Shown: positions 1 to 64,000 of the stretch, in pieces
Layout of the letters: the number at the start of each line of letters is the position of its first letter
Numbering within the stretch: position 1 is the stretch's first letter
Source: Bacteroidota bacterium
GTDB taxonomy: Bacteria; Bacteroidota; Bacteroidia; UKL13-3
Direction of reading: 5' to 3'
DNA: 64,000 bases
NCBI GenBank assembly: GCA_947457395.1
Contig: CANGVA010000001.1
Location: 124,001 to 188,000, forward strand
Program-made: the position numbers and the translations under genes
Notes under the pieces: model-generated
What the model was told of the DNA's origin: nothing
Database searches by the model: none
The model's input: the letters and a program-made list of their open reading frames with translations, nothing else

Positions 1-1
1 T

Positions 2-3000
2 TTTATTTCATTTGATACCTGCCGCATAAATAACGGTGCATATGGAGCATTTTTTACTTCATCCGGCAGCAGTACTTTGGGTCAAAGTTCACAAACGCCA
101 ACTTTTAATAATTGTGATTTTACCAATCAGTATGCCTATGGTATTTACCTTTCAAATATGGAAGGCGTGAGAATGACAAGGAACAGGATACAAACCAATT
201 CAGCCTTTATTTCATACGCAGGTATTTATAACTATTGGATTACAATTCAGGCAGATTTCAGTAGGCCATTAATTACACAAAATATTATTTCAGGAGGGGC
301 AGGTGGCTTTGGTATATATAATAATTATCTAGGTGTAAATTCATCCATGTCTGTTGCACGCAGGCCACTCATCGCGAACAACATGGTTTCAATTGGCACA
401 GGTGCTAATGCTACAAATGGAATATATGATGCTAATAGCAATTGGGCAGATTATTTCCATAATACTGTAAATATTGGATGTAGCCAAACCGGAAATACAT
501 CGGCAGCCGGCTGCTTTGTTTCTACATCGTATGGTAACTCAACAATCCTCAATAATATATTTGCAGCTTCTAATGGTGCGCCTGCTTTCAGAATGGATAA
601 TAATACCTTTTATCCAACCTGTAACTTCAATAACTTTTATACCACCGGACCTAATTTAGCATTTCTTTCTTCATCTCCTTTTGCATCAATGCCTGCTTGG
701 AGAGTTGCTTCCGCAAGAGATGCCAACTCCGTTAACCTTCCTCCCAACTTTCTTTCATTAACAGATTTACGTATTACTTCTGGCTGTATAAATGGTACCC
801 TAATTGCCGGACTTAATACAGATATTGATGGGAAAACAAGGTCAAATCCTCCTGATATAGGTGCATCAGAATTTACCGGTTCCATTCTTAACGATATTGG
901 TTTATCGATGTTGCAATCTCCAACTATTCCTTTTTCACCGGGCTTGCAAGATATACGGGTTGTGGTGAGTAACTATGGTTCAAACACTGTGTCATCAGCA
1001 ACAGTAAGATACCGTGTAAATGGTGGCCTACCTGTTACAGCGTCATATAGTGGTGCGTTGGTTGCTTGCGATACTGCAGGTATTTTATTTACCGGTGCAA
1101 ACAGAGTAAATTTTGTATTGGGTACAAGCTATATGCTACAGATTTGGACTGAGCAACCGAATGGTGTAGCAGATAATAACCGCACAAACGATACCATTAC
1201 AGTTACAATCTGTCCTGCATTAAATGGTCCTTATACCATTAATCCTTCAGGCAGTGGCCCAACAAATTTTACCTCTTTTTCGGCAGCAGCGGCAGCACTT
1301 AATTGCGGAGGCATGAATGGTCCTGTAACCTTTACGGTATCACCTGGCATATACAATGAGCAATTTACACTGAGCGGAATTCAGGGTCTTTCAGCGGTTA
1401 ACCGACTTACCATTAATGGTGTGAGTGCAGCAAACAGAACCATCACATTTAACCCAACCGTCAATTCAATGGGTCATACAATCAGGATACAGAATGCACC
1501 TTTTGTAAGTATCAGAAACCTAACCATTCTTTCCTCAGGTGCAAGCTTTGGTGCACCTGTACATATCCTTGGTTCGAGCAGTAACGCTTCAGTTAAAAAC
1601 TGTATCATTGGCTTTACGGGCAGTGCTGTGAGCAGCACATCATCGGCATATAATGCTGTAATCATTAATAACAATGCTGATGTTACCAATCCTACAGGAA
1701 CAGGTTCAGCAGGATCGGGTATTGAGATAGATAGTAATAATATCCGATTTGGGTTTTATGGTATTTGTATAAGCGGACAAACCAATACACCATACTTAAA
1801 CAGCATATTCGTTCGTAATAATGTTATTGATAGTGCATTTTCGTCAGGTATTTACACCTACTATACAGAAGCATGTAAGTTTTCTAGTAATACCATTCGT
1901 ATGCGTATTACAGGTAACACCAATTCGTTTGGCATGAGTCTTAATTTTGGCTTCTCATCAAACAGCACCTTATTTCATGAGATTGTTGGTAATGCTATTT
2001 ATAATGCAGGTCAATATGGTATTTATAATTACTATAATACTAATCCATCCTCTGCAAGAGGGCGCTTTTACAACAACGTAATTGGTGGGGGTTTCCGCGC
2101 TACCAATGCGTGTGGCATATACTGGCAATATTCTGACTTCTGGGATATCTTTCATAATAGTGTTGTATTGGATGTAAATACTACATCTGCACAGAACGCT
2201 GCATTATTCCTTGATCATTTCAGCACTTTTAATTTAGATATCAGAAATAATCATTTTGTTTATGCAGGTACAGGAGGAAGCGGACTGCCTTTGTTTAGCA
2301 ATAGCGTATTAACCGGGCTTGATTATAACAACTATTTTAACCAGGCAGGCACAAACCTTTTATTTAGATCCGGTATCACATATACTGCCTCAACATACCA
2401 AACAACAGCTGGAGGAGGTGTGAATTCCAGAAATGTAAATCCTTCTTTTGCTTCTAATTTTAATCTGCGCAACGGAGGTTGTATAAAAGGCATAGCTATT
2501 CCGGCTGTCACAACAGATATAGAAGGAATTCTTAGAAATTCTCCTCCGGATGTCGGTGCATATGAATCACGAAATAATGATGCGGGGGTGGTTGCTGTTC
2601 TTTCTCCGGTTCCACCTATTGCTCCAGGCTCTCAGAATATAAGTGTACAGGTAAAGAATTTTGGTTCAAATGTGATTAACACCTTAAGTATTGCTTATTC
2701 TGTTAATGGCAGTGCTCCTGTTACTCAAAATGTATCAGCACTTAATTTACAACCGTGTAGCACAACCACAATTGTTTTTAGCGGAGCCCAACAGTTTAAC
2801 TTTACACCTGGCAGTTCTAATATTGTTGCCTATAGTGCCCAACCCAATGGTACATCAGATGTAAATAGAAGCAATGATACAATTAATATCAATCTCTGTG
2901 GTCCGCTTAATGGTTCTTATACCATTAATCCAAATGGTACAGGGGCTTCCAATTTCCCATCATTCAATGCTGCAATAGCAGCTATGCAGTGTGCAGGCAT

Positions 3001-6000
3001 AACCGGACCTGTCGTATTTAATGTTGCAGCGGCCACTTATAATGAGCAAGTAGATATTCCTGCAATTAGTGGGGCAAATGCTGCTAATACTATCATTTTT
3101 GATGGTGGAGACGGTAACGCCACAAATCGTATACTTACTTTTGCAGCAAGTATTAATAACGCTCGTCATACCCTGCGTTTTAATAATTGCCAGTTTGTAA
3201 CGGTTAGAAACTTAACCATACAAACAACAGGTACATCATTGGGTTGGGGTGTACATTATTTTGGCAATGCACACAATAACAGGATTAGCAATTGCAGGAT
3301 TAATATTGCAGGACCCAATGCGCCAACCAGTGCAAGCACATCCTTTATTGGTATTGTAGGAAGCAATTCAGCTACGAGCGAAAACAGCACGGTACAGATA
3401 CTAAATGCGGTGATTGATTCAAGCACTATAAACAATGGTTATTATTCAATTATATTCAGAGGAAGTTCGGCATCTATCTCTACTGGATTAACAATTCGTA
3501 GTAATAATTTATTTGCTTCATTTTTTTATGGTATATACAATGAAAACCATGACAGTGTGAGCATGCTGAACAATACCATTACGGGGCGTATGTTGGCACC
3601 ACTTAATACCAATGGATATGGTATATATCTGGCCAATATGAACTCTTCTGGAGGTCGCAGATTGGATATTAGTGGCAATACGATTTATGATGTAAGTGCA
3701 TATGGTATCAGCATTAACAGTTCATCAAATAGTGCATCGCGTAATAGGTTATGGAATAATATGATAGGTGGAGGATTTAGCTCCCCAAATGCAACAGGCA
3801 TCTCCTTTAATAGCTCAAATAATTGGGATATTTTCCATAATACCGTTAATCTAGATTTCCCAACCTCCAACCAGTCTGCATCAGCTTTGTATATTGCGTT
3901 TGGAAGCAATTTGAGTACCCGTAATAATATACTCGTATATACTGCTTCATCAGGTTCCGGTTTACCTTATTATGGTATAGTAAATTCTTCTTATTCAGTT
4001 TCCAGTGCGTTTAACTTTAATATGTTTTTTAAACAAGGCATTACCTCCACCGGAACACTCATCTATCATGGAAATAATTTTACCCCGATTAACTTTATCG
4101 GAGGAAACGGATCTAATCTTAACTCCATTTTAAATGCCCCTATATTTTTAAGTAGCAAAAATCTACGTATATATGATGGATGCTTTAATGGTGATAGCTT
4201 GGGAGTAACAACCGATATTGATGGAAATCTACGCAGCAGCTTTGGAGATATGGGCGCTGATGAAGTTCCAACGGGCACTAATGATATTGGCGTTAGAACA
4301 CTACTTAATCCTTCAATTCCTCTTTCACCGGGCCTGCAGGATATCAGGGTAATTATTAAAAATTATGGCACCAATACGATAACCGGTGGAACAGTTAAAT
4401 ATAGTATCAATAATGCTGCGCCAATATCGGCAGTTTTTACAGATACACTAACTCCTTGTGATACGGCAATTGTAATATTTACCGGTGCAAATCAGTTTAA
4501 TTTTGTTGCAGGTAGTGTATACTCAATTAAGGTATATACGGAGCAACCAAATGGCACGTCCGATACATATAACCTGAATGATACATTTAGCACGGGAACA
4601 CTCTGTACTGCAATTTCCGGTTCATTTACGATAAATCCGGCAGGTTCCGGTTCTACTAATTATACTTCATTTGATGCAGCAATTACGGCACTGCAATGCT
4701 CAGGGGTTAGCGGACCGGTAACATTTAATGTGGCTGCAGGAACGTATAATACCCAAGTTGTCATACCTTCTATACCAGGCACATCTATCACAAATACGAT
4801 TACGTTTACTGGTGCCGGTAGAAATAATACAATAGTAACTTTTGCCGCAACTTCTAATGCAGCAGCGCACACCATCCGCTTAATAAATACAGGGTTCATT
4901 AATATCCAGAACATGACCATTGCCGGAACAGGAAATAGCAATGCATGGCCTGTGCACATCATGAACGCCTCAAATATTAAGGTCAGGAACTGTCGCATAG
5001 AAATTACAGGAAATGGTGCAGCAGGAACCAATACAGCATTTGTTCCGGTTATGGTAAACGGATCAACCACATCCGCAACTACCCAAACACTAACCGATAG
5101 CATTGAGATTGACTCAAACATTATAAATGGGGGCTTTGCAAGTGTATGGATTTATAACAACAACGGTGCAAATAATAGAATCAGATGGAATACGCTGAAT
5201 AATCCATTTTATTATGGAGTATATGCCTTTATTATAACCGAGTTAAAGGTAATAGGTAATACCATTAACATGCTGCCATCAGGCAATATTAACAGCACGG
5301 GTGTATACATGCAAAGTTGTAATGCTTCTACAGGGCAGGTGCATGAAATATCAGGAAATCAAATTTTTGATATGGGGCAGTATGGCATATATTGTGGTTT
5401 TTCTTACGGCATGTTTAGTAGCCCATCTCGTATGGTTAATAATATGATTACCGGCTTCCGTAATACAAGTGCACATTATGGAATATACGCTGAGTACTGC
5501 GGAAGCTGGGGAATTTGGTTTAACTCCATTCTCTCTGATACCATTAGTAGTAATCCAAACGGAGCGCTTCATCTAACCAATTCCAATCAAATAGATGTAC
5601 GTAATAATATTCTTGCCGTAAATTCCTCAGCATCTTCTCAACTTCCTTTTTATGCTGCAACGGCCGGAAATGTTTCTGGATTAAACTATAACAACTACTT
5701 TAAACCAGGTACTTCCAACCCACTTATATTTGTTGGTATTAATTATAACAGTAGCAATTTTATCGGAGGCGGTGGATATAACCTGAACTCAATCAGCCGT
5801 GATCCATTCTTTGTTTCAAGAAAAGATTTACACATCAATAACACTTGTAACAATGGTTTACAAATTGCAGCTGTTACAACTGATTTGGATGGGCAATTGC
5901 GATCTAATCCGCCTGACATGGGTGCGGATGAATTAACTGGTGGTATTTCAAATAATGCAGGTGTAAGTGCAGTAATTTCTCCGGTAGTACCATTAAACTC

Positions 6001-9000
6001 CGGCCCACAAAATATTTCTCTTATTGTATCTAATTTGGGCAATAATATGATTACAGGAGTTAATGTTCATTACTCTGTTAACAATGCAACCCCTGTTACC
6101 TTGTTCGTGCCAGATACCATTTTACCGTGCGATACCCAAGTGGTTATATTCTCAGGAGCAAACCAATATAATTTTGCTCCTGGAAGTGCGTACACTATCA
6201 AAGCATATACATCACTGCCAAATGGATTGGCAGATAATAATAACTTGGATGATACGCTAATCGTTGGTCCAATTTGCCCTGCCATGAGCGGAAATTATAC
6301 TATTGATGCTTCAGGAAGCGGTCTAAATAACTTCACTACATTTGGAGCAGCTATTGCTGCATTGCAATGCGCAGGTATCAGTGATGATGTTTTCTTCACC
6401 GTATCAAATGGCACCTTTAATGAGCAAGTTAATATAGGGGCTGTAGTTGGGGTTAATGATACTACACGTATTTGGTTTAATGGTAGCTCCCAGGCTGGCA
6501 CCATTCTATCATTTAATCCAACTTCGGCTACAGCTGCTCACACATTACGTATCAATAATTCGCCATTTGTTTCATTTAGAAATATGACTATTCAGAGCAC
6601 AGGAATTAATCTTGGAGTGCCAGTTCATATTATGGGAGCTTCTCATGAGGCGCGCATTAAAAACTGTAATATCAGAATAACAGGAACTGGTGCAAGTTCA
6701 GGAAATATTGGTTACATCGGTATACTCATAAATGGGGGGTCAGATGTAAATAATCCGCTTAGTGGTGCTGCCTCTACCTTTATTAATAATGTTGAGATTG
6801 ACAGCAATCGTATTACTTCAGGATATTACTCTATTTTGATTAATGGTAGAACAAGTATTCCTTATGCAAATAATATTCGCATCAGAAGAAATAGTATTGA
6901 TAGTGCATTCTACTATGGTGTTTATGTAAATTATATAGATGCTTTCAAATTCCTAAACAATAATCTTAATATGCGCGTAAGCGGAAACGCTAATAGCCAG
7001 GGATTGTATTTGAATAATCTATATACTACCGGTACTAATTTTCATGAGATATCAAACAACCGTATACACGGAGCAGGCCAAAACGGTATTTATAGTTGGT
7101 TCTGCAGCAATACTTCTACAGCAAGAGGAAGGATGATTAACAATATGATTGGCGGAAGCTTTAGAACAAGCAATGCAATGGCTGTAAACTGGAACTACTC
7201 TGATTTCTGGGATATTTGGAACAACACTATGGTAATGGATGTAGCTACTTTCTCTGCTCAGAATGCCGTGATGTATATCAATGGTTTTACTAACCAGAAT
7301 AATTTAGATATCAGAAATAATGTATTCTATTATGCCGCCCTTACCGGTACAGGTTTGCCTTTCTACGTGAATGGGCCTGCATCCTTTACCGCTTTTAATT
7401 TCAATAATTTTTATAAGCCGGGAACCTTACCCGTAAATTTAATTTTCATTAATGGAACCACTTATACAACTGCAAATTATCAAGGTGGTGGAGGATTTAA
7501 TGTCAACTCGGTTTCTTCAATGAATTCGTATCTGGGTATTCGTGATTTTCATTTAACCACTCCTGGTGCAAAGGGAACAACCATAGCACAGGTAGCAACA
7601 GATATAGATGGGGAAAGTAGACAAACACCTCCTGATCTTGGCGCAGATGAATATTACAGTTCTATGGATCTGGGTGTATTAACCATTGATTCTCCCGCTG
7701 CAGCCGGCTTCTGCAGTGGTTCTAGAAATGTAGTTGTAAGGTTAAGGAATTATGGAAATCAGAATATCATTTCTGCCAACGTTCATGTATTGGTGAACGG
7801 TATTTTACAACTTACAACACCATGGACAGGTAATTTGGGCCTAGGTGCTACCAGCGGTTTATTTAACGTAGGTCAAGTATCCTTGAGTTCCGGTAATTCA
7901 GTTATTACTGCATATACTTCTTCTCCTAATGGTGGTACGGATATTAATGCAAGTAATGATAGTGCAACGCGGGTTTATTCCGTTACTCAGACTGTTGTTC
8001 CAACCATTGCTATAACTGCATCAAGTACTGCAATATGCAGTGGAACAAATGTTACCTTACGCGCTACCTATACAAATGGTGGTGTAACTCCTTTAATACA
8101 ATGGCGCAGAAATGGTGTTACGTTTGGTAATTCCGATTCTATTGTAACCAATGCGCTGGCTAATAATGACTCCATAATTTGCATTCTTTCTTCATCTGCA
8201 GCATGTGCTACACCATCTTCAGTGAATTCAAATTCAATCATTATGAATGTAAATACCACTCAGCCTGCAGTGGTAAACATAACTGCTACTTCCACCAATA
8301 TCTGCACCGGTCAAACAGTTACATTTACAGCCACACCAACCAATGGTGGTACAAGACCTTTTTATCAATGGAAACGTAACGGGTTAAATGTGGGTGCCGA
8401 TACCAATATTTATCAATCAAGTGGTTTGAATAACGGAGACAGTATTACTGTAATTATGAACTCAAATTTGGGCTGTGCAAGTCCAAATATTGATACATCA
8501 AACTTCATTAAGATATCGGTCAATAACTATGTATCTCCTGCAGTTAGCATTGTGGCAAGTGCTACTTCAATTTGTTCTGGGGTTGTTGATACATTTACCG
8601 CAACTCCTGTTAACGGTGGTATAGCTCCAGTTTATCAATGGAAGCGAAACGGATTAAATGTTGGAACCAATAACAACCGCTATATTACAGCAGCGCTTGC
8701 TAATAATGATACCATACAGGTAGTGATGACATCTAATGCAGCCTGTGCCCTGCCTGCTCAGGTTAATTCAAATAAAATTGGTGTGGGTGTAACAACTTCT
8801 GTTACACCAACTATTGTTATGACGCCAACATCAACCAGTATTTGTAGCGGTACACTCGTTACCTTTACTAGTGCCATTACCAACGGAGGAAGCACACCGA
8901 GCTACCAATGGAAGAAAAACAATCTGAATGTAGGAACGGATACCAATATTTACACCGATAATAATCTGCAAAATAATGATAGTATTTTTGTTGTGTTAAC

Positions 9001-10633
9001 TTCAAATGCAGTTTGTGCAACATCTGCTAACGTAAACTCAAATAAGGTTCGCATTACTGTGAATCCTGTATCAACACCTGATGTAACTATTAATGCATCT
9101 ACAAATAATATTTGCAGCAGCACTCCTGTTCAGTTTAGCGCTATACCGGTAAATGGTGGAACCACGCCAAGTTATCAGTGGAGGCGCAATGGAGTTGTTG
9201 TAGGCTCGGATAGTATACGCTTTACGTCTGCCTCACTAAGTAATGGAGATACAATTCGGGTTATTATGACAAGTAATGCACTTTGCCGGACCAAGAATAG
9301 TGATACCTCAAACTTCATAGTTATGCAAATTACTCCTACTGTTACACCAAGCATCAATGTGTCGGGTACAGCAACAACTATTTGTGCAGGTACAGTAGTT
9401 AAGTTTTCAGCTAATGTAACAGGTGGAGGAACTCTACCTGCTTATCAATGGAAACGTAATGGGGTAAACGTTGGCATTGACAGTTCAGGATTTACTACAG
9501 CTGCTATTAATAATAATGATACATTTTATGCCGTACTCACGTCTAATGTAGCTTGTGCTACCGTTGGCTCTGCATTATCCAATAAACTCCTTATGCGTGT
9601 CAATACTACCATACCTGTTTCGGTGAGCATTACCTCAACCGGAAATAATATTTGCCAGGGTGCACCTGTAACTTTCAGTGCTACCTATACCAATGGCGGA
9701 TTTACACCATCATTCCAATGGCAAAGAAACGGAGTGAATGTGGGATCTGATAGCATGTCATTCACCACTGCTGCGTTAAGCAATGGCGATTCAGTAAGGG
9801 TTATTTTCCGTTCAAGTTTAAATTGCCCTTCCAATCCGGCATTGCCTTCAACTGCCATAGGTATGTCTATAACGCCTTCTGTTACACCTGATATTACTGT
9901 AAATTCAACAGCAACCAATGTTTGCAAAGGAGCAGTGGTTAAGTTTATAGCTTCTGCATTGAATGGCGGAACAGCACCTTCTTTTGCATGGTTTAGAAAT
10001 GGAATTCAGGTAGGTATGGATAGTTCGGGTTATACTACAGATGCCATTAACTCCGGAGATCAGTTTCTTTGCGTACTTACATCTAATTCAGTATGCGCTA
10101 CCAAAATAAATGACACATCTAATATATCAGTAATAACAGTTAAGCCCTTACCTGTTAAACCTGTAATCACAAGAAGTAATGATACATTAATTGCTTCATC
10201 TGTTGGTTTAAGCTATCAGTGGTTTAAAGATGGTGCAATTATAGCCGGTGCATCAACACGTAAATACAGGTTTACGCAGAATGGCTCCTATACCGTTTCG
10301 GTAGATAGCAATGGTTGTCCTAGTATCTCAAACTCTTTTGTGGTTAGTAATGTTGGTATGGATGATTTAGGTGCAATTGGGTCCATCTCCGTTTATCCAA
10401 ACCCAACAACTGCAAGTGTCAATATAGACGTATTGTTCAATTCATCTGAGGCAACCCAATTAATTGTTCTGGATATGTTTGGCAAAATTATTCATCAGTC
10501 AAGCAAGGGTATTGTAGATAAAATCAGTGATGAAAATATAGCACTTGACTTATTTGCTGATGGCATTTACTTTATTCAAGTTGTTCATGGCGATGCAGTT
10601 GCTACCAAGAAAATTTTAAAAACAACCAGATAG
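2..10633 (+). CDS. Giant secreted beta-helix/Ig-repeat protein with T9SS sorting domain, 5' partial
   Basis: The reading frame is open from base 2, so the start lies upstream; the TTG at 77 is not a real start. More than 3,500 residues are visible. The order is: end of one parallel beta-helix module, four full modules of about 560 residues, eight Ig-like repeats of about 90 residues, one degenerate repeat, and a C-terminal domain beginning with VYPNPTTASVNID at about 10390 and ending in KKILKTTR. That tail is typical of type A T9SS cargo, so I infer export across the outer membrane and attachment to the cell surface or release. Each beta-helix module is rich in Asn-Asn turns and short YGIY-type rungs and ends with a DIDG...PPD(I/M)GA(D/S)E signature followed by a CARDB-like domain. 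The role is probably adhesion or glycan contact; no catalytic motif was recognised. A stem-loop terminator follows directly. Confidence 0.9.
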   Translation, partial: FISFDTCRINNGAYGAFFTSSGSSTLGQSSQTPTFNNCDFTNQYAYGIYLSNMEGVRMTRNRIQTNSAFISYAGIYNYWITIQADFSRPLITQNIISGGAGGFGIYNNYLGVNSSMSVARRPLIANNMVSIGTGANATNGIYDANSNWADYFHNTVNIGCSQTGNTSAAGCFVSTSYGNSTILNNIFAASNGAPAFRMDNNTFYPTCNFNNFYTTGPNLAFLSSSPFASMPAWRVASARDANSVNLPPNFLSLTDLRITSGCINGTLIAGLNTDIDGKTRSNPPDIGASEFTGSILNDIGLSMLQSPTIPFSPGLQDIRVVVSNYGSNTVSSATVRYRVNGGLPVTASYSGALVACDTAGILFTGANRVNFVLGTSYMLQIWTEQPNGVADNNRTNDTITVTICPALNGPYTINPSGSGPTNFTSFSAAAAALNCGGMNGPVTFTVSPGIYNEQFTLSGIQGLSAVNRLTINGVSAANRTITFNPTVNSMGHTIRIQNAPFVSIRNLTILSSGASFGAPVHILGSSSNASVKNCIIGFTGSAVSSTSSAYNAVIINNNADVTNPTGTGSAGSGIEIDSNNIRFGFYGICISGQTNTPYLNSIFVRNNVIDSAFSSGIYTYYTEACKFSSNTIRMRITGNTNSFGMSLNFGFSSNSTLFHEIVGNAIYNAGQYGIYNYYNTNPSSARGRFYNNVIGGGFRATNACGIYWQYSDFWDIFHNSVVLDVNTTSAQNAALFLDHFSTFNLDIRNNHFVYAGTGGSGLPLFSNSVLTGLDYNNYFNQAGTNLLFRSGITYTASTYQTTAGGGVNSRNVNPSFASNFNLRNGGCIKGIAIPAVTTDIEGILRNSPPDVGAYESRNNDAGVVAVLSPVPPIAPGSQNISVQVKNFGSNVINTLSIAYSVNGSAPVTQNVSALNLQPCSTTTIVFSGAQQFNFTPGSSNIVAYSAQPNGTSDVNRSNDTININLCGPLNGSYTINPNGTGASNFPSFNAAIAAMQCAGITGPVVFNVAAATYNEQVDIPAISGANAANTIIFDGGDGNATNRILTFAASINNARHTLRFNNCQFVTVRNLTIQTTGTSLGWGVHYFGNAHNNRISNCRINIAGPNAPTSASTSFIGIVGSNSATSENSTVQILNAVIDSSTINNGYYSIIFRGSSASISTGLTIRSNNLFASFFYGIYNENHDSVSMLNNTITGRMLAPLNTNGYGIYLANMNSSGGRRLDISGNTIYDVSAYGISINSSSNSASRNRLWNNMIGGGFSSPNATGISFNSSNNWDIFHNTVNLDFPTSNQSASALYIAFGSNLSTRNNILVYTASSGSGLPYYGIVNSSYSVSSAFNFNMFFKQGITSTGTLIYHGNNFTPINFIGGNGSNLNSILNAPIFLSSKNLRIYDGCFNGDSLGVTTDIDGNLRSSFGDMGADEVPTGTNDIGVRTLLNPSIPLSPGLQDIRVIIKNYGTNTITGGTVKYSINNAAPISAVFTDTLTPCDTAIVIFTGANQFNFVAGSVYSIKVYTEQPNGTSDTYNLNDTFSTGTLCTAISGSFTINPAGSGSTNYTSFDAAITALQCSGVSGPVTFNVAAGTYNTQVVIPSIPGTSITNTITFTGAGRNNTIVTFAATSNAAAHTIRLINTGFINIQNMTIAGTGNSNAWPVHIMNASNIKVRNCRIEITGNGAAGTNTAFVPVMVNGSTTSATTQTLTDSIEIDSNIINGGFASVWIYNNNGANNRIRWNTLNNPFYYGVYAFIITELKVIGNTINMLPSGNINSTGVYMQSCNASTGQVHEISGNQIFDMGQYGIYCGFSYGMFSSPSRMVNNMITGFRNTSAHYGIYAEYCGSWGIWFNSILSDTISSNPNGALHLTNSNQIDVRNNILAVNSSASSQLPFYAATAGNVSGLNYNNYFKPGTSNPLIFVGINYNSSNFIGGGGYNLNSISRDPFFVSRKDLHINNTCNNGLQIAAVTTDLDGQLRSNPPDMGADELTGGISNNAGVSAVISPVVPLNSGPQNISLIVSNLGNNMITGVNVHYSVNNATPVTLFVPDTILPCDTQVVIFSGANQYNFAPGSAYTIKAYTSLPNGLADNNNLDDTLIVGPICPAMSGNYTIDASGSGLNNFTTFGAAIAALQCAGISDDVFFTVSNGTFNEQVNIGAVVGVNDTTRIWFNGSSQAGTILSFNPTSATAAHTLRINNSPFVSFRNMTIQSTGINLGVPVHIMGASHEARIKNCNIRITGTGASSGNIGYIGILINGGSDVNNPLSGAASTFINNVEIDSNRITSGYYSILINGRTSIPYANNIRIRRNSIDSAFYYGVYVNYIDAFKFLNNNLNMRVSGNANSQGLYLNNLYTTGTNFHEISNNRIHGAGQNGIYSWFCSNTSTARGRMINNMIGGSFRTSNAMAVNWNYSDFWDIWNNTMVMDVATFSAQNAVMYINGFTNQNNLDIRNNVFYYAALTGTGLPFYVNGPASFTAFNFNNFYKPGTLPVNLIFINGTTYTTANYQGGGGFNVNSVSSMNSYLGIRDFHLTTPGAKGTTIAQVATDIDGESRQTPPDLGADEYYSSMDLGVLTIDSPAAAGFCSGSRNVVVRLRNYGNQNIISANVHVLVNGILQLTTPWTGNLGLGATSGLFNVGQVSLSSGNSVITAYTSSPNGGTDINASNDSATRVYSVTQTVVPTIAITASSTAICSGTNVTLRATYTNGGVTPLIQWRRNGVTFGNSDSIVTNALANNDSIICILSSSAACATPSSVNSNSIIMNVNTTQPAVVNITATSTNICTGQTVTFTATPTNGGTRPFYQWKRNGLNVGADTNIYQSSGLNNGDSITVIMNSNLGCASPNIDTSNFIKISVNNYVSPAVSIVASATSICSGVVDTFTATPVNGGIAPVYQWKRNGLNVGTNNNRYITAALANNDTIQVVMTSNAACALPAQVNSNKIGVGVTTSVTPTIVMTPTSTSICSGTLVTFTSAITNGGSTPSYQWKKNNLNVGTDTNIYTDNNLQNNDSIFVVLTSNAVCATSANVNSNKVRITVNPVSTPDVTINASTNNICSSTPVQFSAIPVNGGTTPSYQWRRNGVVVGSDSIRFTSASLSNGDTIRVIMTSNALCRTKNSDTSNFIVMQITPTVTPSINVSGTATTICAGTVVKFSANVTGGGTLPAYQWKRNGVNVGIDSSGFTTAAINNNDTFYAVLTSNVACATVGSALSNKLLMRVNTTIPVSVSITSTGNNICQGAPVTFSATYTNGGFTPSFQWQRNGVNVGSDSMSFTTAALSNGDSVRVIFRSSLNCPSNPALPSTAIGMSITPSVTPDITVNSTATNVCKGAVVKFIASALNGGTAPSFAWFRNGIQVGMDSSGYTTDAINSGDQFLCVLTSNSVCATKINDTSNISVITVKPLPVKPVITRSNDTLIASSVGLSYQWFKDGAIIAGASTRKYRFTQNGSYTVSVDSNGCPSISNSFVVSNVGMDDLGAIGSISVYPNPTTASVNIDVLFNSSEATQLIVLDMFGKIIHQSSKGIVDKISDENIALDLFADGIYFIQVVHGDAVATKKILKTTR
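1211..7990 (+). repeat. Four tandem beta-helix + CARDB-like modules, about 1.7 kb each
   Basis: Modules begin at a conserved Cys codon at 1211, 2897, 4604 and 6275, giving spacings of 1686, 1707 and 1671 bases. Each opens with a C-x-x-(L/M/I)-x-G-x-(Y/F)-TI motif and a G-(S/T)-G-x3-(N)-(F/Y) segment. The partial module at 2-1210 would be a fifth. The protein sequences are clearly homologous but the DNA has diverged, so the duplications look old. Confidence 0.85.
7995..10145 (+). repeat. Eight Ig-like repeats of about 270 bp
   Basis: Each unit carries an (I/V)C-x-G motif, an NGG turn, a (Y/F)QW-(K/R)-(R/K)NG core, a (N/S)-x-D-(S/T) segment and a SN-x-x-C motif. Such arrays are common near the C terminus of large Bacteroidota adhesins, where they act as stalks. 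A ninth, degenerate unit with SYQWFKDG lies at about 10150-10350, just before the sorting domain. Confidence 0.85.
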
Positions 10634-10658
10634 CAGTTATTCTTTTATGAAACCAACA

Positions 10659-10690
10659 AGAGCCGCCCTTACGGGTGGCTCTTTTATTTT
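10659..10690 (+). terminator. Rho-independent terminator
   Basis: A 10-bp stem (AGAGCCGCCC paired with GGGTGGCTCT, one G-T pair) with a TTAC loop is followed by a T-rich run. It lies 25 bases after the giant gene's stop codon. Confidence 0.85.
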
Positions 10691-10726
10691 ATGCCTACCT
10701 ATTGTATAATGCAAAAAATTTAAAGC

Positions 10727-11365
10727 ATGATAGAAATTAAACAATTTGTGTTTAATGAATTTGAAGAAAACACATATGTATTGTTTGATGAAACCAAAGA
10801 ATGCATCATTATAGATCCTGGATGTTACAAAGTGCATGAACAACAGGAACTCAGCAAATTTATTTCGGATATGCAGCTTATACCTGTTAAGCTCGTTAAT
10901 ACGCATTGTCATATCGATCATGTGTTGGGCAATTCTTTTGTAGCGAGTAAGTGGAATCTTGAATTGTTCATGCATAAGGAGGAGTTGTATACATACAATA
11001 GCACATCATCATGGGCACATATGTTTGGTATTGTAATGGAGCAGATGCCGGATAGGCGCATGTATATTAATGAAAAGGATAAAATTACGTTTGGGGCCAG
11101 TATGCTTGATATTGCCTATACACCTGGGCATTCTGTTGCTTCATTGTGTTTTTATAACCTTTCTGAGCACTTATGTATTGCTGGGGATGTGCTATTTGCC
11201 GGCAGTATTGGCAGAACAGATTTGCCAGGAGGTAATTTTGATACATTGATTAATAGTATTAAAACTAAGCTGTTAATTTGGCCCGATGAAATGAGAATTT
11301 ATCCGGGCCATGGTCCAGCGACAACTATTGGTAAGGAACGAAAATCAAATCCTTTTCTGCAATGA
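10727..11365 (+). CDS. MBL-fold metallo-hydrolase (glyoxalase II-like)
   Basis: This 212-residue protein has the metallo-beta-lactamase signature HCHIDH near residue 60, later metal ligands in TPGHS and AGD, and a final GHGP. It also has the usual N-terminal strand F-x-x-N-x-Y with IDPG. This pattern fits the small glyoxalase II-like/YcbL group, which hydrolyses thioesters or related substrates with two metal ions in the cytoplasm. The actual substrate cannot be read from the sequence. It follows the terminator of the giant gene and converges on the lipoprotein gene starting at 11843, so it is probably transcribed alone. Confidence 0.85.
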   Translation: MIEIKQFVFNEFEENTYVLFDETKECIIIDPGCYKVHEQQELSKFISDMQLIPVKLVNTHCHIDHVLGNSFVASKWNLELFMHKEELYTYNSTSSWAHMFGIVMEQMPDRRMYINEKDKITFGASMLDIAYTPGHSVASLCFYNLSEHLCIAGDVLFAGSIGRTDLPGGNFDTLINSIKTKLLIWPDEMRIYPGHGPATTIGKERKSNPFLQ

Positions 11366-11372
11366 GTATTTA

Positions 11373-11843
11373 CTAGAATGGGGTATTGCTAATATAAATG
11401 ATATTGTTGTCTCTGCGGGTAAAATATTGTTTCAAACCCCTGCGTGCCGACCCGCTTACTACGGTGCCTGTGTTTACATCAAATCTTGAATCACAGCAGG
11501 GGGTCCATGAAGGACTATATTGCCCACATCTGTAATAGAAGCCATTGCTATCAACAGTAATATAAGCACATGTATTATTGGTATTAAACGGGCAGGTTCT
11601 ATCAAACGCTACAAATTCATCTGTAATAGTTCTGTATAATACAATTCCTCTATATCCTTCAGGTAAATATACATAACCTTGGATAAGATTAAGTGAGCTA
11701 AATTGAGGAAAAAGGATGTTGACACTGGTGTTTACCTGCACTTCAGGGAAGAACGCGATGTTATTACCTTCAGAGTCATCTTCACAGGAGCAAAGCATCC
11801 AACCCAATGAAAGTATTAAAAGAAAAACGGCCTTATTATTCAT
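11373..11843 (-). CDS. Lipoprotein with degenerate Rieske-like fold
   Basis: The ATG at 11843 is preferred to an upstream in-frame start because it gives a clean lipoprotein signal (hydrophobic core, then LCSC with the lipidated Cys near residue 20). The mature part contains VAFDRTCPF and ends with SRFDVNTGTVVSGSARR-LKQY, which matches the last strands of Rieske domains. The CxH and CxxH cluster ligands are absent: the first site reads CPF and the second reads PCCDS. It therefore probably keeps the fold without the 2Fe-2S cluster, and the several Cys may form disulfides. The start overlaps the end of the upstream dehydrogenase gene by 8 bases, suggesting translational coupling. Function is unknown. 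Confidence 0.7.
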   Translation of the reverse strand: MNNKAVFLLILSLGWMLCSCEDDSEGNNIAFFPEVQVNTSVNILFPQFSSLNLIQGYVYLPEGYRGIVLYRTITDEFVAFDRTCPFNTNNTCAYITVDSNGFYYRCGQYSPSWTPCCDSRFDVNTGTVVSGSARRGLKQYFTRRDNNIIYISNTPF

Positions 11844-12690
11844 AATTATAAAATCCTTTTCCTGTTTTGCGCCCATGATGACCGGCATCTACTTTTTGCT
11901 GTTGAATGCGGCTGGGTCTGAATTTGGCATCCTGATGAAAAAGTTTATAAATAGAAGAAGTAACAGAGAAGTTGGTATCCACACCAATTAAATCCATTAA
12001 CCGGAATGGGCCCATTTTAAAGCCAGAACTTTCCATCAGTTTATCTATGGTTTCAATAGAAGCCACATTTTCTTCAGCCAATTTTAATGCTTCAACGTAA
12101 TAATGCCTAGCAACCCTGTTCACAATAAATCCGGGAGCATCTGCAGCCATCACACATGTTTTACCCATACCCTCAATAAGCTCTTTACAATAATCTGCTA
12201 TAGCAGGGTTTGTTTCTGCACCTGAAATAATTTCAACCAGTTTCATCACCGGAGCAGGGTTAAAAAAATGAATACCCAATACACGCGAAGGATTAGGTAT
12301 TTCCGCTGCTATTTGTGTAATTGGGATAGAGGAGGTGTTGGTTGCCAGAATGCAGGAGTCCCCATTTACCTCTGCCATCTTCTGAAAAAACGCTTGTTTA
12401 ACTTCTGTTTTTTCAACCACTGCTTCAATTACTAAATCAACTTTCAAATCACTTGCATTGCTTGTAAACTCTATCAGATCAAGTATTGATTCTTTCTTTT
12501 CGGGTGACATCTTTTGTTTGTCAACCAGCATTTGTAAACTTTTTTCAATAGCTGTTTTCGCTTTACTAAGCATGCTTTCATTAATGTCAAATACAATTGT
12601 ATGAAAGCCTGATTGTGCACTTACCTGCGCCATGCCGGAACCCATGGTTCCTGCTCCGGCAATGCCTATACGTTTTACGTTTATATGCAT
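11836..12690 (-). CDS. 3-hydroxybutyryl-CoA (3-hydroxyacyl-CoA) dehydrogenase
   Basis: The protein has 284 residues, the standard length for the single-function enzyme. It oxidises (S)-3-hydroxyacyl-CoA to the 3-oxo form with NAD+. The N terminus carries the Rossmann motif GIAGAGTMGSG, and the catalytic region reads NTSSIPIT then HFFNPAPVMKLVE, containing the active His and Glu. The C-terminal 3HCDH domain includes NRVARHYYVEA and ends in GKGFYNYE. PaaH-like enzymes of phenylacetate degradation look alike, so the pathway is uncertain. The stop codon overlaps the start of the Rieske-like lipoprotein gene. Confidence 0.9.
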   Translation of the reverse strand: MHINVKRIGIAGAGTMGSGMAQVSAQSGFHTIVFDINESMLSKAKTAIEKSLQMLVDKQKMSPEKKESILDLIEFTSNASDLKVDLVIEAVVEKTEVKQAFFQKMAEVNGDSCILATNTSSIPITQIAAEIPNPSRVLGIHFFNPAPVMKLVEIISGAETNPAIADYCKELIEGMGKTCVMAADAPGFIVNRVARHYYVEALKLAEENVASIETIDKLMESSGFKMGPFRLMDLIGVDTNFSVTSSIYKLFHQDAKFRPSRIQQQKVDAGHHGRKTGKGFYNYE

Positions 12691-12809
12691 AAAGCAAAGG
12701 TACGCTTTTAATCCATTAAAATACTCAACTGCTTAATCATATTAGCCTTACAATTTTAATGAAGGGATAAAGCATTAGTAGGTAAGGTAGCTTTAGGTTG
12801 TAAAAAAAA

Positions 12810-14396
12810 TTAAACCAATGATTTTTTAATGAAAAGTGCGGGCACATTTATAAAGAAGAACAAGGCAGCAATCATACCTATATAATCACCGTATATTGCA
12901 TAAAAAGTTTGTGCATTCAGGAAATAAATGTCTGCTTTCATTACTGTAGGTTCCCACCAGCCCGTTTTGCTGATGGTATAGCCCTTATCATCAATAAAAC
13001 CGCTTATGCCTGTATTGGCAGCTCTTGCAATGTATCTGCGCATTTCAATGGCACGCAGTCTGGCATAATCAAAATGCTGGCCATATCCTGGTGTATTGCC
13101 CCACCACCCATCATTGGTTAATATACAAATTAATCCTGCTCCTTGCTGAACGTAGTTGCCAACATAATCACCGTAAACTGATTCGTAGCAAATAACAGGT
13201 GCTATGCTGTTGCCTCTGCCCAAATCAAATATCTTTGAGCTATTGTCTCTTCCAAGGCTGCCGCTGGTTCCTCCAAGGCTGATAGCAAGTTTTTCCAGAA
13301 ACTTAAAAAGACCTGGATATGGCATATGCTCAACTCCGGGAACCAGTTTTGATTTGTGATAAACACCTACACTATCTGTTTGATTAATGAATAAAGCAGC
13401 ATTATATGCATCATAATAATAATCCTGATTATACATCCTTGCTGTTTCGGAAAGTTTTTCGCCTGATTTATAAAACCTGTATGTATCTGCTCCGCTTACT
13501 ATTTGTACGTTTGGATGTTTACTAATAAATACCCTTACCATATTCATTACTGTATTTTGGTTTAGGTGGTCTTCATCTAAGCCACCAAGCAAGGCTGTTT
13601 CAGGAAAGCAGATTAATTGTACGCTACTATCAATAGCCGATTCAGCAAGGTTTAGCATTTTGACAACTTGCTCCTCAGGGCTCATGCCTTCAAATTTATC
13701 GGTGTATGGATCAATATTGGGTTGCACAACCATTACCCGCATGGGTTTTCCCGTTTGCTTATAATTATCCAATATGTATAAGGATAAAAATACCGGTACA
13801 AAAAGATAAAAGAAAACCAAGTTAAATCCTTTTGAAAAGCGCATTGCTTTGCTTTTTTCAGGAAGGTTTTTCAGGAAACGATAAATTTTTAAATTAACAA
13901 GAAGTACCCAAAAGCTGCCACCTAATACACCGGTATATTCATACCACTGTACAATATCGGGGATAGATGAAAAAACATTACCAAGGGTTAGCCAGGGCCA
14001 AGATATCTCCCAGTTGAGATGCAGATACTCAAAACCAAGCCATGCGGCAATAAAAAATCTGTAAGCCTTGGTTGAATCAGATTTTTGCATCATGCGGTTC
14101 ATAAGCATAAATGGCATGCACATAAGCAGGCTGTTTATAATAAAGGCCGCAATTGCACCTCCGGCAGATGCATTCCATATCCAATAGGTAACGCCAATAT
14201 TCCAAAGTAATAAGGAAAGAAAAAGTAGCAAGAAGAATTTATCGGATTGCGTTCTTAGTTTTTCTTCCAGATAAAATAACGGAACAAATCCACCAAATGA
14301 AAGTATAAAAATACCAAAAGGTTGCCATGCCAGTATCATCAGCAGGGCACTACAAGTAATTAATAGATGCGGGCTATTCCAAAACTTTTGATTCAT
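12810..14396 (-). CDS. lnt: Apolipoprotein N-acyltransferase
   Basis: Lnt transfers the third acyl chain to the N-terminal Cys of lipoproteins in the inner membrane. The 528-residue protein has about seven hydrophobic helices in the first 210 residues and a nitrilase-type domain from about 220 to 490, then a final membrane helix. The expected catalytic residues are visible: Glu266 in ICFPE, Lys348 in YHKSKLVP and Cys403 in PVICYE. The conserved Glu after LVP is also kept (GVEHMP). Length and order match the family. The many lipoproteins in this window are its likely substrates. It is divergent from the PorV/PorQ-like gene, with about 115 bases between them. Confidence 0.93.
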   Translation of the reverse strand: MNQKFWNSPHLLITCSALLMILAWQPFGIFILSFGGFVPLFYLEEKLRTQSDKFFLLLFLSLLLWNIGVTYWIWNASAGGAIAAFIINSLLMCMPFMLMNRMMQKSDSTKAYRFFIAAWLGFEYLHLNWEISWPWLTLGNVFSSIPDIVQWYEYTGVLGGSFWVLLVNLKIYRFLKNLPEKSKAMRFSKGFNLVFFYLFVPVFLSLYILDNYKQTGKPMRVMVVQPNIDPYTDKFEGMSPEEQVVKMLNLAESAIDSSVQLICFPETALLGGLDEDHLNQNTVMNMVRVFISKHPNVQIVSGADTYRFYKSGEKLSETARMYNQDYYYDAYNAALFINQTDSVGVYHKSKLVPGVEHMPYPGLFKFLEKLAISLGGTSGSLGRDNSSKIFDLGRGNSIAPVICYESVYGDYVGNYVQQGAGLICILTNDGWWGNTPGYGQHFDYARLRAIEMRRYIARAANTGISGFIDDKGYTISKTGWWEPTVMKADIYFLNAQTFYAIYGDYIGMIAALFFFINVPALFIKKSLV

Positions 14397-14512
14397 AACC
14401 TTTGGTGCAACATGCGTTAAAAATTAGTGTTTTCCAAACCAAATGAATCTGAGCTTTTTATAAACTTTAATTAACGTAGATTTTAATCAAAAATGAGTTT
14501 ATTTTGCCGCTT

Positions 14513-15517
14513 ATGATTTTCAAGAGATTCATACTCATTACTTGTTTGTTGGGGGCAGCAGCTGCAAAGGCTCAGTTACTGCCGTCATTTGGCAATTCAA
14601 GAACAGGCGGTACGGGTATGCAGTTTCTAAAAATTTCACCTGATGCAAGATCCATGTCGCTTGCAGGTGCTGCTGTTGCAGTAGCTAATGATGCATCAGC
14701 CATGTATTGGAATCCGGCAGGTATTACGGGTGTTGATACAGGTAAGGTTAACCTATCGCTTTCACATAGCAGATATTTTGGTGATATCAACTCAAATTAT
14801 GTAGGTGCTGTATTTAAGGCTGGTAGGCACTCATTTGTTGGTATTCAGGTTTTTTCCTTGGATTATGGAGATATGAAGGAAACAACCGAGTTTGATCCAA
14901 ATGGCACAGGAAGAAATTTTGGTATTAACAATTACTTTATTGGCCTTACTTATGCCAAGGTGCTAACCAATAATTTCAGCTTTGGTCTCAATGGAAAATA
15001 TGCCAACGAGAGTTTTGCAGGAATAAACGTACATAATGTATTATTCGATCTCGGATTGAAGTATGATGTTGGTGTTAAACACACCCGGTTTGGTGTAAAC
15101 TTTAGTAATTTTGGTCTCAACGTGAAACCAACAGGTGGGGTACAGGTACTTAAATTTGATGGAATGCAAAACATCAGTAATTTCAGTGATATTTCAGTGC
15201 CTGCCTTGTTTAGATTGGGCTTAGCTTTTGATCCCATACACAATAATGAGCATGTGCTTACTTTGGCAGGTCAGCTCAACCATCCAACCGATAATAATGA
15301 AACTTATGTTTTGGCTGCGGAGTACAGCTATTTAAAAATTGGATATTTAAGAACTGGGTATGAGTTTGGTTCAGATGAAAACTATATAGGTCCATCAGCA
15401 GGTCTTGGATTAAAAATACTTCGCAGATTTGGTGGATTTATGCTGGATTATGGCTTTGTTGCCAGAAATAGGCTTGGTTACAACCAAAGAATAACACTTG
15501 GGATAGTAATTCGATAA
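14513..15517 (+). CDS. PorV/PorQ-family outer-membrane protein
   Basis: The start is the ATG at 14513 (a TTG nine bases upstream is in frame but would spoil the signal peptide). A Sec signal ends near AAAAKAQ. The N-terminal part contains the family hallmark SPDARSMSLAGA followed by NDASAMYWNPAG, then alternating beta strands to the C terminus, as in 14-stranded barrels of the PorV/PorQ (UPF0164) type. At 334 residues it is shorter than typical PorV, so it could be a PorQ-like or other paralogue. Members of this family shuttle or anchor T9SS cargo, which fits the sorting-domain proteins in this window. The next gene begins on the base after its stop codon. Confidence 0.8.
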   Translation: MIFKRFILITCLLGAAAAKAQLLPSFGNSRTGGTGMQFLKISPDARSMSLAGAAVAVANDASAMYWNPAGITGVDTGKVNLSLSHSRYFGDINSNYVGAVFKAGRHSFVGIQVFSLDYGDMKETTEFDPNGTGRNFGINNYFIGLTYAKVLTNNFSFGLNGKYANESFAGINVHNVLFDLGLKYDVGVKHTRFGVNFSNFGLNVKPTGGVQVLKFDGMQNISNFSDISVPALFRLGLAFDPIHNNEHVLTLAGQLNHPTDNNETYVLAAEYSYLKIGYLRTGYEFGSDENYIGPSAGLGLKILRRFGGFMLDYGFVARNRLGYNQRITLGIVIR

Positions 15518-16765
15518 ATGGGAAAAAAGTTAAAATATCTAATAGTTTGTGTAGCAATTTCATTGCTATTGCCTTCTTGTGCCGCATTGTTTGGGGATAA
15601 GGAAGATGAACAGGTTGATGAGATATTTAAGCAAGGGGCAATCGACCCTAACCTAATTCCGCAAACGGTTGGTTATGTTCCGGTTTACCCATTTTTTCAG
15701 GGTTTTGTCAATCCGGTTGATGTTTTTGTGGGATATGATGAACTCATATATGTGGTTGATGATAACGGTTTAAATATATTGGATCAGAAAGGTACAAAAT
15801 ACCAAACCATTGCCATACCCGGTGCTACAGATGTAACGCAAGACAGAAGATTACATACTTATGTTGCCGGCAGAGTTGAGTTGCCTCGGGGGCCCGGTGG
15901 AGCTATGATTAATTTGGCGGCAGTGTATCATCTTAAAAATACAGCAACCGGCAATTACGAAATTATTGATACCCTCATTCATCCTGATTGTGATGCCTCT
16001 AGAGGCGCCACTGCATTTCGTGGTGCCGATGATGAAAAAGTACAGTTTACCGGCATAGCCACCCTGCATGATAATACATTGTACGTAAGCCGCACAGGCC
16101 CGAGAAATGATCCGAATGCTTTTTTTAGGCCTGATAATGGTTTGTTACTATTTGATGCTGCCGGAAGTAATACTGGATTTGCAAATGGACTTACTCCTAA
16201 TTCTCCTAGCTTAAAATCTGCCTTGGGAATTTCATCTGTGGCTACCTTAGCCGCACCTCCGCAAAGGCAACAGGGAATTAATACAGGAAAAAGCTTTTTA
16301 ATTACCCAGGCCGATCAAACTGCCAATATTGAATATCGTGTTTTACATATTATGGTTTTAGATGATCCGGATGCCGGCACTTCTTACAACGAAACTTCTT
16401 CATTGCTTAATTATGATTGCACAAAAGGAGATAAGTTTTTATATCAGCCGTTTAGATTCAAAAAGCCAGAAGATTGTTTTATTGCACCGGATGCTTTGCA
16501 ATACAGCTTTATAGTAGATAGCGGCACAGATTCAATCTATATTTTCACTAATCAGGGTATAGAAGGCGTAAATCCACCTGCTAACTCAGGTCTGCGGAAG
16601 CAGGTAGTAGTTTCGTTTGGTGGTCCCGGAATTGATGGAAGTTCTAGCGGGCCCTTTAGTTTTAAAGACCCAAGTGGTGTATGCTACTTTCGCAGAATGA
16701 TTTTCGTTGCAGATAAGGGCAATAACCGCATTTGCCGCTACATGCTTAGTACGGATTTAGAATAG
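15518..16765 (+). CDS. Lipoprotein with NHL-like beta-propeller
   Basis: The 415-residue product begins with a lipoprotein signal ending LLLPSC (lipidated Cys21). The body has repeats of the form NPVDVFVGYDELIYVVDDNG and DPSGVCYFRRMIFVADKGN, which resemble NHL or SMP-30-type propeller blades with an Asp-rich turn. I infer a periplasmic or surface-exposed propeller; no catalytic residues were identified. It starts immediately after the stop codon of the PorV/PorQ-family gene, so the two are almost certainly co-transcribed and may work together. The exact partner is unknown. Confidence 0.7.
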   Translation: MGKKLKYLIVCVAISLLLPSCAALFGDKEDEQVDEIFKQGAIDPNLIPQTVGYVPVYPFFQGFVNPVDVFVGYDELIYVVDDNGLNILDQKGTKYQTIAIPGATDVTQDRRLHTYVAGRVELPRGPGGAMINLAAVYHLKNTATGNYEIIDTLIHPDCDASRGATAFRGADDEKVQFTGIATLHDNTLYVSRTGPRNDPNAFFRPDNGLLLFDAAGSNTGFANGLTPNSPSLKSALGISSVATLAAPPQRQQGINTGKSFLITQADQTANIEYRVLHIMVLDDPDAGTSYNETSSLLNYDCTKGDKFLYQPFRFKKPEDCFIAPDALQYSFIVDSGTDSIYIFTNQGIEGVNPPANSGLRKQVVVSFGGPGIDGSSSGPFSFKDPSGVCYFRRMIFVADKGNNRICRYMLSTDLE

Positions 16766-16779
16766 CCAAACAATCCTTT

Positions 16780-17661
16780 GTGGAATTATTTCGTTCACGC
16801 ATTGCGCCAACACCAAGTGGTTTTTTACATCGGGGTAATCTCTATAATTTCCTGCTCACGGCACTTATCACACATCATAATCAGGGTGAGTTAAGATTGC
16901 GTATTGATGATATGGATGCGCAACGTGTGCAGCCGGCATACCTAGAAGATATTTTTAAAACCCTTAATTGGTTGGGTATTTCATGGCAACAAGGCCCTGA
17001 AACTATTACAGAGCATGAGCAGCATTTCTCCCAGAGACACCGTATGCTACTTTATGAATCCGTCCTTTCTTCTCTTATTAATGGTGTAGAGGTATACGCA
17101 TGTACTTGTTCCCGAAAAGAGCTGGTTGAGCATGGCCAACGTGTATATTCCGGTATCTGCAGAAATAAAAGAATACCCATGCATACACCTCATGCAGCTT
17201 GGCGCGTGCATGTGCCTTCTGATACAGAGATACGTTGGAAAGATGAAGCAGCAGGCACAGTTACGGTAAATCTTGGCAAACAGTTAGGAGATTTTATAAT
17301 CAGAAGAAAGGATGGCTTACCTGCCTATCAGCTGGTATCATTGGCTGATGACTTGCTTTACCAAACCAATTATATTGTTCGGGGAGCAGATTTAATGGAG
17401 AGTACTGCTGCTCAGAAATGGCTTGCTCAAAAGTTAGACAATAAAGACTTTAGTAAAATTAAATGGTATCATCATCCGTTATTAATGCAAGAAAATGGAG
17501 AAAAACTTTCTAAATCTGCAGCCGGAAATACAGCCATATCAATTCGGCAACAGGAATCAGATACCGGTCAAATTATTGCCGGTTTTGTAAAGTGGATGGG
17601 CTGGAACATAAAGGCTCAAAATATCGATGAGCTCTTTAGAAATAGTAAAATAATTAGCTAA
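16780..17661 (+). CDS. gluQ: Glutamyl-Q tRNA(Asp) synthetase-like protein
   Basis: The start is a GTG, since no ATG fits upstream. The 293-residue protein is a shortened class I glutamyl-tRNA synthetase lacking the anticodon-binding half. It shows the N-terminal RIAPTPSGFLH, a HIGH-equivalent HRGN, RIDDMDAQR and the KLSKS loop. The zinc site typical of YadB/GluQ is present as CTC, then Y and C in YSGIC. Known members attach glutamate to queuosine in tRNA(Asp). HRGN departs from the more usual HxGN with a hydrophobic residue. It follows the PorV/lipoprotein pair by 14 bases. Confidence 0.88.
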   Translation: MELFRSRIAPTPSGFLHRGNLYNFLLTALITHHNQGELRLRIDDMDAQRVQPAYLEDIFKTLNWLGISWQQGPETITEHEQHFSQRHRMLLYESVLSSLINGVEVYACTCSRKELVEHGQRVYSGICRNKRIPMHTPHAAWRVHVPSDTEIRWKDEAAGTVTVNLGKQLGDFIIRRKDGLPAYQLVSLADDLLYQTNYIVRGADLMESTAAQKWLAQKLDNKDFSKIKWYHHPLLMQENGEKLSKSAAGNTAISIRQQESDTGQIIAGFVKWMGWNIKAQNIDELFRNSKIIS

Positions 17662-17726
17662 TACGAATGATGCCGTCACATCATACCTCAGCATTAAAAG
17701 ATACGCTAATCCTTCATTCTTTTTAG

Positions 17727-17734
17727 TACTTTCG
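17727..17734 (+). promoter_or_regulatory. Possible -7 promoter element before tatC
   Basis: TACTTTCG matches the Bacteroidota -7 consensus TAnnTTTG except at one position and sits 6 bases before the tatC start codon. No good TTG element was found at the right distance upstream, so support is limited. The same TACTTTCGCACC string occurs at 46617 before another gene. Confidence 0.4.
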
Positions 17735-17740
17735 CACCCT

Positions 17741-18571
17741 ATGGCAATGGATCAATTACCTGAAGACTACCCGGAAGACAAAAAGGAAATGAGCTTCTTT
17801 GATCATATCGATGAGTTCAGAAGCCATATTGTACGTTCGGTTATTGCCATTTTGGTTTTAAGTATACTCGCTTTTTTTAATAAGTACCTGTTATTTGATG
17901 TCATCATTTTTGGTCCACTACATCTTGATTTTTGGACTTATCGGGTTCTGTGTGAATTATCCTACACGTTTACCGGAACTGATATGTACTGCATTAAGGA
18001 AATGGGTTTTGTGCTTTCAAACATCACCATGTCGGGTCAGTTTACCGAGCATCTGTTTGTTTCCTTTGTCAGCGGACTTATTCTTGCGTTTCCTCTTATT
18101 CTATGGGAATTATGGCGTTTTATTAAGCCCGCATTAAGTAATAAAGAAATCCGTTATGCAAGAGGGTTGGTTTTTTTTAGTTCTGCTTTATTTTTTGCAG
18201 GTATCCTTTTTGGATATTTCTTCCTGTCCCCACTTTCAATTAACTTTTTAGGCTCTTATAAAGTAAGCGAATTGGTAAGCAATGAAATCAATCTTGATTC
18301 ATATGTATCGTTTATTGCAACACTAACTTTTGCTACGGGTCTTATTTTTGAGATGCCGATACTTGTATATTTTCTTGCCAAGATTGGCATTTTGGGCAGC
18401 AGCTGGATGGCCCGTAACAGAAGATATGCAGTTGTTGTTATTTTAATTCTTGCCGGACTCCTAACGCCATCTCCGGATATTGCCAGCATGATATTAATGT
18501 TTATACCATTGTACGCACTTTATGAAGCAAGTATACTTGTGGCAAAGGCTGTAGAACGAAATAAGGTTTAA
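17741..18571 (+). CDS. tatC: Sec-independent protein translocase TatC
   Basis: The 276-residue membrane protein has the TatC N-terminal signature MSFFDHIDEFRSHI, including the conserved Glu that contacts the twin-arginine motif. Six hydrophobic helices follow, with FPLILWELWRFIKPAL in the middle and the late LTPSPDIASM segment typical of the family. The loop after helix 1 is longer than in E. coli, as is usual in Bacteroidota. It forms the signal-recognition core of the Tat translocon in the inner membrane. No tatA gene is adjacent. Confidence 0.95.
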   Translation: MAMDQLPEDYPEDKKEMSFFDHIDEFRSHIVRSVIAILVLSILAFFNKYLLFDVIIFGPLHLDFWTYRVLCELSYTFTGTDMYCIKEMGFVLSNITMSGQFTEHLFVSFVSGLILAFPLILWELWRFIKPALSNKEIRYARGLVFFSSALFFAGILFGYFFLSPLSINFLGSYKVSELVSNEINLDSYVSFIATLTFATGLIFEMPILVYFLAKIGILGSSWMARNRRYAVVVILILAGLLTPSPDIASMILMFIPLYALYEASILVAKAVERNKV

Positions 18572-18643
18572 TTGTATTCCGTTCATCATTGAGCGTTCAT
18601 GAAAAAGTTTTGATTTAGTTTATATTCGACAAAAATTTAGTTT

Positions 18644-19075
18644 ATGAAAATTGCCATTGGTGGCGATCATGCCGGATTTACTTACAAGGAAGAGATTAAA
18701 AACATGCTAGTTTTAAATGGTCATCAGGTGGTGGATTTTGGTCCATTCTCGGATGCCTCGGTTGACTACCCGGATTTTGCTCATCCACTTGCTTCTTCAG
18801 TTGACAAAGGTGAATCAGATTTTGGCATACTCATATGTGGCAGTGGCAATGGTGTGGCCATAACAGCCAATAAACATCAGGGGGTGCGTGCAGCTTTGTG
18901 CTGGCTAACTGAGTTGGGTGCACTTGCCAGGCAGCATAACAACGCCAACGTATTGTGTTTGCCTGCAAGGTTTATTGCACTTGAGCTGGCCAAAGAAATT
19001 ACCCAAATATTTATTGATACAGCTTTTGAAGGTGGCCGACATGAAAATAGGGTAAATAAAATTGCTTGCGGATAG
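18644..19075 (+). CDS. rpiB: Ribose-5-phosphate isomerase B
   Basis: This 143-residue protein matches the RpiB/LacAB family in length and motifs. The N terminus reads MKIAIGGDHAGF, and the phosphate/active-site segment is GSGNGVAITANK. The later HNNANVLCLPAR is also typical. It interconverts ribose 5-phosphate and ribulose 5-phosphate in the pentose phosphate pathway. In place of the catalytic Cys seen in E. coli RpiB, the ICGSGNG segment carries its Cys just upstream, as in the usual ICGTGIG. It probably forms an operon with meaB, which begins 4 bases after its stop. Confidence 0.93.
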   Translation: MKIAIGGDHAGFTYKEEIKNMLVLNGHQVVDFGPFSDASVDYPDFAHPLASSVDKGESDFGILICGSGNGVAITANKHQGVRAALCWLTELGALARQHNNANVLCLPARFIALELAKEITQIFIDTAFEGGRHENRVNKIACG

Positions 19076-19079
19076 GCGT

Positions 19080-19988
19080 ATGAACAGAGCTGCCGAAACA
19101 TTGGTTCAACAATTGATGGAAGGGGATAAGCGCACGCTGGCCCGTTGTATATCAATGGTTGAAAATGCGTATGAAGGATATGATCAATTACTGCGCATGC
19201 TTCACTTTTCAAAAAACACCCCCATAATTGGTATAACAGGGCCTCCGGGGGCAGGAAAAAGCTCCCTTATTGGCGCACTTGCCAAGCATATCATCGCAGA
19301 AAAAAAAACTTTGGGCATCATAGCTATTGATCCAAGTTCCCCTTTTAATCAAGGTTCATTAATGGGTGATCGGTTACGCATGACCGAGCATTTTCTGCAC
19401 CCTTCTGTTTTCATCAGGAGTATGGCGGGTAGGGGTAGTTTGGGAGGTCTGGCCCCTAAGATTTTTGAAGTTGCAGATGTAATGAAAGCGGCAGGATTTG
19501 ATTATATCATTATTGAAACAGTTGGGGTTGGACAAAGTGAGGTGGAAATTGCTGCCCTTGCCGATACCACCGTATTAGTGCTTGTGCCGGAAGCAGGTGA
19601 TGAAATTCAAACGATTAAAAGTGGTGTAATGGAAATTGCTGACATATATGTTTTGAATAAGGCTGATCGAGATGGCGCAGATATATTTTTTAAAAATCTG
19701 TTTGTGCTGGCACACTCACACGCTCGCTTGGGATGGGAGGCTCCGGTTATAAAAACAGTTGCTACAAAGAATGAAGGATTGGATTTGCTGCTCGAAGCCA
19801 TACATAAGCATGGTGAGCACGGTGCAGATCAAGATAAAAAGCTACACCTCCTTGCAGAAAAGGTTTTGTTGATGATCAGAACTCAACGTACTAAGGACCT
19901 TTCAATCATAAAGATACAGGAGGATTTAAAACAACATCTGAATGATAAAAACTTTAACCTGTATCAGTATGTTACTAAATATAATTAA
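19080..19988 (+). CDS. meaB: Methylmalonyl-CoA mutase-associated GTPase MeaB
   Basis: The ATG at 19080 is chosen over an in-frame TTG that would overlap rpiB. The protein (302 residues) has the ArgK/MeaB pattern: Walker A GPPGAGKSS, IDPSSP, MGDRLRM, then ETVGVGQSE and NKADRDG. MeaB is a G3E-type GTPase that loads and protects adenosylcobalamin on methylmalonyl-CoA mutase. The mutase itself is not in the window. The presence of meaB implies B12-dependent propionate or succinyl-CoA metabolism elsewhere, which fits the sucD gene at 33374. Confidence 0.92.
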   Translation: MNRAAETLVQQLMEGDKRTLARCISMVENAYEGYDQLLRMLHFSKNTPIIGITGPPGAGKSSLIGALAKHIIAEKKTLGIIAIDPSSPFNQGSLMGDRLRMTEHFLHPSVFIRSMAGRGSLGGLAPKIFEVADVMKAAGFDYIIIETVGVGQSEVEIAALADTTVLVLVPEAGDEIQTIKSGVMEIADIYVLNKADRDGADIFFKNLFVLAHSHARLGWEAPVIKTVATKNEGLDLLLEAIHKHGEHGADQDKKLHLLAEKVLLMIRTQRTKDLSIIKIQEDLKQHLNDKNFNLYQYVTKYN

Positions 19989-20043
19989 ATAACTCCGGCT
20001 GCTTTACTTAGTTAAATACCGGAGGAAATAAACAGTTAATTGA

Positions 20044-20625
20044 ATGAATATTTGTATCCTTTCGGGCTCTGCCAGAGAAAATAACAATACTATTCGGGTA
20101 GCTCTGGCTATCAAGCAACTATTAGAACCTATCCATCAAGTTCAGCTCATCGATTTCAGAATGTACGATATTCCATTTCTGAATCAGGCTGAAATACATC
20201 CGGAAAAGCTTTCTACCTTTCAGCAACAACTGGCCAACAGTATGGAAGCTGCACAGTTGGTGCTAATTATCTCTCCGGAATACAACTGGAGTACCACACC
20301 TGAAATTCTTAATTTTCTTCATCGGTTTGGCGATAAAGAATTTTCGCATTTATTTCATAACAAAGTTTTTTCGCTGGTTGGTGTTTCTACAGGTAAAGGC
20401 GGCAAAACGCCTGCACTGCATTTAACTACCATTCTAAATAAGATTATTAGTTTTCTTAATTTAGACGCTGTTGTGAGCCCTAAGATATTTGAGTCGCATT
20501 TTACCAAAGAAGTACTTGATGAAAAAGGAGCAATGCAGGGTAATCTGGCTTATGAACAAGGCCTGAAACAATATCTGGATTATACCTTGCGTGTGGCGCA
20601 GCGTTGGCAACAATCAGGCACGTAG
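20044..20625 (+). CDS. NAD(P)H-dependent FMN reductase-family protein
   Basis: The 193-residue flavodoxin-like protein has the FMN-phosphate loop GSARENNNT near residue 8 and the SPEYNWSTTP motif typical of this family. A later GVSTGKGG segment contacts the flavin. Members reduce FMN, azo compounds, quinones or chromate; the substrate cannot be predicted. Its end overlaps the end of the convergent histidine kinase gene by 12 bases. Confidence 0.88.
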   Translation: MNICILSGSARENNNTIRVALAIKQLLEPIHQVQLIDFRMYDIPFLNQAEIHPEKLSTFQQQLANSMEAAQLVLIISPEYNWSTTPEILNFLHRFGDKEFSHLFHNKVFSLVGVSTGKGGKTPALHLTTILNKIISFLNLDAVVSPKIFESHFTKEVLDEKGAMQGNLAYEQGLKQYLDYTLRVAQRWQQSGT

Positions 20626-21777
20626 CAAAATTCTGAAGGTAGTTCCTTTGCCGGGTTCAGAATCTTTAATATAGATTTTTCCCTTGTGGTACTCTTCAAT
20701 AATTCTTTTGGCTAATGAAAGGCCAAGACCCCAGCCTCTCTTTTTGGTTGTATATCCGGGTTTAAACACCGTTTTAAATTTTGATTTTGGAATGCCTTTC
20801 CCGGTATCTTTTAAATCAATAATAACTTCATTTTTTTCGTGTCTTACTGCAATTATAATTTTACCGTTTCCATCCATGGCATCAATTGCATTCTTGCTCA
20901 GATTTTCAATAACCCATTCAAACAAAGGTTTGTTCAAACATGCCATTTCCTCCGGTTTTGTATGTAGCTCAAAATTAACTTTTGTTCCAGATCTGGATTG
21001 AAGATAGGCAATACATTCCTGCAGCACGGCCGATACGTTTATTTCTTCAAGTACAGGTGTGGATCCAATTTTGGAAAATCGGTCAGTGATAAGCTCCAGT
21101 CTTTGCACATCTTTTTCAAGTTCTGTCAAAATCTCTTCCTGCTTATCCTTCGGTGTTTCCCTGATTAGGTTAATCCACCCCATCAGTGATGAAACGGGCG
21201 TGCCTAGTTGATGGGCAGTTTCTTTACTCATGCCTACCCAAACACGGTTTTGCTCAGCCCTACGTGAAGTGCTGAATGCAATGTACGACACGAGTATAAA
21301 GATAGCTATAATTGAAAGCTGGTAGTATGGATATTGTCTTAACCTGGTAAGTTGATATGAATTTTTGTAATAGACATAATGGTACAACTGTTCTCGTGTG
21401 CTTTCATCCATCAGGTATTCAACCTTTATCGGATCACGCTGTTTCTTCATAATCTCAAGTTCTGCCTGCAGATATGCTGTATCTGTTTCGCGTCTGACTG
21501 AATCAAGGTTTCGGTCATTTATGATGTTTCCATTCTCATCTGTTACAATTACAGGAATGCTTTCATTATCCATGATAATGGAAAGCGCAAATGAATTTTG
21601 ACCCTGAGAACTGCTCAATTCTTTTAAGGCATTGGCCCAAAGCAGCATCTTTTTTTCCTCTTGTTTGGCTAAATCATCTGCCAGTGTTCGTGTGTACCAT
21701 AGGCTAAATGCACCAATGCAAATAGCCATTATCAGCAGGAGCCTTTTCCACCATATTTTCTGGTCATAGATGCGCAT
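20614..21777 (-). CDS. Sensor histidine kinase
   Basis: The 387-residue protein has an N-terminal membrane helix (residues 12-31), a periplasmic domain of about 120 residues and a second helix near 154-170. The phosphoacceptor region reads ETAHQLGTP (His189), followed by the N box ENLSKNAIDAM, the G1 box DTGKGIP and the G2 box GWGLGLSLA. The HQLGTP form is the HisKA variant common in Bacteroidota. It should autophosphorylate and signal to a response regulator, but none is encoded next to it, so it is an orphan kinase in this window. The periplasmic domain matches nothing I recognise. Confidence 0.9.
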   Translation of the reverse strand: MRIYDQKIWWKRLLLIMAICIGAFSLWYTRTLADDLAKQEEKKMLLWANALKELSSSQGQNSFALSIIMDNESIPVIVTDENGNIINDRNLDSVRRETDTAYLQAELEIMKKQRDPIKVEYLMDESTREQLYHYVYYKNSYQLTRLRQYPYYQLSIIAIFILVSYIAFSTSRRAEQNRVWVGMSKETAHQLGTPVSSLMGWINLIRETPKDKQEEILTELEKDVQRLELITDRFSKIGSTPVLEEINVSAVLQECIAYLQSRSGTKVNFELHTKPEEMACLNKPLFEWVIENLSKNAIDAMDGNGKIIIAVRHEKNEVIIDLKDTGKGIPKSKFKTVFKPGYTTKKRGWGLGLSLAKRIIEEYHKGKIYIKDSEPGKGTTFRILLRA

Positions 21778-21852
21778 GAATAAATATTACTTTAACACAA
21801 ACATATTTAATTCAGAAATATAAAGATATTCGTGCAGTTCAATAAACGCAAA

Positions 21853-22605
21853 ATGAATTTATTTATTGAGATAGACGGAAAAATTTTTAAAATAAATACC
21901 TCAAAGCCTTTAGATATTTCTATTCCCTTGCATTCCGGTAATACAAACCCCAATGCATTTGGCCTGCAGGTACCATTATTTAAGCCGGTACAGGCGGGTG
22001 CTTTTATTGGTTCCGTTGCACAGGGAGGATCGGTAAACTGCGAAGACTTATTTTTAAATGCACATGGAAATGGAACGCACACCGAGTGCGCAGGACATAT
22101 TACAAATGAGCGAATGACCATAAATCAGTGTCTCAAAGAATTTGTTTTTTTGTGCCACTTGGTTTCAGTCCCATTACAACAAAAAGACGGAGATACGATG
22201 GTAACCCTTGCTGATGTGAAGGAGATATTGGGTGATGCAATGGTGGAAGCCCTTGTCATACGAACATTGCCGAATGATGCTTCCAAGGTAAATCGGGTAT
22301 ATTCAGGTAATAATCCACCCTATCTTGAATCTGCCTTGTGTGAGTGGCTAAGAAATAAGGGGGTAAAACATTTGCTAATAGATTTACCTTCGGTTGACAG
22401 AGAATCAGATGATGGGGCTTTGGTTGCCCATCATGCTTTCTGGAATCATCCTGCTGCTACAAGAATGGATGCAACCATTACAGAGATGGTTTTTGTACCC
22501 AATCATATCCGGGATGGATTTTACCTGTTAAATATTCAGATTGCTTCACTTGAAACAGATGCCAGTCCTTCCAAACCCGTTTTATATCAACTTGAAGCAA
22601 AATGA
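21853..22605 (+). CDS. Cyclase-family (kynurenine formamidase-like) hydrolase
   Basis: The ATG at 21853 is preferred to an in-frame GTG 21 bases upstream. The 250-residue protein has the metal-binding motif HGNGTHTECAGHI, the HxGTHxDxxxH-type signature of the cyclase family (kynurenine formamidase, Pfam cyclase), with Glu in the usual Asp position. A later IDLPSVDRESDDG segment is typical of Bacteroidota members. The family is metal-dependent and amidohydrolase-like; the substrate is uncertain and no kynurenine pathway genes are nearby. The stop codon overlaps the next start as ATGA. Confidence 0.82.
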   Translation: MNLFIEIDGKIFKINTSKPLDISIPLHSGNTNPNAFGLQVPLFKPVQAGAFIGSVAQGGSVNCEDLFLNAHGNGTHTECAGHITNERMTINQCLKEFVFLCHLVSVPLQQKDGDTMVTLADVKEILGDAMVEALVIRTLPNDASKVNRVYSGNNPPYLESALCEWLRNKGVKHLLIDLPSVDRESDDGALVAHHAFWNHPAATRMDATITEMVFVPNHIRDGFYLLNIQIASLETDASPSKPVLYQLEAK

Positions 22606-23672
22606 GTATGTTATCAGAAGAGATGGAAGAATTTGATAATGCAGAGGAAAGCACCGAACAGGAGCTATATGAACATCATCGCATTATTGTAGATAAGGGG
22701 CAGTCGCTGCTGCGCATAGATAAATTTCTTATGCACCGTTTGCAGAATGCCAGCCGCACCAAAATACAGGCTGCTGCTGATGCGGGTTGTATCATAGTTA
22801 ATGAGAAAGCAGTAAAATCAAGTTACAAGGTAAAGCCGGGTGATATTATATCAATCGTATTGCCTCATCCACCTAAGGATACTGAAATCATTCCTGAAGA
22901 TATTCCGCTTCAGATTTTATATGAGGATGATGATTTGCTTATTGTAAATAAACGTGCCGGCATGGTGGTTCATCCGGGATATAATAACGTCAGTGGCACC
23001 CTGGTAAATGCGCTGGCCTGGCATTTTAAGGATCTACCTTTTGCAAAAGAAAATAATATCAGACCCGGTTTGGTGCACCGCATTGATAAAAACACTTCAG
23101 GTTTGCTGGTGGTTGCAAAGAATGAATTTGCCATGACTCATCTGGCAAAGCAGTTTTATTATCACACCATCAAGCGCTCATATATGGCATTGGCCTGGGG
23201 AGATTTTGAAAGCGATGAAGGAACGGTAACGGGTTATATTGGCAGAAGTACCAAGGATCGTAGGGTATTTACTTTATATGATACAGAAGAAAAAGGCAAA
23301 TGGAGTGTAACACATTTTAAAGTACTTGAGCGACTTAGTAATGTTACCCTCATTGAGTGCCGACTGGAAACCGGCAGAACACATCAGATTCGGGTGCACA
23401 TGAAATCCATCGGGCATCCATTATTTGCTGATGAAACATACGGAGGCGATTATGCAGTTAAAGGCACTACGTTTACCAAATACAAGCAGTTTGTAGAAAA
23501 TTGTTTTACACTTTGTCCGCGTCAGGCTTTGCATGCGCGCTCACTGGGATTTATTCATCCCAAAACAGGTAAGGAAGTTTTTTTTGAAGCCCCCCTGCCT
23601 GATGATATGGCAAGTATGATTGAAAAATGGAGGAGCTATCATGTCTCTGTTTTAAGTAAACAAATTGATTAG
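22602..23672 (+). CDS. RluA-family 23S rRNA pseudouridine synthase
   Basis: The 356-residue protein has an S4 RNA-binding domain (residues 35-90: LRIDKFLMHRL, then VKPGD) followed by the catalytic domain. The catalytic motif is HRIDKNTSGLLV, with the nucleophilic Asp near residue 158. The late ETGRTHQIRVH motif is also family-typical. Domain order and size fit RluD-like enzymes that modify 23S rRNA, though the target position cannot be assigned. It has a 30-residue acidic N-terminal extension. Translation is probably coupled to the upstream cyclase-family gene through an ATGA overlap. Confidence 0.92.
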   Translation: MSMLSEEMEEFDNAEESTEQELYEHHRIIVDKGQSLLRIDKFLMHRLQNASRTKIQAAADAGCIIVNEKAVKSSYKVKPGDIISIVLPHPPKDTEIIPEDIPLQILYEDDDLLIVNKRAGMVVHPGYNNVSGTLVNALAWHFKDLPFAKENNIRPGLVHRIDKNTSGLLVVAKNEFAMTHLAKQFYYHTIKRSYMALAWGDFESDEGTVTGYIGRSTKDRRVFTLYDTEEKGKWSVTHFKVLERLSNVTLIECRLETGRTHQIRVHMKSIGHPLFADETYGGDYAVKGTTFTKYKQFVENCFTLCPRQALHARSLGFIHPKTGKEVFFEAPLPDDMASMIEKWRSYHVSVLSKQID

Positions 23673-23757
23673 TTCAATTATTAAGTTGCCTCTTATTGAA
23701 TATTTTTTACATTTGTTTAACCCCCGAATATAATTTCAATAACCAATCTAAAATATC

Positions 23758-24570
23758 ATGAAAAAATTATTGCTTTCCTTTTTTGTTGTTTCTATTGGTA
23801 GCATTTGCTACTCTGTTTTCACCGGAGATGCAAATGTGCACTCCAACACCGGTGGGTCCCCCTCTGCATCCGGATGCAGCTGTCACAGCGCCACTAACCA
23901 GAATGATGCTGCTACCTTTATTAGGGTGGAGGATAATCAGGGTAATACTGTTACTGCTTTCACTGCCGGTGCTACCTATAAAATTATTTTTGGTACAGCT
24001 AAAACCGGAAGAGTCAAATTTGGTTTTGCGCTATCAGCTGACCAAGGCACATTAAATGTTATTGCTGGTAATACCAAAATACAAAAATCGGGTGTCTATA
24101 TTACCCATACTTCATCAGGAACGGCTGCAACAGCAACTGATAGTGCCAAATGGGAAGCCAATTGGACAGCTCCGGCCTCAGCCTCCTCTGCAACACTTAA
24201 CCTGATTGTGAATGCAAGTAATAATAATAGCAGCAGTGACGCAGGTGATTTAATTGTTGCTAAAACACTCACGCTTAGCAAATCGTCTAATACAGGTATG
24301 AGCGAGGCGCAAATTGGTATGCTAAGTATTTACCCATCACCTGCACGTTCATTTGTTTATATTAATTATGAGATGAAGCAGGGCAGTGATGTAGTTATTC
24401 AGCTTAGAGACATACAAGGTAAAATCATCAGTACTTTACTTAATGAATATGAAACTGCCGGTAAACAGGAGCACAAAATTGTTTTTGATAACAGTATTAA
24501 CCCCGGTTTTTATTTTATCGAAATTAAAGCAGGATCTGCTATTAAAACACAGAAAATCCTTATTCAGTAA
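23758..24570 (+). CDS. Secreted choice-of-anchor V-like protein with T9SS sorting domain
   Basis: The 270-residue protein has a Sec signal and then a short Cys-rich segment, GCSCHS (Cys40, Cys42, His43), before a beta-sandwich of about 120 residues that resembles the Reelin-like choice-of-anchor V domain. The C-terminal 75 residues are a T9SS type A sorting domain (LSIYPSPARSFVYINY to KTQKILIQ). In relatives the Cys segment is usually CxxCH, a heme c motif; here it is one residue shorter, so heme attachment is doubtful. The function of the family is unknown. A terminator follows, so it is likely a single-gene unit. Confidence 0.75.
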   Translation: MKKLLLSFFVVSIGSICYSVFTGDANVHSNTGGSPSASGCSCHSATNQNDAATFIRVEDNQGNTVTAFTAGATYKIIFGTAKTGRVKFGFALSADQGTLNVIAGNTKIQKSGVYITHTSSGTAATATDSAKWEANWTAPASASSATLNLIVNASNNNSSSDAGDLIVAKTLTLSKSSNTGMSEAQIGMLSIYPSPARSFVYINYEMKQGSDVVIQLRDIQGKIISTLLNEYETAGKQEHKIVFDNSINPGFYFIEIKAGSAIKTQKILIQ

Positions 24571-24590
24571 CAATAAATTTTACTTGCAGA

Positions 24591-24628
24591 AACCCTGTTG
24601 TAACAAATAAATACAGCAGGGTTTTTTT
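24591..24628 (+). terminator. Rho-independent terminator
   Basis: AACCCTGTTG pairs with CAGCAGGGTT (one G-T pair) across a 13-base A/T-rich loop and is followed by seven T residues. It lies 21 bases after the T9SS protein gene and only 13 bases before the next start codon. Confidence 0.85.
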
Positions 24629-24641
24629 ATTTAATCTTGCA

Positions 24642-25445
24642 ATGATGGAATTAGAAAAACTAACACGTGATGTCTGTGCGCTCTGCGCAACGGTTGGAGC
24701 ATTTATTCAGAGAGAGTCAAAGGAATTTGACCAGGCACGAATAGAGGTTAAAAGCTTTAATCAATTGGTTTCTTATGTAGATAAAACGGCAGAGGAGATA
24801 CTGGTTTCAGGATTAAGTAAACTTCTTCCTGGTTCTGGTTTCATAACAGAGGAAGCTACCATCAAAACAGAAGAGAAGGAATGGATGTGGATTATCGATC
24901 CATTAGATGGCACAACGAATTTTATGCACGGGTTACCCATATATAGCATTAGTGTAGCGTTGATGCACCGAAAGCAAACGATGATTGGTATAGTATATGA
25001 ACCTAATCATAATGAATTGTTTTATGCCTGGCATAATAGCCCTGCATACCTAAATGGGAAGCAAATACACGTTTCATCCAACCATCAGCTTGCAGATGCT
25101 TTGCTTGCCACCGGTTTCCCGTATTATGATTTTGAGCGCATGCAACAATACCTCGCTGCGTTGCAGGAATTTTTAAAAGGTACCCGTGGTATGCGCAGAA
25201 TGGGAAGTGCAGCAGTTGATTTGGCTTATGTGGCATGCGGACGTTTTGATGGATTCTTTGAATTTGGCTTAAGTCCTTGGGATGTGGCAGGTGGTGCATT
25301 TATTGTGCAGCAGGCAGGTGGTATTGTAACCGATTTTAGTGGCGCAGATCATTTCTTGTTTGGCAAAGAAATCATTGCATCTGCTCCGGGAATATGTGAT
25401 GCATTTTCATCTGTTATCAAGCTTCATTTTAACAAAATGATATAA
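24642..25445 (+). CDS. Inositol monophosphatase-family phosphatase
   Basis: The 267-residue protein carries all the metal and substrate motifs of the family: the EE pair in FITEEAT, the core WIIDPLDGTTNF, and the C-terminal SPWDVAGG. Members are Mg-dependent and Li-sensitive phosphatases acting on inositol monophosphate, fructose-1,6-bisphosphate or 3'-phosphoadenosine 5'-phosphate; SuhB-like and CysQ-like roles cannot be separated here. Two consecutive ATG codons at 24642 and 24645 are both plausible starts. TAATCTTG at 24632 is a one-mismatch -7 element, so the transcript would be nearly leaderless. Confidence 0.9.
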   Translation: MMELEKLTRDVCALCATVGAFIQRESKEFDQARIEVKSFNQLVSYVDKTAEEILVSGLSKLLPGSGFITEEATIKTEEKEWMWIIDPLDGTTNFMHGLPIYSISVALMHRKQTMIGIVYEPNHNELFYAWHNSPAYLNGKQIHVSSNHQLADALLATGFPYYDFERMQQYLAALQEFLKGTRGMRRMGSAAVDLAYVACGRFDGFFEFGLSPWDVAGGAFIVQQAGGIVTDFSGADHFLFGKEIIASAPGICDAFSSVIKLHFNKMI

Positions 25446-25573
25446 GTAAAGCATGCATAGGCTTTACTCGAGTTGACTCAATTACCAACAATACGCGTAT
25501 CTGTATTTATTCTAAATAGTGTGTATATGGTTGCCGTTAGCTAAGCCCGAAATTAATCTGTATGGATATGATT

Positions 25574-25595
25574 TTTGTGTACTATAATACACAAA
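25574..25595. promoter_or_regulatory. Operator-like palindrome 1 upstream of proteorhodopsin
   Basis: Perfect 8-base arms TTTGTGTA and TACACAAA are separated by 6 bases. The arm length and spacing fit the site of a dimeric regulator, and the TGTG-N10-CACA core resembles CRP/FNR-family sites. The regulator is unknown and this is inference from symmetry only. Confidence 0.45.
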
Positions 25596-25612
25596 GTAAG
25601 CGTAGACCTTTA

Positions 25613-25634
25613 GTTGTATAGAAAAAAATACAAC
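25613..25634. promoter_or_regulatory. Operator-like palindrome 2 upstream of proteorhodopsin
   Basis: Perfect 7-base arms GTTGTAT and ATACAAC flank an 8-base A-rich spacer, for a total of 22 bases, the same as palindrome 1. The two sites are 39 bases apart start to start, close to four helical turns, so two dimers could bind the same face of the DNA. The sequences differ, so they may be sites for two regulators. Confidence 0.4.
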
Positions 25635-25736
25635 GCACCAAACACTTAATTTTACTACATTCTAATTAAAAATTTAAAATATTCAGCGCGAGAAAGTTGC
25701 CACCATCAAACTTTTTTGATTTAAGTGGTGTTTTTC

Positions 25737-25767
25737 TTTTTACTTGAAGACAGACATCAAGTAAAAA
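25737..25767 (+). promoter_or_regulatory. Perfect hairpin in the proteorhodopsin leader
   Basis: TTTTTACTTGA pairs perfectly with TCAAGTAAAAA around a 9-base loop, ending 50 bases before the start codon. On the plus strand it is followed by A residues and not T residues, so it is not a plus-strand terminator. It may affect mRNA stability or translation. Confidence 0.55.
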
Positions 25768-25817
25768 AACGTGGAGATCCGAAAATCCTTAAGAGTAGGC
25801 CAACTAAAACAAAAAAA

Positions 25818-26534
25818 ATGGAACATTTAAAAATTGCAAGCGACAATTACGTTGCTTTTACGTTCTTTATCGGAACAATGGCCATGATGGCAGCCTCAGT
25901 TTTCTTTTTCTTCGAATTAAACAACACATCGAGCAAATGGAGAACATCAGTATTGGTATCTGGTTTAATTACTTTCATCGCAGCAGTTCACTACTACTAC
26001 ATGAGAGGTTACAACCTTGAAACCGGTGATTCACCAACTTTCTTCAGGTATGTAGATTGGATTCTTACTGTACCTTTAATGTGTGTTGAATTTTATTTGA
26101 TTACCAAAAAGGCAGGTGCTAAAGTATCACTCCTTTGGAAACTCATTTTTGCTTCTCTTGTTATGTTAGTTACTGGTTATTTCGGTGAAACCATCGATCG
26201 CGATAACAGCGTAATGTGGGGAGTAATTTCAGGTATCGCTTACTTCTACATTGCATACTTAGTATGGTTTGGTGAAGTTGCAAGTCTTTCACAAAATGCA
26301 GGTCCGCAAGTTGCAAAAGCAACACGTATCCTTGCTTGGTTCGTATTAGTTGGCTGGGCTATCTATCCTTTAGGATATATATTGGGTACTCCAGGCGGAT
26401 TGTTTGGTGTTCAGTTGGTATCTGATCCAGCTGCTGCATCACACTCTATGGATATCGTTTATAACATTGCTGACGCAATTAACAAAATCGGTTTTGGCTT
26501 AGTTATTTATAGTTTATCCAGAAGCGAAGACTAA
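25818..26534 (+). CDS. Proteorhodopsin, light-driven proton pump
   Basis: The 238-residue protein has seven membrane helices. Helix C reads RYVDWILTVPLMCVEFYLI, giving the proton-pump DTE triad: Asp80 (acceptor), Thr84 and Glu91 (donor). Met88 is at the colour-tuning position (105 in the reference green proteorhodopsin), typical of green-absorbing Bacteroidota pumps. His58 pairs with Asp80. Lys223 in DAINKIGFG binds retinal. In helix E the position matching Gly156 of xanthorhodopsin is Gly135 (MWGVIS), which may open a window for a carotenoid antenna. The ATG at 25818, behind an A-rich stretch, is the likely start, although the frame is open to a GTG at 25725. A terminator separates it from the retinal-synthesis fusion gene. 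Confidence 0.97.
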   Translation: MEHLKIASDNYVAFTFFIGTMAMMAASVFFFFELNNTSSKWRTSVLVSGLITFIAAVHYYYMRGYNLETGDSPTFFRYVDWILTVPLMCVEFYLITKKAGAKVSLLWKLIFASLVMLVTGYFGETIDRDNSVMWGVISGIAYFYIAYLVWFGEVASLSQNAGPQVAKATRILAWFVLVGWAIYPLGYILGTPGGLFGVQLVSDPAAASHSMDIVYNIADAINKIGFGLVIYSLSRSED

Positions 26535-26560
26535 GATTTTAAAATCTGAATCTGATAAAG

Positions 26561-26598
26561 AAAAGGGAGGGTGTGATTTAAAACTACCTCCCTTTTTT
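26561..26598 (+). terminator. Strong terminator after proteorhodopsin
   Basis: A perfect 10-bp stem AAAAGGGAGG / CCTCCCTTTT with a 16-base loop is followed by a T run. It lies 27 bases after the rhodopsin stop codon and would let rhodopsin mRNA greatly exceed read-through into the fusion gene. Confidence 0.9.
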
Positions 26599-26641
26599 AT
26601 TGAAATAAAATTCCGGTCAAGGATTCAAAAAATAACTGAAC

Positions 26642-28672
26642 ATGCAGGCAATTACTTCCGTAGAAATAAATACTACTTCAGATGGGTATGATTATATCTT
26701 CTGCGGTACCGGTGCATCTGCCACTCTATTGCTATTGGAGCTTGAAAGAATCAACCTGCTGACCAACAAACGGATCCTACTTATAGACCCAGATAAGAAA
26801 GATAAGCGAGATAAAACGTTCTGTTTTTGGGCGGATGTAGAAGAGCCGATTTCGGTTCACTTAAATCAACTCATATCGCATGACTGGGATAAAGTTGCGC
26901 TTTCAGAAAAGGATTTTGAGCACCTATGGCCCCTGAGATATAATCATATTTCAAGTATTGATTTATACAATAGACTACATGAACTAACTAAAAAATATAA
27001 CTGGGATAAAATATCAACGTATGCCGATAAGGTTGCTGCAGATGAGCAGGGCCCTTTTGTTATTGTCAACAACAGAAAAATAAGGGCAGCGAAGGTGTTT
27101 GACTCCAGACCCCCCTCATACAAGCAGCCTGTAAACGGAGAAACACATATATACCAAAGTTTTGTTGGCTGGATGATTGAAACGGAAACTGAAATGGAAA
27201 AGTCCACTTCATTCCGATTTATGGATTTTCAGATTGAGCAGCAAGGCTCAACGCAGTTTGTTTATGTGCTGCCATTCTCTTCAAATAAAGCTTTGATAGA
27301 GGTTACACGCTTCGGTGAAGAAATCATTAACCGTGCTGATGCAGAAGAATTGCTGAGATTATATATAGAAAGACATTATGGAAAATATGTGGTGCTGGAT
27401 ATTGAAACCGGCTGCATTCCCATGAGTAATGCAGGGATTGAACAAACCGATATGCCTGGCATCACTTCTCTGGGTACCCGCAATTATCAGATTAAGCCTA
27501 GTACCGGTTATGCATTTAAAAATATGTATTACCATGCACGCGACATTGCAAGTGCAATAAAAAACAATATATCAACTGATGCATTAAATAGATCTCACCA
27601 GTTATCAGGCAAGGGCCGATTTGCTTTTTATGACGACCTATTGCTGGATATATTAAAGAATAAGCCACAGGAGGGTAAAGGCATTTTTATTGCATTGCTG
27701 CAAAAGGTAGAAACAAGAAAAATACTAACTTTTCTTGATGAGAAAACGAGGCTTAAGGACGATATAGCCATTTTCTGGCAATTACCGTGGTGGCCATTTG
27801 TAAGTACATTGCTTAAAAAGTGTCCGGGGTATTCCTGGTTTCGACCAACCGTATTAACGTTTATCACGATCCTCCTGATGCTTGTCGGCAGCTATGGTGA
27901 ATGGCAAAGCAATATCGCCTATGCATTATTTTTTTCGGGCTTGGTTCTTGTTGGCATTCCGCATGGGGCAGTAGATCATTTACTCGAAACAGGTAAGTGG
28001 GATTTGAAAGAGGCCCCTGTATTTATCTTAAAGTATCTTTCCCTATCAGCATTGATGGGATTAATGTGGTATTTATTGCCTCAGCTGGCACTCTTGGTAT
28101 TTCTGGCCTATTCCTCATGGCATTTTGGCCAGGCCGATGGCAAAAAATGGCAATTTTCAAAGCCTGCTTACATGCTATGGGGGGTAATGGTTTTGTTTTA
28201 CATTTTAGGAACCCATTTACCTGAAACCAATTCAATATTAAACTTAATGGGTAATACTACCCTTCCATGGTCTTGTCCTGTTTGGGTTATGCTACCATGG
28301 CTGGCATGGGCACTTTTTCGTAAACAGGCATCATTTGCTTTAACGATTATTTGGCTCATGCTTTCTGCCCAACTACCGCTGCTGATTTCATTTGGTTTGT
28401 ACTTTATTGGTCAGCATAGCCTTACGGGTTGGCAGCATATCCGTTCGCATTTACAGATAAGTCATAGCCGCATCTGGCTGCATTCACTGCCTTTTCATGC
28501 AGGGGCATGGCTGCTACTGGCAGGTTTCCTTTTTTTCTGGCCTGCAGTTCATCCTTTTCAGGAACTTAATCGCTGGGCTGTATTTTTTATATTCATTGCC
28601 TGCATCAGTTTTCCGCATACCATTTATATGAATGCGGTATACAGGGGTAAAGGGGTAAGCTCCGACAGGTAA
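26642..28672 (+). CDS. crtY-blh: Fusion of lycopene cyclase-like domain and Brp/Blh beta-carotene 15,15'-dioxygenase
   Basis: One uninterrupted 676-residue frame. Residues 10-385 resemble CrtY-type FAD-dependent lycopene beta-cyclases: Rossmann strand YDYIFCGTGAS, LLIDPD, KTFCFWAD near 59, SFVGWMIETE, YVLPFSSNKALIEVT near 208, and KPSTGYAF near 285. Residues 395-676 are a Brp/Blh integral-membrane domain with several helices and its conserved His-containing motifs: GIPHGAVDH near 438, WHFGQAD near 493, QHSLTGWQH near 591 and FPHTIYM near 657. Together the halves could turn lycopene into beta-carotene and cleave it to two retinals for the adjacent rhodopsin. The cyclase half is divergent: the third Gly of GxGxxG is Ala, and the usual Gly-Gly before TKPSxGY reads RNYQ. 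Other crt genes are absent from the window. Confidence 0.9.
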   Translation: MQAITSVEINTTSDGYDYIFCGTGASATLLLLELERINLLTNKRILLIDPDKKDKRDKTFCFWADVEEPISVHLNQLISHDWDKVALSEKDFEHLWPLRYNHISSIDLYNRLHELTKKYNWDKISTYADKVAADEQGPFVIVNNRKIRAAKVFDSRPPSYKQPVNGETHIYQSFVGWMIETETEMEKSTSFRFMDFQIEQQGSTQFVYVLPFSSNKALIEVTRFGEEIINRADAEELLRLYIERHYGKYVVLDIETGCIPMSNAGIEQTDMPGITSLGTRNYQIKPSTGYAFKNMYYHARDIASAIKNNISTDALNRSHQLSGKGRFAFYDDLLLDILKNKPQEGKGIFIALLQKVETRKILTFLDEKTRLKDDIAIFWQLPWWPFVSTLLKKCPGYSWFRPTVLTFITILLMLVGSYGEWQSNIAYALFFSGLVLVGIPHGAVDHLLETGKWDLKEAPVFILKYLSLSALMGLMWYLLPQLALLVFLAYSSWHFGQADGKKWQFSKPAYMLWGVMVLFYILGTHLPETNSILNLMGNTTLPWSCPVWVMLPWLAWALFRKQASFALTIIWLMLSAQLPLLISFGLYFIGQHSLTGWQHIRSHLQISHSRIWLHSLPFHAGAWLLLAGFLFFWPAVHPFQELNRWAVFFIFIACISFPHTIYMNAVYRGKGVSSDR

Positions 28673-28775
28673 TCCACATACAATCAAACCCCAAAATTGC
28701 AAGAACATACACATTAACAACAAATTGTATCGTTCCGTTTTTTATGTAATAGCCGTGTAAATCAATTTAAATCAC

Positions 28776-28805
28776 TTGCAAATACCCTGCTTAACATTAA
28801 CTTTG
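28776..28805 (+). promoter_or_regulatory. Bacteroidota-type promoter for the iscA-like gene
   Basis: TTG (28776-28778), 19 bases, then TAACTTTG (28798-28805) match the -33/-7 consensus exactly. Transcription should begin about 5-8 bases further on, so the ATG at 28824 is a more comfortable start than the one at 28815. Confidence 0.75.
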
Positions 28806-28823
28806 CAGCGTCTTATGAATAGT

Positions 28824-29150
28824 ATGATTACAGTCACAGAAAAAGCAAAATCGCGTATTACGGAGCTTAAAAAGGAATCTAACCTTAGCGAAACACATTT
28901 TTTGCGTGTAGGCGTGGAAAGCGGAGGTTGCTCGGGGCTTAGTTATAAGCTCGACTTTGATACTCAGGTTAAAGAAGGTGATGAAGTAATTGATTATAAT
29001 GGAGTTAGGGTTGTAACCGATAAACGCAGTGTGCTTTACTTGTTTGGTACAGAGCTCGATTTCACCGATGGGCTGAATGGCAAAGGCTTTACCTTTAACA
29101 ACCCCAATGCCAGCCGCACCTGCAGTTGCGGGGAGAGTTTCTCTGTATAA
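28824..29150 (+). CDS. HesB/IscA-type iron-sulfur cluster carrier
   Basis: The 108-residue A-type carrier holds or delivers Fe-S clusters to apoproteins. The three ligand cysteines are present: one in ESGGCSGLSY and two in the C-terminal TCSCGESF. The start at 28824 gives the family-typical MITVTEKAK; an ATG nine bases upstream is possible but would lie almost on the predicted transcription start. It has its own promoter and is not flanked by other isc or suf genes. ErpA, IscA and SufA subtypes cannot be separated from sequence alone. Confidence 0.92.
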   Translation: MITVTEKAKSRITELKKESNLSETHFLRVGVESGGCSGLSYKLDFDTQVKEGDEVIDYNGVRVVTDKRSVLYLFGTELDFTDGLNGKGFTFNNPNASRTCSCGESFSV

Positions 29151-29170
29151 ACAAAAAAATAGCCCAAATC

Positions 29171-29200
29171 TTTGAATTTGTATTGTAAAGGCTATATTTG
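29171..29200 (+). promoter_or_regulatory. Bacteroidota-type promoter for rpsT
   Basis: TTTG (29171-29174), 18 bases, then TATATTTG (29193-29200), a full match to the -33/-7 consensus. It leaves a leader of about 35 bases before the rpsT start codon. Confidence 0.8.
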
Positions 29201-29241
29201 CACTCCTTTTTAAAACACAAACGCATTAAAACGTATTTATA

Positions 29242-29556
29242 ATGGCAAACCATAAATCGGCAGAAAAAAGAAACCGCAGCAACGCAACTAAGCGCTTAAG
29301 AAACAGATATCAGGCAAAAACTACACGTTCTGCTATCAAAACCTTGCGTACAACGGATGATAAGAAAGAGGCGGAAGATATGCTGAAAAAAGTATCCGCT
29401 ATGTTGGATAAACTTGCAAAGAAAAATGTAATTCATAAAAACAAGGCAGCTAATCAAAAGTCAAAATTGGCCAAAGTGGTTAACAAACTTGGAAAAGAAG
29501 TTGCTACTCCTAAAAAGGCAGCCAAAAAAACAGCTGCTAAGAAAAAAGCAAAATAG
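29242..29556 (+). CDS. rpsT: 30S ribosomal protein S20
   Basis: The 104-residue basic protein starts [14 protein letters not shown], matching S20, and is helical throughout. S20 binds 16S rRNA early in small-subunit assembly. It is longer than E. coli S20 because of a Lys/Ala-rich C-terminal tail (about 15 residues, [14 protein letters not shown]), as seen in other Bacteroidota. It stands alone between its own promoter and terminator. Confidence 0.96.
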
Positions 29557-29578
29557 GTTTTGATATATTTATACAAGG

Positions 29579-29610
29579 AGCCTTTATCTGCATCAGATAA
29601 AGGCTTTTTT
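29579..29610 (+). terminator. Terminator of rpsT
   Basis: A perfect 12-bp stem, AGCCTTTATCTG / CAGATAAAGGCT, with a CAT loop and a T tail. Confidence 0.92.
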
Positions 29611-29765
29611 GTTGTGATGTTTTCAAGATATTTCCGCATCATAGATTTAACCAACGGCTAACTTATGCCATAGATGTAAATAAGTTGTATACTTTATTAT
29701 TAATACAACTTCGGTTAATTATTTGCTTCACTCTATTTTCGTGACTAGTTAATTAAATAAATTCA

Positions 29766-30761
29766 ATGAAAGTAGCTGTTGTTGGTGCCACCGGTCTGGT
29801 TGGCGCAGTTATGCTAAAGGTACTGGAAGAGCGAAACTTTCCTGTGAGCACACTTATTCCGGTTGCCTCAGAAAAATCAGTAGGTAAAAAGATTACATGG
29901 AAAGGTAATGAGTATGCTGTGCACAGCATGGATCAAGCCATAGCGGCCAAGCCTCATATAGCTTTATTTTCAGCCGGTGGTGCAACCTCATTGGAGTGGG
30001 CTCCAAAGTTTGCTGAAGCCGGAACCTATGTAATTGATAATTCATCAGCCTGGCGCATGCATCCGGACAAGAAACTGGTGGTGCCTGAATTAAATGCGCA
30101 TATATTAACCAGAGAAGATTTGATAATTGCCAATCCGAATTGTTCCACCATTCAAATGGTTCTTGTGCTTCAACCGCTTCATAAAAAGTATGGTATTAAG
30201 CGGGTAGTAGTGTCTACTTATCAATCGGTAACGGGCACAGGAGTAAAGGCAGTGAATCAGATGGAAAATGAAAGAAAGGGAATTAGCGGAGAGATGGCGT
30301 ATAAATACCCGATAGATAAAAACGTTATACCACAGATTGATGTATTTATGGAAAACGGATACACCAAAGAGGAAATGAAGATGGTGAATGAAACAAAAAA
30401 AATACTTAATGATGAGGCGGTGAAGGTAACAGCAACATGTGTGCGTATTCCGGTAATGGGTGGACATAGCGAAAGTGTAAACATAGAGTTTAGTAAACCA
30501 TTTGAACTAATTGACGTCAGAAAACTGCTTGAGGATACCTCCGGTGTGGTGGTGAAGGATAACCCTGCCGAAGCATCCTACCCAATGCCCCTGCTTGATG
30601 CGCATAACAGAGACGAGGTATTTGTTGGCCGTATACGCAAGGATGATTCTGTAGAAAATGGTTTAAACATGTGGATTGTGGCTGATAATTTAAGAAAAGG
30701 TGCAGCCACAAATGCCATTCAAATTGCCGAGTATTTACTTAGTAAGCATTTTATAGCATAA
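29766..30761 (+). CDS. asd: Aspartate-semialdehyde dehydrogenase
   Basis: The 331-residue enzyme makes aspartate semialdehyde from aspartyl phosphate with NADPH, feeding lysine, diaminopimelate, threonine and methionine synthesis. The N terminus has the nucleotide loop VVGATGLVG. The active-site Cys is residue 126 in NPNCSTIQ, and the later RIPVMGGHSESV contains the catalytic His. Length and motifs are standard. The next gene begins directly after its stop codon. Confidence 0.95.
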   Translation: MKVAVVGATGLVGAVMLKVLEERNFPVSTLIPVASEKSVGKKITWKGNEYAVHSMDQAIAAKPHIALFSAGGATSLEWAPKFAEAGTYVIDNSSAWRMHPDKKLVVPELNAHILTREDLIIANPNCSTIQMVLVLQPLHKKYGIKRVVVSTYQSVTGTGVKAVNQMENERKGISGEMAYKYPIDKNVIPQIDVFMENGYTKEEMKMVNETKKILNDEAVKVTATCVRIPVMGGHSESVNIEFSKPFELIDVRKLLEDTSGVVVKDNPAEASYPMPLLDAHNRDEVFVGRIRKDDSVENGLNMWIVADNLRKGAATNAIQIAEYLLSKHFIA

Positions 30762-31004
30762 ATGGATCAGTTACCAATATATACTGCAGCACAGCTGGCG
30801 CTCAGAAATGGCCAGGATAAAGCAGAAATTTGGGTAGCATACAAAGGTCTGATATATGATGTTGCAAAAAGTAGATTGTGGCGAAATGGCAAGCATTACG
30901 AACACTGGGCTGGCCAGGATTTAACCGATGAATTAAAGGATGCCCCACATACCGAAACGGTATTTGATAAGTTTGAAGTGGTGGGGAGGTTGGCAAATCA
31001 ATAG
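30762..31004 (+). CDS. Small cytochrome b5-like heme/steroid-binding protein
   Basis: This 80-residue protein is a single cytochrome b5-like domain. It has YTAAQLALRNG, WVAYKGLIYDV and WRNGKHYEHWAGQDLT, with candidate heme ligands His45 or His48 and His63 in DAPHTE. There is no signal peptide or membrane helix, so it is probably a soluble cytoplasmic electron carrier or ligand binder. It begins on the base after the asd stop codon, suggesting one transcript with asd, though no functional link is obvious. Confidence 0.8.
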   Translation: MDQLPIYTAAQLALRNGQDKAEIWVAYKGLIYDVAKSRLWRNGKHYEHWAGQDLTDELKDAPHTETVFDKFEVVGRLANQ

Positions 31005-31118
31005 TTTTCTGTTTTCATTGCTATATTATTCTTATTATGCGGAATATTTTTCTGCTATCGTTATTATCAATTTAATTAAACAGTTGGGTTATTAATTTTG
31101 TTACAACTAATAAAACAC

Positions 31119-32156
31119 ATGAAGTATATAAACTATTTCCTTTTGCTTTTCATTCCGCAAATATTATTAGGACAAGAAAATGAGAAGCACCTCACAAATA
31201 TTAAGCAATTAACTTTCGGTGGCGATAATGCCGAAGCCTATTTTAGTCCTGACAGTAAGAAACTTAGTTTTCAATCAAACAACCCTTTATGGGGGCTTAA
31301 ATGTGATCAGATATTTTACCTGATTATTGAAGAAGCTGAAGAGAATAAAATCTACCAGCCAATGCCGGTTAGCAATGGAGAGGGTCGTACCACATGTGCA
31401 TACTACATGCCAGACGGAAAGAAGATTTTATATGCTTCTACATTTAAAGGAGGTAAAGAGTGTCCGCCTGATCCGCCAAAAACAGGTAAGTATGTATGGT
31501 CAATTTATCCGGAGTATGATATTTTTATTTCAGATGAGAAGGGTAAGTTACTCAAGCAACTCACAGATGTTCCGGGATATGATGCAGAGGCTACTGTTTC
31601 TCCAAAAGGAGATAAAATAGTTTTTACTTCTACCAGAAATGGTGATCTTGATTTATACATTATGGATATAAATGGGAAAAACGTGCGACAACTAACCAAT
31701 ACGCTTGGCTATGATGGTGGTGCCTTTTTCTCGCCAGATGGAAGTAAAATTGTATTCAGGGCATCACGGCCGCAGGGAGAGGATACCACAGAGTATAAAG
31801 CACTCCTAGCTAAAGGATTGGTTCAGCCAACACGTATGGAGCTATTTGTAATCAATGTGGATGGAACGGGTATGCGTCAGATTACCAATTTAGGTAAAGC
31901 CAACTGGGCGCCCTTTTATCATCCTTCCGGTAAGAAAATTATTTTTTCTTCCAATCATCATGCAGAGAAGGGTTTCGAGTTTCAGTTATTCATGATAAAT
32001 GAAGATGGGAGCGGACTTGAGCAAATTACAACTGAAAGTAAGTTTAATGCATTTCCTATGTTTTCTCCGGATGGTAAAAAGTTGGTATTCTCTTCAAATC
32101 GGAACAATGGCGGTACAACAGATACCAATTTATTTATAGCAGATTGGTTGGAATGA
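31119..32156 (+). CDS. Periplasmic TolB-like WD40/PD40 propeller protein
   Basis: The ATG at 31119 gives a clear Sec signal peptide (KYINYFLLLFIPQILLGQ). The mature protein has at least five PD40 repeats of the form (A/F)(Y/F)FSPDGKK(L/I)VF, which build a TolB-type beta-propeller. A longer in-frame TTG start would bury the signal. TAATTTTG at 31093 is a plausible -7 element. No peptidase domain follows, so it is a propeller only, perhaps for protein-protein contacts in the periplasm. Function is unknown. Confidence 0.8.
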   Translation: MKYINYFLLLFIPQILLGQENEKHLTNIKQLTFGGDNAEAYFSPDSKKLSFQSNNPLWGLKCDQIFYLIIEEAEENKIYQPMPVSNGEGRTTCAYYMPDGKKILYASTFKGGKECPPDPPKTGKYVWSIYPEYDIFISDEKGKLLKQLTDVPGYDAEATVSPKGDKIVFTSTRNGDLDLYIMDINGKNVRQLTNTLGYDGGAFFSPDGSKIVFRASRPQGEDTTEYKALLAKGLVQPTRMELFVINVDGTGMRQITNLGKANWAPFYHPSGKKIIFSSNHHAEKGFEFQLFMINEDGSGLEQITTESKFNAFPMFSPDGKKLVFSSNRNNGGTTDTNLFIADWLE

Positions 32157-32163
32157 TAATCAC

Positions 32164-33291
32164 TTAATAATTTTTTATTCTAGCTATACCAAAGGAGTGG
32201 CGATAAGTAAAGTATAGTGAGTAGGCGTAATCTAGCACTGAACCCCTTAAATCATATACCGGTTCAAATCGGGCATCCAGATATAGATTTTCATAAATTT
32301 TTTTCTGATACAACAGGCGTAAAAAAAACAACTCGCGTTTATTTGAAAGGAATCCTGGTTTGTCTAACGATACTGATTGGTACAACTGTGTTCCGCGGGG
32401 TGATATAAACTGATGTCCTTGCCAGTAGCTAATCATCATTGTTATATTAGTAATACCTGCTGACAAGTTTGCAAACAAGCCATTACCATTTCTGTAAGCA
32501 TAATAACCGGATTGGGTTTGTTCGGCATAGCCTACAAAAAAGATGTTTCCTTCAATATGTTTTAGTCTGCCGCTGAGTTCTTTTCTCCCGATTAAACCAA
32601 TAGCGCCATTGAGCACCATTTCCATATTGGTAGTATCGTTATCAATTTGCCCGCCTTTATGATGAGCCGTAAATTGTGTACTCAGATAAACACTACTTTT
32701 GTTCTTGGTATGCAGTAGGCGAGGGGTAAGATTAAACCCGGCAGTAAATCGTTCCTTAAACGGATCTCCTCTTTCTATAAATTGTTCCCAGTTTATCCAT
32801 ACATCATAAAATCCTTTTTCATTTTCTTTCTTAAATTGAAAACCATTTTCTACTCTCCTTTCTATGGCTGCATTAATATTAAATAATGGCTCAATAAGTC
32901 GGTGACTTAGTGCACCTTCAATTGTACCAAAAAGAAATTGCAACTCATTTGTAGTTTGTACCTTTACTGTAAATGTTGGTAATACGCGGGTGAAGGGTGT
33001 TTTGCCCCCAAAATCATTTCTTGCAAATACACCTACTAGTAAATCTACATTGGCATGAGGTTTAATAAATATTGACGGGTGTAGTTGATAGCCAAAAAGT
33101 GTGCGCCCAAGTTCAATATCATTAAAATACTCCGTATTGCGCATGTAGGGCATGGCCTGAATGTGTAAGCCAATTTTCTGGGTATCGGCTTTATTTATTT
33201 CCTTGTCATCGGCAATGATGCGGTTATCTATCTGCGCCATGGCTGGCAGCAGCATTAGTAGCATACATAGGGAAATAAAAATACGTGTCAC
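32164..33291 (-). CDS. Putative outer-membrane protein of unknown family
   Basis: The 375-residue product has a Sec signal (LCMLLMLLPAMAQ) and a body dominated by alternating aromatic and polar residues, consistent with a beta-barrel, ending in an aromatic residue. I do not recognise the family. It is transcribed away from sucD, with a terminator in between, and converges on the TolB-like gene with only 7 bases separating them. Confidence 0.65.
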   Translation of the reverse strand: MTRIFISLCMLLMLLPAMAQIDNRIIADDKEINKADTQKIGLHIQAMPYMRNTEYFNDIELGRTLFGYQLHPSIFIKPHANVDLLVGVFARNDFGGKTPFTRVLPTFTVKVQTTNELQFLFGTIEGALSHRLIEPLFNINAAIERRVENGFQFKKENEKGFYDVWINWEQFIERGDPFKERFTAGFNLTPRLLHTKNKSSVYLSTQFTAHHKGGQIDNDTTNMEMVLNGAIGLIGRKELSGRLKHIEGNIFFVGYAEQTQSGYYAYRNGNGLFANLSAGITNITMMISYWQGHQFISPRGTQLYQSVSLDKPGFLSNKRELFFLRLLYQKKIYENLYLDARFEPVYDLRGSVLDYAYSLYFTYRHSFGIARIKNY

Positions 33292-33319
33292 GGTTTGCCG
33301 AAGGTATAAAAAATCAAAA

Positions 33320-33356
33320 TAAAAAAGGCTGCTTCATTCACTGAAACAGCCTTTAT
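33320..33356 (-). terminator. Terminator of sucD
   Basis: AAAGGCTG and CAGCCTTT pair, with an inner TTCA/TGAA stem and a short loop. The plus-strand A run at 33321-33326 gives the T tail on the minus strand, 18 bases after the sucD stop codon. Confidence 0.8.
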
Positions 33357-33373
33357 CAAATAGCTTAAAAAAA

Positions 33374-34261
33374 TTAATTAGACACTTTTACTCCAAGTAC
33401 TTCAGCCATCTTTGCTCCAATCTCAGCAGGAGATGCAACCACGTGAAGCCCACATTCTGACATGATTCTCATTTTGGCAGCTGCTGTATCATCTTTACCT
33501 CCAATGATGGCACCGGCATGGCCCATTCTGCGACCCGGAGGTGCAGTTTGTCCGGCAATAAAACCAACAACCGGTTTCTTATTTCCGTTTGCTTTAATCC
33601 AACGTGCAGCATCTGCTTCATAGCTTCCGCCTATTTCGCCAATCATTACAATGGCGTCTGTTTCAGGATCGTTCATCAGCATCTCTACAGCATCTTTGGT
33701 TGGTGTACCAATTATGGGGTCTCCGCCAATTCCAATAGCGGTTGATATACCAAGGCCTGCTTTTACAATCTGATCAGCTGCTTCATAGGTTAGTGTACCT
33801 GATTTAGAAACAATGCCTATTCTTCCTGTTTTAAAAACAAAACCCGGCATGATGCCAACTTTTGCTTCACCAGGAGTGATAACACCCGGACAGTTTGGAC
33901 CGATTAATACACAGTTTTTACTTTTCACATATTCCTTAGCCGGAATCATATCTTTTACCGGAATTCCTTCAGTGATGCATACAATAACTTTAATGCCTGC
34001 TTCTGCGGCTTCCATAATTGCATCTGCAGCAAAAGCCGGGGGCACAAAAATAATGGAGACATCTGCACCTGCTTTTTCAACGGCCTCTTTAACCGTATTA
34101 AATACTGGTTTATCAAGGTGCTGTTGACCACCTTTGCCTGGCGTTACTCCGCCAACAACGTTTGTACCATATTCTATCATTTGCTGCGCATGAAAGCTAC
34201 CTTCGCTGCCGGTGAATCCCTGCACAATTACCTTAGATTGTTTGTTTACTAATACTGACAT
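33374..34261 (-). CDS. sucD: Succinyl-CoA ligase, alpha subunit
   Basis: The 295-residue subunit binds CoA and carries the phosphohistidine. Visible motifs are the CoA loop [29 protein letters not shown] and the active His in [12 protein letters not shown]. It catalyses the substrate-level phosphorylation step of the TCA cycle with the beta subunit SucC, which is not adjacent here; in many bacteria sucC and sucD are neighbours, so the separation is a small oddity. Its own terminator follows. Confidence 0.96.
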
Positions 34262-34345
34262 TTTGTTAATTTGTAAGTGAATGTTTCAAGTGGGCAAATA
34301 TGCGCATTTTTACTAAAAATACCTTAATCGTAATAGTGCTGTAAA

Positions 34346-35635
34346 TCAGGAAAATCGGGATTTTCTAATTAGGAAAAAGACCACATATATCATTACAACA
34401 AACAATAGCAGCACCAAACCGGTAACCAATATTTGTAAAGAGGTTTCTTTTTCTTTTTCTATTTGCACAAATTTCTGCAGTTCTTTTTCTTTTTCATCCA
34501 TTAAATGCTTGGCATCTGCTTTACTTTTTTGATAATCTTCTTCAAGCTTAATAAGCTTATCTTTCACTTCATTGCTATATACGCTGTCTTTATACGCATA
34601 GTACAATTTATTAAAATAAAGTGCCTTCTTGTAATCTTGTAACTCTTCTTCAATTTTAAAAAGGTGTTCATAAGCATTTACAATATCTGATTTCATTCCA
34701 AGCTTCAGGGCCATTGCAAGCGATTCTTCTGCATACTTTATTGCGGCATGTAACATCCCCATCTTCATATAGCAACTGGCAATATTACCCAAGCTAACCA
34801 CAGTTGCTGCAGGATCGCCAACTTGTTCATCCATTGTTAAAGATTGGTGAAAGTGTTTAAGAGCCAGCTTGTAGTCAGCCATATTGTAATATACAAGCCC
34901 TATATTATTTAATGTAGCAGAAACATCTTTACGATCGCCAACAGACTTATTGATTTGCATGGATCGGGTAAAATTGTCAATAGCCTGTTTTGATTTGTTT
35001 TGGAGGTGATAAACATTACCAATGTTATTCAGGCAGTCAGCTATACTATTCATATCCTCTGATTGCTCTGCAATAGCATATGATTTTTTGTAGTAGTACA
35101 GAGCTTTATCATATTGCTGCTGCTCCATATAAATTACACCAATATTATTAAATGATTTAGCTGCTCCTTTTAAATCATTTAACTGCTCTGAAATGCGAAG
35201 GGATTTAAAATAGTAAAACAAAGCTATTGCATGGTTTCCCTGTAAATAATTGGTCGCAGCAATATTGTTGTATGCAGAGGAGTAGCCATGCAGGTGATCA
35301 CATTTAACAAAATGAATAAGTGCCCACCTGTACTGCAGAATAGCCTGCTTGTAATCTCCTTTGTTTTTTGATATGATCCCTTTATTGATGTAGGCATTTC
35401 CTATGCCTTTTGAATAATTCTTTTTAAGCGATAATGATATAGCCAGATTGGCAAAACTATCAGCCTTGTTTAAATCAGCATTTCTATATTCCCAGCTGAG
35501 CTGATTGTATAGTATAATAAGTGCAGTATCTGATGTTTTACCAATCTTAGCATTGAGGCTGTCTGTTATTTGTTTGTTCTGCGCAAACGTGCACAAACTA
35601 AGAAGCAACATTACAGATGCCGTTATTTTTTTCAT
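34346..35635 (-). CDS. Membrane-anchored TPR protein with coiled coil
   Basis: The 429-residue protein has a signal peptide (VMLLLSLCTFAQ), then about seven tetratricopeptide repeats of the N-N-I-G-x-(V/I)-Y-x-x-x-x-x-(Y)-x-x-A-L type between residues 60 and 320. An acidic/basic coiled coil (330-395) and one membrane helix (LQILVTGLVLLLFVVMIYVVFF) follow. It ends 6 residues after the helix. In many Bacteroidota proteins this layout continues into a histidine kinase or LuxR domain, so this one lacks an output domain. It is 15 bases downstream of the ABC exporter gene. Confidence 0.78.
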   Translation of the reverse strand: MKKITASVMLLLSLCTFAQNKQITDSLNAKIGKTSDTALIILYNQLSWEYRNADLNKADSFANLAISLSLKKNYSKGIGNAYINKGIISKNKGDYKQAILQYRWALIHFVKCDHLHGYSSAYNNIAATNYLQGNHAIALFYYFKSLRISEQLNDLKGAAKSFNNIGVIYMEQQQYDKALYYYKKSYAIAEQSEDMNSIADCLNNIGNVYHLQNKSKQAIDNFTRSMQINKSVGDRKDVSATLNNIGLVYYNMADYKLALKHFHQSLTMDEQVGDPAATVVSLGNIASCYMKMGMLHAAIKYAEESLAMALKLGMKSDIVNAYEHLFKIEEELQDYKKALYFNKLYYAYKDSVYSNEVKDKLIKLEEDYQKSKADAKHLMDEKEKELQKFVQIEKEKETSLQILVTGLVLLLFVVMIYVVFFLIRKSRFS

Positions 35636-35650
35636 ATAACCAAAGATAAT

Positions 35651-37420
35651 TTAAGTAATGGTTTCGGCAAATTGCATCTGATAGAGTTGGTGATAGAGTC
35701 CATTTTGCTTTAGCAGACTTTCATGAGTGCCCTGCTCTGCAATTTTTCCTTTATCCAATACCAGAATTTCATCGGCATGTTGTATGGTGCTTAGCCGATG
35801 TGCAATAACAATACTGGTGCGGCCTTTCATCATTTGTTTAATTGCATGCTGAATGGTTTCTTCGGTTTCATGATCTACAGAGGATGTGGCTTCATCCAAA
35901 ATAAGTACAGCTGGATTTGTAACCATCGCCCGCACAAAAGAAATCAGTTGTCTTTGTCCTACCGACAAGGTGGCACCGCGCTCATATACATTTTGATCAT
36001 ACCCTTGCGGCAACTGTATGATGAAATCATGTGCACCAAGCATGTTAGCTGTTTCAATTACTTTCTCTTCGCTTATTTCAGGATGGTGCAGCCTTATGTT
36101 ATCCATAACTGATCCGCTAAAAAGAAAAACATCCTGCATTACAACAGAAATATGCTTACGCAAGTCATGTATATTTAATTCCTGTAATTTAGTATTGTCT
36201 ATCAGAATTTCTCCTTTATTAATTTCGTAGAAACGGCTGATTAAATTGATCACAGAGGATTTACCTGCACCGGTAGCTCCAACTAAAGCAAGTGTCTTGC
36301 CTTGACTAACATGGAAACTAACATCTTTCAGCACGTCAAAGCCTTCTTTATATGCAAACCAAACATCTTTAAATTCAATCTCACCTTTTATGTGAGGTAC
36401 TGCTTTGTTGCCGGTTGGTTGAATATGCATTTCTTCATCAAGCAAATCAAAAATACGGTTCGCTGCTACCATCCCCATTTGCAATGTGTTGAAACGATCA
36501 GCCAGCTGCCTGATGGGTCTGAAAAACATATTGATGTACATGATAAAAGCAATCATGGCACCAATAGAGATATCATGATTCATTACCGCTTTTGCTCCGT
36601 ACCATACGATGAGTGCAGTAGAAATTGCAGCAATTAATTCAACCACAGGAAAAAAAACCGAGTAATACATCACTCCTCGAATATTAGCATCCCTGTGTGT
36701 CGCGTTGATTATTTTAAACCGATCATATTCTGTTTTTTCTCTATTAAATAATTGAACAATTTGCATGCCTTGGATGTGTTCCTGCACAAATGTATTGAGA
36801 CGGGCAACCTGATTTCTTACATCTTCAAATGAGATTCTTACTTTTTCTTTAAACACATAACTTGCATAAAGCAGCAATGGCAAAACAGAAAGGCTAACCA
36901 GTGATAACTTCCAGTCGGTGCCAAACATCATGATTAGGATAAAGATAATTTGAAGAATATCTCCAGATATGTTGATGAGCCCTTCGCTAAATACATCAGC
37001 AATGGTTTCAATATCAGAAACCGTTCTTGTTACAAGTGTGCCAACAGGTGTCTTGTCATAGAACAGCAGTTTAAGACCTGTCAAGTAATCAAATACCTTT
37101 AGTCGTAAATCTTTGATTACATTTTGTCCAAGATAATTGGTGAGAACCGTACTCCAGACTTGTATACCACTTTGTAAAATTAAAATACCACCTAGCAACA
37201 AGCACATAAGCATCAATCCTTTGGCATCATTTACTGAAATATAGCGGTCAACTGTATATTGTATTAAATAAGGTCTGATGGGCCCTAAAAAGGATGCAAG
37301 TACCGTTAAAAAAATGGCAATGTATACTTTGGATTGATAGGGTTTAGCTAATGCATATACCCGCCTGAGTAAACCCAGATCAAATGCTTTTCCTTGTTTA
37401 AATGTTTGGGATGCTTTCAT
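35651..37420 (-). CDS. ABC exporter, fused membrane and ATPase domains
   Basis: The 589-residue half-transporter has six membrane helices in residues 30-320 and a nucleotide-binding domain after about 345. Motifs include Walker A GATGAGKSS, the Q-loop MQDVFLF, the signature LSVGQRQL and Walker B LILDEATSSVD, then the H-loop IAHRLST. It resembles MsbA/MdlB/LmrA-type exporters and should work as a homodimer or with a partner. The substrate is not predictable. Its start overlaps the truA stop region by 4 bases. Confidence 0.93.
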   Translation of the reverse strand: MKASQTFKQGKAFDLGLLRRVYALAKPYQSKVYIAIFLTVLASFLGPIRPYLIQYTVDRYISVNDAKGLMLMCLLLGGILILQSGIQVWSTVLTNYLGQNVIKDLRLKVFDYLTGLKLLFYDKTPVGTLVTRTVSDIETIADVFSEGLINISGDILQIIFILIMMFGTDWKLSLVSLSVLPLLLYASYVFKEKVRISFEDVRNQVARLNTFVQEHIQGMQIVQLFNREKTEYDRFKIINATHRDANIRGVMYYSVFFPVVELIAAISTALIVWYGAKAVMNHDISIGAMIAFIMYINMFFRPIRQLADRFNTLQMGMVAANRIFDLLDEEMHIQPTGNKAVPHIKGEIEFKDVWFAYKEGFDVLKDVSFHVSQGKTLALVGATGAGKSSVINLISRFYEINKGEILIDNTKLQELNIHDLRKHISVVMQDVFLFSGSVMDNIRLHHPEISEEKVIETANMLGAHDFIIQLPQGYDQNVYERGATLSVGQRQLISFVRAMVTNPAVLILDEATSSVDHETEETIQHAIKQMMKGRTSIVIAHRLSTIQHADEILVLDKGKIAEQGTHESLLKQNGLYHQLYQMQFAETIT

Positions 37421-38166
37421 GGTTGCAAGAGATGTGGCGGATAATAAATACGTGTAAGAAACAATCCATGCGCAGGCACAGATTGGCCCGCTTCTGATCG
37501 ATTTCTGCTGTTCAATATTTGTTGAAACTGATCTGTTGTGAGTTGGTTTCGTCCAACTTCTATGAGTGTACCAACAATGGCCCTTACCATATTGCGTAAA
37601 AATCTGTTTGCCCTGATGGTGAAAATGAGTTTATTTTCATGAGTTGTCCACTTGGCATGCATCACTTCACAATTAAAATTATTCACTTGCGTATGCACCT
37701 TACTAAAACATTCAAAATTTTGATGTTGCAGCAGTAATGCAGCTGCTTCATTCATTTTATCGGTGTTTAATTGTCCATATTGATACCAGGCCAGATCGTG
37801 AGCAAACGGGTCAGGTACTTGCGTAAGATGGTATTCATATTCCCTCCATTCAGCATCAAAACGGGCGTTGAATTTATCACCAACATTCATGCAATTATAC
37901 ACTGCTATATCTTCCGGTAACATTTGGTTGAGTTTGAATACCATTTTATCCAATGCTTCAATTGGTTTTTGTGCATCAAAATGTGCGGTATAGGCTTTGG
38001 CATGTACACCGGTATCTGTGCGGCCGCAACCAAGTGTTTCTATGTTTTCACCAAGTAATAACGATAATTTTGTTTCCAATTCCTGCTGCACAGTATGTGC
38101 GTTATGCTGTTTTTGCCAGCCATGATAATTTTTACCATTATATGCAAGTGCAAGCAGGTACCGCAT
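37417..38166 (-). CDS. truA: tRNA pseudouridine(38-40) synthase
   Basis: The 249-residue enzyme modifies the anticodon stem-loop. The catalytic Asp lies in GCGRTDTGVHA. YNGKNYHGWQKQ near the N terminus and FLRNMVRAIVGTL near the C terminus are typical of TruA. It lies between the thiolase gene (3 bases upstream) and the ABC exporter gene (4-base overlap), so all three are in one operon. Confidence 0.95.
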   Translation of the reverse strand: MRYLLALAYNGKNYHGWQKQHNAHTVQQELETKLSLLLGENIETLGCGRTDTGVHAKAYTAHFDAQKPIEALDKMVFKLNQMLPEDIAVYNCMNVGDKFNARFDAEWREYEYHLTQVPDPFAHDLAWYQYGQLNTDKMNEAAALLLQHQNFECFSKVHTQVNNFNCEVMHAKWTTHENKLIFTIRANRFLRNMVRAIVGTLIEVGRNQLTTDQFQQILNSRNRSEAGQSVPAHGLFLTRIYYPPHLLQP

Positions 38167-38169
38167 ACA

Positions 38170-39366
38170 TCAAATTCTCTCGTAAACCACAGCTACACCC
38201 TGCCCCACACCAATACACATGGTGGCTACACCATAGCGTACATTTCTCTTTTGCATTTCATGGATAAGGGTAGTACTGATACGTGCACCGCTGCAACCTA
38301 GCGGATGCCCCAGTGCAATAGCTCCACCATTTACATTTACAATGTCAGGATTTATTCCCAGGTCTCTCATGCAGGCAATACTTTGTGAGGCGAAAGCTTC
38401 ATTCAATTCCATTAATCCAATATCATTAATGGCTAATCCGGCACGTTGCAATGCTTTTTGAGTGGCCGGAACCGGACCTACACCCATGATGGCGGGATCA
38501 ACACCGGCAACGCCTCGCGCTACAATACGTGCAATTGGTTTTAACTGATATTTTTTTACCGCTTCTTCGCTCGCTAGTAATAAGACAGAAGCACCATCAT
38601 TTACGCCACTTGAATTGCCGGCCGTAACAGTTCCATCTTTTTTAAAGGCCGGCTTAAGTTTGCTCAGTTCCTCCAATGTAGTTTTGCGCGGATGCTCGTC
38701 TTTATCTACTATCAATACATCTCCTTTTTTCTGAGGAATATGAACAGCAATCATTTCCTCTCTGAATCTTCCTGCTGCATGCGCTGCCTCATATTTTTGT
38801 TGTGATACAAGTGCAAAGGCATCTTGTTCTGCTCTGGTAATTTTCCAACGCTCTGCAACATTCTCTGCTGTTTCACCCATGCTGTATGGATGATACATTT
38901 CGGCCAAACGTTTATTGGTAAAACGCCACCCAATGGTAGTATCATAAATTTCAGGAACACGCGCAAATGCCTGCTCTGCTTTTGCCATCACAAAAGGAGC
39001 ACGAGACATACTTTCCACGCCACCCGCCAGATATATTTCTCCGTCTCCGCTGGCAATGGCTCTGCTTGCATCCGCAATGGCCTGCAAACCTGAGGCGCAT
39101 AGCCTGTTCACGGTATTCCCTCCAATTGTTACCGGTAAGCCTGCAAGCAATAATCCCATCCGGGCCACATTACGGTTGTCTTCTCCTGCCTGGTTGGCAG
39201 CACCAAATATCACATCCTCAATTGCAGCTACATCAACTGTAGGGTTGCGTTCAATAATTGCCTTAATTACATATGCCGCCAGATCATCGGGCCTCACAGT
39301 GGCAAGTGCGCCCCCATAACGGCCAATTGGCGTGCGAAGGGCGTCTATAACATATACAGTTTTCAT
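38170..39366 (-). CDS. Thiolase (acetyl-CoA acetyltransferase / 3-oxoadipyl-CoA thiolase-like)
   Basis: The ATG at 39366 is preferred; the frame runs 24 codons further upstream but without thiolase homology. The 398-residue enzyme has the nucleophile Cys90 in NRLCASG, the His in ALGHPLGCSGA and the second Cys in ATMCIGVGQG. The N terminus DALRTPIGRYGG and GVNDGAS are also standard. The form with NRNVARM and the overall pattern is close to PcaF/PaaJ-type thiolases, so it may act in phenylacetate or general beta-oxidation. First gene of the operon with truA. Confidence 0.92.
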   Translation of the reverse strand: MKTVYVIDALRTPIGRYGGALATVRPDDLAAYVIKAIIERNPTVDVAAIEDVIFGAANQAGEDNRNVARMGLLLAGLPVTIGGNTVNRLCASGLQAIADASRAIASGDGEIYLAGGVESMSRAPFVMAKAEQAFARVPEIYDTTIGWRFTNKRLAEMYHPYSMGETAENVAERWKITRAEQDAFALVSQQKYEAAHAAGRFREEMIAVHIPQKKGDVLIVDKDEHPRKTTLEELSKLKPAFKKDGTVTAGNSSGVNDGASVLLLASEEAVKKYQLKPIARIVARGVAGVDPAIMGVGPVPATQKALQRAGLAINDIGLMELNEAFASQSIACMRDLGINPDIVNVNGGAIALGHPLGCSGARISTTLIHEMQKRNVRYGVATMCIGVGQGVAVVYERI

Positions 39367-39449
39367 GGTCAGGTTTTTCTGAAATGCAGGAGCAAATGTA
39401 ATTGAATTGTTTAATGAATATAACGTAACTTGCACCAAATTTCATTCAC

Positions 39450-39932
39450 ATGATACAAAGACTCCAAACAGTTTATTTTATTGCCATAATTATCATTGCT
39501 GCCGTTTCGTGCAGCGGTCAACTCATCAGCAGCCATCAGATGCTTCCGGGTTTGGTTAAAGATTATACCCTCAATGCAATTTATTTTAAGGTGTTTGAAA
39601 ATGGTATTCTGGTTTCATCACAAATTCAGTTCATGCTTATTTTACTTACCTCTGTTCTTATCGGCTGGACCATCAATATTATTTTAACTTATAAGAACCG
39701 GGTGAAACAAATACGTTATACCAAAATAAATTTTGCGGTTATTGCTATTTACATCTTGGCTTTGTTTGTTCAGGCATTTATTCTCATCCCAGATTTTAGC
39801 CTAAGCGGGCTAAGTTTAAAGTCTACATTTGGCGTAGCCTTGCTAATTTTTATGCTCTATTTAAATATGCGTGCGCTTATGCTAATAAAAAAGGATGAGG
39901 AGTTGGTGCGCAGTGTTGATCGATTACGTTAA
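39450..39932 (+). CDS. DUF4293-family membrane protein
   Basis: The 160-residue protein begins MIQRLQTVYF, the conserved opening of the Bacteroidota DUF4293 family, and has four membrane helices. No function is known for the family. It is divergent from the thiolase gene and lies 18 bases before thiL, so it is probably the first gene of the thiL-ruvX-def cluster. Confidence 0.82.
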   Translation: MIQRLQTVYFIAIIIIAAVSCSGQLISSHQMLPGLVKDYTLNAIYFKVFENGILVSSQIQFMLILLTSVLIGWTINIILTYKNRVKQIRYTKINFAVIAIYILALFVQAFILIPDFSLSGLSLKSTFGVALLIFMLYLNMRALMLIKKDEELVRSVDRLR

Positions 39933-39950
39933 TACTTTTCAAAGATTTCT

Positions 39951-40985
39951 ATGCTCGAAAACAAAGGTAAAACAGAGTTAAGTTCGTTGGGTGAGTTTGG
40001 ATTAATAGACTTGCTAACATCTCATATTAAGCACTATAACCCTTCAACCATCAAAGGTGTGGGCGATGATGCGGCAGTAATTAAAAATGGTAATGTGTGC
40101 ACGCTTGTATCTACCGATATGTTGCTGGAAGGTGTTCATTTTGATTTATCCTATTTCCCGCTTAAACATCTTGGCTATAAAAGTATTGTTGTAAACCTAT
40201 CCGACATCTATGCCATGAACGGAAAGCCAACACAGGTTACCGTTAGTTTTGGTATTTCCAGTAAATTTTCTCTGGAGGCAATAGAAGAAATTTATGCAGG
40301 TATGTTACTGGCGTGCGAGAATTATAAAGTTGATTTAATTGGGGGTGATACTTCTGCATCCAAACAAGGACTTGTGATAAGCATTACGGCAATAGGAGAG
40401 ACTGCTGAAGAAAATATTGTATACCGCAAGGGCGCTAAACCTATGGATTTATTATGTGTATCTGGCGATTTAGGTGCTGCCTATATGGGATTTCAATTGC
40501 TGGAACGTGAAAAACGTGTGTTTTTAAGTAATCCTGAAATTCAGCCCGACCTGGAAGGACATGATTATATTGTGGAACGACAACTGAAGCCAGAGGCAAG
40601 AAAGGAAATCATTGAAATGCTGGAGCAATATCAGTTAAAACCAACAGCAATGATTGATATATCAGATGGGCTTTCATCAGAAATATTTCACTTGTGTAGA
40701 AATTCCAATATTGGTATGACTGTTTTTGAAGATAAGATACCAATAGATCCAACCACCTATGAAATGGCAAGAGAAATGGATCTTGACCCAACGCTATGCG
40801 CATTAAGTGGTGGTGAAGACTATGAATTACTTTTTACCATTGATCAGAAAGATTACGATAAAATTAAAAACCACCCGGAAATCAGCATTATTGGCCATTG
40901 CACCGATGCAGCCGAAGGCATTCATCTGATCAGTAAATCAGGTAATAAACATGCCTTGCAGGCCCAGGGCTGGAAAGCCTTTTAA
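39951..40985 (+). CDS. thiL: Thiamine-monophosphate kinase
   Basis: The 344-residue enzyme phosphorylates thiamine monophosphate to the active pyrophosphate cofactor. Motifs fit ThiL: GEFGLIDLL, KGVGDDAAVI, STDMLLEGVHFD, VVNLSDIYAMNG and GGDTSAS, then DISDGLSSE near the C terminus. No thi-box riboswitch was seen upstream, consistent with its position inside a housekeeping operon (2 bases before ruvX). The product is also needed by Dxs, encoded at 47086. Confidence 0.95.
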   Translation: MLENKGKTELSSLGEFGLIDLLTSHIKHYNPSTIKGVGDDAAVIKNGNVCTLVSTDMLLEGVHFDLSYFPLKHLGYKSIVVNLSDIYAMNGKPTQVTVSFGISSKFSLEAIEEIYAGMLLACENYKVDLIGGDTSASKQGLVISITAIGETAEENIVYRKGAKPMDLLCVSGDLGAAYMGFQLLEREKRVFLSNPEIQPDLEGHDYIVERQLKPEARKEIIEMLEQYQLKPTAMIDISDGLSSEIFHLCRNSNIGMTVFEDKIPIDPTTYEMAREMDLDPTLCALSGGEDYELLFTIDQKDYDKIKNHPEISIIGHCTDAAEGIHLISKSGNKHALQAQGWKAF

Positions 40986-40987
40986 TT

Positions 40988-41404
40988 ATGGGGCGAATCC
41001 TGTCAATTGATTATGGCTCCAAACGTTGCGGAATAGCAGTAACGGATCCATTGAAACTAATTGCCGGTGGGTTGGCAACTGTTGAAACAAAAAATATTCA
41101 GACCTATCTGAAAGCGTATTTGAACCGTGAACAGGTTGAAACCATGGTTGTAGGTAAACCCATAGGCTTGGATGGCAGTGATACCCACGCTACTGCAGCT
41201 GCAGAAAAATTTGTAAATTCGTTGCGTCAATTATTTCCAGCTGTAAAGGTTGAGCAGGTCGATGAGCGTTTTACATCAGCCATTGCGCAGCGAAGCCTCA
41301 TTGAAATGGGGCTGAAGAAAAAAGACAGAAGAAAAAAAGAAAATATAGATCAGGTAAGTGCAGTACTTATTTTACAAACTTACCTGGAAATGAATAATAT
41401 ATAA
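40988..41404 (+). CDS. ruvX: Putative pre-16S rRNA nuclease / Holliday junction resolvase YqgF
   Basis: The 138-residue RNase H-like protein has the catalytic Asp7 in SIDYGSKRCGIAV, then VVGKPIGLDG and VDERFTS, and the late DQVSAVLIL with the last acidic residue. Family members process the 5' end of 16S rRNA. It lies between thiL and def with 2- and 5-base gaps. Confidence 0.93.
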   Translation: MGRILSIDYGSKRCGIAVTDPLKLIAGGLATVETKNIQTYLKAYLNREQVETMVVGKPIGLDGSDTHATAAAEKFVNSLRQLFPAVKVEQVDERFTSAIAQRSLIEMGLKKKDRRKKENIDQVSAVLILQTYLEMNNI

Positions 41405-41409
41405 CAGAT

Positions 41410-41964
41410 ATGATTTTACCGATAGTAGCATTTGGAGATCCTGTATTGCGCAAAAAATGCGTAGATATTGCGCAGGACTATGAAGGACTTGAAATGCTTA
41501 TTGACAGTATGTTTGAAACCATGTATGCCTCTCATGGTGTTGGTTTGGCTGCTCCACAAATAGGTAAGGCCATCAATCTGTTTATTATTGATACAACCCC
41601 GTTTGAAGATGAAAAATATCCTGCGCTAAGGAAAGTATTCATCAATCCGGAAGTAATAGAAGAAACGGGTGAATTATGGGAATTTGAAGAGGGCTGCCTA
41701 AGTATTCCTCATATCAGAGAAAACGTAAAGCGCCATGCAAACCTGCGTATCCGCTATAAGAACGAAAGTTTTGAAACCATTGAAGAGGCTTATGATGGTA
41801 TTGCCGCTAGGGTTATTCAGCATGAATACGATCATTGCCGCGGTAAACTATTTGTAGATCATTTGTCTGAATTGAAAAAGCGCCTGCTTAAAAACAAGCT
41901 TTTAGGTATTTCTAAAGGTGCCGTTAATGTTGATTATAGGATGAGATTTCCTGCTGCCAGATAG
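41410..41964 (+). CDS. def: Peptide deformylase
   Basis: The 184-residue metalloenzyme removes the formyl group from nascent proteins. The three signature motifs are present: GVGLAAPQIG (42-52), EEGCLSIP with metal ligand Cys96, and QHEYDH with His138, Glu139 and His142. HEYDH replaces the more common HEIDH or HELDH, a tolerated change. It ends the DUF4293-thiL-ruvX-def cluster. Confidence 0.96.
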   Translation: MILPIVAFGDPVLRKKCVDIAQDYEGLEMLIDSMFETMYASHGVGLAAPQIGKAINLFIIDTTPFEDEKYPALRKVFINPEVIEETGELWEFEEGCLSIPHIRENVKRHANLRIRYKNESFETIEEAYDGIAARVIQHEYDHCRGKLFVDHLSELKKRLLKNKLLGISKGAVNVDYRMRFPAAR

Positions 41965-42094
41965 GCTGCTCTGGTATATTTTACAACTGCTGTTTTTATT
42001 TATAGTATTTTTTGCAACACGGGCATAGAAAATTATCATTTGCCTGTTATGTTTAATTTTTGCATTTTGCTTCCTTGCAAATAAAAAAACAGCC

Positions 42095-43975
42095 ATGATA
42101 CAAAATTTTAAATCACTGCATTATTATCTCAGAAACTCAGCTAATCATATCAAAGGATTAGATCAGGTTTATATGATGGAGAAAATCAAAGGAACCTGGA
42201 CTGAGCTAACGTACCGTGAAGTTCTGAGGCAAATCAATGCGCTTTCGGCATACCTGCTCAACAACGGGTTGGAGAAACAAGATAAAGTAGCCCTGATTAT
42301 AGAAAACAGTCCTGAGTATATCTGTTTTGATCAGGCGCTCATGCAATTGGGTCTTGTCAATGTTTCTATTTATCCAACACTTTCAGAGTCTGAGGTAGAG
42401 TATATAATTAATAACTCTGAAGCTAAAGCTATTTTGGTAGGATCACCATTTCTTTGGAAAAAAATAAATTCAATCAAAGGCAATTGCCCCGGCTTACGCT
42501 TTTTCATTACCGCTTATGATACAGATAAGCAACCCGAAGGAACCATCTCGTTCAAGGAGGCTATAAGTCAGGGTGAGCAACTTTATCCTGCATTAAAAGA
42601 TGCAATTGAAAAACGTCTGGAGTCTGTAACCAGAGAAGACCTTGCTTGCTTGCTCTATACTTCAGGAACTACTGGCAAGCCGAAGGGTGCCATGCTTACA
42701 CATAACAACTTTATTACCAATGTGGAGATGGCGGTTGATTTAATGCCAATTGTAAATAGTGAGTTTCGTTTTCTTTCTTTCCTGCCTATGAGCCATGTGT
42801 ATGAGCGCACAGCTACATACTATTGCAGCATCATCGTAGGTGCTCAGGTAGCCTTTGCGCAGAGTCTGGAAGCACTTTCCGGTAATATCATAGAGGTGCA
42901 GCCAACAGCTTTACTTACCGTGCCTCGTTTAATGGAGCGCATTGAAGAAAGGGTTAGAAAAACAATTACCCAAAAAGGAGGCTTTGGCCTAAAAGTTTTT
43001 AACTGGGCGTTTACAGTAGGAGAGAAAAGAAGGCTGAATAAAGAAAACGGCAGATCAAATGGTATTTTCCTGAGCTTGCAAATTGCGCTGGCTGAAAAAT
43101 TGGTGTTTTCTAAAATCAAAGCCAAGTTGGGTGGTAAAATGAAACTCATGATTTCAGGAGGTGGAGCCATGCCACAGCATGTTGGAGAATTTTTTGCCAA
43201 TATGGGTGTAACCGTTTGCGAAGGGTATGGATTAACGGAAACCTCACCACTGGTTTGCGTAAATGAGTGGGAGCGTCAGGTTTTTGGTGCTGTTGGGCGA
43301 ATTGGTAAAGGCTGCGAAGTGGCCATTCAAAATCCGGAAACCAAAGAAATTTATACCATACAAACCAACCAATCATACAACCCGACTTTTGAAAGTCCGG
43401 AAGGAGAAATTCTGGTGCGTGGTGTAAATGTGATGAAAGGATACTGGAAAATGCCCGAAGCAACGGCAGAAACTATTGATAAGGACGGTTGGTTGCATAC
43501 CGGTGACGTAGGTAAATTTTATAAAGGATACCTGAAAATAACAGATCGTATTAAAAATATTCTGGTAAATTCATTCGGTAAAAATGTGTATCCAACACCT
43601 ATTGAAAACACCTATCTGCTCTCACCAAAAATTGAACAGATTTTTTTAATTGGTGATAACCGTGAATACCTGACAGCAATCATTATCCCTTCGCGCGAGG
43701 AGATGAAAGAGCGCTTTAAAGTAAAAGAATCCTATTTTGCTGAGCCTTCGGAGTTTATTGACGATAAAGAAGTTTATGAATGGTTGTTGGAAGACATGAA
43801 AAAGCTGGAAAGAGATTTGGGCAAGTTTGAGCGTATTAAGCATTTTATTGTTAAGCGCAAACCTTTTAGCATTGAAACAGGAGAACTCACTCCTAAGCAA
43901 AGTGTGAAGCGCAAAGTAGTAGAGCAGAAGTATGCCAAGGAGATTGATGATATGTATGCATTAACAGTTATCTGA
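42095..43975 (+). CDS. Long-chain acyl-CoA synthetase (AMP-forming)
   Basis: The 626-residue protein belongs to the FadD15-like branch. The AMP-binding motif is LLYTSGTTGKPKGAMLTH, followed by LPMSHVYERT, GYGLTETSPL and WLHTGDVGKF, and the hinge DRIKNILVNSFGKNVYP. It activates fatty acids for beta-oxidation or membrane lipid synthesis. The catalytic Lys near the C terminus is probably in TPKQSVKR. The next gene starts on its stop codon (TGATG), so they are coupled. Confidence 0.93.
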   Translation: MIQNFKSLHYYLRNSANHIKGLDQVYMMEKIKGTWTELTYREVLRQINALSAYLLNNGLEKQDKVALIIENSPEYICFDQALMQLGLVNVSIYPTLSESEVEYIINNSEAKAILVGSPFLWKKINSIKGNCPGLRFFITAYDTDKQPEGTISFKEAISQGEQLYPALKDAIEKRLESVTREDLACLLYTSGTTGKPKGAMLTHNNFITNVEMAVDLMPIVNSEFRFLSFLPMSHVYERTATYYCSIIVGAQVAFAQSLEALSGNIIEVQPTALLTVPRLMERIEERVRKTITQKGGFGLKVFNWAFTVGEKRRLNKENGRSNGIFLSLQIALAEKLVFSKIKAKLGGKMKLMISGGGAMPQHVGEFFANMGVTVCEGYGLTETSPLVCVNEWERQVFGAVGRIGKGCEVAIQNPETKEIYTIQTNQSYNPTFESPEGEILVRGVNVMKGYWKMPEATAETIDKDGWLHTGDVGKFYKGYLKITDRIKNILVNSFGKNVYPTPIENTYLLSPKIEQIFLIGDNREYLTAIIIPSREEMKERFKVKESYFAEPSEFIDDKEVYEWLLEDMKKLERDLGKFERIKHFIVKRKPFSIETGELTPKQSVKRKVVEQKYAKEIDDMYALTVI

Positions 43976-44733
43976 TGCACAAGCATATTACCATATGCTT
44001 ATCGGCAATGGTTTTATGCGTATGCACCAATGCCCAGTTTCGTTTACCCGATTCTTTATTTCTTAAAAACGGACACGTATTTGTTGAGGCAGGAGTTTCT
44101 ATTCCTGTAATGGATTATGCCTCTACAGATTTTAATGTATTGTCTTCAGGTTTTGCACAAACAGGTTATAGCTGGCAGGCAGGTATGCAGTATGATGTGC
44201 TCCCTTGGCTTGGTTTAGGTGTTCAATATTATTTTAATGAAAACAATTTTGATGATGATGCGCTTGCTCGTTCATACATCGAATTGTCTGCTACCAACCC
44301 GCGTTTACCAGTTATTTATAACGGGTTTCGGTCAGACCCTTGGAGCATGCGGGGTATGATGTTTGGATTATACCTGCCCGTAAGAAATTTTATGAGCACC
44401 ATTACAATTGGCATGTATGCAGGCTATATGAATGCCACCTTGCCTGCCTCTCAGTTATATATAACAGAGCGTGCAACCGGACAACCTGCAACTATCATGC
44501 AGTATGAGGCTTCAGGCAATGATGCAGCGTATTACTTTTTTGTCGGTTTCAGAACCCGATTATATAAAAATTTAGTGTTTACATCAAAGGCTTCATTCCT
44601 TTATTCAGAGCAAAGGTTTGAAGAAATATCCGGCTATTTTACCGGTTTGCAACGGGCCATCTCATTTAGTCCGTATACACAGTATTACCATATTATCAAT
44701 ATTCATGCAGGGGTAGGTTGGCAATTCAGGTAG
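43975..44733 (+). CDS. Putative outer-membrane beta-barrel protein
   Basis: The 252-residue product has a signal peptide (LSAMVLCVCTNAQ) followed by alternating strands with many aromatic residues and a terminal strand ending GVGWQFR. This fits a small barrel of the OmpW/PorT-like type, but I cannot assign a family. Its start codon overlaps the stop codon of the acyl-CoA synthetase gene, so a role in fatty-acid uptake is possible but unproven. Confidence 0.68.
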   Translation: MHKHITICLSAMVLCVCTNAQFRLPDSLFLKNGHVFVEAGVSIPVMDYASTDFNVLSSGFAQTGYSWQAGMQYDVLPWLGLGVQYYFNENNFDDDALARSYIELSATNPRLPVIYNGFRSDPWSMRGMMFGLYLPVRNFMSTITIGMYAGYMNATLPASQLYITERATGQPATIMQYEASGNDAAYYFFVGFRTRLYKNLVFTSKASFLYSEQRFEEISGYFTGLQRAISFSPYTQYYHIINIHAGVGWQFR

Positions 44734-44847
44734 TATTTTTTGCAAAATATTTTAAAAATGTTTGCATAAGGTGCAATTTTCTGTTATAACTATTGATTAC
44801 TTTAGTAGAAGTGTTTATCTAATAATTACTTTATTTGCATATTAAAC

Positions 44848-45795
44848 ATGAATGTAATGAAAAATAATATTTATGCATTAGCGTTTGCAATTTTAGGTTT
44901 TGTTTACTGCGTATCTGCTCAACAAACCAAAAAAGTATTTCTTCCATATTTTGAAGCTATTAATATTAAAAAGGATTATCAGATAGCTGCTACCAAACTA
45001 CTTAGGAACTATATTGAGTTGGAAAACAGATATCAAGTGGTAACCCCTGAAACCAAGGATACCCTTTTTGATGCCGACCAGCCATTGGCAATTATAAAAC
45101 GTAAAGCCATGGAAGTGGATGCCGATTATTATTTGAAAGGCTCACTTAACCGTATTGGTGAAAGTGTAATTGTAAATGTTACCCTCATTGAAACGGTTAC
45201 CGGTAATAAAGTTTGGTTTGATCAGTTAAAGGCCATGGGTCCGGAAGACCTTGACCCTATTATGCAGCGAATAGCCAAAGCCTTGGGTACCGATAAAAAA
45301 GCTGTAAATGATAATGATATTTATGCTGTTACCACCAACGAAGCAGCAGAATTGAAGCAGAAACAAACCAATAATACAATTGGTATTGGAATAGGTGGTA
45401 TACAGATGATGAGTCCCTCCAGCACGCAGTTAACTAACTTAAGCCTTATATGGAGCTTTGACGCACGTAATATTTTCGTGGATTTCAGGCCCAGTCTTGC
45501 TTTTAACGGCAGAACAGGTGATGTTTTATTGAATGCAGCCTTGGAACTATTTAAACCACATACAACCAAAAGCAATTCTTTTTTTTACGGGGGTGGGGTT
45601 GGTTTTTCTATAGCCGATCTGGATGGTCATTCCGGTAGCGGTATAAATATAGCAGGCGGAGGTGGATACCTGATTAATCGCAACTCATCTGCTTGTGTGC
45701 AACTCAGTTCAAATATTTTTTATAGTTTATATCAGTTAGGACCCAAGAGTCCCCCCATTGGCATTGAGTTAAAAGCAGCAATTTTGTTTAAATAA
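44848..45795 (+). CDS. Secreted protein with CsgG/TolB-N-like domain and barrel-like C terminus
   Basis: The 315-residue protein has a signal peptide ending CVSAQ. Residues 25-150 resemble the nucleotide-fold domain of CsgG, FlgO or TolB N-terminal regions, with VFLPYFEAI and VDADYYLKGSLNRIGESVIVN-like pattern in segments, then VTLIETVTGNKVW. The C-terminal half (180-315) is strand-rich with Gly-rich turns, as in an outer-membrane barrel. A second ATG nine bases downstream could be the start. Probably an operon with the lipoprotein gene that follows by 6 bases. Function is unknown. Confidence 0.6.
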   Translation: MNVMKNNIYALAFAILGFVYCVSAQQTKKVFLPYFEAINIKKDYQIAATKLLRNYIELENRYQVVTPETKDTLFDADQPLAIIKRKAMEVDADYYLKGSLNRIGESVIVNVTLIETVTGNKVWFDQLKAMGPEDLDPIMQRIAKALGTDKKAVNDNDIYAVTTNEAAELKQKQTNNTIGIGIGGIQMMSPSSTQLTNLSLIWSFDARNIFVDFRPSLAFNGRTGDVLLNAALELFKPHTTKSNSFFYGGGVGFSIADLDGHSGSGINIAGGGGYLINRNSSACVQLSSNIFYSLYQLGPKSPPIGIELKAAILFK

Positions 45796-45801
45796 GTAGA
45801 T

Positions 45802-46188
45802 ATGAGAAAACAACTATTTGTATTTCTCTTGCTTGCTTCTGTTTTGTTTGCATCCTGCACAACAAAGATTCTGCTTATCAACAACAGAGTACCCTACCAG
45901 ATTTACGTAAACAATCAGTTGAAAGGAACGGGTACTGCGCAAATTCCGCGCACGGGTTTGCCTCAAACCCGAACCATCCAGGTAAGAGATGCGTCTGGTA
46001 ATGTGCTGGCTCAGGAAAGGATAAGAAGGGAAATGAATGTACTAAAATTTATTGGGGGCTTCTTTTACTTATATCCCTTATGGTTTTTTGCCTGGGATTA
46101 TGATAAAGAGATCTCCATCTTTGTCCCTAATCAAACCAATGAGGGATTTGATCCGCAGCCTTCTAAAGGTAAAAGCAAGTGGGATTAG
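45802..46188 (+). CDS. Small lipoprotein with PEGA-like domain
   Basis: The 128-residue protein has a lipoprotein signal ending LFASC. The short mature part has a strand-turn-strand segment (YQIYVNNQLKGTG) like a PEGA domain and one membrane-prone segment (FIGGFFYLYPLWFFAW). The C-terminal tail is polar. It is 6 bases downstream of the CsgG-like gene and likely acts with it. The exact role is unknown. Confidence 0.68.
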   Translation: MRKQLFVFLLLASVLFASCTTKILLINNRVPYQIYVNNQLKGTGTAQIPRTGLPQTRTIQVRDASGNVLAQERIRREMNVLKFIGGFFYLYPLWFFAWDYDKEISIFVPNQTNEGFDPQPSKGKSKWD

Positions 46189-46220
46189 CCGGTTTGCAGC
46201 ATAAGCTTCGTTTACCACTC

Positions 46221-46584
46221 CTAAAATATAATGAACACTGCAAGTACAATAAGTGCAAATCCTGTAATATGATTCCATTGTAGCGTTACATCTTTAAAGA
46301 CATACATAATTAACCAGCACAAAAACCATCATGCTCACTGCCTCCTGTATGGTTTTTAATTCAAACAAGCCAAATGGTCCGCCATGCAGTTGTGAGCCCA
46401 AACGGTTGGCCGGTACCTGAAACAGATATTTTAAAATGGCAATACACTAACTGATAAAGATAATGCCAATGAGGCCGGTTTGTTTTAACCGGCTTATTTG
46501 TTGAAAATGGAGGTGTCCATACCAGGCAAAGGTCATAAACAGGTTGGAACACACCAGTAAAACCACTGTATAAAGCCCTTTCAT
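46221..46584 (-). pseudogene. DUF486-family membrane protein, broken
   Basis: Read on the minus strand from the ATG at 46584, the sequence encodes MKGLYTVVLLVCSNLFMTFA, then AWYGHLHF, and later ILKYLFQVPANRLG, FGLFELKTIQEAV and a last helix ending in FALIVLAVFIIF. This is the DUF486 pattern. A TAG at 46447-46449 sits where the family has a Trp (the SW-x-IA segment), and a frameshift near 46300-46312 separates the last helix from the rest. Two independent lesions argue for a real pseudogene, although sequencing errors cannot be excluded. Confidence 0.75.
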
Positions 46585-46616
46585 AGCTAATTATTTTTAG
46601 AATATTCAAAATTGCC

Positions 46617-46624
46617 TACTTTCG
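46617..46624 (+). promoter_or_regulatory. Possible -7 promoter element
   Basis: TACTTTCG lies 27 bases before the start codon at 46652 and shares TACTTTCGCACC with the site before tatC. No clear TTG element is found upstream. Confidence 0.4.
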
Positions 46625-46651
46625 CACCACAGAACAACAAAACATATACAC

Positions 46652-47011
46652 ATGAAACAACACATTGAAGCCATAAAAAAAACAATTGATAAGGAAGGCA
46701 TCAATACAAAAGTGGTAGAGCAGCTGATGGAGCTGAGGGAGTGGTTTAAAGCCAACTTAAATGAGCCCGGCTACGTGCGCATGCTGCGTTTGGCATATGA
46801 AAATATTCAGGAGAAAGGAACCTACACGTTTTTATACCTGGAAGACGAAGATGGTGCAGCAAATCTGAAATACTTTTTGGATTTACTTTCAGACTATCAT
46901 AACAAATACAACAAAGACGAGTTGATTGATGTGCGCCACGTGATGGAAGGCACCGAGCGTGAGTACGAGGAGGATGAGGAAGAAACGGATGATGCTGAAC
47001 AAACAGCGTAA
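46652..47011 (+). CDS. Conserved small acidic protein of unknown function
   Basis: This 119-residue protein has no signal peptide and no membrane helix. It is predicted mainly helical, with LMELREWFKANLNEPGYVRM near residue 26 and a very acidic tail of about 25 residues (EYEEDEEETDDAEQ). I do not recognise the family. It has a plausible promoter and ends at a terminator shared with dxs. Confidence 0.65.
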   Translation: MKQHIEAIKKTIDKEGINTKVVEQLMELREWFKANLNEPGYVRMLRLAYENIQEKGTYTFLYLEDEDGAANLKYFLDLLSDYHNKYNKDELIDVRHVMEGTEREYEEDEEETDDAEQTA

Positions 47012-47023
47012 CTAATTTGCATC

Positions 47024-47063
47024 AAAAAAAAGGCTGCTTCTGATAGGAAGCAGCCTTTTTTAT
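47024..47063. terminator. Bidirectional terminator between the small acidic protein gene and dxs
   Basis: A perfect stem AGGCTGCTTC / GAAGCAGCCT with a 6-base loop is flanked by an A run on the left and a T run on the right, so it can end both converging transcripts. The stem shares AAGGCTGCTTC with the sucD terminator. Confidence 0.92.
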
Positions 47064-47085
47064 TAAACTTGTTTTTTAAAAATAT

Positions 47086-49008
47086 TTAAGCATTTACTTT
47101 TTCATTCATCATGGCTTTGGCAGTTTTAATCATGCCGTTTACATCATAACCACATTCTGCATATAACTCTTTTTGCTCACCATGTTCTACAATATCATCA
47201 GGCATACCCAGCATCTTTAATTCTGCTTGGTATCCATGTGCAGCCATAAACTCTAATACGGCACTACCCATTCCACCAACAATGGTGCCATCTTCAACCG
47301 TAATTACCTTTTGGTATTTGTTAAATACCTCATGCAACATGGCTTCATCAATTGGTTTTACAAATCGCAAGTCATAGTGGCCTACTTTAATACCTTCTGC
47401 AGCAAGTGCATCTGCAGCTTGTGCTGTTAAATTACCGATATGGCCAATCGTAATAAAAGCTATTTCGTCTCCGTCACGCAATTTGCGCCCTTTACCTATC
47501 TCAATTTCTTTAAAAGGTGTTCTCCACTCAGGCATCACACCATTGCCCCGTGGGTAACGAATGGAGAAAGGTCCGGCATTTTTTTCTAATGTAGCTGTAT
47601 ACATCAGGTTTCTTAGCTCTTCTTCATTCATCGGAGCGCTTACCACCATATGTGGTATGCATCGCATAAAAGGAATATCAATCATGCCATGGTGTGTAGG
47701 TCCATCGGCACCGGCAATACCAGCCCTGTCCATACACAATATTACATGTAATTTTTGCAAGGCCACATCATGTACTACCTGATCATATGCACGCTGCATA
47801 AATGATGAATAGATATTGCAGAAAGGTATAAGGCCTTGTGTTGCTATTCCTGCGCTAAAAGTTACTGCATGCTGCTCTGCAATGCCCACATCAAAGGCGC
47901 GTTTAGGCATAGCCTTCATCATGATATTCATGGAAGAACCGGAAGGCATGGCAGGCGTAATGCCTACAATTTTTTCGTTTTTCTCAGCCAATTCAACCAA
48001 GGTATGTCCAAACACATCTTGGTATTTTGGAGGTTGCGGCTTATCTGAAACAGATTTATATATTTCACCGGTTACTTTATCAAACAAACCCGGTGCATGC
48101 CATTTGGTTTGGTCTTTTTCTGCCAGGGCATAACCTTTACCTTTTACGGTAATGCAATGCAATAATTTAGGTCCGGGTATTTTCTTTAAATCATTCAAGA
48201 CTTTTACCATATGGTTTACGTCATGCCCATCAATGGGGCCAAAATAACGGAAACGCAGCGACTCAAACATATTGCTGTGTTTAAGCACGCCTGCTTTAAT
48301 GGTATCATGCACTTTGGAAATAATGTCCTGTGATATATGCCCGATTTTGTTCAGACGATCAAGCGCCTTCCACACATCATCTTTAAATTTATTGTAGGTA
48401 GGAGAGGTGGTAATATCGGTTAAATATTCTTTGAGTGCGCCCACGTTGGGATCAATACTCATACAATTATCATTTAACACCACAATAAGGTTTGAATCTT
48501 CTACACCTGCGTGGTTTAGCCCCTCAAAAGCCAAGCCGGCCGTCATGGCACCATCGCCAATAACGGCTATATGCTGTCGGTCAAGTTCACCTTTTAATCT
48601 GGAGGCAACAGCCATACCCAAAGCTGCGGATATTGAAGTGGATGAATGGCCCACACCAAAGGTATCATACGCACTCTCACTGCGTTTTGGGAAGCCAGAA
48701 ATACCTTTATAAACCCTGTTTGTATGGAAAACATCTCTACGGCCCGTAAGTATTTTATGGCCATAAGCCTGATGGCCTACATCCCAAACCAATTGGTCGT
48801 AAGGTGTATTAAAGGCATAATGCAGGGCCACGGTTAGTTCCACCACGCCCAAACTGGCACCAAAGTGGCCCCCGTAAACAGAGACCATATCAATGATATA
48901 TTGCCTTAACTCGGCACATACCTTTACCAAGTCCTCCTCCTTAACCTTGCGTAAATCAGCAGGATAATGAATGGGGCTTAGCAGTTCTCCCGGTTTTATT
49001 TCCATCAT
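47086..49008 (-). CDS. dxs: 1-deoxy-D-xylulose-5-phosphate synthase
   Basis: The 640-residue thiamine-diphosphate enzyme condenses pyruvate and glyceraldehyde 3-phosphate, the first step of the MEP isoprenoid pathway. It has the Dxs signature DVGHQAYGHKILTGR, the cofactor motif GDGAMTAGLAFEGLN and NDNCMSI, the second-domain Glu in GIAEQHAV and the phosphate site DRAGIAGADGPTHHG. Length is standard. This pathway supplies carotenoid and retinal precursors for the rhodopsin system at 25.8-28.7 kb, as well as quinones. Two Met codons at the N terminus are both possible starts. Confidence 0.96.
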   Translation of the reverse strand: MMEIKPGELLSPIHYPADLRKVKEEDLVKVCAELRQYIIDMVSVYGGHFGASLGVVELTVALHYAFNTPYDQLVWDVGHQAYGHKILTGRRDVFHTNRVYKGISGFPKRSESAYDTFGVGHSSTSISAALGMAVASRLKGELDRQHIAVIGDGAMTAGLAFEGLNHAGVEDSNLIVVLNDNCMSIDPNVGALKEYLTDITTSPTYNKFKDDVWKALDRLNKIGHISQDIISKVHDTIKAGVLKHSNMFESLRFRYFGPIDGHDVNHMVKVLNDLKKIPGPKLLHCITVKGKGYALAEKDQTKWHAPGLFDKVTGEIYKSVSDKPQPPKYQDVFGHTLVELAEKNEKIVGITPAMPSGSSMNIMMKAMPKRAFDVGIAEQHAVTFSAGIATQGLIPFCNIYSSFMQRAYDQVVHDVALQKLHVILCMDRAGIAGADGPTHHGMIDIPFMRCIPHMVVSAPMNEEELRNLMYTATLEKNAGPFSIRYPRGNGVMPEWRTPFKEIEIGKGRKLRDGDEIAFITIGHIGNLTAQAADALAAEGIKVGHYDLRFVKPIDEAMLHEVFNKYQKVITVEDGTIVGGMGSAVLEFMAAHGYQAELKMLGMPDDIVEHGEQKELYAECGYDVNGMIKTAKAMMNEKVNA

Positions 49009-49132
49009 ACGTTTTAAAACAGACCTTTACGTTAAAAAGTTTAACTAAATGCAGATTTATTAGAGCCTGCAAATTAATTAGTAAACGGTAAAAATAAGGT
49101 TTTGGTTCAAAAACCCGAAATATTAGCTGATT

Positions 49133-49942
49133 TTAAAGGCGGGCATCAGTTAAAATAAGGTCTTCACGAGGGGGAATGCTAAGAACCGGGATATTGGAAT
49201 GATTCACCATCTGCTGGGCATATTTACCCAGAAAAAAGGAGCCAATTTGCAGTTCCTGTTCGGTCATAATAATTATTAAATCAGCTTTTTGCTCCTGTGC
49301 AAACGTAATGGTTTGGTTGGTAATATTGCCACCTAAGCGCTTTTCTGTTGTACATTCAATATTGTGTGCCTGAAGGTTTTCAATGGTCTGCCTCAGATAG
49401 TTGGTTATCTTATAATCGGCTTCTTTATCATTATCTGAGGAAACACCCAGCGCATGTACTTTTGCACCAAATGTTTCGGCTAGTTTTACTGCATACGGCA
49501 CTTTCTGACGCGACTCAAATGATGTATCTATAGGCAACACTATGGATTTAAATTCATTTACACTTGCATCCTCACGCATGGTTAATACCGGGCATGTGGA
49601 GCTGTTTACCACCTTATAGGCATTGCTACCCATCCAAAATTCTTCAAATCCTGAAACTCCATGTGTGCCCATTACAATTAAGTCGATAGCTGTTTCTTTG
49701 GCAGTTCTTGTAATTTCCTTGTATACCGCCCCACTCCTCTGCATAAAGTTAAAATCTATTCCTGTGCGCTCTTCATTCAACGTTTGCCTCAGTTCCTTTT
49801 CAACCTCTTTGCTTTCATCAACATGTAGTGCGGTGAGTTGTGCTTTAAAGCTTTTGGCAAAAAAGTATGCAGCCCTAAATGCTACCATTGATTGCGGTGA
49901 GCCGTCTACCGGAACCAGTATGCGTGAAAAAGAAATCTTCAT
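49133..49942 (-). CDS. Universal stress protein with two UspA domains
   Basis: The 269-residue protein is a tandem duplication of the UspA fold. The first domain (1-140) keeps the ATP-binding pattern GTHGVSGFEEFWMGSN; the second (145-265) has IMTEQELQIGSFFLGK in that position and so has probably lost nucleotide binding. Such proteins respond to starvation, oxygen or redox stress. It stands alone between dxs and the PaaG-like gene. Confidence 0.9.
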   Translation of the reverse strand: MKISFSRILVPVDGSPQSMVAFRAAYFFAKSFKAQLTALHVDESKEVEKELRQTLNEERTGIDFNFMQRSGAVYKEITRTAKETAIDLIVMGTHGVSGFEEFWMGSNAYKVVNSSTCPVLTMREDASVNEFKSIVLPIDTSFESRQKVPYAVKLAETFGAKVHALGVSSDNDKEADYKITNYLRQTIENLQAHNIECTTEKRLGGNITNQTITFAQEQKADLIIIMTEQELQIGSFFLGKYAQQMVNHSNIPVLSIPPREDLILTDARL

Positions 49943-50014
49943 TGTGCCCCTAATTAGTTTAAACTAGTTTAGTCATTGGGGTTCTACTAAAAAATGAGGT
50001 TGGTCAGGTTTGGA

Positions 50015-50800
50015 TTAATTTCCTTTAAAATCGGGCTTTCTTTTTTCATTAAATGCTGCAACACCTTCCTTGTAGTCATTGCTTCTGCCTGCTATTTCCT
50101 GGCAGTATGCCTCATACTCAAGCATGGTATCCAAATCACTGTTAAAGGATTTATTCAGCATTTTTTTCATGAGGGCAATGGCTTTGGTGGGAGCTTTAGC
50201 ATAATACAATGCAATATTCATGGTTTCCTCATCCAGTTTTTCCGGTGCCACTACGCGGTTTACCATGCCCCATTCCAATGCTTGTTTGGCAGTAACTTTA
50301 GATCCCATTGTGCTTAGTTCAAACGCACGTGCAGACCCCACCAAACGTGGCAAGAAATAGGAGGAGCCGGAATCAAGCACCAAGCCTACATTAATAAAAA
50401 CTTCAATAAGGCTCGCCTGCTCAGAAGCTACAATAAAATCAGAAGCCAGGGCCATAGAGCAGCCTGCACCTGCAGCTACACCGTTTAATTTACAAATGAT
50501 TGGTATGGGTAAATTACGCATAGCCCTGATCATTGGGTTGTAACGTTTGTATAAAGAATCACTCAACGAACGGTTCTTAGCACCGGCAATAGATTTTAAA
50601 TCCTGTCCTGAACAAAAGGCTTTACCCGCACCGGTTAAAATAAGTACACGAATGCTTTTGTCTTTTTCTATTTTTTTCAACGCATCTATTACATCAAAAC
50701 TTTGCTGCTCATTAAATGCATTAAACACATCGGGGCGGTTAAGCGTTAGGGTGGCAATACCTTCTTGTATGTCTAGCAAAATGGTTTCGTATGTACTCAT
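50015..50800 (-). CDS. Enoyl-CoA hydratase/isomerase, PaaG-like
   Basis: The 261-residue crotonase-fold protein has the oxyanion-hole segments CSGQDLKS and AAGAGCSMALA. The catalytic region reads GLVLDSGSSYFLPRLVG, which has the Asp of the PaaG group (ring 1,2-epoxyphenylacetyl-CoA isomerase), in contrast to the two Glu of true hydratases. I infer a role in phenylacetate catabolism or as a delta3-delta2 isomerase. No other paa ring-oxygenase genes are present here. It is divergent from the NlpC/P60 gene. Confidence 0.85.
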   Translation of the reverse strand: MSTYETILLDIQEGIATLTLNRPDVFNAFNEQQSFDVIDALKKIEKDKSIRVLILTGAGKAFCSGQDLKSIAGAKNRSLSDSLYKRYNPMIRAMRNLPIPIICKLNGVAAGAGCSMALASDFIVASEQASLIEVFINVGLVLDSGSSYFLPRLVGSARAFELSTMGSKVTAKQALEWGMVNRVVAPEKLDEETMNIALYYAKAPTKAIALMKKMLNKSFNSDLDTMLEYEAYCQEIAGRSNDYKEGVAAFNEKRKPDFKGN

Positions 50801-50953
50801 TTCATGATTAATTAGATGGGCGAAAATAGCTTTTTTGAGTAAATGTTAACCACTCAATAGTTAAGTAGGCTGCCATCAAGATCTGTAGTCTTTGATGTAC
50901 GATTAGATAGGATGGTGTTGTGCACTTGTGCATGCTCATACAAATACCAACAC

Positions 50954-50961
50954 TAATTTTG
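50954..50961 (+). promoter_or_regulatory. -7 promoter element of the NlpC/P60 gene
   Basis: TAATTTTG matches the TAnnTTTG consensus and ends only 4 bases before the GTG start codon. If this is the promoter, the mRNA is leaderless or nearly so. TTG triplets lie upstream at less ideal distances (15 and 23 bases). Confidence 0.5.
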
Positions 50962-50965
50962 CCGA

Positions 50966-51496
50966 GTGAAAAAATTACTCTTTTACACAACCGTCTTTGT
51001 GATGGTGCTGACATCATGCCGGAGCAAAAAACAAGCAACGCATGGTTTAAGCAACAATGATAAAGCAGCAAAAAAGACCTACTTTGAAAATAAATATGGT
51101 GTTACGTTCGACAGAGAAACCAACTACAAACTTTACATGGCCATTGATGCATGGTATGGTACCCCACATAAACTGGGTGCGTGTGAAAAAAGTGGTATTG
51201 ATTGTTCATGTTTTGTAAACAGGGTTTATAAAGAAGTGTATGATTGCGATACTCCGCGTGATACGAAGGGTTTGATGGGAGCAATCAAGCAAATTGACAG
51301 AGAAAAATTAAGGGAAGGCGATTTGGTTTTTTTTACGATGAATAAAGGCAGTAAGGTTGATCATGTAGGCATCTACTTGAGTAGCGGGAAATTTGTGCAT
51401 ACCTCCAGTAAGAAAGGTGTGATGGTAAGTAGTTTGGATGAACCGCATTTTGAGAAAGCTTTTAAAACAGGTGGCCGAATAAAGTGTGCGGGTTAG
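50966..51496 (+). CDS. NlpC/P60-family lipoprotein (cell-wall endopeptidase)
   Basis: A GTG start gives a good lipoprotein signal: MKKLLFYTTVF, then MVLTSC. The NlpC/P60 domain follows with the catalytic Cys in GIDCSCFV, the His in VDHVGIYL and a third polar residue near KFVHTSS. The enzyme should cut peptide stems of peptidoglycan from the periplasm, anchored by lipid. At 176 residues it is a minimal single-domain member. The GTG lies directly behind a -7 element, so translation may start at or near the 5' end. Confidence 0.9.
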   Translation: MKKLLFYTTVFVMVLTSCRSKKQATHGLSNNDKAAKKTYFENKYGVTFDRETNYKLYMAIDAWYGTPHKLGACEKSGIDCSCFVNRVYKEVYDCDTPRDTKGLMGAIKQIDREKLREGDLVFFTMNKGSKVDHVGIYLSSGKFVHTSSKKGVMVSSLDEPHFEKAFKTGGRIKCAG

Positions 51497-51884
51497 TTAG
51501 CAAAAGTATAGAAGATTGGTTTCGTGGAGATGATTGCTTGAATAGACAAAGAGCAGAAATTACTATAAGAATTTAAGAAGCGAGGCTAACAACCCTTAAC
51601 TTTGTTTTCTTTTCATCTTTACAACTAAAAAGGAAACTTCTAACATCGAACTAACAAAGCCGCTGTGTTCGCTTTGGTTTATAAGATACATTTGACACTA
51701 GGCCGAAGTGTGTACAACCCATAGTGTATGCATTATCTTATTCACTCTTAAACAGAGTTTGCAATCATAATCTTGCATAACGTTGAGTGAATCTTATACC
51801 GTAAAGTTGTTTTATGTATAAAATATTGTTATTTGTAATATTTCTTTAAAAGTACACCTTATATTTGTATATAATTTATCACAT
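51497..51884 (+). other. 388-base non-coding region before the propeller gene
   Basis: I see no gene here. TATATTTG at 51860 (TTATATTTGT context) is a good -7 element 17 bases before the start at 51885; TTTG at 51832 is upstream but at a long spacing. An 8-base inverted repeat, ATTCACTC (51740) and GAGTGAAT (51785), may be regulatory or chance. Confidence 0.5.
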
Positions 51885-54800
51885 ATGAAAAAACAGTTTT
51901 ACTCCTTAATCTTAACTCTTTTCATCATCAGTACTTCACAAACCTTATTGGCTCAATTTAGTTGGCAACAATCAGCCCCTAGTATTAGTGGCCTCGCCAC
52001 AGATGAAAATGAAGGTGCTGCACTAAGCTTTGCGGCTGACGGCAACACATTTGCTACTACTTCTGTAAACAACGGCAATACTCAAAACTTGCAAGGCAGA
52101 GTAAGAATTTTCACCAAATCGGGTTCAAATTGGGTACAAAAAGGTGGCAACTTAGTTGGTGCTGCCAATGGTGATTTGTTTGGCCGGTCCGTGGCATTAG
52201 ATTCTACCGGCAATACTATTGTTGTAGGCGCACCATATAACGATGCCGGTTTTGGTAATTTCTCAAGTGCCGGACATGTGCGTGTTTTCAGCTGGGTGAG
52301 TGGCGCATGGGTACAAAAAGGCGCAACTCTTTTGGCCGATTCAGCTAGAGATAATTTTGGCTATTCGGTAAGTATTTCTTATGATGGAAATACCGTTGCT
52401 ATTGGTAGTCCCTTTCGATTAAACAAAGGTAGGGTAAAAGTATACCGTTGGGTAAGTGGCGTCTGGGTTCAATTAGGCGCTAATCTTGACGGAACAAATA
52501 ATCTTGATGGGTTTGGGAATGCAGTGAGTTTAGACCGAACAGGTAATATACTTGCTATTGGTGCTCCATTTAATGGATCTGGAGGCTCAGAAGCCGGACA
52601 AGTAAAAATTTTTAACTGGAACGGAACCGCCTGGACACAACGGGGTGGAAATATCAACGGAAGTGCTTCGGATTATTCAGGCACCAACTTAAGCCTTTCT
52701 GCTAATGGTAACCGGGTTGCTATTGGGTCACCTCAAGATTTGATACTCGGTGGATTTGGTATTGCACGCGTATTCGATTTTAATGGCACAGCCTGGGCGC
52801 AAGCCGGTTCATCACTAGTATCGCCACATTTTGCTGATGCCTGGGGAGATGCCATCCACATTTCGGGCGATGGAAGCCGGTTAGCTGTTGGCGCGAGAGC
52901 AGATGTACCCGGAAACGAAAGAGGCCGTGCACAAGTATTTGGCTGGAGTGGCACTAACTGGTTAGCCGTAGGCGACACGCTAAAAGGCGATTCAGCCGGA
53001 AACGAATTTGGTGTAGCTGTGGCGCTCTCGTACACGGGTAATTCGTTGTTGGTAGGTGCTACACGTGCGCGTGGCAGCGCCCCTTTTAGTGGTTTGGTAC
53101 GCACGTACGAATACACCAATAATACGTGTGTAGCTACCAATAGCACCATCAATCCTACGCAGTGTGGTGGCACGTTTACTTCACCAAGCGGTAAAATCTA
53201 TACTGTAAGTGGTACTTATCGCGATACCATACAAAATGTAGCGGGTTGCGACAGTATCATCACCATCATACTCACTATAAACAGCATCAATACTACAATT
53301 ACACTGAATGGCAATACGTTCACAGCCGTTGATTCCACAGCTACCTACCAGTGGTTAGATTGTGCAAACAACAATGCGATTATTCCTAATGCTACCAGCC
53401 GTTCATTAACAGCACAAGGTTGTGCCGGACAATCCTTTAACTACGCTGTTGTTTTAAGTAAAAATGGCTGTGTAGATACATCTGCTTGCCAACAACTTTC
53501 ACTTAGCTTGACACAACAAGGGCAAGATATTAATGGCGAAGCTCCAAATGATGAATCAGGCGGGTCTGTTTCCCTATCTGCCAATGGCCGAGTAATGGCT
53601 ATTGGAGCAATCCGCAATTCTGGAAACGGCACCAATGCAGGCCATGTAAGGGTATATGCCTGGAATGGTACTGCTTGGGTGCAGCGGGGAAGTGATATAG
53701 ATGGCGAAGCGGCTGATGATTTTTCAGGTTGGTCTGTTTCCCTCTCAGCCAATGGAGATGTAGTGGCTATTGGAGCAATTTCCAACGATGGAAACGGCAT
53801 CAGTGCAGGTCATGTAAGGGTATATGCCTGGAATGGAACTGTTTGGGTGCAACGCGGTAACGATATTGATGGAGAGTCAGAAAGCGATCAATCAGGTTTT
53901 TCCGTTTCACTTTCAGCCAATGGAGAGGTAGTAGCTATTGGGGCATATTTAAACGATGGAAACGGCACCAATGCAGGCCATGTAAGGGTATATGCCTGGA
54001 ATGGTACTGCTTGGGTGCAACGCGGAGCCGATATCAATGGTGAAGCTGCTGCTGATTTGTCAGGTTGGTCTGTTTCCCTCTCCGCTAATGGAGAAATATT
54101 GGCTATTGGGGCGCCATACAATAATGGAAACGGCACCTATGCAGGCCATGTAAGGGTATATGCCTGGAATGGTGCTGCTTGGGTGCAACGCGGAGCCGAT
54201 ATCAATGGCGAAGCTGCTAATGATAGGTCAGGTCAGTCTGTTTCCCTTTCAGCCAATGGAGATGTAGTGGCTATTGGGGCGCCATTCAACGATGGAAACG
54301 GCATCAGTGCAGGTCATGTAAGGGTATATGCCTGGAATGGTACTGCTTGGGTGCAGCGGGGTGCTGATATAGATGGTGAAGCTGGAGATGATGGGTCAGG
54401 TGAGTCTGTTTCCCTTTCAGCCAATGGAGATATATTGGCTGTAGGAGCGCCATTCAATGATGGAAACGGCAGCACTGCAGGCCATGTAAGGGTATATGCC
54501 TGGAGTGGCAGTGCTTGGGTGCAGCGGGGTGCTGATATAGATGGCGAAGCTGCTAATGATAGGTCAGGTCAGTCTGTTTCCCTTTCAGCCAATGGAGATG
54601 TAGTGGCTATTGGGGCGCCATTCAACGATGGAAACGGCACTAATGCAGGCCATGTAAGGGTATATAACTTTTGTAATTTCGAACGATTGGTAGTACATTT
54701 AGGCCCCGACCGCAGCATTTGTGGTAGTGCAGGTTCAGTTGTATTGGATGCAGGCAACCCGGGCAGTGCTTATTTATGGAGCACGGGTGCAACCACACAA

Positions 54801-56564
54801 ACCATAACAGTTACAAGTACCGGGACTTATTTTGTAAAAGTAACCAACGGTACACAAATGGCTTTTGATACCGTAATTATTACTGTTACCACTATCAATA
54901 AAAATGTAACACTGAATGGCAATACGTTCACAGCCGTTGATTCCACAGCTACCTACCAGTGGTTAGATTGTGCAAACAACAATGCAATCATTCCAAATGC
55001 AACCAGCCGCTCACTCACTGTTCAAGGTTGTGCAGGACAATCCTTTAACTACGCGGTAGTATTAAGTAAAAATGGATGTGTGGACACTTCAGCTTGCCAA
55101 CTAATTACAGTAAATTGGGGACAAGTTGGGCTAGATATTAATGGGGAGGCTATAGACGATCAATCCGGCTATTCTGTTTCTTTATCTGCTGATGGTAAAA
55201 TACTTGCAGTTGGAGCTCGCGGAAATAGCAATAATGCAGGCCATGTAAGGGTATATGCTTGGAATGGCGCTGCTTGGGTGCAGCGGGGTAGCGATATTGA
55301 TGGAGAAGCAGTGGGCGATAGATCAGGCTCTTCTGTATCACTTTCTGCAAATGGTGAAATTGTAGCTATTGGAGCTCCCCTAAATCGTGGTAACTTATTA
55401 AATTCAGGACATGTACGCGTTTATGCGTGGAATGGTACCACTTGGGTGCAGCGGGGTAACGATATTGATGGGGAAGTAGCGCAAGATCAATCAGGCTATT
55501 CAGTTTCAATTTCAGCCAATGGTGATATTGTAGCTATTGGTGCAATACTTAATGATGGAAATGGCGATCTATCAGGCCATGTAAGGGTATATGTTTGGAA
55601 TGACACTGCTTGGGTGCAGCGGGGTAACGATATTGATGGGGAAGTAGCGTACGATCAATCAGGTTATTCCGTATCAATTTCAGCCAATGGGGATATTGTA
55701 GCTATAGGGGCACCTTACAATGATGGAAATGACTTTTTTTCAGGGCACGTAAGGGTATATGCTTGGAATGGAACTGTTTGGGTTCAACGCGGTAACGATA
55801 TTGATGGAGAGTCAGAAAGCGATGAATCAGGTTCTTCCGTTTCACTTTCAGCCAATGGAGAGGTAGTAGCTATTGGGGCATATTTAAACGATGGAAACGG
55901 TAATAATGCAGGCCATGTAAGGGTATATGCTTGGAATGGCACTGCTTGGGTGCAGCGGGGTGCTGATATAGATGGCGAAGCTGGAGATGATGGGTCAGGT
56001 GAGTCTGTTTCCCTTTCAGCCAATGGAGATATATTGGCTGTAGGGGCGCCATTCAATTCTGGAAACGGCTTCAGTGCAGGTCATGTAAGGGTATATGCCT
56101 GGAGTGGCAGTGCTTGGGTGCAGCGGGGTGCTGATATAGATGGCGAAGCTGCTAATGATAGGTCAGGTTGGCCTGTTTCCCTCTCCGCTAATGGAGAGGT
56201 AGTAGCTATTGGGGCATATTTAAACGATGGAAACGGAAATAATGCAGGCCATGTTCGTGTTTATAAACAATGTACCTTCGCTGTCGGTATTGAAGAACAA
56301 TCTATCGTATCATCGACTGCCGATAATAATAAATACAGAGTTTATCCGAACCCTACCACAGGTTTGTTCCGCATCAAAACAGAAGGCAATGAAACTGTTC
56401 AATCGGTAAGTGTTTACAACAGTGTAGGTGAACTGGTATTGAACCAACATATTACCGCTAACGACCAAGAACTGGATATGCAAAACCAACCTGTAGGTAT
56501 CTACTTTGTGCGCATTACAACAACAAATGGATATAGCACACAACGGTTGGTGATACAACACTAA
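51885..56564 (+). CDS. Giant T9SS-secreted protein with three seven-bladed propellers
   Basis: The 1,559-residue protein has a Sec signal ending TLLAQ. It then has seven divergent blade repeats (about 51970-53110), a Cys-rich linker, seven near-identical 56-residue repeats (53526-54664), an Ig-like segment and a copy of the linker, seven more repeats (55134-56261), and a T9SS type A sorting domain (YRVYPNPTTGLF to RLVIQH). Each repeat has SGxSVSLSANG(D/E)-x-(V/L)A(I/V)GA, then GHVRVYAWNG and WVQRG, as in FG-GAP/integrin-alpha-like blades with Asp-rich loops. I infer a surface protein that binds glycan or protein. A terminator follows at 56589. Confidence 0.88.
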   Translation: MKKQFYSLILTLFIISTSQTLLAQFSWQQSAPSISGLATDENEGAALSFAADGNTFATTSVNNGNTQNLQGRVRIFTKSGSNWVQKGGNLVGAANGDLFGRSVALDSTGNTIVVGAPYNDAGFGNFSSAGHVRVFSWVSGAWVQKGATLLADSARDNFGYSVSISYDGNTVAIGSPFRLNKGRVKVYRWVSGVWVQLGANLDGTNNLDGFGNAVSLDRTGNILAIGAPFNGSGGSEAGQVKIFNWNGTAWTQRGGNINGSASDYSGTNLSLSANGNRVAIGSPQDLILGGFGIARVFDFNGTAWAQAGSSLVSPHFADAWGDAIHISGDGSRLAVGARADVPGNERGRAQVFGWSGTNWLAVGDTLKGDSAGNEFGVAVALSYTGNSLLVGATRARGSAPFSGLVRTYEYTNNTCVATNSTINPTQCGGTFTSPSGKIYTVSGTYRDTIQNVAGCDSIITIILTINSINTTITLNGNTFTAVDSTATYQWLDCANNNAIIPNATSRSLTAQGCAGQSFNYAVVLSKNGCVDTSACQQLSLSLTQQGQDINGEAPNDESGGSVSLSANGRVMAIGAIRNSGNGTNAGHVRVYAWNGTAWVQRGSDIDGEAADDFSGWSVSLSANGDVVAIGAISNDGNGISAGHVRVYAWNGTVWVQRGNDIDGESESDQSGFSVSLSANGEVVAIGAYLNDGNGTNAGHVRVYAWNGTAWVQRGADINGEAAADLSGWSVSLSANGEILAIGAPYNNGNGTYAGHVRVYAWNGAAWVQRGADINGEAANDRSGQSVSLSANGDVVAIGAPFNDGNGISAGHVRVYAWNGTAWVQRGADIDGEAGDDGSGESVSLSANGDILAVGAPFNDGNGSTAGHVRVYAWSGSAWVQRGADIDGEAANDRSGQSVSLSANGDVVAIGAPFNDGNGTNAGHVRVYNFCNFERLVVHLGPDRSICGSAGSVVLDAGNPGSAYLWSTGATTQTITVTSTGTYFVKVTNGTQMAFDTVIITVTTINKNVTLNGNTFTAVDSTATYQWLDCANNNAIIPNATSRSLTVQGCAGQSFNYAVVLSKNGCVDTSACQLITVNWGQVGLDINGEAIDDQSGYSVSLSADGKILAVGARGNSNNAGHVRVYAWNGAAWVQRGSDIDGEAVGDRSGSSVSLSANGEIVAIGAPLNRGNLLNSGHVRVYAWNGTTWVQRGNDIDGEVAQDQSGYSVSISANGDIVAIGAILNDGNGDLSGHVRVYVWNDTAWVQRGNDIDGEVAYDQSGYSVSISANGDIVAIGAPYNDGNDFFSGHVRVYAWNGTVWVQRGNDIDGESESDESGSSVSLSANGEVVAIGAYLNDGNGNNAGHVRVYAWNGTAWVQRGADIDGEAGDDGSGESVSLSANGDILAVGAPFNSGNGFSAGHVRVYAWSGSAWVQRGADIDGEAANDRSGWPVSLSANGEVVAIGAYLNDGNGNNAGHVRVYKQCTFAVGIEEQSIVSSTADNNKYRVYPNPTTGLFRIKTEGNETVQSVSVYNSVGELVLNQHITANDQELDMQNQPVGIYFVRITTTNGYSTQRLVIQH
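53526..54664 (+). repeat. Seven 168-bp tandem repeats, second propeller
   Basis: Units start near 53526, 53694, 53862, 54030, 54198, 54366 and 54534, with a period of exactly 168 bases (56 codons). Many stretches are identical at the DNA level, for example GCAGGCCATGTAAGGGTATA, while the loop codons vary. The last unit is cut short where the chain leaves the propeller. Confidence 0.9.
55134..56261 (+). repeat. Seven tandem repeats, third propeller
   Basis: Units start near 55134, 55293, 55461, 55629, 55797, 55965 and 56133. The first is 9 bases short; the rest keep the 168-base period. Sequences are very close to those of the second propeller, including the same loop variants, which points to recent block duplication or gene conversion. 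Confidence 0.9.
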
Positions 56565-56588
56565 GCAAACAACTCTATTTTTCTTGAT

Positions 56589-56617
56589 AAAGCGACTCTT
56601 TATGGGTCGCTTTTTTT
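56589..56617 (+). terminator. Terminator of the propeller gene
   Basis: AAAGCGAC / GTCGCTTT stem with a short loop and a run of seven T, 25 bases after the stop codon. Confidence 0.88.
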
Positions 56618-56710
56618 GTGTATAAGAACCAATAATAAGTGCAATAAAAAGTAATTGGTTGGTTACATCACAAGGCTAGGTTATCACAAAAAAAGAACAC
56701 AAGGTTGGGG

Positions 56711-56867
56711 TAATATTGAATCCATGTCAATGGATTACTTTAATGCAACGTACCATAGTTCTGCGGCAACTGTGGGACACATTGTAACCGTTTTGAATAA
56801 ACAAATCCTGCACCAGGTGCTCGGCCATGCGGCCTTTAAGGGTATTGAGGTTGAAGGTGTTTGGCAT
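56711..56867 (-). pseudogene. Remnant of a gene, N-terminal piece
   Basis: On the minus strand from an ATG at 56867 the sequence encodes MPNTFNLNTLKGRMAEHLVQ, then DLFIQNGYNV, which resembles the opening of nuclease-like proteins in Bacteroidota (KGxxAExLVxxLFxxxGYxV). The frame then becomes featureless and stops. A different frame a little further on encodes WIQYYP, which also occurs in the remnant at 58448-58587. I read this as a decayed, internally deleted gene; it could also be a very short real gene. Confidence 0.4.
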
Positions 56868-56959
56868 TTTGTTTTTTTTGCTAAAATAATATGCAGTATA
56901 AACAATCAATAATATCATTGTTTATAGTTGATATTTTTGTGAAAATGTAATATAAAAAT

Positions 56960-57724
56960 ATGTACCTGATGTATGTGGACGAGAGCGGTGATAGTGGTTT
57001 GATTAACAGCCCTACTAATTATTTCGTTTTATCAGCAATTGTGTTTCATGAATTACGTTGGAGAAACGTGCTTGAAAGCCTTGTTGCATTCAGAAGCTAT
57101 CTTAGAGACAGTAAAGGATTAAAGATTCGGGAAGAAATACATTCAGCACATTTTATTAATAATCCCGGAGACTTAGTTAGAATAAAAAGAAATGACCGTT
57201 TAGATATTCTTAAGAAATGTATTGATTGGCTGAATCAGCAACCGGATGTCAGTACGTTTAGTGTTGTAGTAGATAAAAGAAATAAACAAACGGATATATT
57301 TGACCTTGCATGGAATGCATTGATTAACAGGTTTGAGAATACAATAAGATATAAGAATTTTCCGGGCCCGCAAAATTCAGATGATAAGGGAATTATCTTG
57401 TCAGATAATACAGAAGGAAACAAATTGAGAACTTTGATAAGAAAAATGCGTCATTACAATAGCGTTCCAAACAGGAATGATATCTTTCCGGGAGGCTATA
57501 GAAATATGAACCTTATCAGCATTATTGAAGATCCGGTTTTTCGCGATTCGCAATATTCACTCATACATCAAATGAATGATGTTGTTGCATATTGCGCGAG
57601 GCAACTTTATGAGCCAAATGCATATATGAAAAAGAAAGGTGGCGTTAATTTTTACAAGCGACTTAATAATGTTGCATTAAAAGTGGCTAGCAAGCAAAAT
57701 GATATAGGTATAGTTTTGTTGTAA
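56960..57724 (+). CDS. DUF3800-family protein
   Basis: The 254-residue protein begins MYLMYVDESGDSG, the DUF3800 hallmark with Asp7, Glu8 and Asp11, and continues with YFVLSAIV. The later VDKRN, ILSDNTEGNK and QMNDVVAYC supply further acidic residues. The arrangement suggests an RNase H-like fold, but activity is unproven. The family is common on mobile and defence islands. It is flanked by gene remnants and an AT-rich cassette, in keeping with accessory DNA. Confidence 0.82.
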   Translation: MYLMYVDESGDSGLINSPTNYFVLSAIVFHELRWRNVLESLVAFRSYLRDSKGLKIREEIHSAHFINNPGDLVRIKRNDRLDILKKCIDWLNQQPDVSTFSVVVDKRNKQTDIFDLAWNALINRFENTIRYKNFPGPQNSDDKGIILSDNTEGNKLRTLIRKMRHYNSVPNRNDIFPGGYRNMNLISIIEDPVFRDSQYSLIHQMNDVVAYCARQLYEPNAYMKKKGGVNFYKRLNNVALKVASKQNDIGIVLL

Positions 57725-57746
57725 AAAAAAGGTAGCTTTCGCTACC
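57723..57746 (-). terminator. Terminator on the minus strand
   Basis: GGTAGC / GCTACC stem with a TTTC loop (GAAA on the minus strand). The A run on its left becomes a T tail on the minus strand, so it would end transcripts of the minus-strand gene that stops at 57872, 126 bases away. Confidence 0.6.
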
Positions 57747-57871
57747 GGATGAATCCTACTTTAAGGACTAGCCTTATTTCAGATTCACACCAAAATTATT
57801 AATAATTATTAATTAATTGCAAATAAATTACATAAATGCAATTATATCAGGTAGTTAGTATAGAGAAGGTC

Positions 57872-58393
57872 TTACTCTAACTCATACAAATTCGATGCCT
57901 GTTTCAAACCTGTTCTGTAGTACCAATTCTCTTTGCATAATACTTTAAATTTACTCCGGTATTTTATCAACTCACTTGCGTTCCAAGTATAAATTGCTGC
58001 ATCACGTTGCAAGTATTGTATGAAATATTTTATGGTGAACGGATGATATAAAATAGCCGAACGGTGTTTCAAAAGTTCACGATAAAAATAAAGCCATTTG
58101 GCCAATTCGTTTTCTTTAGGGGTTGGTGGTTTTAATTTTGGAAAAGGCAAGAGATTATATTTGGCTATATGTTCAGTACTTTCTTCGGCCTGTCGTGTAT
58201 GCACAGGGCCATACTTGCACCAATAGGTAAATGGATTTCGCAGGTATATTTCCACATCTTCCAGTTTACATTTACCTATACAGGTTACTTGATACGTATC
58301 GGGCATGGTGGATTTAAAATTGGTGAGCCATTGTTGAACTGCACATTGTTTATCGCTCAGTTGTTCTTCATCGTGTATACGTATATCATCCAT
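57872..58393 (-). CDS. Hypothetical protein, unknown family
   Basis: The ATG at 58393 is chosen over a GTG two codons upstream. The product (173 residues) has no signal peptide or membrane helix. It is rich in aromatic and charged residues, for example NPFTYWCKYGPVH and NELAKWLYFYRELLKHR, and is probably mostly helical. I do not recognise it. It lies in the accessory region, with a gene remnant just upstream. Confidence 0.55.
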   Translation of the reverse strand: MDDIRIHDEEQLSDKQCAVQQWLTNFKSTMPDTYQVTCIGKCKLEDVEIYLRNPFTYWCKYGPVHTRQAEESTEHIAKYNLLPFPKLKPPTPKENELAKWLYFYRELLKHRSAILYHPFTIKYFIQYLQRDAAIYTWNASELIKYRSKFKVLCKENWYYRTGLKQASNLYELE

Positions 58394-58399
58394 ATGCAC

Positions 58400-58789
58400 A
58401 AAATAAAGTTGTCAGGATGCAATGTATGTGCGAAGTGAAAGCAGCTTTCACTCATTCACCCCCAAAAAATAAATGGGCTGCAAAGGCAGCATATTCTTTT
58501 GTTCGTCTTTCATTTTCGGGTAGTACTGAATCCATAACTCAATAATGTAATCAAATGTAAGAAAATGTTCAGGAAGAAATATGACAAATAACTATCACAT
58601 ATATAATGAATTACCGTTGATAAGACATATCATGAAACCTATATTAGTGTATAAATATTAGTACACAATTTACAATAGCACATAAAGTTGAATTTTTGTA
58701 AACACTATATTACGATATTTTGCGTTAAAATTGTGAATTAGTATAAATTAAACCTCCTTAAAAAATCATTTGCTATAAATGCAACTAGA
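58400..58789. other. 390-base gap before the AT-rich cassette
   Basis: Apart from the remnant at 58448-58587 I see no gene. The part from 58600 to 58789 is very AT-rich and should contain the promoter of the cassette starting at 58790, but no TAnnTTTG with a matched TTG stands out. Confidence 0.45.
58448..58587 (-). pseudogene. Short coding remnant without a start
   Basis: A 45-codon minus-strand frame, ending with TGA at 58448, encodes PEHFLTFDYIIELWIQYYPK, then MKDEQKNMLPLQPIYFLG. It is open only back to a TAG near 58590 and lacks a good start codon. Composition and codon use look protein-like, so this is probably the C-terminal end of a gene truncated by rearrangement. The DNA around WIQYYP is about 18 of 21 bases identical to 56711-56731. 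Confidence 0.35.
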
Positions 58790-59566
58790 ATGACAAAAGT
58801 ATCTTATACAAAAGCACCTATTTCAGAACTCATCATTGGTATAAACTTTAATGAGCGTGTATTCAATGAAATACTTATACATAAGTTCATAAACAACTTT
58901 ATTTCAGAATATCCAAGGATAGAATATTTAACGCCTTTGCCCGATGAGAAATTAGAAAGTAATATAAACCTCTTAGTCTTCGATAACAACTCAACAAAAA
59001 GTGGAATTGTCCTACATAGACTTAGAAACGAGAATGGAAACGAACTAGTACAAATACAAGGCGATAAATTATACTTCAATTGGATAAGAACTGATGATAA
59101 AAATCCAGAAGGACAATATCAAGGCTTCTCTAAAAACTATAATGTTTTTAAAAAACTTTTAGCCTACTTATTCAAACACACATCAGAAGATATATTGAGT
59201 AAAATATCATATATTGATTTAACGTATCACGATAGAATAATTTGGACTGATTATATATCTGATTTATCAGAAATCGAGAATCTTTTGAATTTAAAATTGA
59301 ATATAAATATACTGAATCAATCTAAGTTAAATGTTTGTAATACTAGATTTATTAGCAAGCTAGAAGAGGGTAAAGGTTTTATAACACTATCTATAAATAC
59401 CGACTATTTGCATAACACACAAAATAAAATTCTTGGTGTCGAATGCTCAATTAAGGAATTTGAAATTACATCTGATATTGATGCAATGTTTGTCAAACTT
59501 AGAAATAGACAAAATACAATTTTTAAAAATATCATTAACAATAAAATACTAGAAAAATGGCAGTAG
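58790..59566 (+). CDS. TIGR04255-like family protein
   Basis: The 258-residue protein begins KVSYTKAPISELIIGINFNE, which fits the opening of the sporadically distributed TIGR04255 family (aPI-E-x-I-x-G-(I/L)-x-F). It has no signal or membrane helix, and its function is unknown. The DNA is visibly more AT-rich than the core genes. The stop overlaps the next start by 10 bases, so three genes (58790-60688) form a translationally coupled cassette. The family assignment is from pattern memory and could be wrong. Confidence 0.6.
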   Translation: MTKVSYTKAPISELIIGINFNERVFNEILIHKFINNFISEYPRIEYLTPLPDEKLESNINLLVFDNNSTKSGIVLHRLRNENGNELVQIQGDKLYFNWIRTDDKNPEGQYQGFSKNYNVFKKLLAYLFKHTSEDILSKISYIDLTYHDRIIWTDYISDLSEIENLLNLKLNINILNQSKLNVCNTRFISKLEEGKGFITLSINTDYLHNTQNKILGVECSIKEFEITSDIDAMFVKLRNRQNTIFKNIINNKILEKWQ

Positions 59567-60090
59567 CAGCATCACAACAACCGAAGCAAGTAGAAATACA
59601 CGCTCGTGTAAACTCTACTTTTCAGAAGTCATATGATTTAAAACATTCACAGTTATCATCTTTTATAGGATACGTAAATGTTTCAGATCTTAATATTAAG
59701 ACTTCAGATTTTAATTCGCTACAGAACAGTTTTGGCAATGTATTCGTAAATAGTAAAATAAATGATGCACTAGAAGCTGAATTGGATAGAATAAAAGCTG
59801 AAAATAATAAAAAACAAGAATACAGAGTATTCGTATCTAAGTCATTTTATCAACTCTTCAGTGAACTTAATTTTGAAGACGCTTCATTTGATATATATGA
59901 GACAGATATACATTTAACTATTAAACTTAATCAAAAAACATTTTTACGAATAAGCACATCGGCTAAAAATACCACAAAGGAGCCAACAGTTTTTGCTTAT
60001 TATGTAGATAAAAAAATGTTAATTAACGGAGCTGGTAGTATTGCAGATGTTATTACTGAGATTAAAACATTTATTCCGAAATCTACTTAA
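59557..60090 (+). CDS. Hypothetical protein, second gene of the AT-rich cassette
   Basis: The 177-residue protein has an N-terminal polar segment, a short helical region (NDALEAELDRIKAENNKKQE) and a strand-rich C-terminal half with YYVDKKMLINGAG. There is no signal or membrane helix, and I recognise no family. It overlaps the genes on both sides, so it is made together with them. Confidence 0.6.
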   Translation: MAVAASQQPKQVEIHARVNSTFQKSYDLKHSQLSSFIGYVNVSDLNIKTSDFNSLQNSFGNVFVNSKINDALEAELDRIKAENNKKQEYRVFVSKSFYQLFSELNFEDASFDIYETDIHLTIKLNQKTFLRISTSAKNTTKEPTVFAYYVDKKMLINGAGSIADVITEIKTFIPKST

Positions 60091-60688
60091 ATATCCTTGG
60101 CTTAGACTCGTACCACAAGGGTATTACAAGTATATTGATATTGAAGCGCTTAATAGCATTCATAAATATATGGTACGGAGATCGCTAGTTAAAAAACATG
60201 ACACATTCGATAAATTTGGTTTCGTTCGTCAAGAAGCATTGTTCATAGAAAAGAAAGAACAAGACTTTTTTCAACTATCCGTTAATTTACTTGGTTTATT
60301 CAGGCAGTACGATATTAAGTATCGCATTCAAGGTTTAGATAATTCAAAAAAACATAAAATAGACTGGACTAGTGGCGATTATTTTGCATTATCAAAATTT
60401 CAGCACTCTTGTTTTGATATTACTGTGCCGATATATATGAAAATTGAAGATATTCACAATAGAGTTATACCATTTGAAAAAACGATATCAAATAAAAAAA
60501 CTGAATGTATTGAGTGTATTTTAAAATTAACTCATAAGCCAACTTACGGTAATTACTGGCATTTTGAGTTTTGTGTATTAGAAGGGAAAGAACCTATTTC
60601 AGCGAGTAATACTGAATGGAAAAAAAAAGGTGTTAAAAAAATTATTGAACTTCACATGTCTACTGTGTTCTCAGAAAGTCCTATTTAA
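60047..60688 (+). CDS. Hypothetical protein, third gene of the AT-rich cassette
   Basis: The ATG at 60047 gives 213 residues and a 44-base overlap with the preceding gene; a later ATG near residue 40 (KYMVRRS) is an alternative if the overlap is not real. The protein is basic at the N terminus and mixed alpha/beta after that, with KKHKIDWTSGDYF and THKPTYGNYWHFEF. No family is recognised. It ends 5 bases from the convergent restriction-modification gene. Confidence 0.55.
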   Translation: MLLLRLKHLFRNLLKYPWLRLVPQGYYKYIDIEALNSIHKYMVRRSLVKKHDTFDKFGFVRQEALFIEKKEQDFFQLSVNLLGLFRQYDIKYRIQGLDNSKKHKIDWTSGDYFALSKFQHSCFDITVPIYMKIEDIHNRVIPFEKTISNKKTECIECILKLTHKPTYGNYWHFEFCVLEGKEPISASNTEWKKKGVKKIIELHMSTVFSESPI

Positions 60689-60693
60689 ATTAT

Positions 60694-63456
60694 TTATTTC
60701 CCTTTCCTCCCCTTCTTCTTCACCACCGCCAGCAACCCTGCCGTATACTTCTCATACAACTCAAACAAAAACTCCATGCGTTTGGCTTCGCTGGCAAAGG
60801 GTGCACTGCGGTAGCATTGGTCAACAGCTTTATCTAGTTCCTGGTGGGCTTTTACCAGTGCGGGTGGCATGGTTAGCGGGTCATACAAATCGGCTAAGCT
60901 GCTGTTGGGAAACTGCGCCCGCACATCCAATACTTTTTGTGCAGCTTGTTCCACCATTTGCTTTTGCTTTTCGGTGGGATTTTCAGGCCAGGGGTAGTTA
61001 TTGTAAACGATGGTGTTTGAATAACTGTAATCACTTTTCATTCTACCGCATGTATATTGCATCCATGTCATGTGCATTTTTGAAGTAATAACTCCAAAAT
61101 GAAACAAGGTTGCATTAGGTAGATTAAATAATTTATCTCCACATATCACTTCTGAAGAGCAATAACCTATTGGAATATATTCTCTGTTTTCAGATGATAC
61201 TTTGGGTATAGCAAGATAGTCGCTTTCAGGATGTCTTTCCTCTCCGAAAAGCTGAGGAAAAGCAGCAGCTTTAAGCGTCTGTGTTCTTTTACTAGATAGT
61301 CTGAATTCTTTTACTCGATTAACTCTCTCGTATATTGGTTTAATATTTCTCCATTCGGAGGGCTCAATATCTTTTAGCCAAATACAATATCTAGGAATAT
61401 TATTTAGAAATTCTTTGCCCATCAAAAATGGGCGTATGAATTTTTTTGACTTTATATCAGTCTTTATTATTTCTTCGTATACAGTTTGATTTAACAACAA
61501 ATTTCCGTCATCTATGGCGTCACTACCTCTTGAAATTGGTGGGACATTACATATTGGCTTTGATCTTTTTTGAATAAAAACATTTTTTGCATCTACTAAG
61601 TATGGATTTATGTTTGATACATAGATTAACTTAGGGTCGCTATTAATATTATCGTACTCATATAATAATTTTTTAGCGTACACATTTTTACTAAACCCAA
61701 TAATAACTACATGAACAGCAGCATTGCCTTTAGCTTCATTGTTCCATTTAAATGTTCTATGAGCAAATTTAATAGTGATTTTGTACCTGTTAATTAAAAT
61801 GTTCCACAATACGCCAACTTGCTCACCTTGGCAAATTGAATTAGTCGATACAAATGCTACCTCACAATTATTGTTTTGTATATATGCGGCTGCTTTAATA
61901 TACCAATTACTAACATAGTCTAAAACTCCAATACCATCCTCATTACCAATATTAATTTTAGTGTCAGACTTTTGTTCTTCACTTTGCCATGCATAACCAA
62001 TAAACGGAGGATTACCCAGTATATAATCATAATGCGGTTCTCCTTTCTCCCACGGGTACTGCACCAGTAGGCTTCCCCAATCAATGCGCAACGCATTGCC
62101 ATGCACAATCACCGCGGCTTTATCTAACGGTATGCGGGCAACATAATTTCCAAATACGCTGCCTATGTACAGGTTCATCTGGTGGTCCATCAGCCACATG
62201 GCTACCTGTGCTATTTGTGCCGGAAACTCTTCGTACTCTATTCCATAAAAACGGTCAACGTTTAGTTTAATCAATTGCTCAAGGTCGGTTACCTGCTGTG
62301 TGCCGTGTAGGGCTTTTAATACTTCCAACTCCAGCAGGCGCAACTCGCGGTAGGTTATTACCAAAAAATTTCCGCAGCCGCAGGCGGGGTCTAAAAAGCG
62401 CAGGTTGGCAAGTTTTTCATGAAACTGTTTCAGCTTGTTTTTTTGTGTGCTTATTTTTTCAAACTCTTCGTACAACTCATCTAAAAACAAAGGCTTTATC
62501 AGTTTCAATATATTTTTTTCGCTGGTATAGTGTGCGCCCAGGTTTCTGCGCTCTTTGGGGTTCATCACACTTTGAAACATGCTGCCAAAAATGGCTGGAG
62601 AAATTTTACTCCAATCGAGGTAGCAACAATTGAGCATAGCCTGCCTCATGCTGCTGTCGAAACTGGCTACAGGCAGCGGCTCTTCAAATAATTTTCCGTT
62701 TATGTACGGAAATGAGGCCAGGTCTTCATCCAGGTTTTTAAACCGCTTGCCGGGTGGTGTGTTCAGCACCTGAAACAACTCTTGCAGGCGTGGCGCAAGG
62801 TCGCTTCCATCGCTGTTGGTGCGTTGTTCAATATAATCCTGAAATTGTTGTTTTTTAAAAATGGTGGTGTCTTCGGCAAACAGGCAAAACAAAATGCGCA
62901 CCAAATACACTTCCAGCGGGTGGCCCTCGTAGCCAATTTCTTTGAGGCTATCGTGCAGCTTGCCCATTAGTTCGGCTGCTTTAATATTGGCAGGGTCTTG
63001 TTCTTTGTATATCTTTTTTACATAGCCCAACAAAAAACCAAAGTGCTCAATATTTTTATGAAAATCGGCCAGTGCAAACCGGTGTTCGGTTTGTTCCTCC
63101 ATATCGTGCAGCACAAAGTTGGCAAAGTCGCTTACCAAAATCATGCGGGGCAATTCGTGCTGGGGCAGGTTTTGGCAATAGGCTTTGGCTTGTTCAAATG
63201 CTTTTAGCAAATCTTTGCCGCGGCTTTTCATTTCCACCAGCATTACACCTTTCCACAACAGGTCTATGTAACCGTCTTTGTCGTCCAGTTTTTTTACCCG
63301 GTGTTCAAACGTGGCAAACTTCCTGCGGCTGATGTCGAACACCTGTAGAAAGGCTTCCAGAAAGGGTTTGGCTTCGGCATCCTCATTGTGTGTATCGGAC
63401 CACTCGCGGCTAAAAGCGATGGCTCTTTGGCGTATTTCATTCCAGCTAATAGGCAT
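60694..63456 (-). CDS. Type IIL (MmeI-like) restriction-modification enzyme
   Basis: The 920-residue length matches MmeI (about 919). The N-terminal nuclease has the PD-ExK pattern Asp65-x9-Glu75-x-Lys77 (GYIDLLWKG...VEMKS), with the same spacing as the MmeI family. A helical connector leads to the gamma-type N6-adenine methyltransferase: HYTSEKNIL near 310, motif I LDPACGCGNFL near 360 and motif IV NPPF near 482. The region from about 490 to 815 is the target-recognition part. One polypeptide would cut and methylate. The target-recognition part (about 61005-61990) is visibly more AT-rich than either flank, a sign of past domain exchange. No separate specificity subunit or BREX partner is present. 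Confidence 0.88.
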   Translation of the reverse strand: MPISWNEIRQRAIAFSREWSDTHNEDAEAKPFLEAFLQVFDISRRKFATFEHRVKKLDDKDGYIDLLWKGVMLVEMKSRGKDLLKAFEQAKAYCQNLPQHELPRMILVSDFANFVLHDMEEQTEHRFALADFHKNIEHFGFLLGYVKKIYKEQDPANIKAAELMGKLHDSLKEIGYEGHPLEVYLVRILFCLFAEDTTIFKKQQFQDYIEQRTNSDGSDLAPRLQELFQVLNTPPGKRFKNLDEDLASFPYINGKLFEEPLPVASFDSSMRQAMLNCCYLDWSKISPAIFGSMFQSVMNPKERRNLGAHYTSEKNILKLIKPLFLDELYEEFEKISTQKNKLKQFHEKLANLRFLDPACGCGNFLVITYRELRLLELEVLKALHGTQQVTDLEQLIKLNVDRFYGIEYEEFPAQIAQVAMWLMDHQMNLYIGSVFGNYVARIPLDKAAVIVHGNALRIDWGSLLVQYPWEKGEPHYDYILGNPPFIGYAWQSEEQKSDTKINIGNEDGIGVLDYVSNWYIKAAAYIQNNNCEVAFVSTNSICQGEQVGVLWNILINRYKITIKFAHRTFKWNNEAKGNAAVHVVIIGFSKNVYAKKLLYEYDNINSDPKLIYVSNINPYLVDAKNVFIQKRSKPICNVPPISRGSDAIDDGNLLLNQTVYEEIIKTDIKSKKFIRPFLMGKEFLNNIPRYCIWLKDIEPSEWRNIKPIYERVNRVKEFRLSSKRTQTLKAAAFPQLFGEERHPESDYLAIPKVSSENREYIPIGYCSSEVICGDKLFNLPNATLFHFGVITSKMHMTWMQYTCGRMKSDYSYSNTIVYNNYPWPENPTEKQKQMVEQAAQKVLDVRAQFPNSSLADLYDPLTMPPALVKAHQELDKAVDQCYRSAPFASEAKRMEFLFELYEKYTAGLLAVVKKKGRKGK

Positions 63457-63734
63457 AGTGGCAAATTACTAAAAATGATGATGGAACACCATAGAAGGTG
63501 AAACAAAATTTTAAAGGAGGCAAGCATCCTGCATGCAAAGAGCCATGAAACATCGAGTTATGAATGTTTAAAATTGAGCTTTTAAACTCCGGTTCTCAAG
63601 TGTGCTCAACTTAATCCGAATAATAAATATTGAATGATGAAGAGGAATAATTACGGATATCGAGAAGTCCGGCATGCTCAACTTAAAATTCAATACTATT
63701 AGGTTAAGCTATAGAGATTTGTTGGCGGCAGCTC
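63457..63734. other. Non-coding gap with short repeats
   Basis: No gene seen. TGCTCAACTTA occurs twice as a direct repeat (63603-63613 and 63675-63685), and AATTGAGC before it forms an inverted match with GCTCAA. These may be remnants of a mobile element end or chance. Confidence 0.35.
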
Positions 63735-63998
63735 TTAGTCTTCCAAATACACCTCTTCTGCAAAAACGGGCGCATTGTATTTTATGAGCTCTGTATGTTT
63801 TTGCTCCTCGAGGTTTACAGCATAACGCAGGCCTGCCCCTTTACCAATAACCTTCACCAAATTTTGGTCAACAAGGGCAGTAAAATCTCTTTGTATGGTT
63901 TTTCTGTTGCAATCAAACTCACTCACTAAATCTTTTGTAGAAATAAAGCCTTTGTGCTGTATGATATACATGATGAGTTTTTGGCGTTTGTTTAGGAT
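63735..63998 (-). CDS. Winged-helix (DeoR-type HTH) protein, 5' partial
   Basis: The frame is open to the window edge, so the start is missing. The visible 87 residues begin ILNKRQKLIMYIIQHKGFIS and continue with a recognition helix CNRKTIQRDFTALVDQ and wing VIGKGAGLRYAV. This is the DeoR-like fold, also found as the C-terminal domain of Fic proteins and AlbA_2-type ATP-binding proteins. The missing N terminus decides which. It may control the neighbouring restriction-modification gene, but that is only a guess from position. Confidence 0.7.
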   Translation of the reverse strand: MLNKRQKLIMYIIQHKGFISTKDLVSEFDCNRKTIQRDFTALVDQNLVKVIGKGAGLRYAVNLEEQKHTELIKYNAPVFAEEVYLED

Positions 63999-64000
63999 GC

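Follow-up and report, generated by a model that had tools for sequence, protein, structure and literature searches.

Proteorhodopsin operons of flavobacteria and marine proteobacteria carry the genes of the lycopene cyclase CrtY and of the oxygenase Blh separately. The locus described here shares with these operons the enzyme families, the predicted chemistry and the rhodopsin neighbourhood, but it encodes the two enzymes as one polypeptide, which forms a clade of its own. The locus belongs to a stretch of 64,000 nucleotides from a Bacteroidota genome (contig CANGVA010000001.1, positions 124,001 to 188,000), hereafter called the window. All coordinates refer to the window and its features are collected in Table 1. 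The first-pass annotation of this DNA had described a frame joining a CrtY-like domain to a Brp/Blh domain downstream of a proteorhodopsin, and had suggested that beta-carotene passes straight from the cyclase to the oxygenase and may never accumulate. The architecture, the coordinates of the frame and the domain names are correct, and the gene does adjoin that of the proteorhodopsin (107 nt downstream of it, on the same strand). The metabolic part of the description has to be revised, since a second cyclase, of the CrtYcd type, is present, and the fusion is best read as a retinal branch.

Table 1. Features of the crtY-blh locus (coordinates of the window)
Feature	Coordinates	Strand	Residues	Description
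Proteorhodopsin gene	25818..26534	+		238 aa from probable ATG; PF01036 Bac_rhodopsin, 4.3e-42
Terminator-like hairpin and T run	26559..26598	+		GGGAGG...CCTCCCTTTTTT; between the rhodopsin and fusion genes
crtY-blh fusion gene	26642..28672	+		single open frame of 676 codons, 676 aa
CrtY-type lycopene cyclase half	26690..27808	+	17-389	PF05834 Lycopene_cycl, 2.5e-44
Junction	27809..27940	+	390-433	CrtY end continued directly by transmembrane helix 1 of Blh
Brp/Blh beta-carotene 15,15'-dioxygenase half	27941..28633	+	434-664	PF15461 BCD, 5.7e-31

Several other frames of the window can be recognized by eye. Two very long repetitive frames (77-10633 and 51885-56564, encoding 3518 and 1559 aa) look secreted, and their ends resemble Por secretion tails. 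The motifs DPACGCGNF and NPPF make a 920-aa frame on the minus strand (60694-63456) look like an enzyme in which restriction and modification are combined. A dxs-like gene, whose product would catalyse the opening step of the MEP route to isoprenoids, is found on the minus strand at 47086-49008.

Both halves of the fusion protein are recognized by Pfam profiles far above the cut-offs. PF05834 covers the CrtY half over profile positions 1-378 of 380 (152.3 bits), and the Blh half scores 108.5 with PF15461 (cut-off 28). Of the NCBIfam models, TIGR03753 (Brp/Blh) gives 115.8 bits at a cut-off of 95.25, and the lycopene cyclase models TIGR01789 and TIGR01790 match the CrtY half, each below its own cut-off. 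In the fused proteins H441 (the first histidine of Blh) follows F386 (the last strongly conserved CrtY residue) at a distance of 50-58 aa; in the separate ones the CrtY tail comprises ~10 aa and the Blh lead ~49 aa. The fusion is thus close to plain end-to-end joining, and this comparison of spacing reveals no added linker domain at the junction. The frame runs without a stop or frameshift through the region near residue 390, the place where the first-pass annotation had suggested looking for one, and the junction is in-frame in dozens of other genomes. We collected 64 distinct loci, most of them complete and some cut by contig ends or frameshifted. The presence of the fusion or its pieces at these loci means that the frame of the window is not an assembly artefact; as dozens of independent genomes share the architecture with its conserved spacing, an assembly error or a chance open frame is ruled out practically with certainty.

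How widespread the architecture is had been left undecided in the first-pass annotation, and its distribution has now been mapped in part: the fusion is wide in Bacteroidota (11 families of the class and one outside it) and is therefore no rarity of the host genome. In the host's own family Blh is present in 35 of 64 genomes, and in 29 of these it lies within a frame of at least 660 aa (the order-level search gave the same 64 genomes as the family-level one). Among the 395 genomes of the class sample 72 contain Blh. It is fused in 33 of them, spanning 11 family groups, where a fused gene is defined as Blh in one frame of about 650-720 aa that also matches PF05834. Four further genomes of the class (G322, G344, G383 and G420) seem to be members of the fused clade whose genes are broken by contig ends or a frameshift. 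Outside the class, fused genes were found in one family of the phylum sample (f89). A scan of named genome contigs added nine close relatives, all from metagenome-assembled Bacteroidota. A 958-aa frame of the genome G628 was set aside as a candidate fusion, as Blh forms only a part of it and the region is full of long overlapping frames.

Some genomes have Blh genes of other clades. The genome G044 (loci L007 and L185) has, in addition to the fused gene, an unfused Blh that belongs to another clade and adjoins a second rhodopsin gene in divergent orientation. The single-contig genome G062 from the host's own family has an unfused Blh of a different clade (L172:6574-7362), with neither rhodopsin nor CrtY in the 14 kb that surround it. 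A very divergent Blh group (~70 bits) is represented by L125 (G090; genus g41, family f28) and occurs in genomes with CrtYcd only.

The origin of the fusion can be judged from the trees of its two halves. After removal of four unreliable rows (L197 with its long branch, and three others that were cut or broken), all 58 fused rows fall into a single clade in the tree of CrtY halves (SH-aLRT 81). Two f50 rows, which stood apart in the first CrtY tree, rejoined the others after this removal, and several independent fusions are not needed by the trees. In the tree of Blh halves a single clade holds 57 fused rows together with the unfused L064 (98.8). A strict fused-only Blh clade is disfavoured because L064 is nested inside, although it is not rejected (p-AU 0.08). 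This stand-alone Blh (L064:1477-2325) belongs to the genome G280, which has CrtYcd and no CrtY match, and it looks like the result of a later loss of the CrtY half. Both half-trees are consistent with a single event, and one fusion followed by one loss of the CrtY half would be the simplest reading. Seven genomes of the class have CrtY and Blh as separate neighbours in the same order as in the fusion, and in all seven the frames, when read from their first start codons, share 4 to ~29 nt; the rhodopsin gene lies just upstream in three of the seven. We suppose that the fusion arose once in Bacteroidota, its precursor probably being an operon with overlapping crtY and blh, and that it later moved across family lines. 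In the tree of whole fused proteins the family f1 requires seven or more changes of label on branches with good support. These changes fit transfer across family lines; old duplication and loss could contribute.

In the active site of the CrtY half, G22 and G24 (the dinucleotide G-x-G motif) as well as E220 and T222 (the E-x-T motif) are found in 100% of fused rows and 98-100% of unfused ones. E220 is presumably the functional acidic residue known from CrtY mutagenesis. Monocyclic CrtY enzymes have also been described (PMC2889829, PMC11855829). In the Blh half, the fused clade shows no variation at H441, D445, H494, H592 and H659. Replacement of His21, His78, His188 or His192 in the reference Blh, that of marine bacterium 66A03, lowers the activity to less than 5% (reported in PMC9227343). 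When the 66A03 residues are mapped by motif spacing (and not by alignment of the 66A03 sequence), the equivalents of His21, His78 and His188 are H441, H494 and H592, present in 53 of 53 fused rows. The equivalent of His192 is missing: this position is occupied by G596 in the window protein and by G, A or S in all 53 rows. With the fourth histidine missing, the Blh half could be a poor catalyst or cleave with a different specificity. We consider this quite improbable, as the other three histidines and H659 are invariant and many unfused Bacteroidota Blh (30 of 55 rows) lack the same histidine, which is thus no universal of the Blh family. Furthermore, all members of the fused clade have W597, which is hardly ever seen outside it, and all have H525, which occurs in about a third of unfused rows; their conservation fits a rebuilt site under selection, of which both residues may be part. 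The Blh half of the fused clade is likely to be active; no assayed enzyme of the clade was found in the literature searched.

The host genome (2.54 Mb, 99.96% complete, 34 contigs) was examined through family searches and stretches. It contains a single Blh (BCD) and a single real CrtY, both within the fusion gene. Further carotenoid genes are located on the contig C2. A 150-aa CrtZ-type hydroxylase (PF04116), far from the fusion, is followed after 3 nt by a gene for a 229-aa lycopene cyclase of CrtYcd type (TIGR03462, two stretches, 85.6 bits). The second group on C2 comprises a CrtI-type desaturase, a phytoene synthase-like gene, CrtD (NF042421, 638.8 bits at a cut-off of 500), a CruF-like hydratase and, by eye, an isopentenyl diphosphate isomerase-like gene. 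The set of CrtYcd, CrtZ, CrtD and CruF suggests a monocyclic end product resembling saproxanthin or myxol. The CrtYcd-type gene is unrelated to CrtY, and its presence in the same genome rules out the fusion as the sole lycopene cyclase of the cell.

The second cyclase is a regular companion of the fusion. Another cyclase is encoded in 31 of the 33 fused genomes of the class sample (26 with CrtYcd and 5 with a second CrtY); the two genomes without one have a completeness of 92% and 77%. It is also present in all seven genomes with adjacent unfused CrtY and Blh, which gives 38/40 for fused and adjacent genes combined vs 0/27 for genomes with Blh alone, a class that includes G027, where merely a Blh fragment is found and which could be a decayed carrier. 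Each of these 27 genomes, having Blh without a linked CrtY, contains exactly one type of cyclase, and two cyclases occur in 2 of the 323 genomes of the sample that lack Blh. G094 was excluded from the cyclase counts owing to its weak, broken match. The difference between linked and Blh-alone genomes (Fisher p ~1e-16) is too optimistic, since related genomes are counted as independent; the pattern recurs in each of the 11 families. The second unfused cyclase of the carriers is the reason why the fusion is read as a dedicated retinal branch.

It could also be supposed that the fusion is a general cyclase with an attached oxygenase, which additionally feeds beta-carotene or ring-closed precursors via CrtZ to pigments of the zeaxanthin type, and the CrtZ-like hydroxylase of the host genome agrees with this. 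Such a role is nevertheless improbable: the crtZ-like gene stands directly before the separate CrtYcd gene and distant from the fusion, and a second cyclase is retained in nearly all carriers.

The dedicated branch finds a possible reason in the hydratase CruF (PF04240), which is encoded in 31/33 fused, 7/7 adjacent and 19/27 Blh-alone genomes. CrtY of Nonlabens spongiae produces beta-carotene when acting alone and 1'-hydroxy-gamma-carotene together with CruF (PMC11855829). A single-peptide CrtYcd is a monocyclase, the cited example being that of Algoriphagus, a member of Bacteroidetes (PMC2889829). If a cell with monocyclic pigments is to form retinal via beta-carotene, the closure of the second ring has to be protected. 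CrtYcd is the only cyclase in 19 of the 27 Blh-alone genomes, so CrtY is not always required for retinal; the route there could be cleavage of gamma-carotene or a bicyclic CrtYcd.

We propose that the fusion protein is a bifunctional membrane enzyme forming a dedicated lycopene-to-retinal branch beside the second, unfused cyclase, and that it has a single origin in Bacteroidota with later spread; as a whole, this reading is considered quite probable. The CrtY half would form a ring at either end of lycopene, and the Blh half would split the resulting beta-carotene into two molecules of retinal, supposedly its sole product, for the rhodopsin encoded just upstream. The separate CrtYcd-type cyclase would feed the monocyclic xanthophyll route with CruF, CrtD and CrtZ. 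Tethering of the active sites probably prevents CruF from intercepting the intermediate before its second ring is closed.

True substrate channelling from the cyclase to the oxygenase, such that free beta-carotene never accumulates, would add to the dedicated branch without excluding it. The direct head-to-tail junction with no spacer domain, the single origin and the persistence of the fusion over large divergence are in line with channelling, and the frequent occurrence of CruF in the carriers provides a motive to hide the half-cyclized intermediate. The fusion may, on the other hand, serve stoichiometry or membrane placement alone, and the unfused Blh inside the clade (that of G280) suggests that the Blh half can exist on its own. 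The AlphaFold model of the fusion, built from ten sequences, is too poor for a judgement on the contact between the domains and lends channelling no support (pLDDT 62, pTM 0.44). A Foldseek search with this model gave only loosely similar flavoproteins and no match below 1e-3, and sequence searches of the PDB found no solved relative. We therefore regard channelling as possible and somewhat doubtful, and keep the dedicated branch as the preferred reading.

The rhodopsin gene and the gap that separates it from the fusion deserve separate consideration. The mechanical rhodopsin frame begins with GTG at 25725; homologues begin at MEHLKIASDNYVAF, and for this reason the real start is probably at 25818. 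The DTE motif, read by eye, presumably denotes a proton pump, and M occupies what we take to be the spectral-tuning site. Of 54 loci with sufficient flank, 32 have a rhodopsin gene immediately upstream of the fusion in the same orientation, and 8 others have one elsewhere in the vicinity; at 14 fusion loci with long upstream flanks no rhodopsin gene is nearby. The whole rhodopsin-fusion gap of the window folds with z = -3.35, and none of 200 shuffles is equally good. By a uniform criterion, a hairpin is present in 25 of 28 rhodopsin-fusion gaps, near relatives included, vs 28 of 159 other same-strand gaps of the same loci (p ~2e-13). The gap of the window itself was scored in the folding list and stands outside the gene-pair test owing to a competing frame. 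In many loci the fusion gene starts just 8-35 nt after the T run, which leaves little space for a promoter. We propose that the hairpin acts as a partial terminator or as an mRNA-stabilising stem, which would let the pump outnumber its enzyme. A stem-loop of this kind is known from the puf operon of purple bacteria, where an intercistronic hairpin lies between a light-harvesting structural gene and its less abundant partner. The likeness is no more than an analogy.

Taken together, these observations give a testable rule: a genome with CrtY tied to Blh nearly always has another lycopene cyclase, and a genome with Blh alone has one. The rule suggests that the pump and the membrane pigments are supplied with carotenoids by separate routes. 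The fusion gene can serve as a metagenome marker that tells dedicated from shared retinal synthesis, and its product would offer metabolic engineers one natural protein for the conversion of lycopene to retinal. A bolder idea, to which we give a little less than an even chance, sees in CrtY-Blh a portable kit that consists of one gene and leads straight from lycopene to retinal, out of reach of CruF and the host cyclase, so that rhodopsin and this kit would together turn a lycopene-making bacterium into a phototroph. If so, repeated moves of the kit across Bacteroidota families would help to explain the spread of rhodopsin phototrophy among makers of monocyclic pigments.

Both enzymes and the operon are already known; what appears to be new is the fused clade with its spread, together with the rule on the second cyclase and the conservation of the hairpin. 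A bacterial CrtY-Blh fusion was not found in the literature searched, which covered few subscription papers, and protein databases may well list the domain pair. The closest single-chain protein is the CrtI-CrtB-CrtYcd-Blh protein of Thecamonas trahens (PMC10016063), in which a lycopene cyclase likewise precedes Blh. In contrast to the bacterial fusion, it is a four-domain protein of a eukaryote, and its cyclase is of the membrane CrtYc/d type, unrelated to the FAD-type CrtY; the two fusions are independent. The CrtYB and crtIBY proteins of fungi and thraustochytrids also combine carotenoid enzymes in one chain. They differ in that the cyclase is joined to the preceding phytoene synthase or desaturase, whereas in CrtY-Blh it is joined to the oxygenase that follows it and forms retinal.
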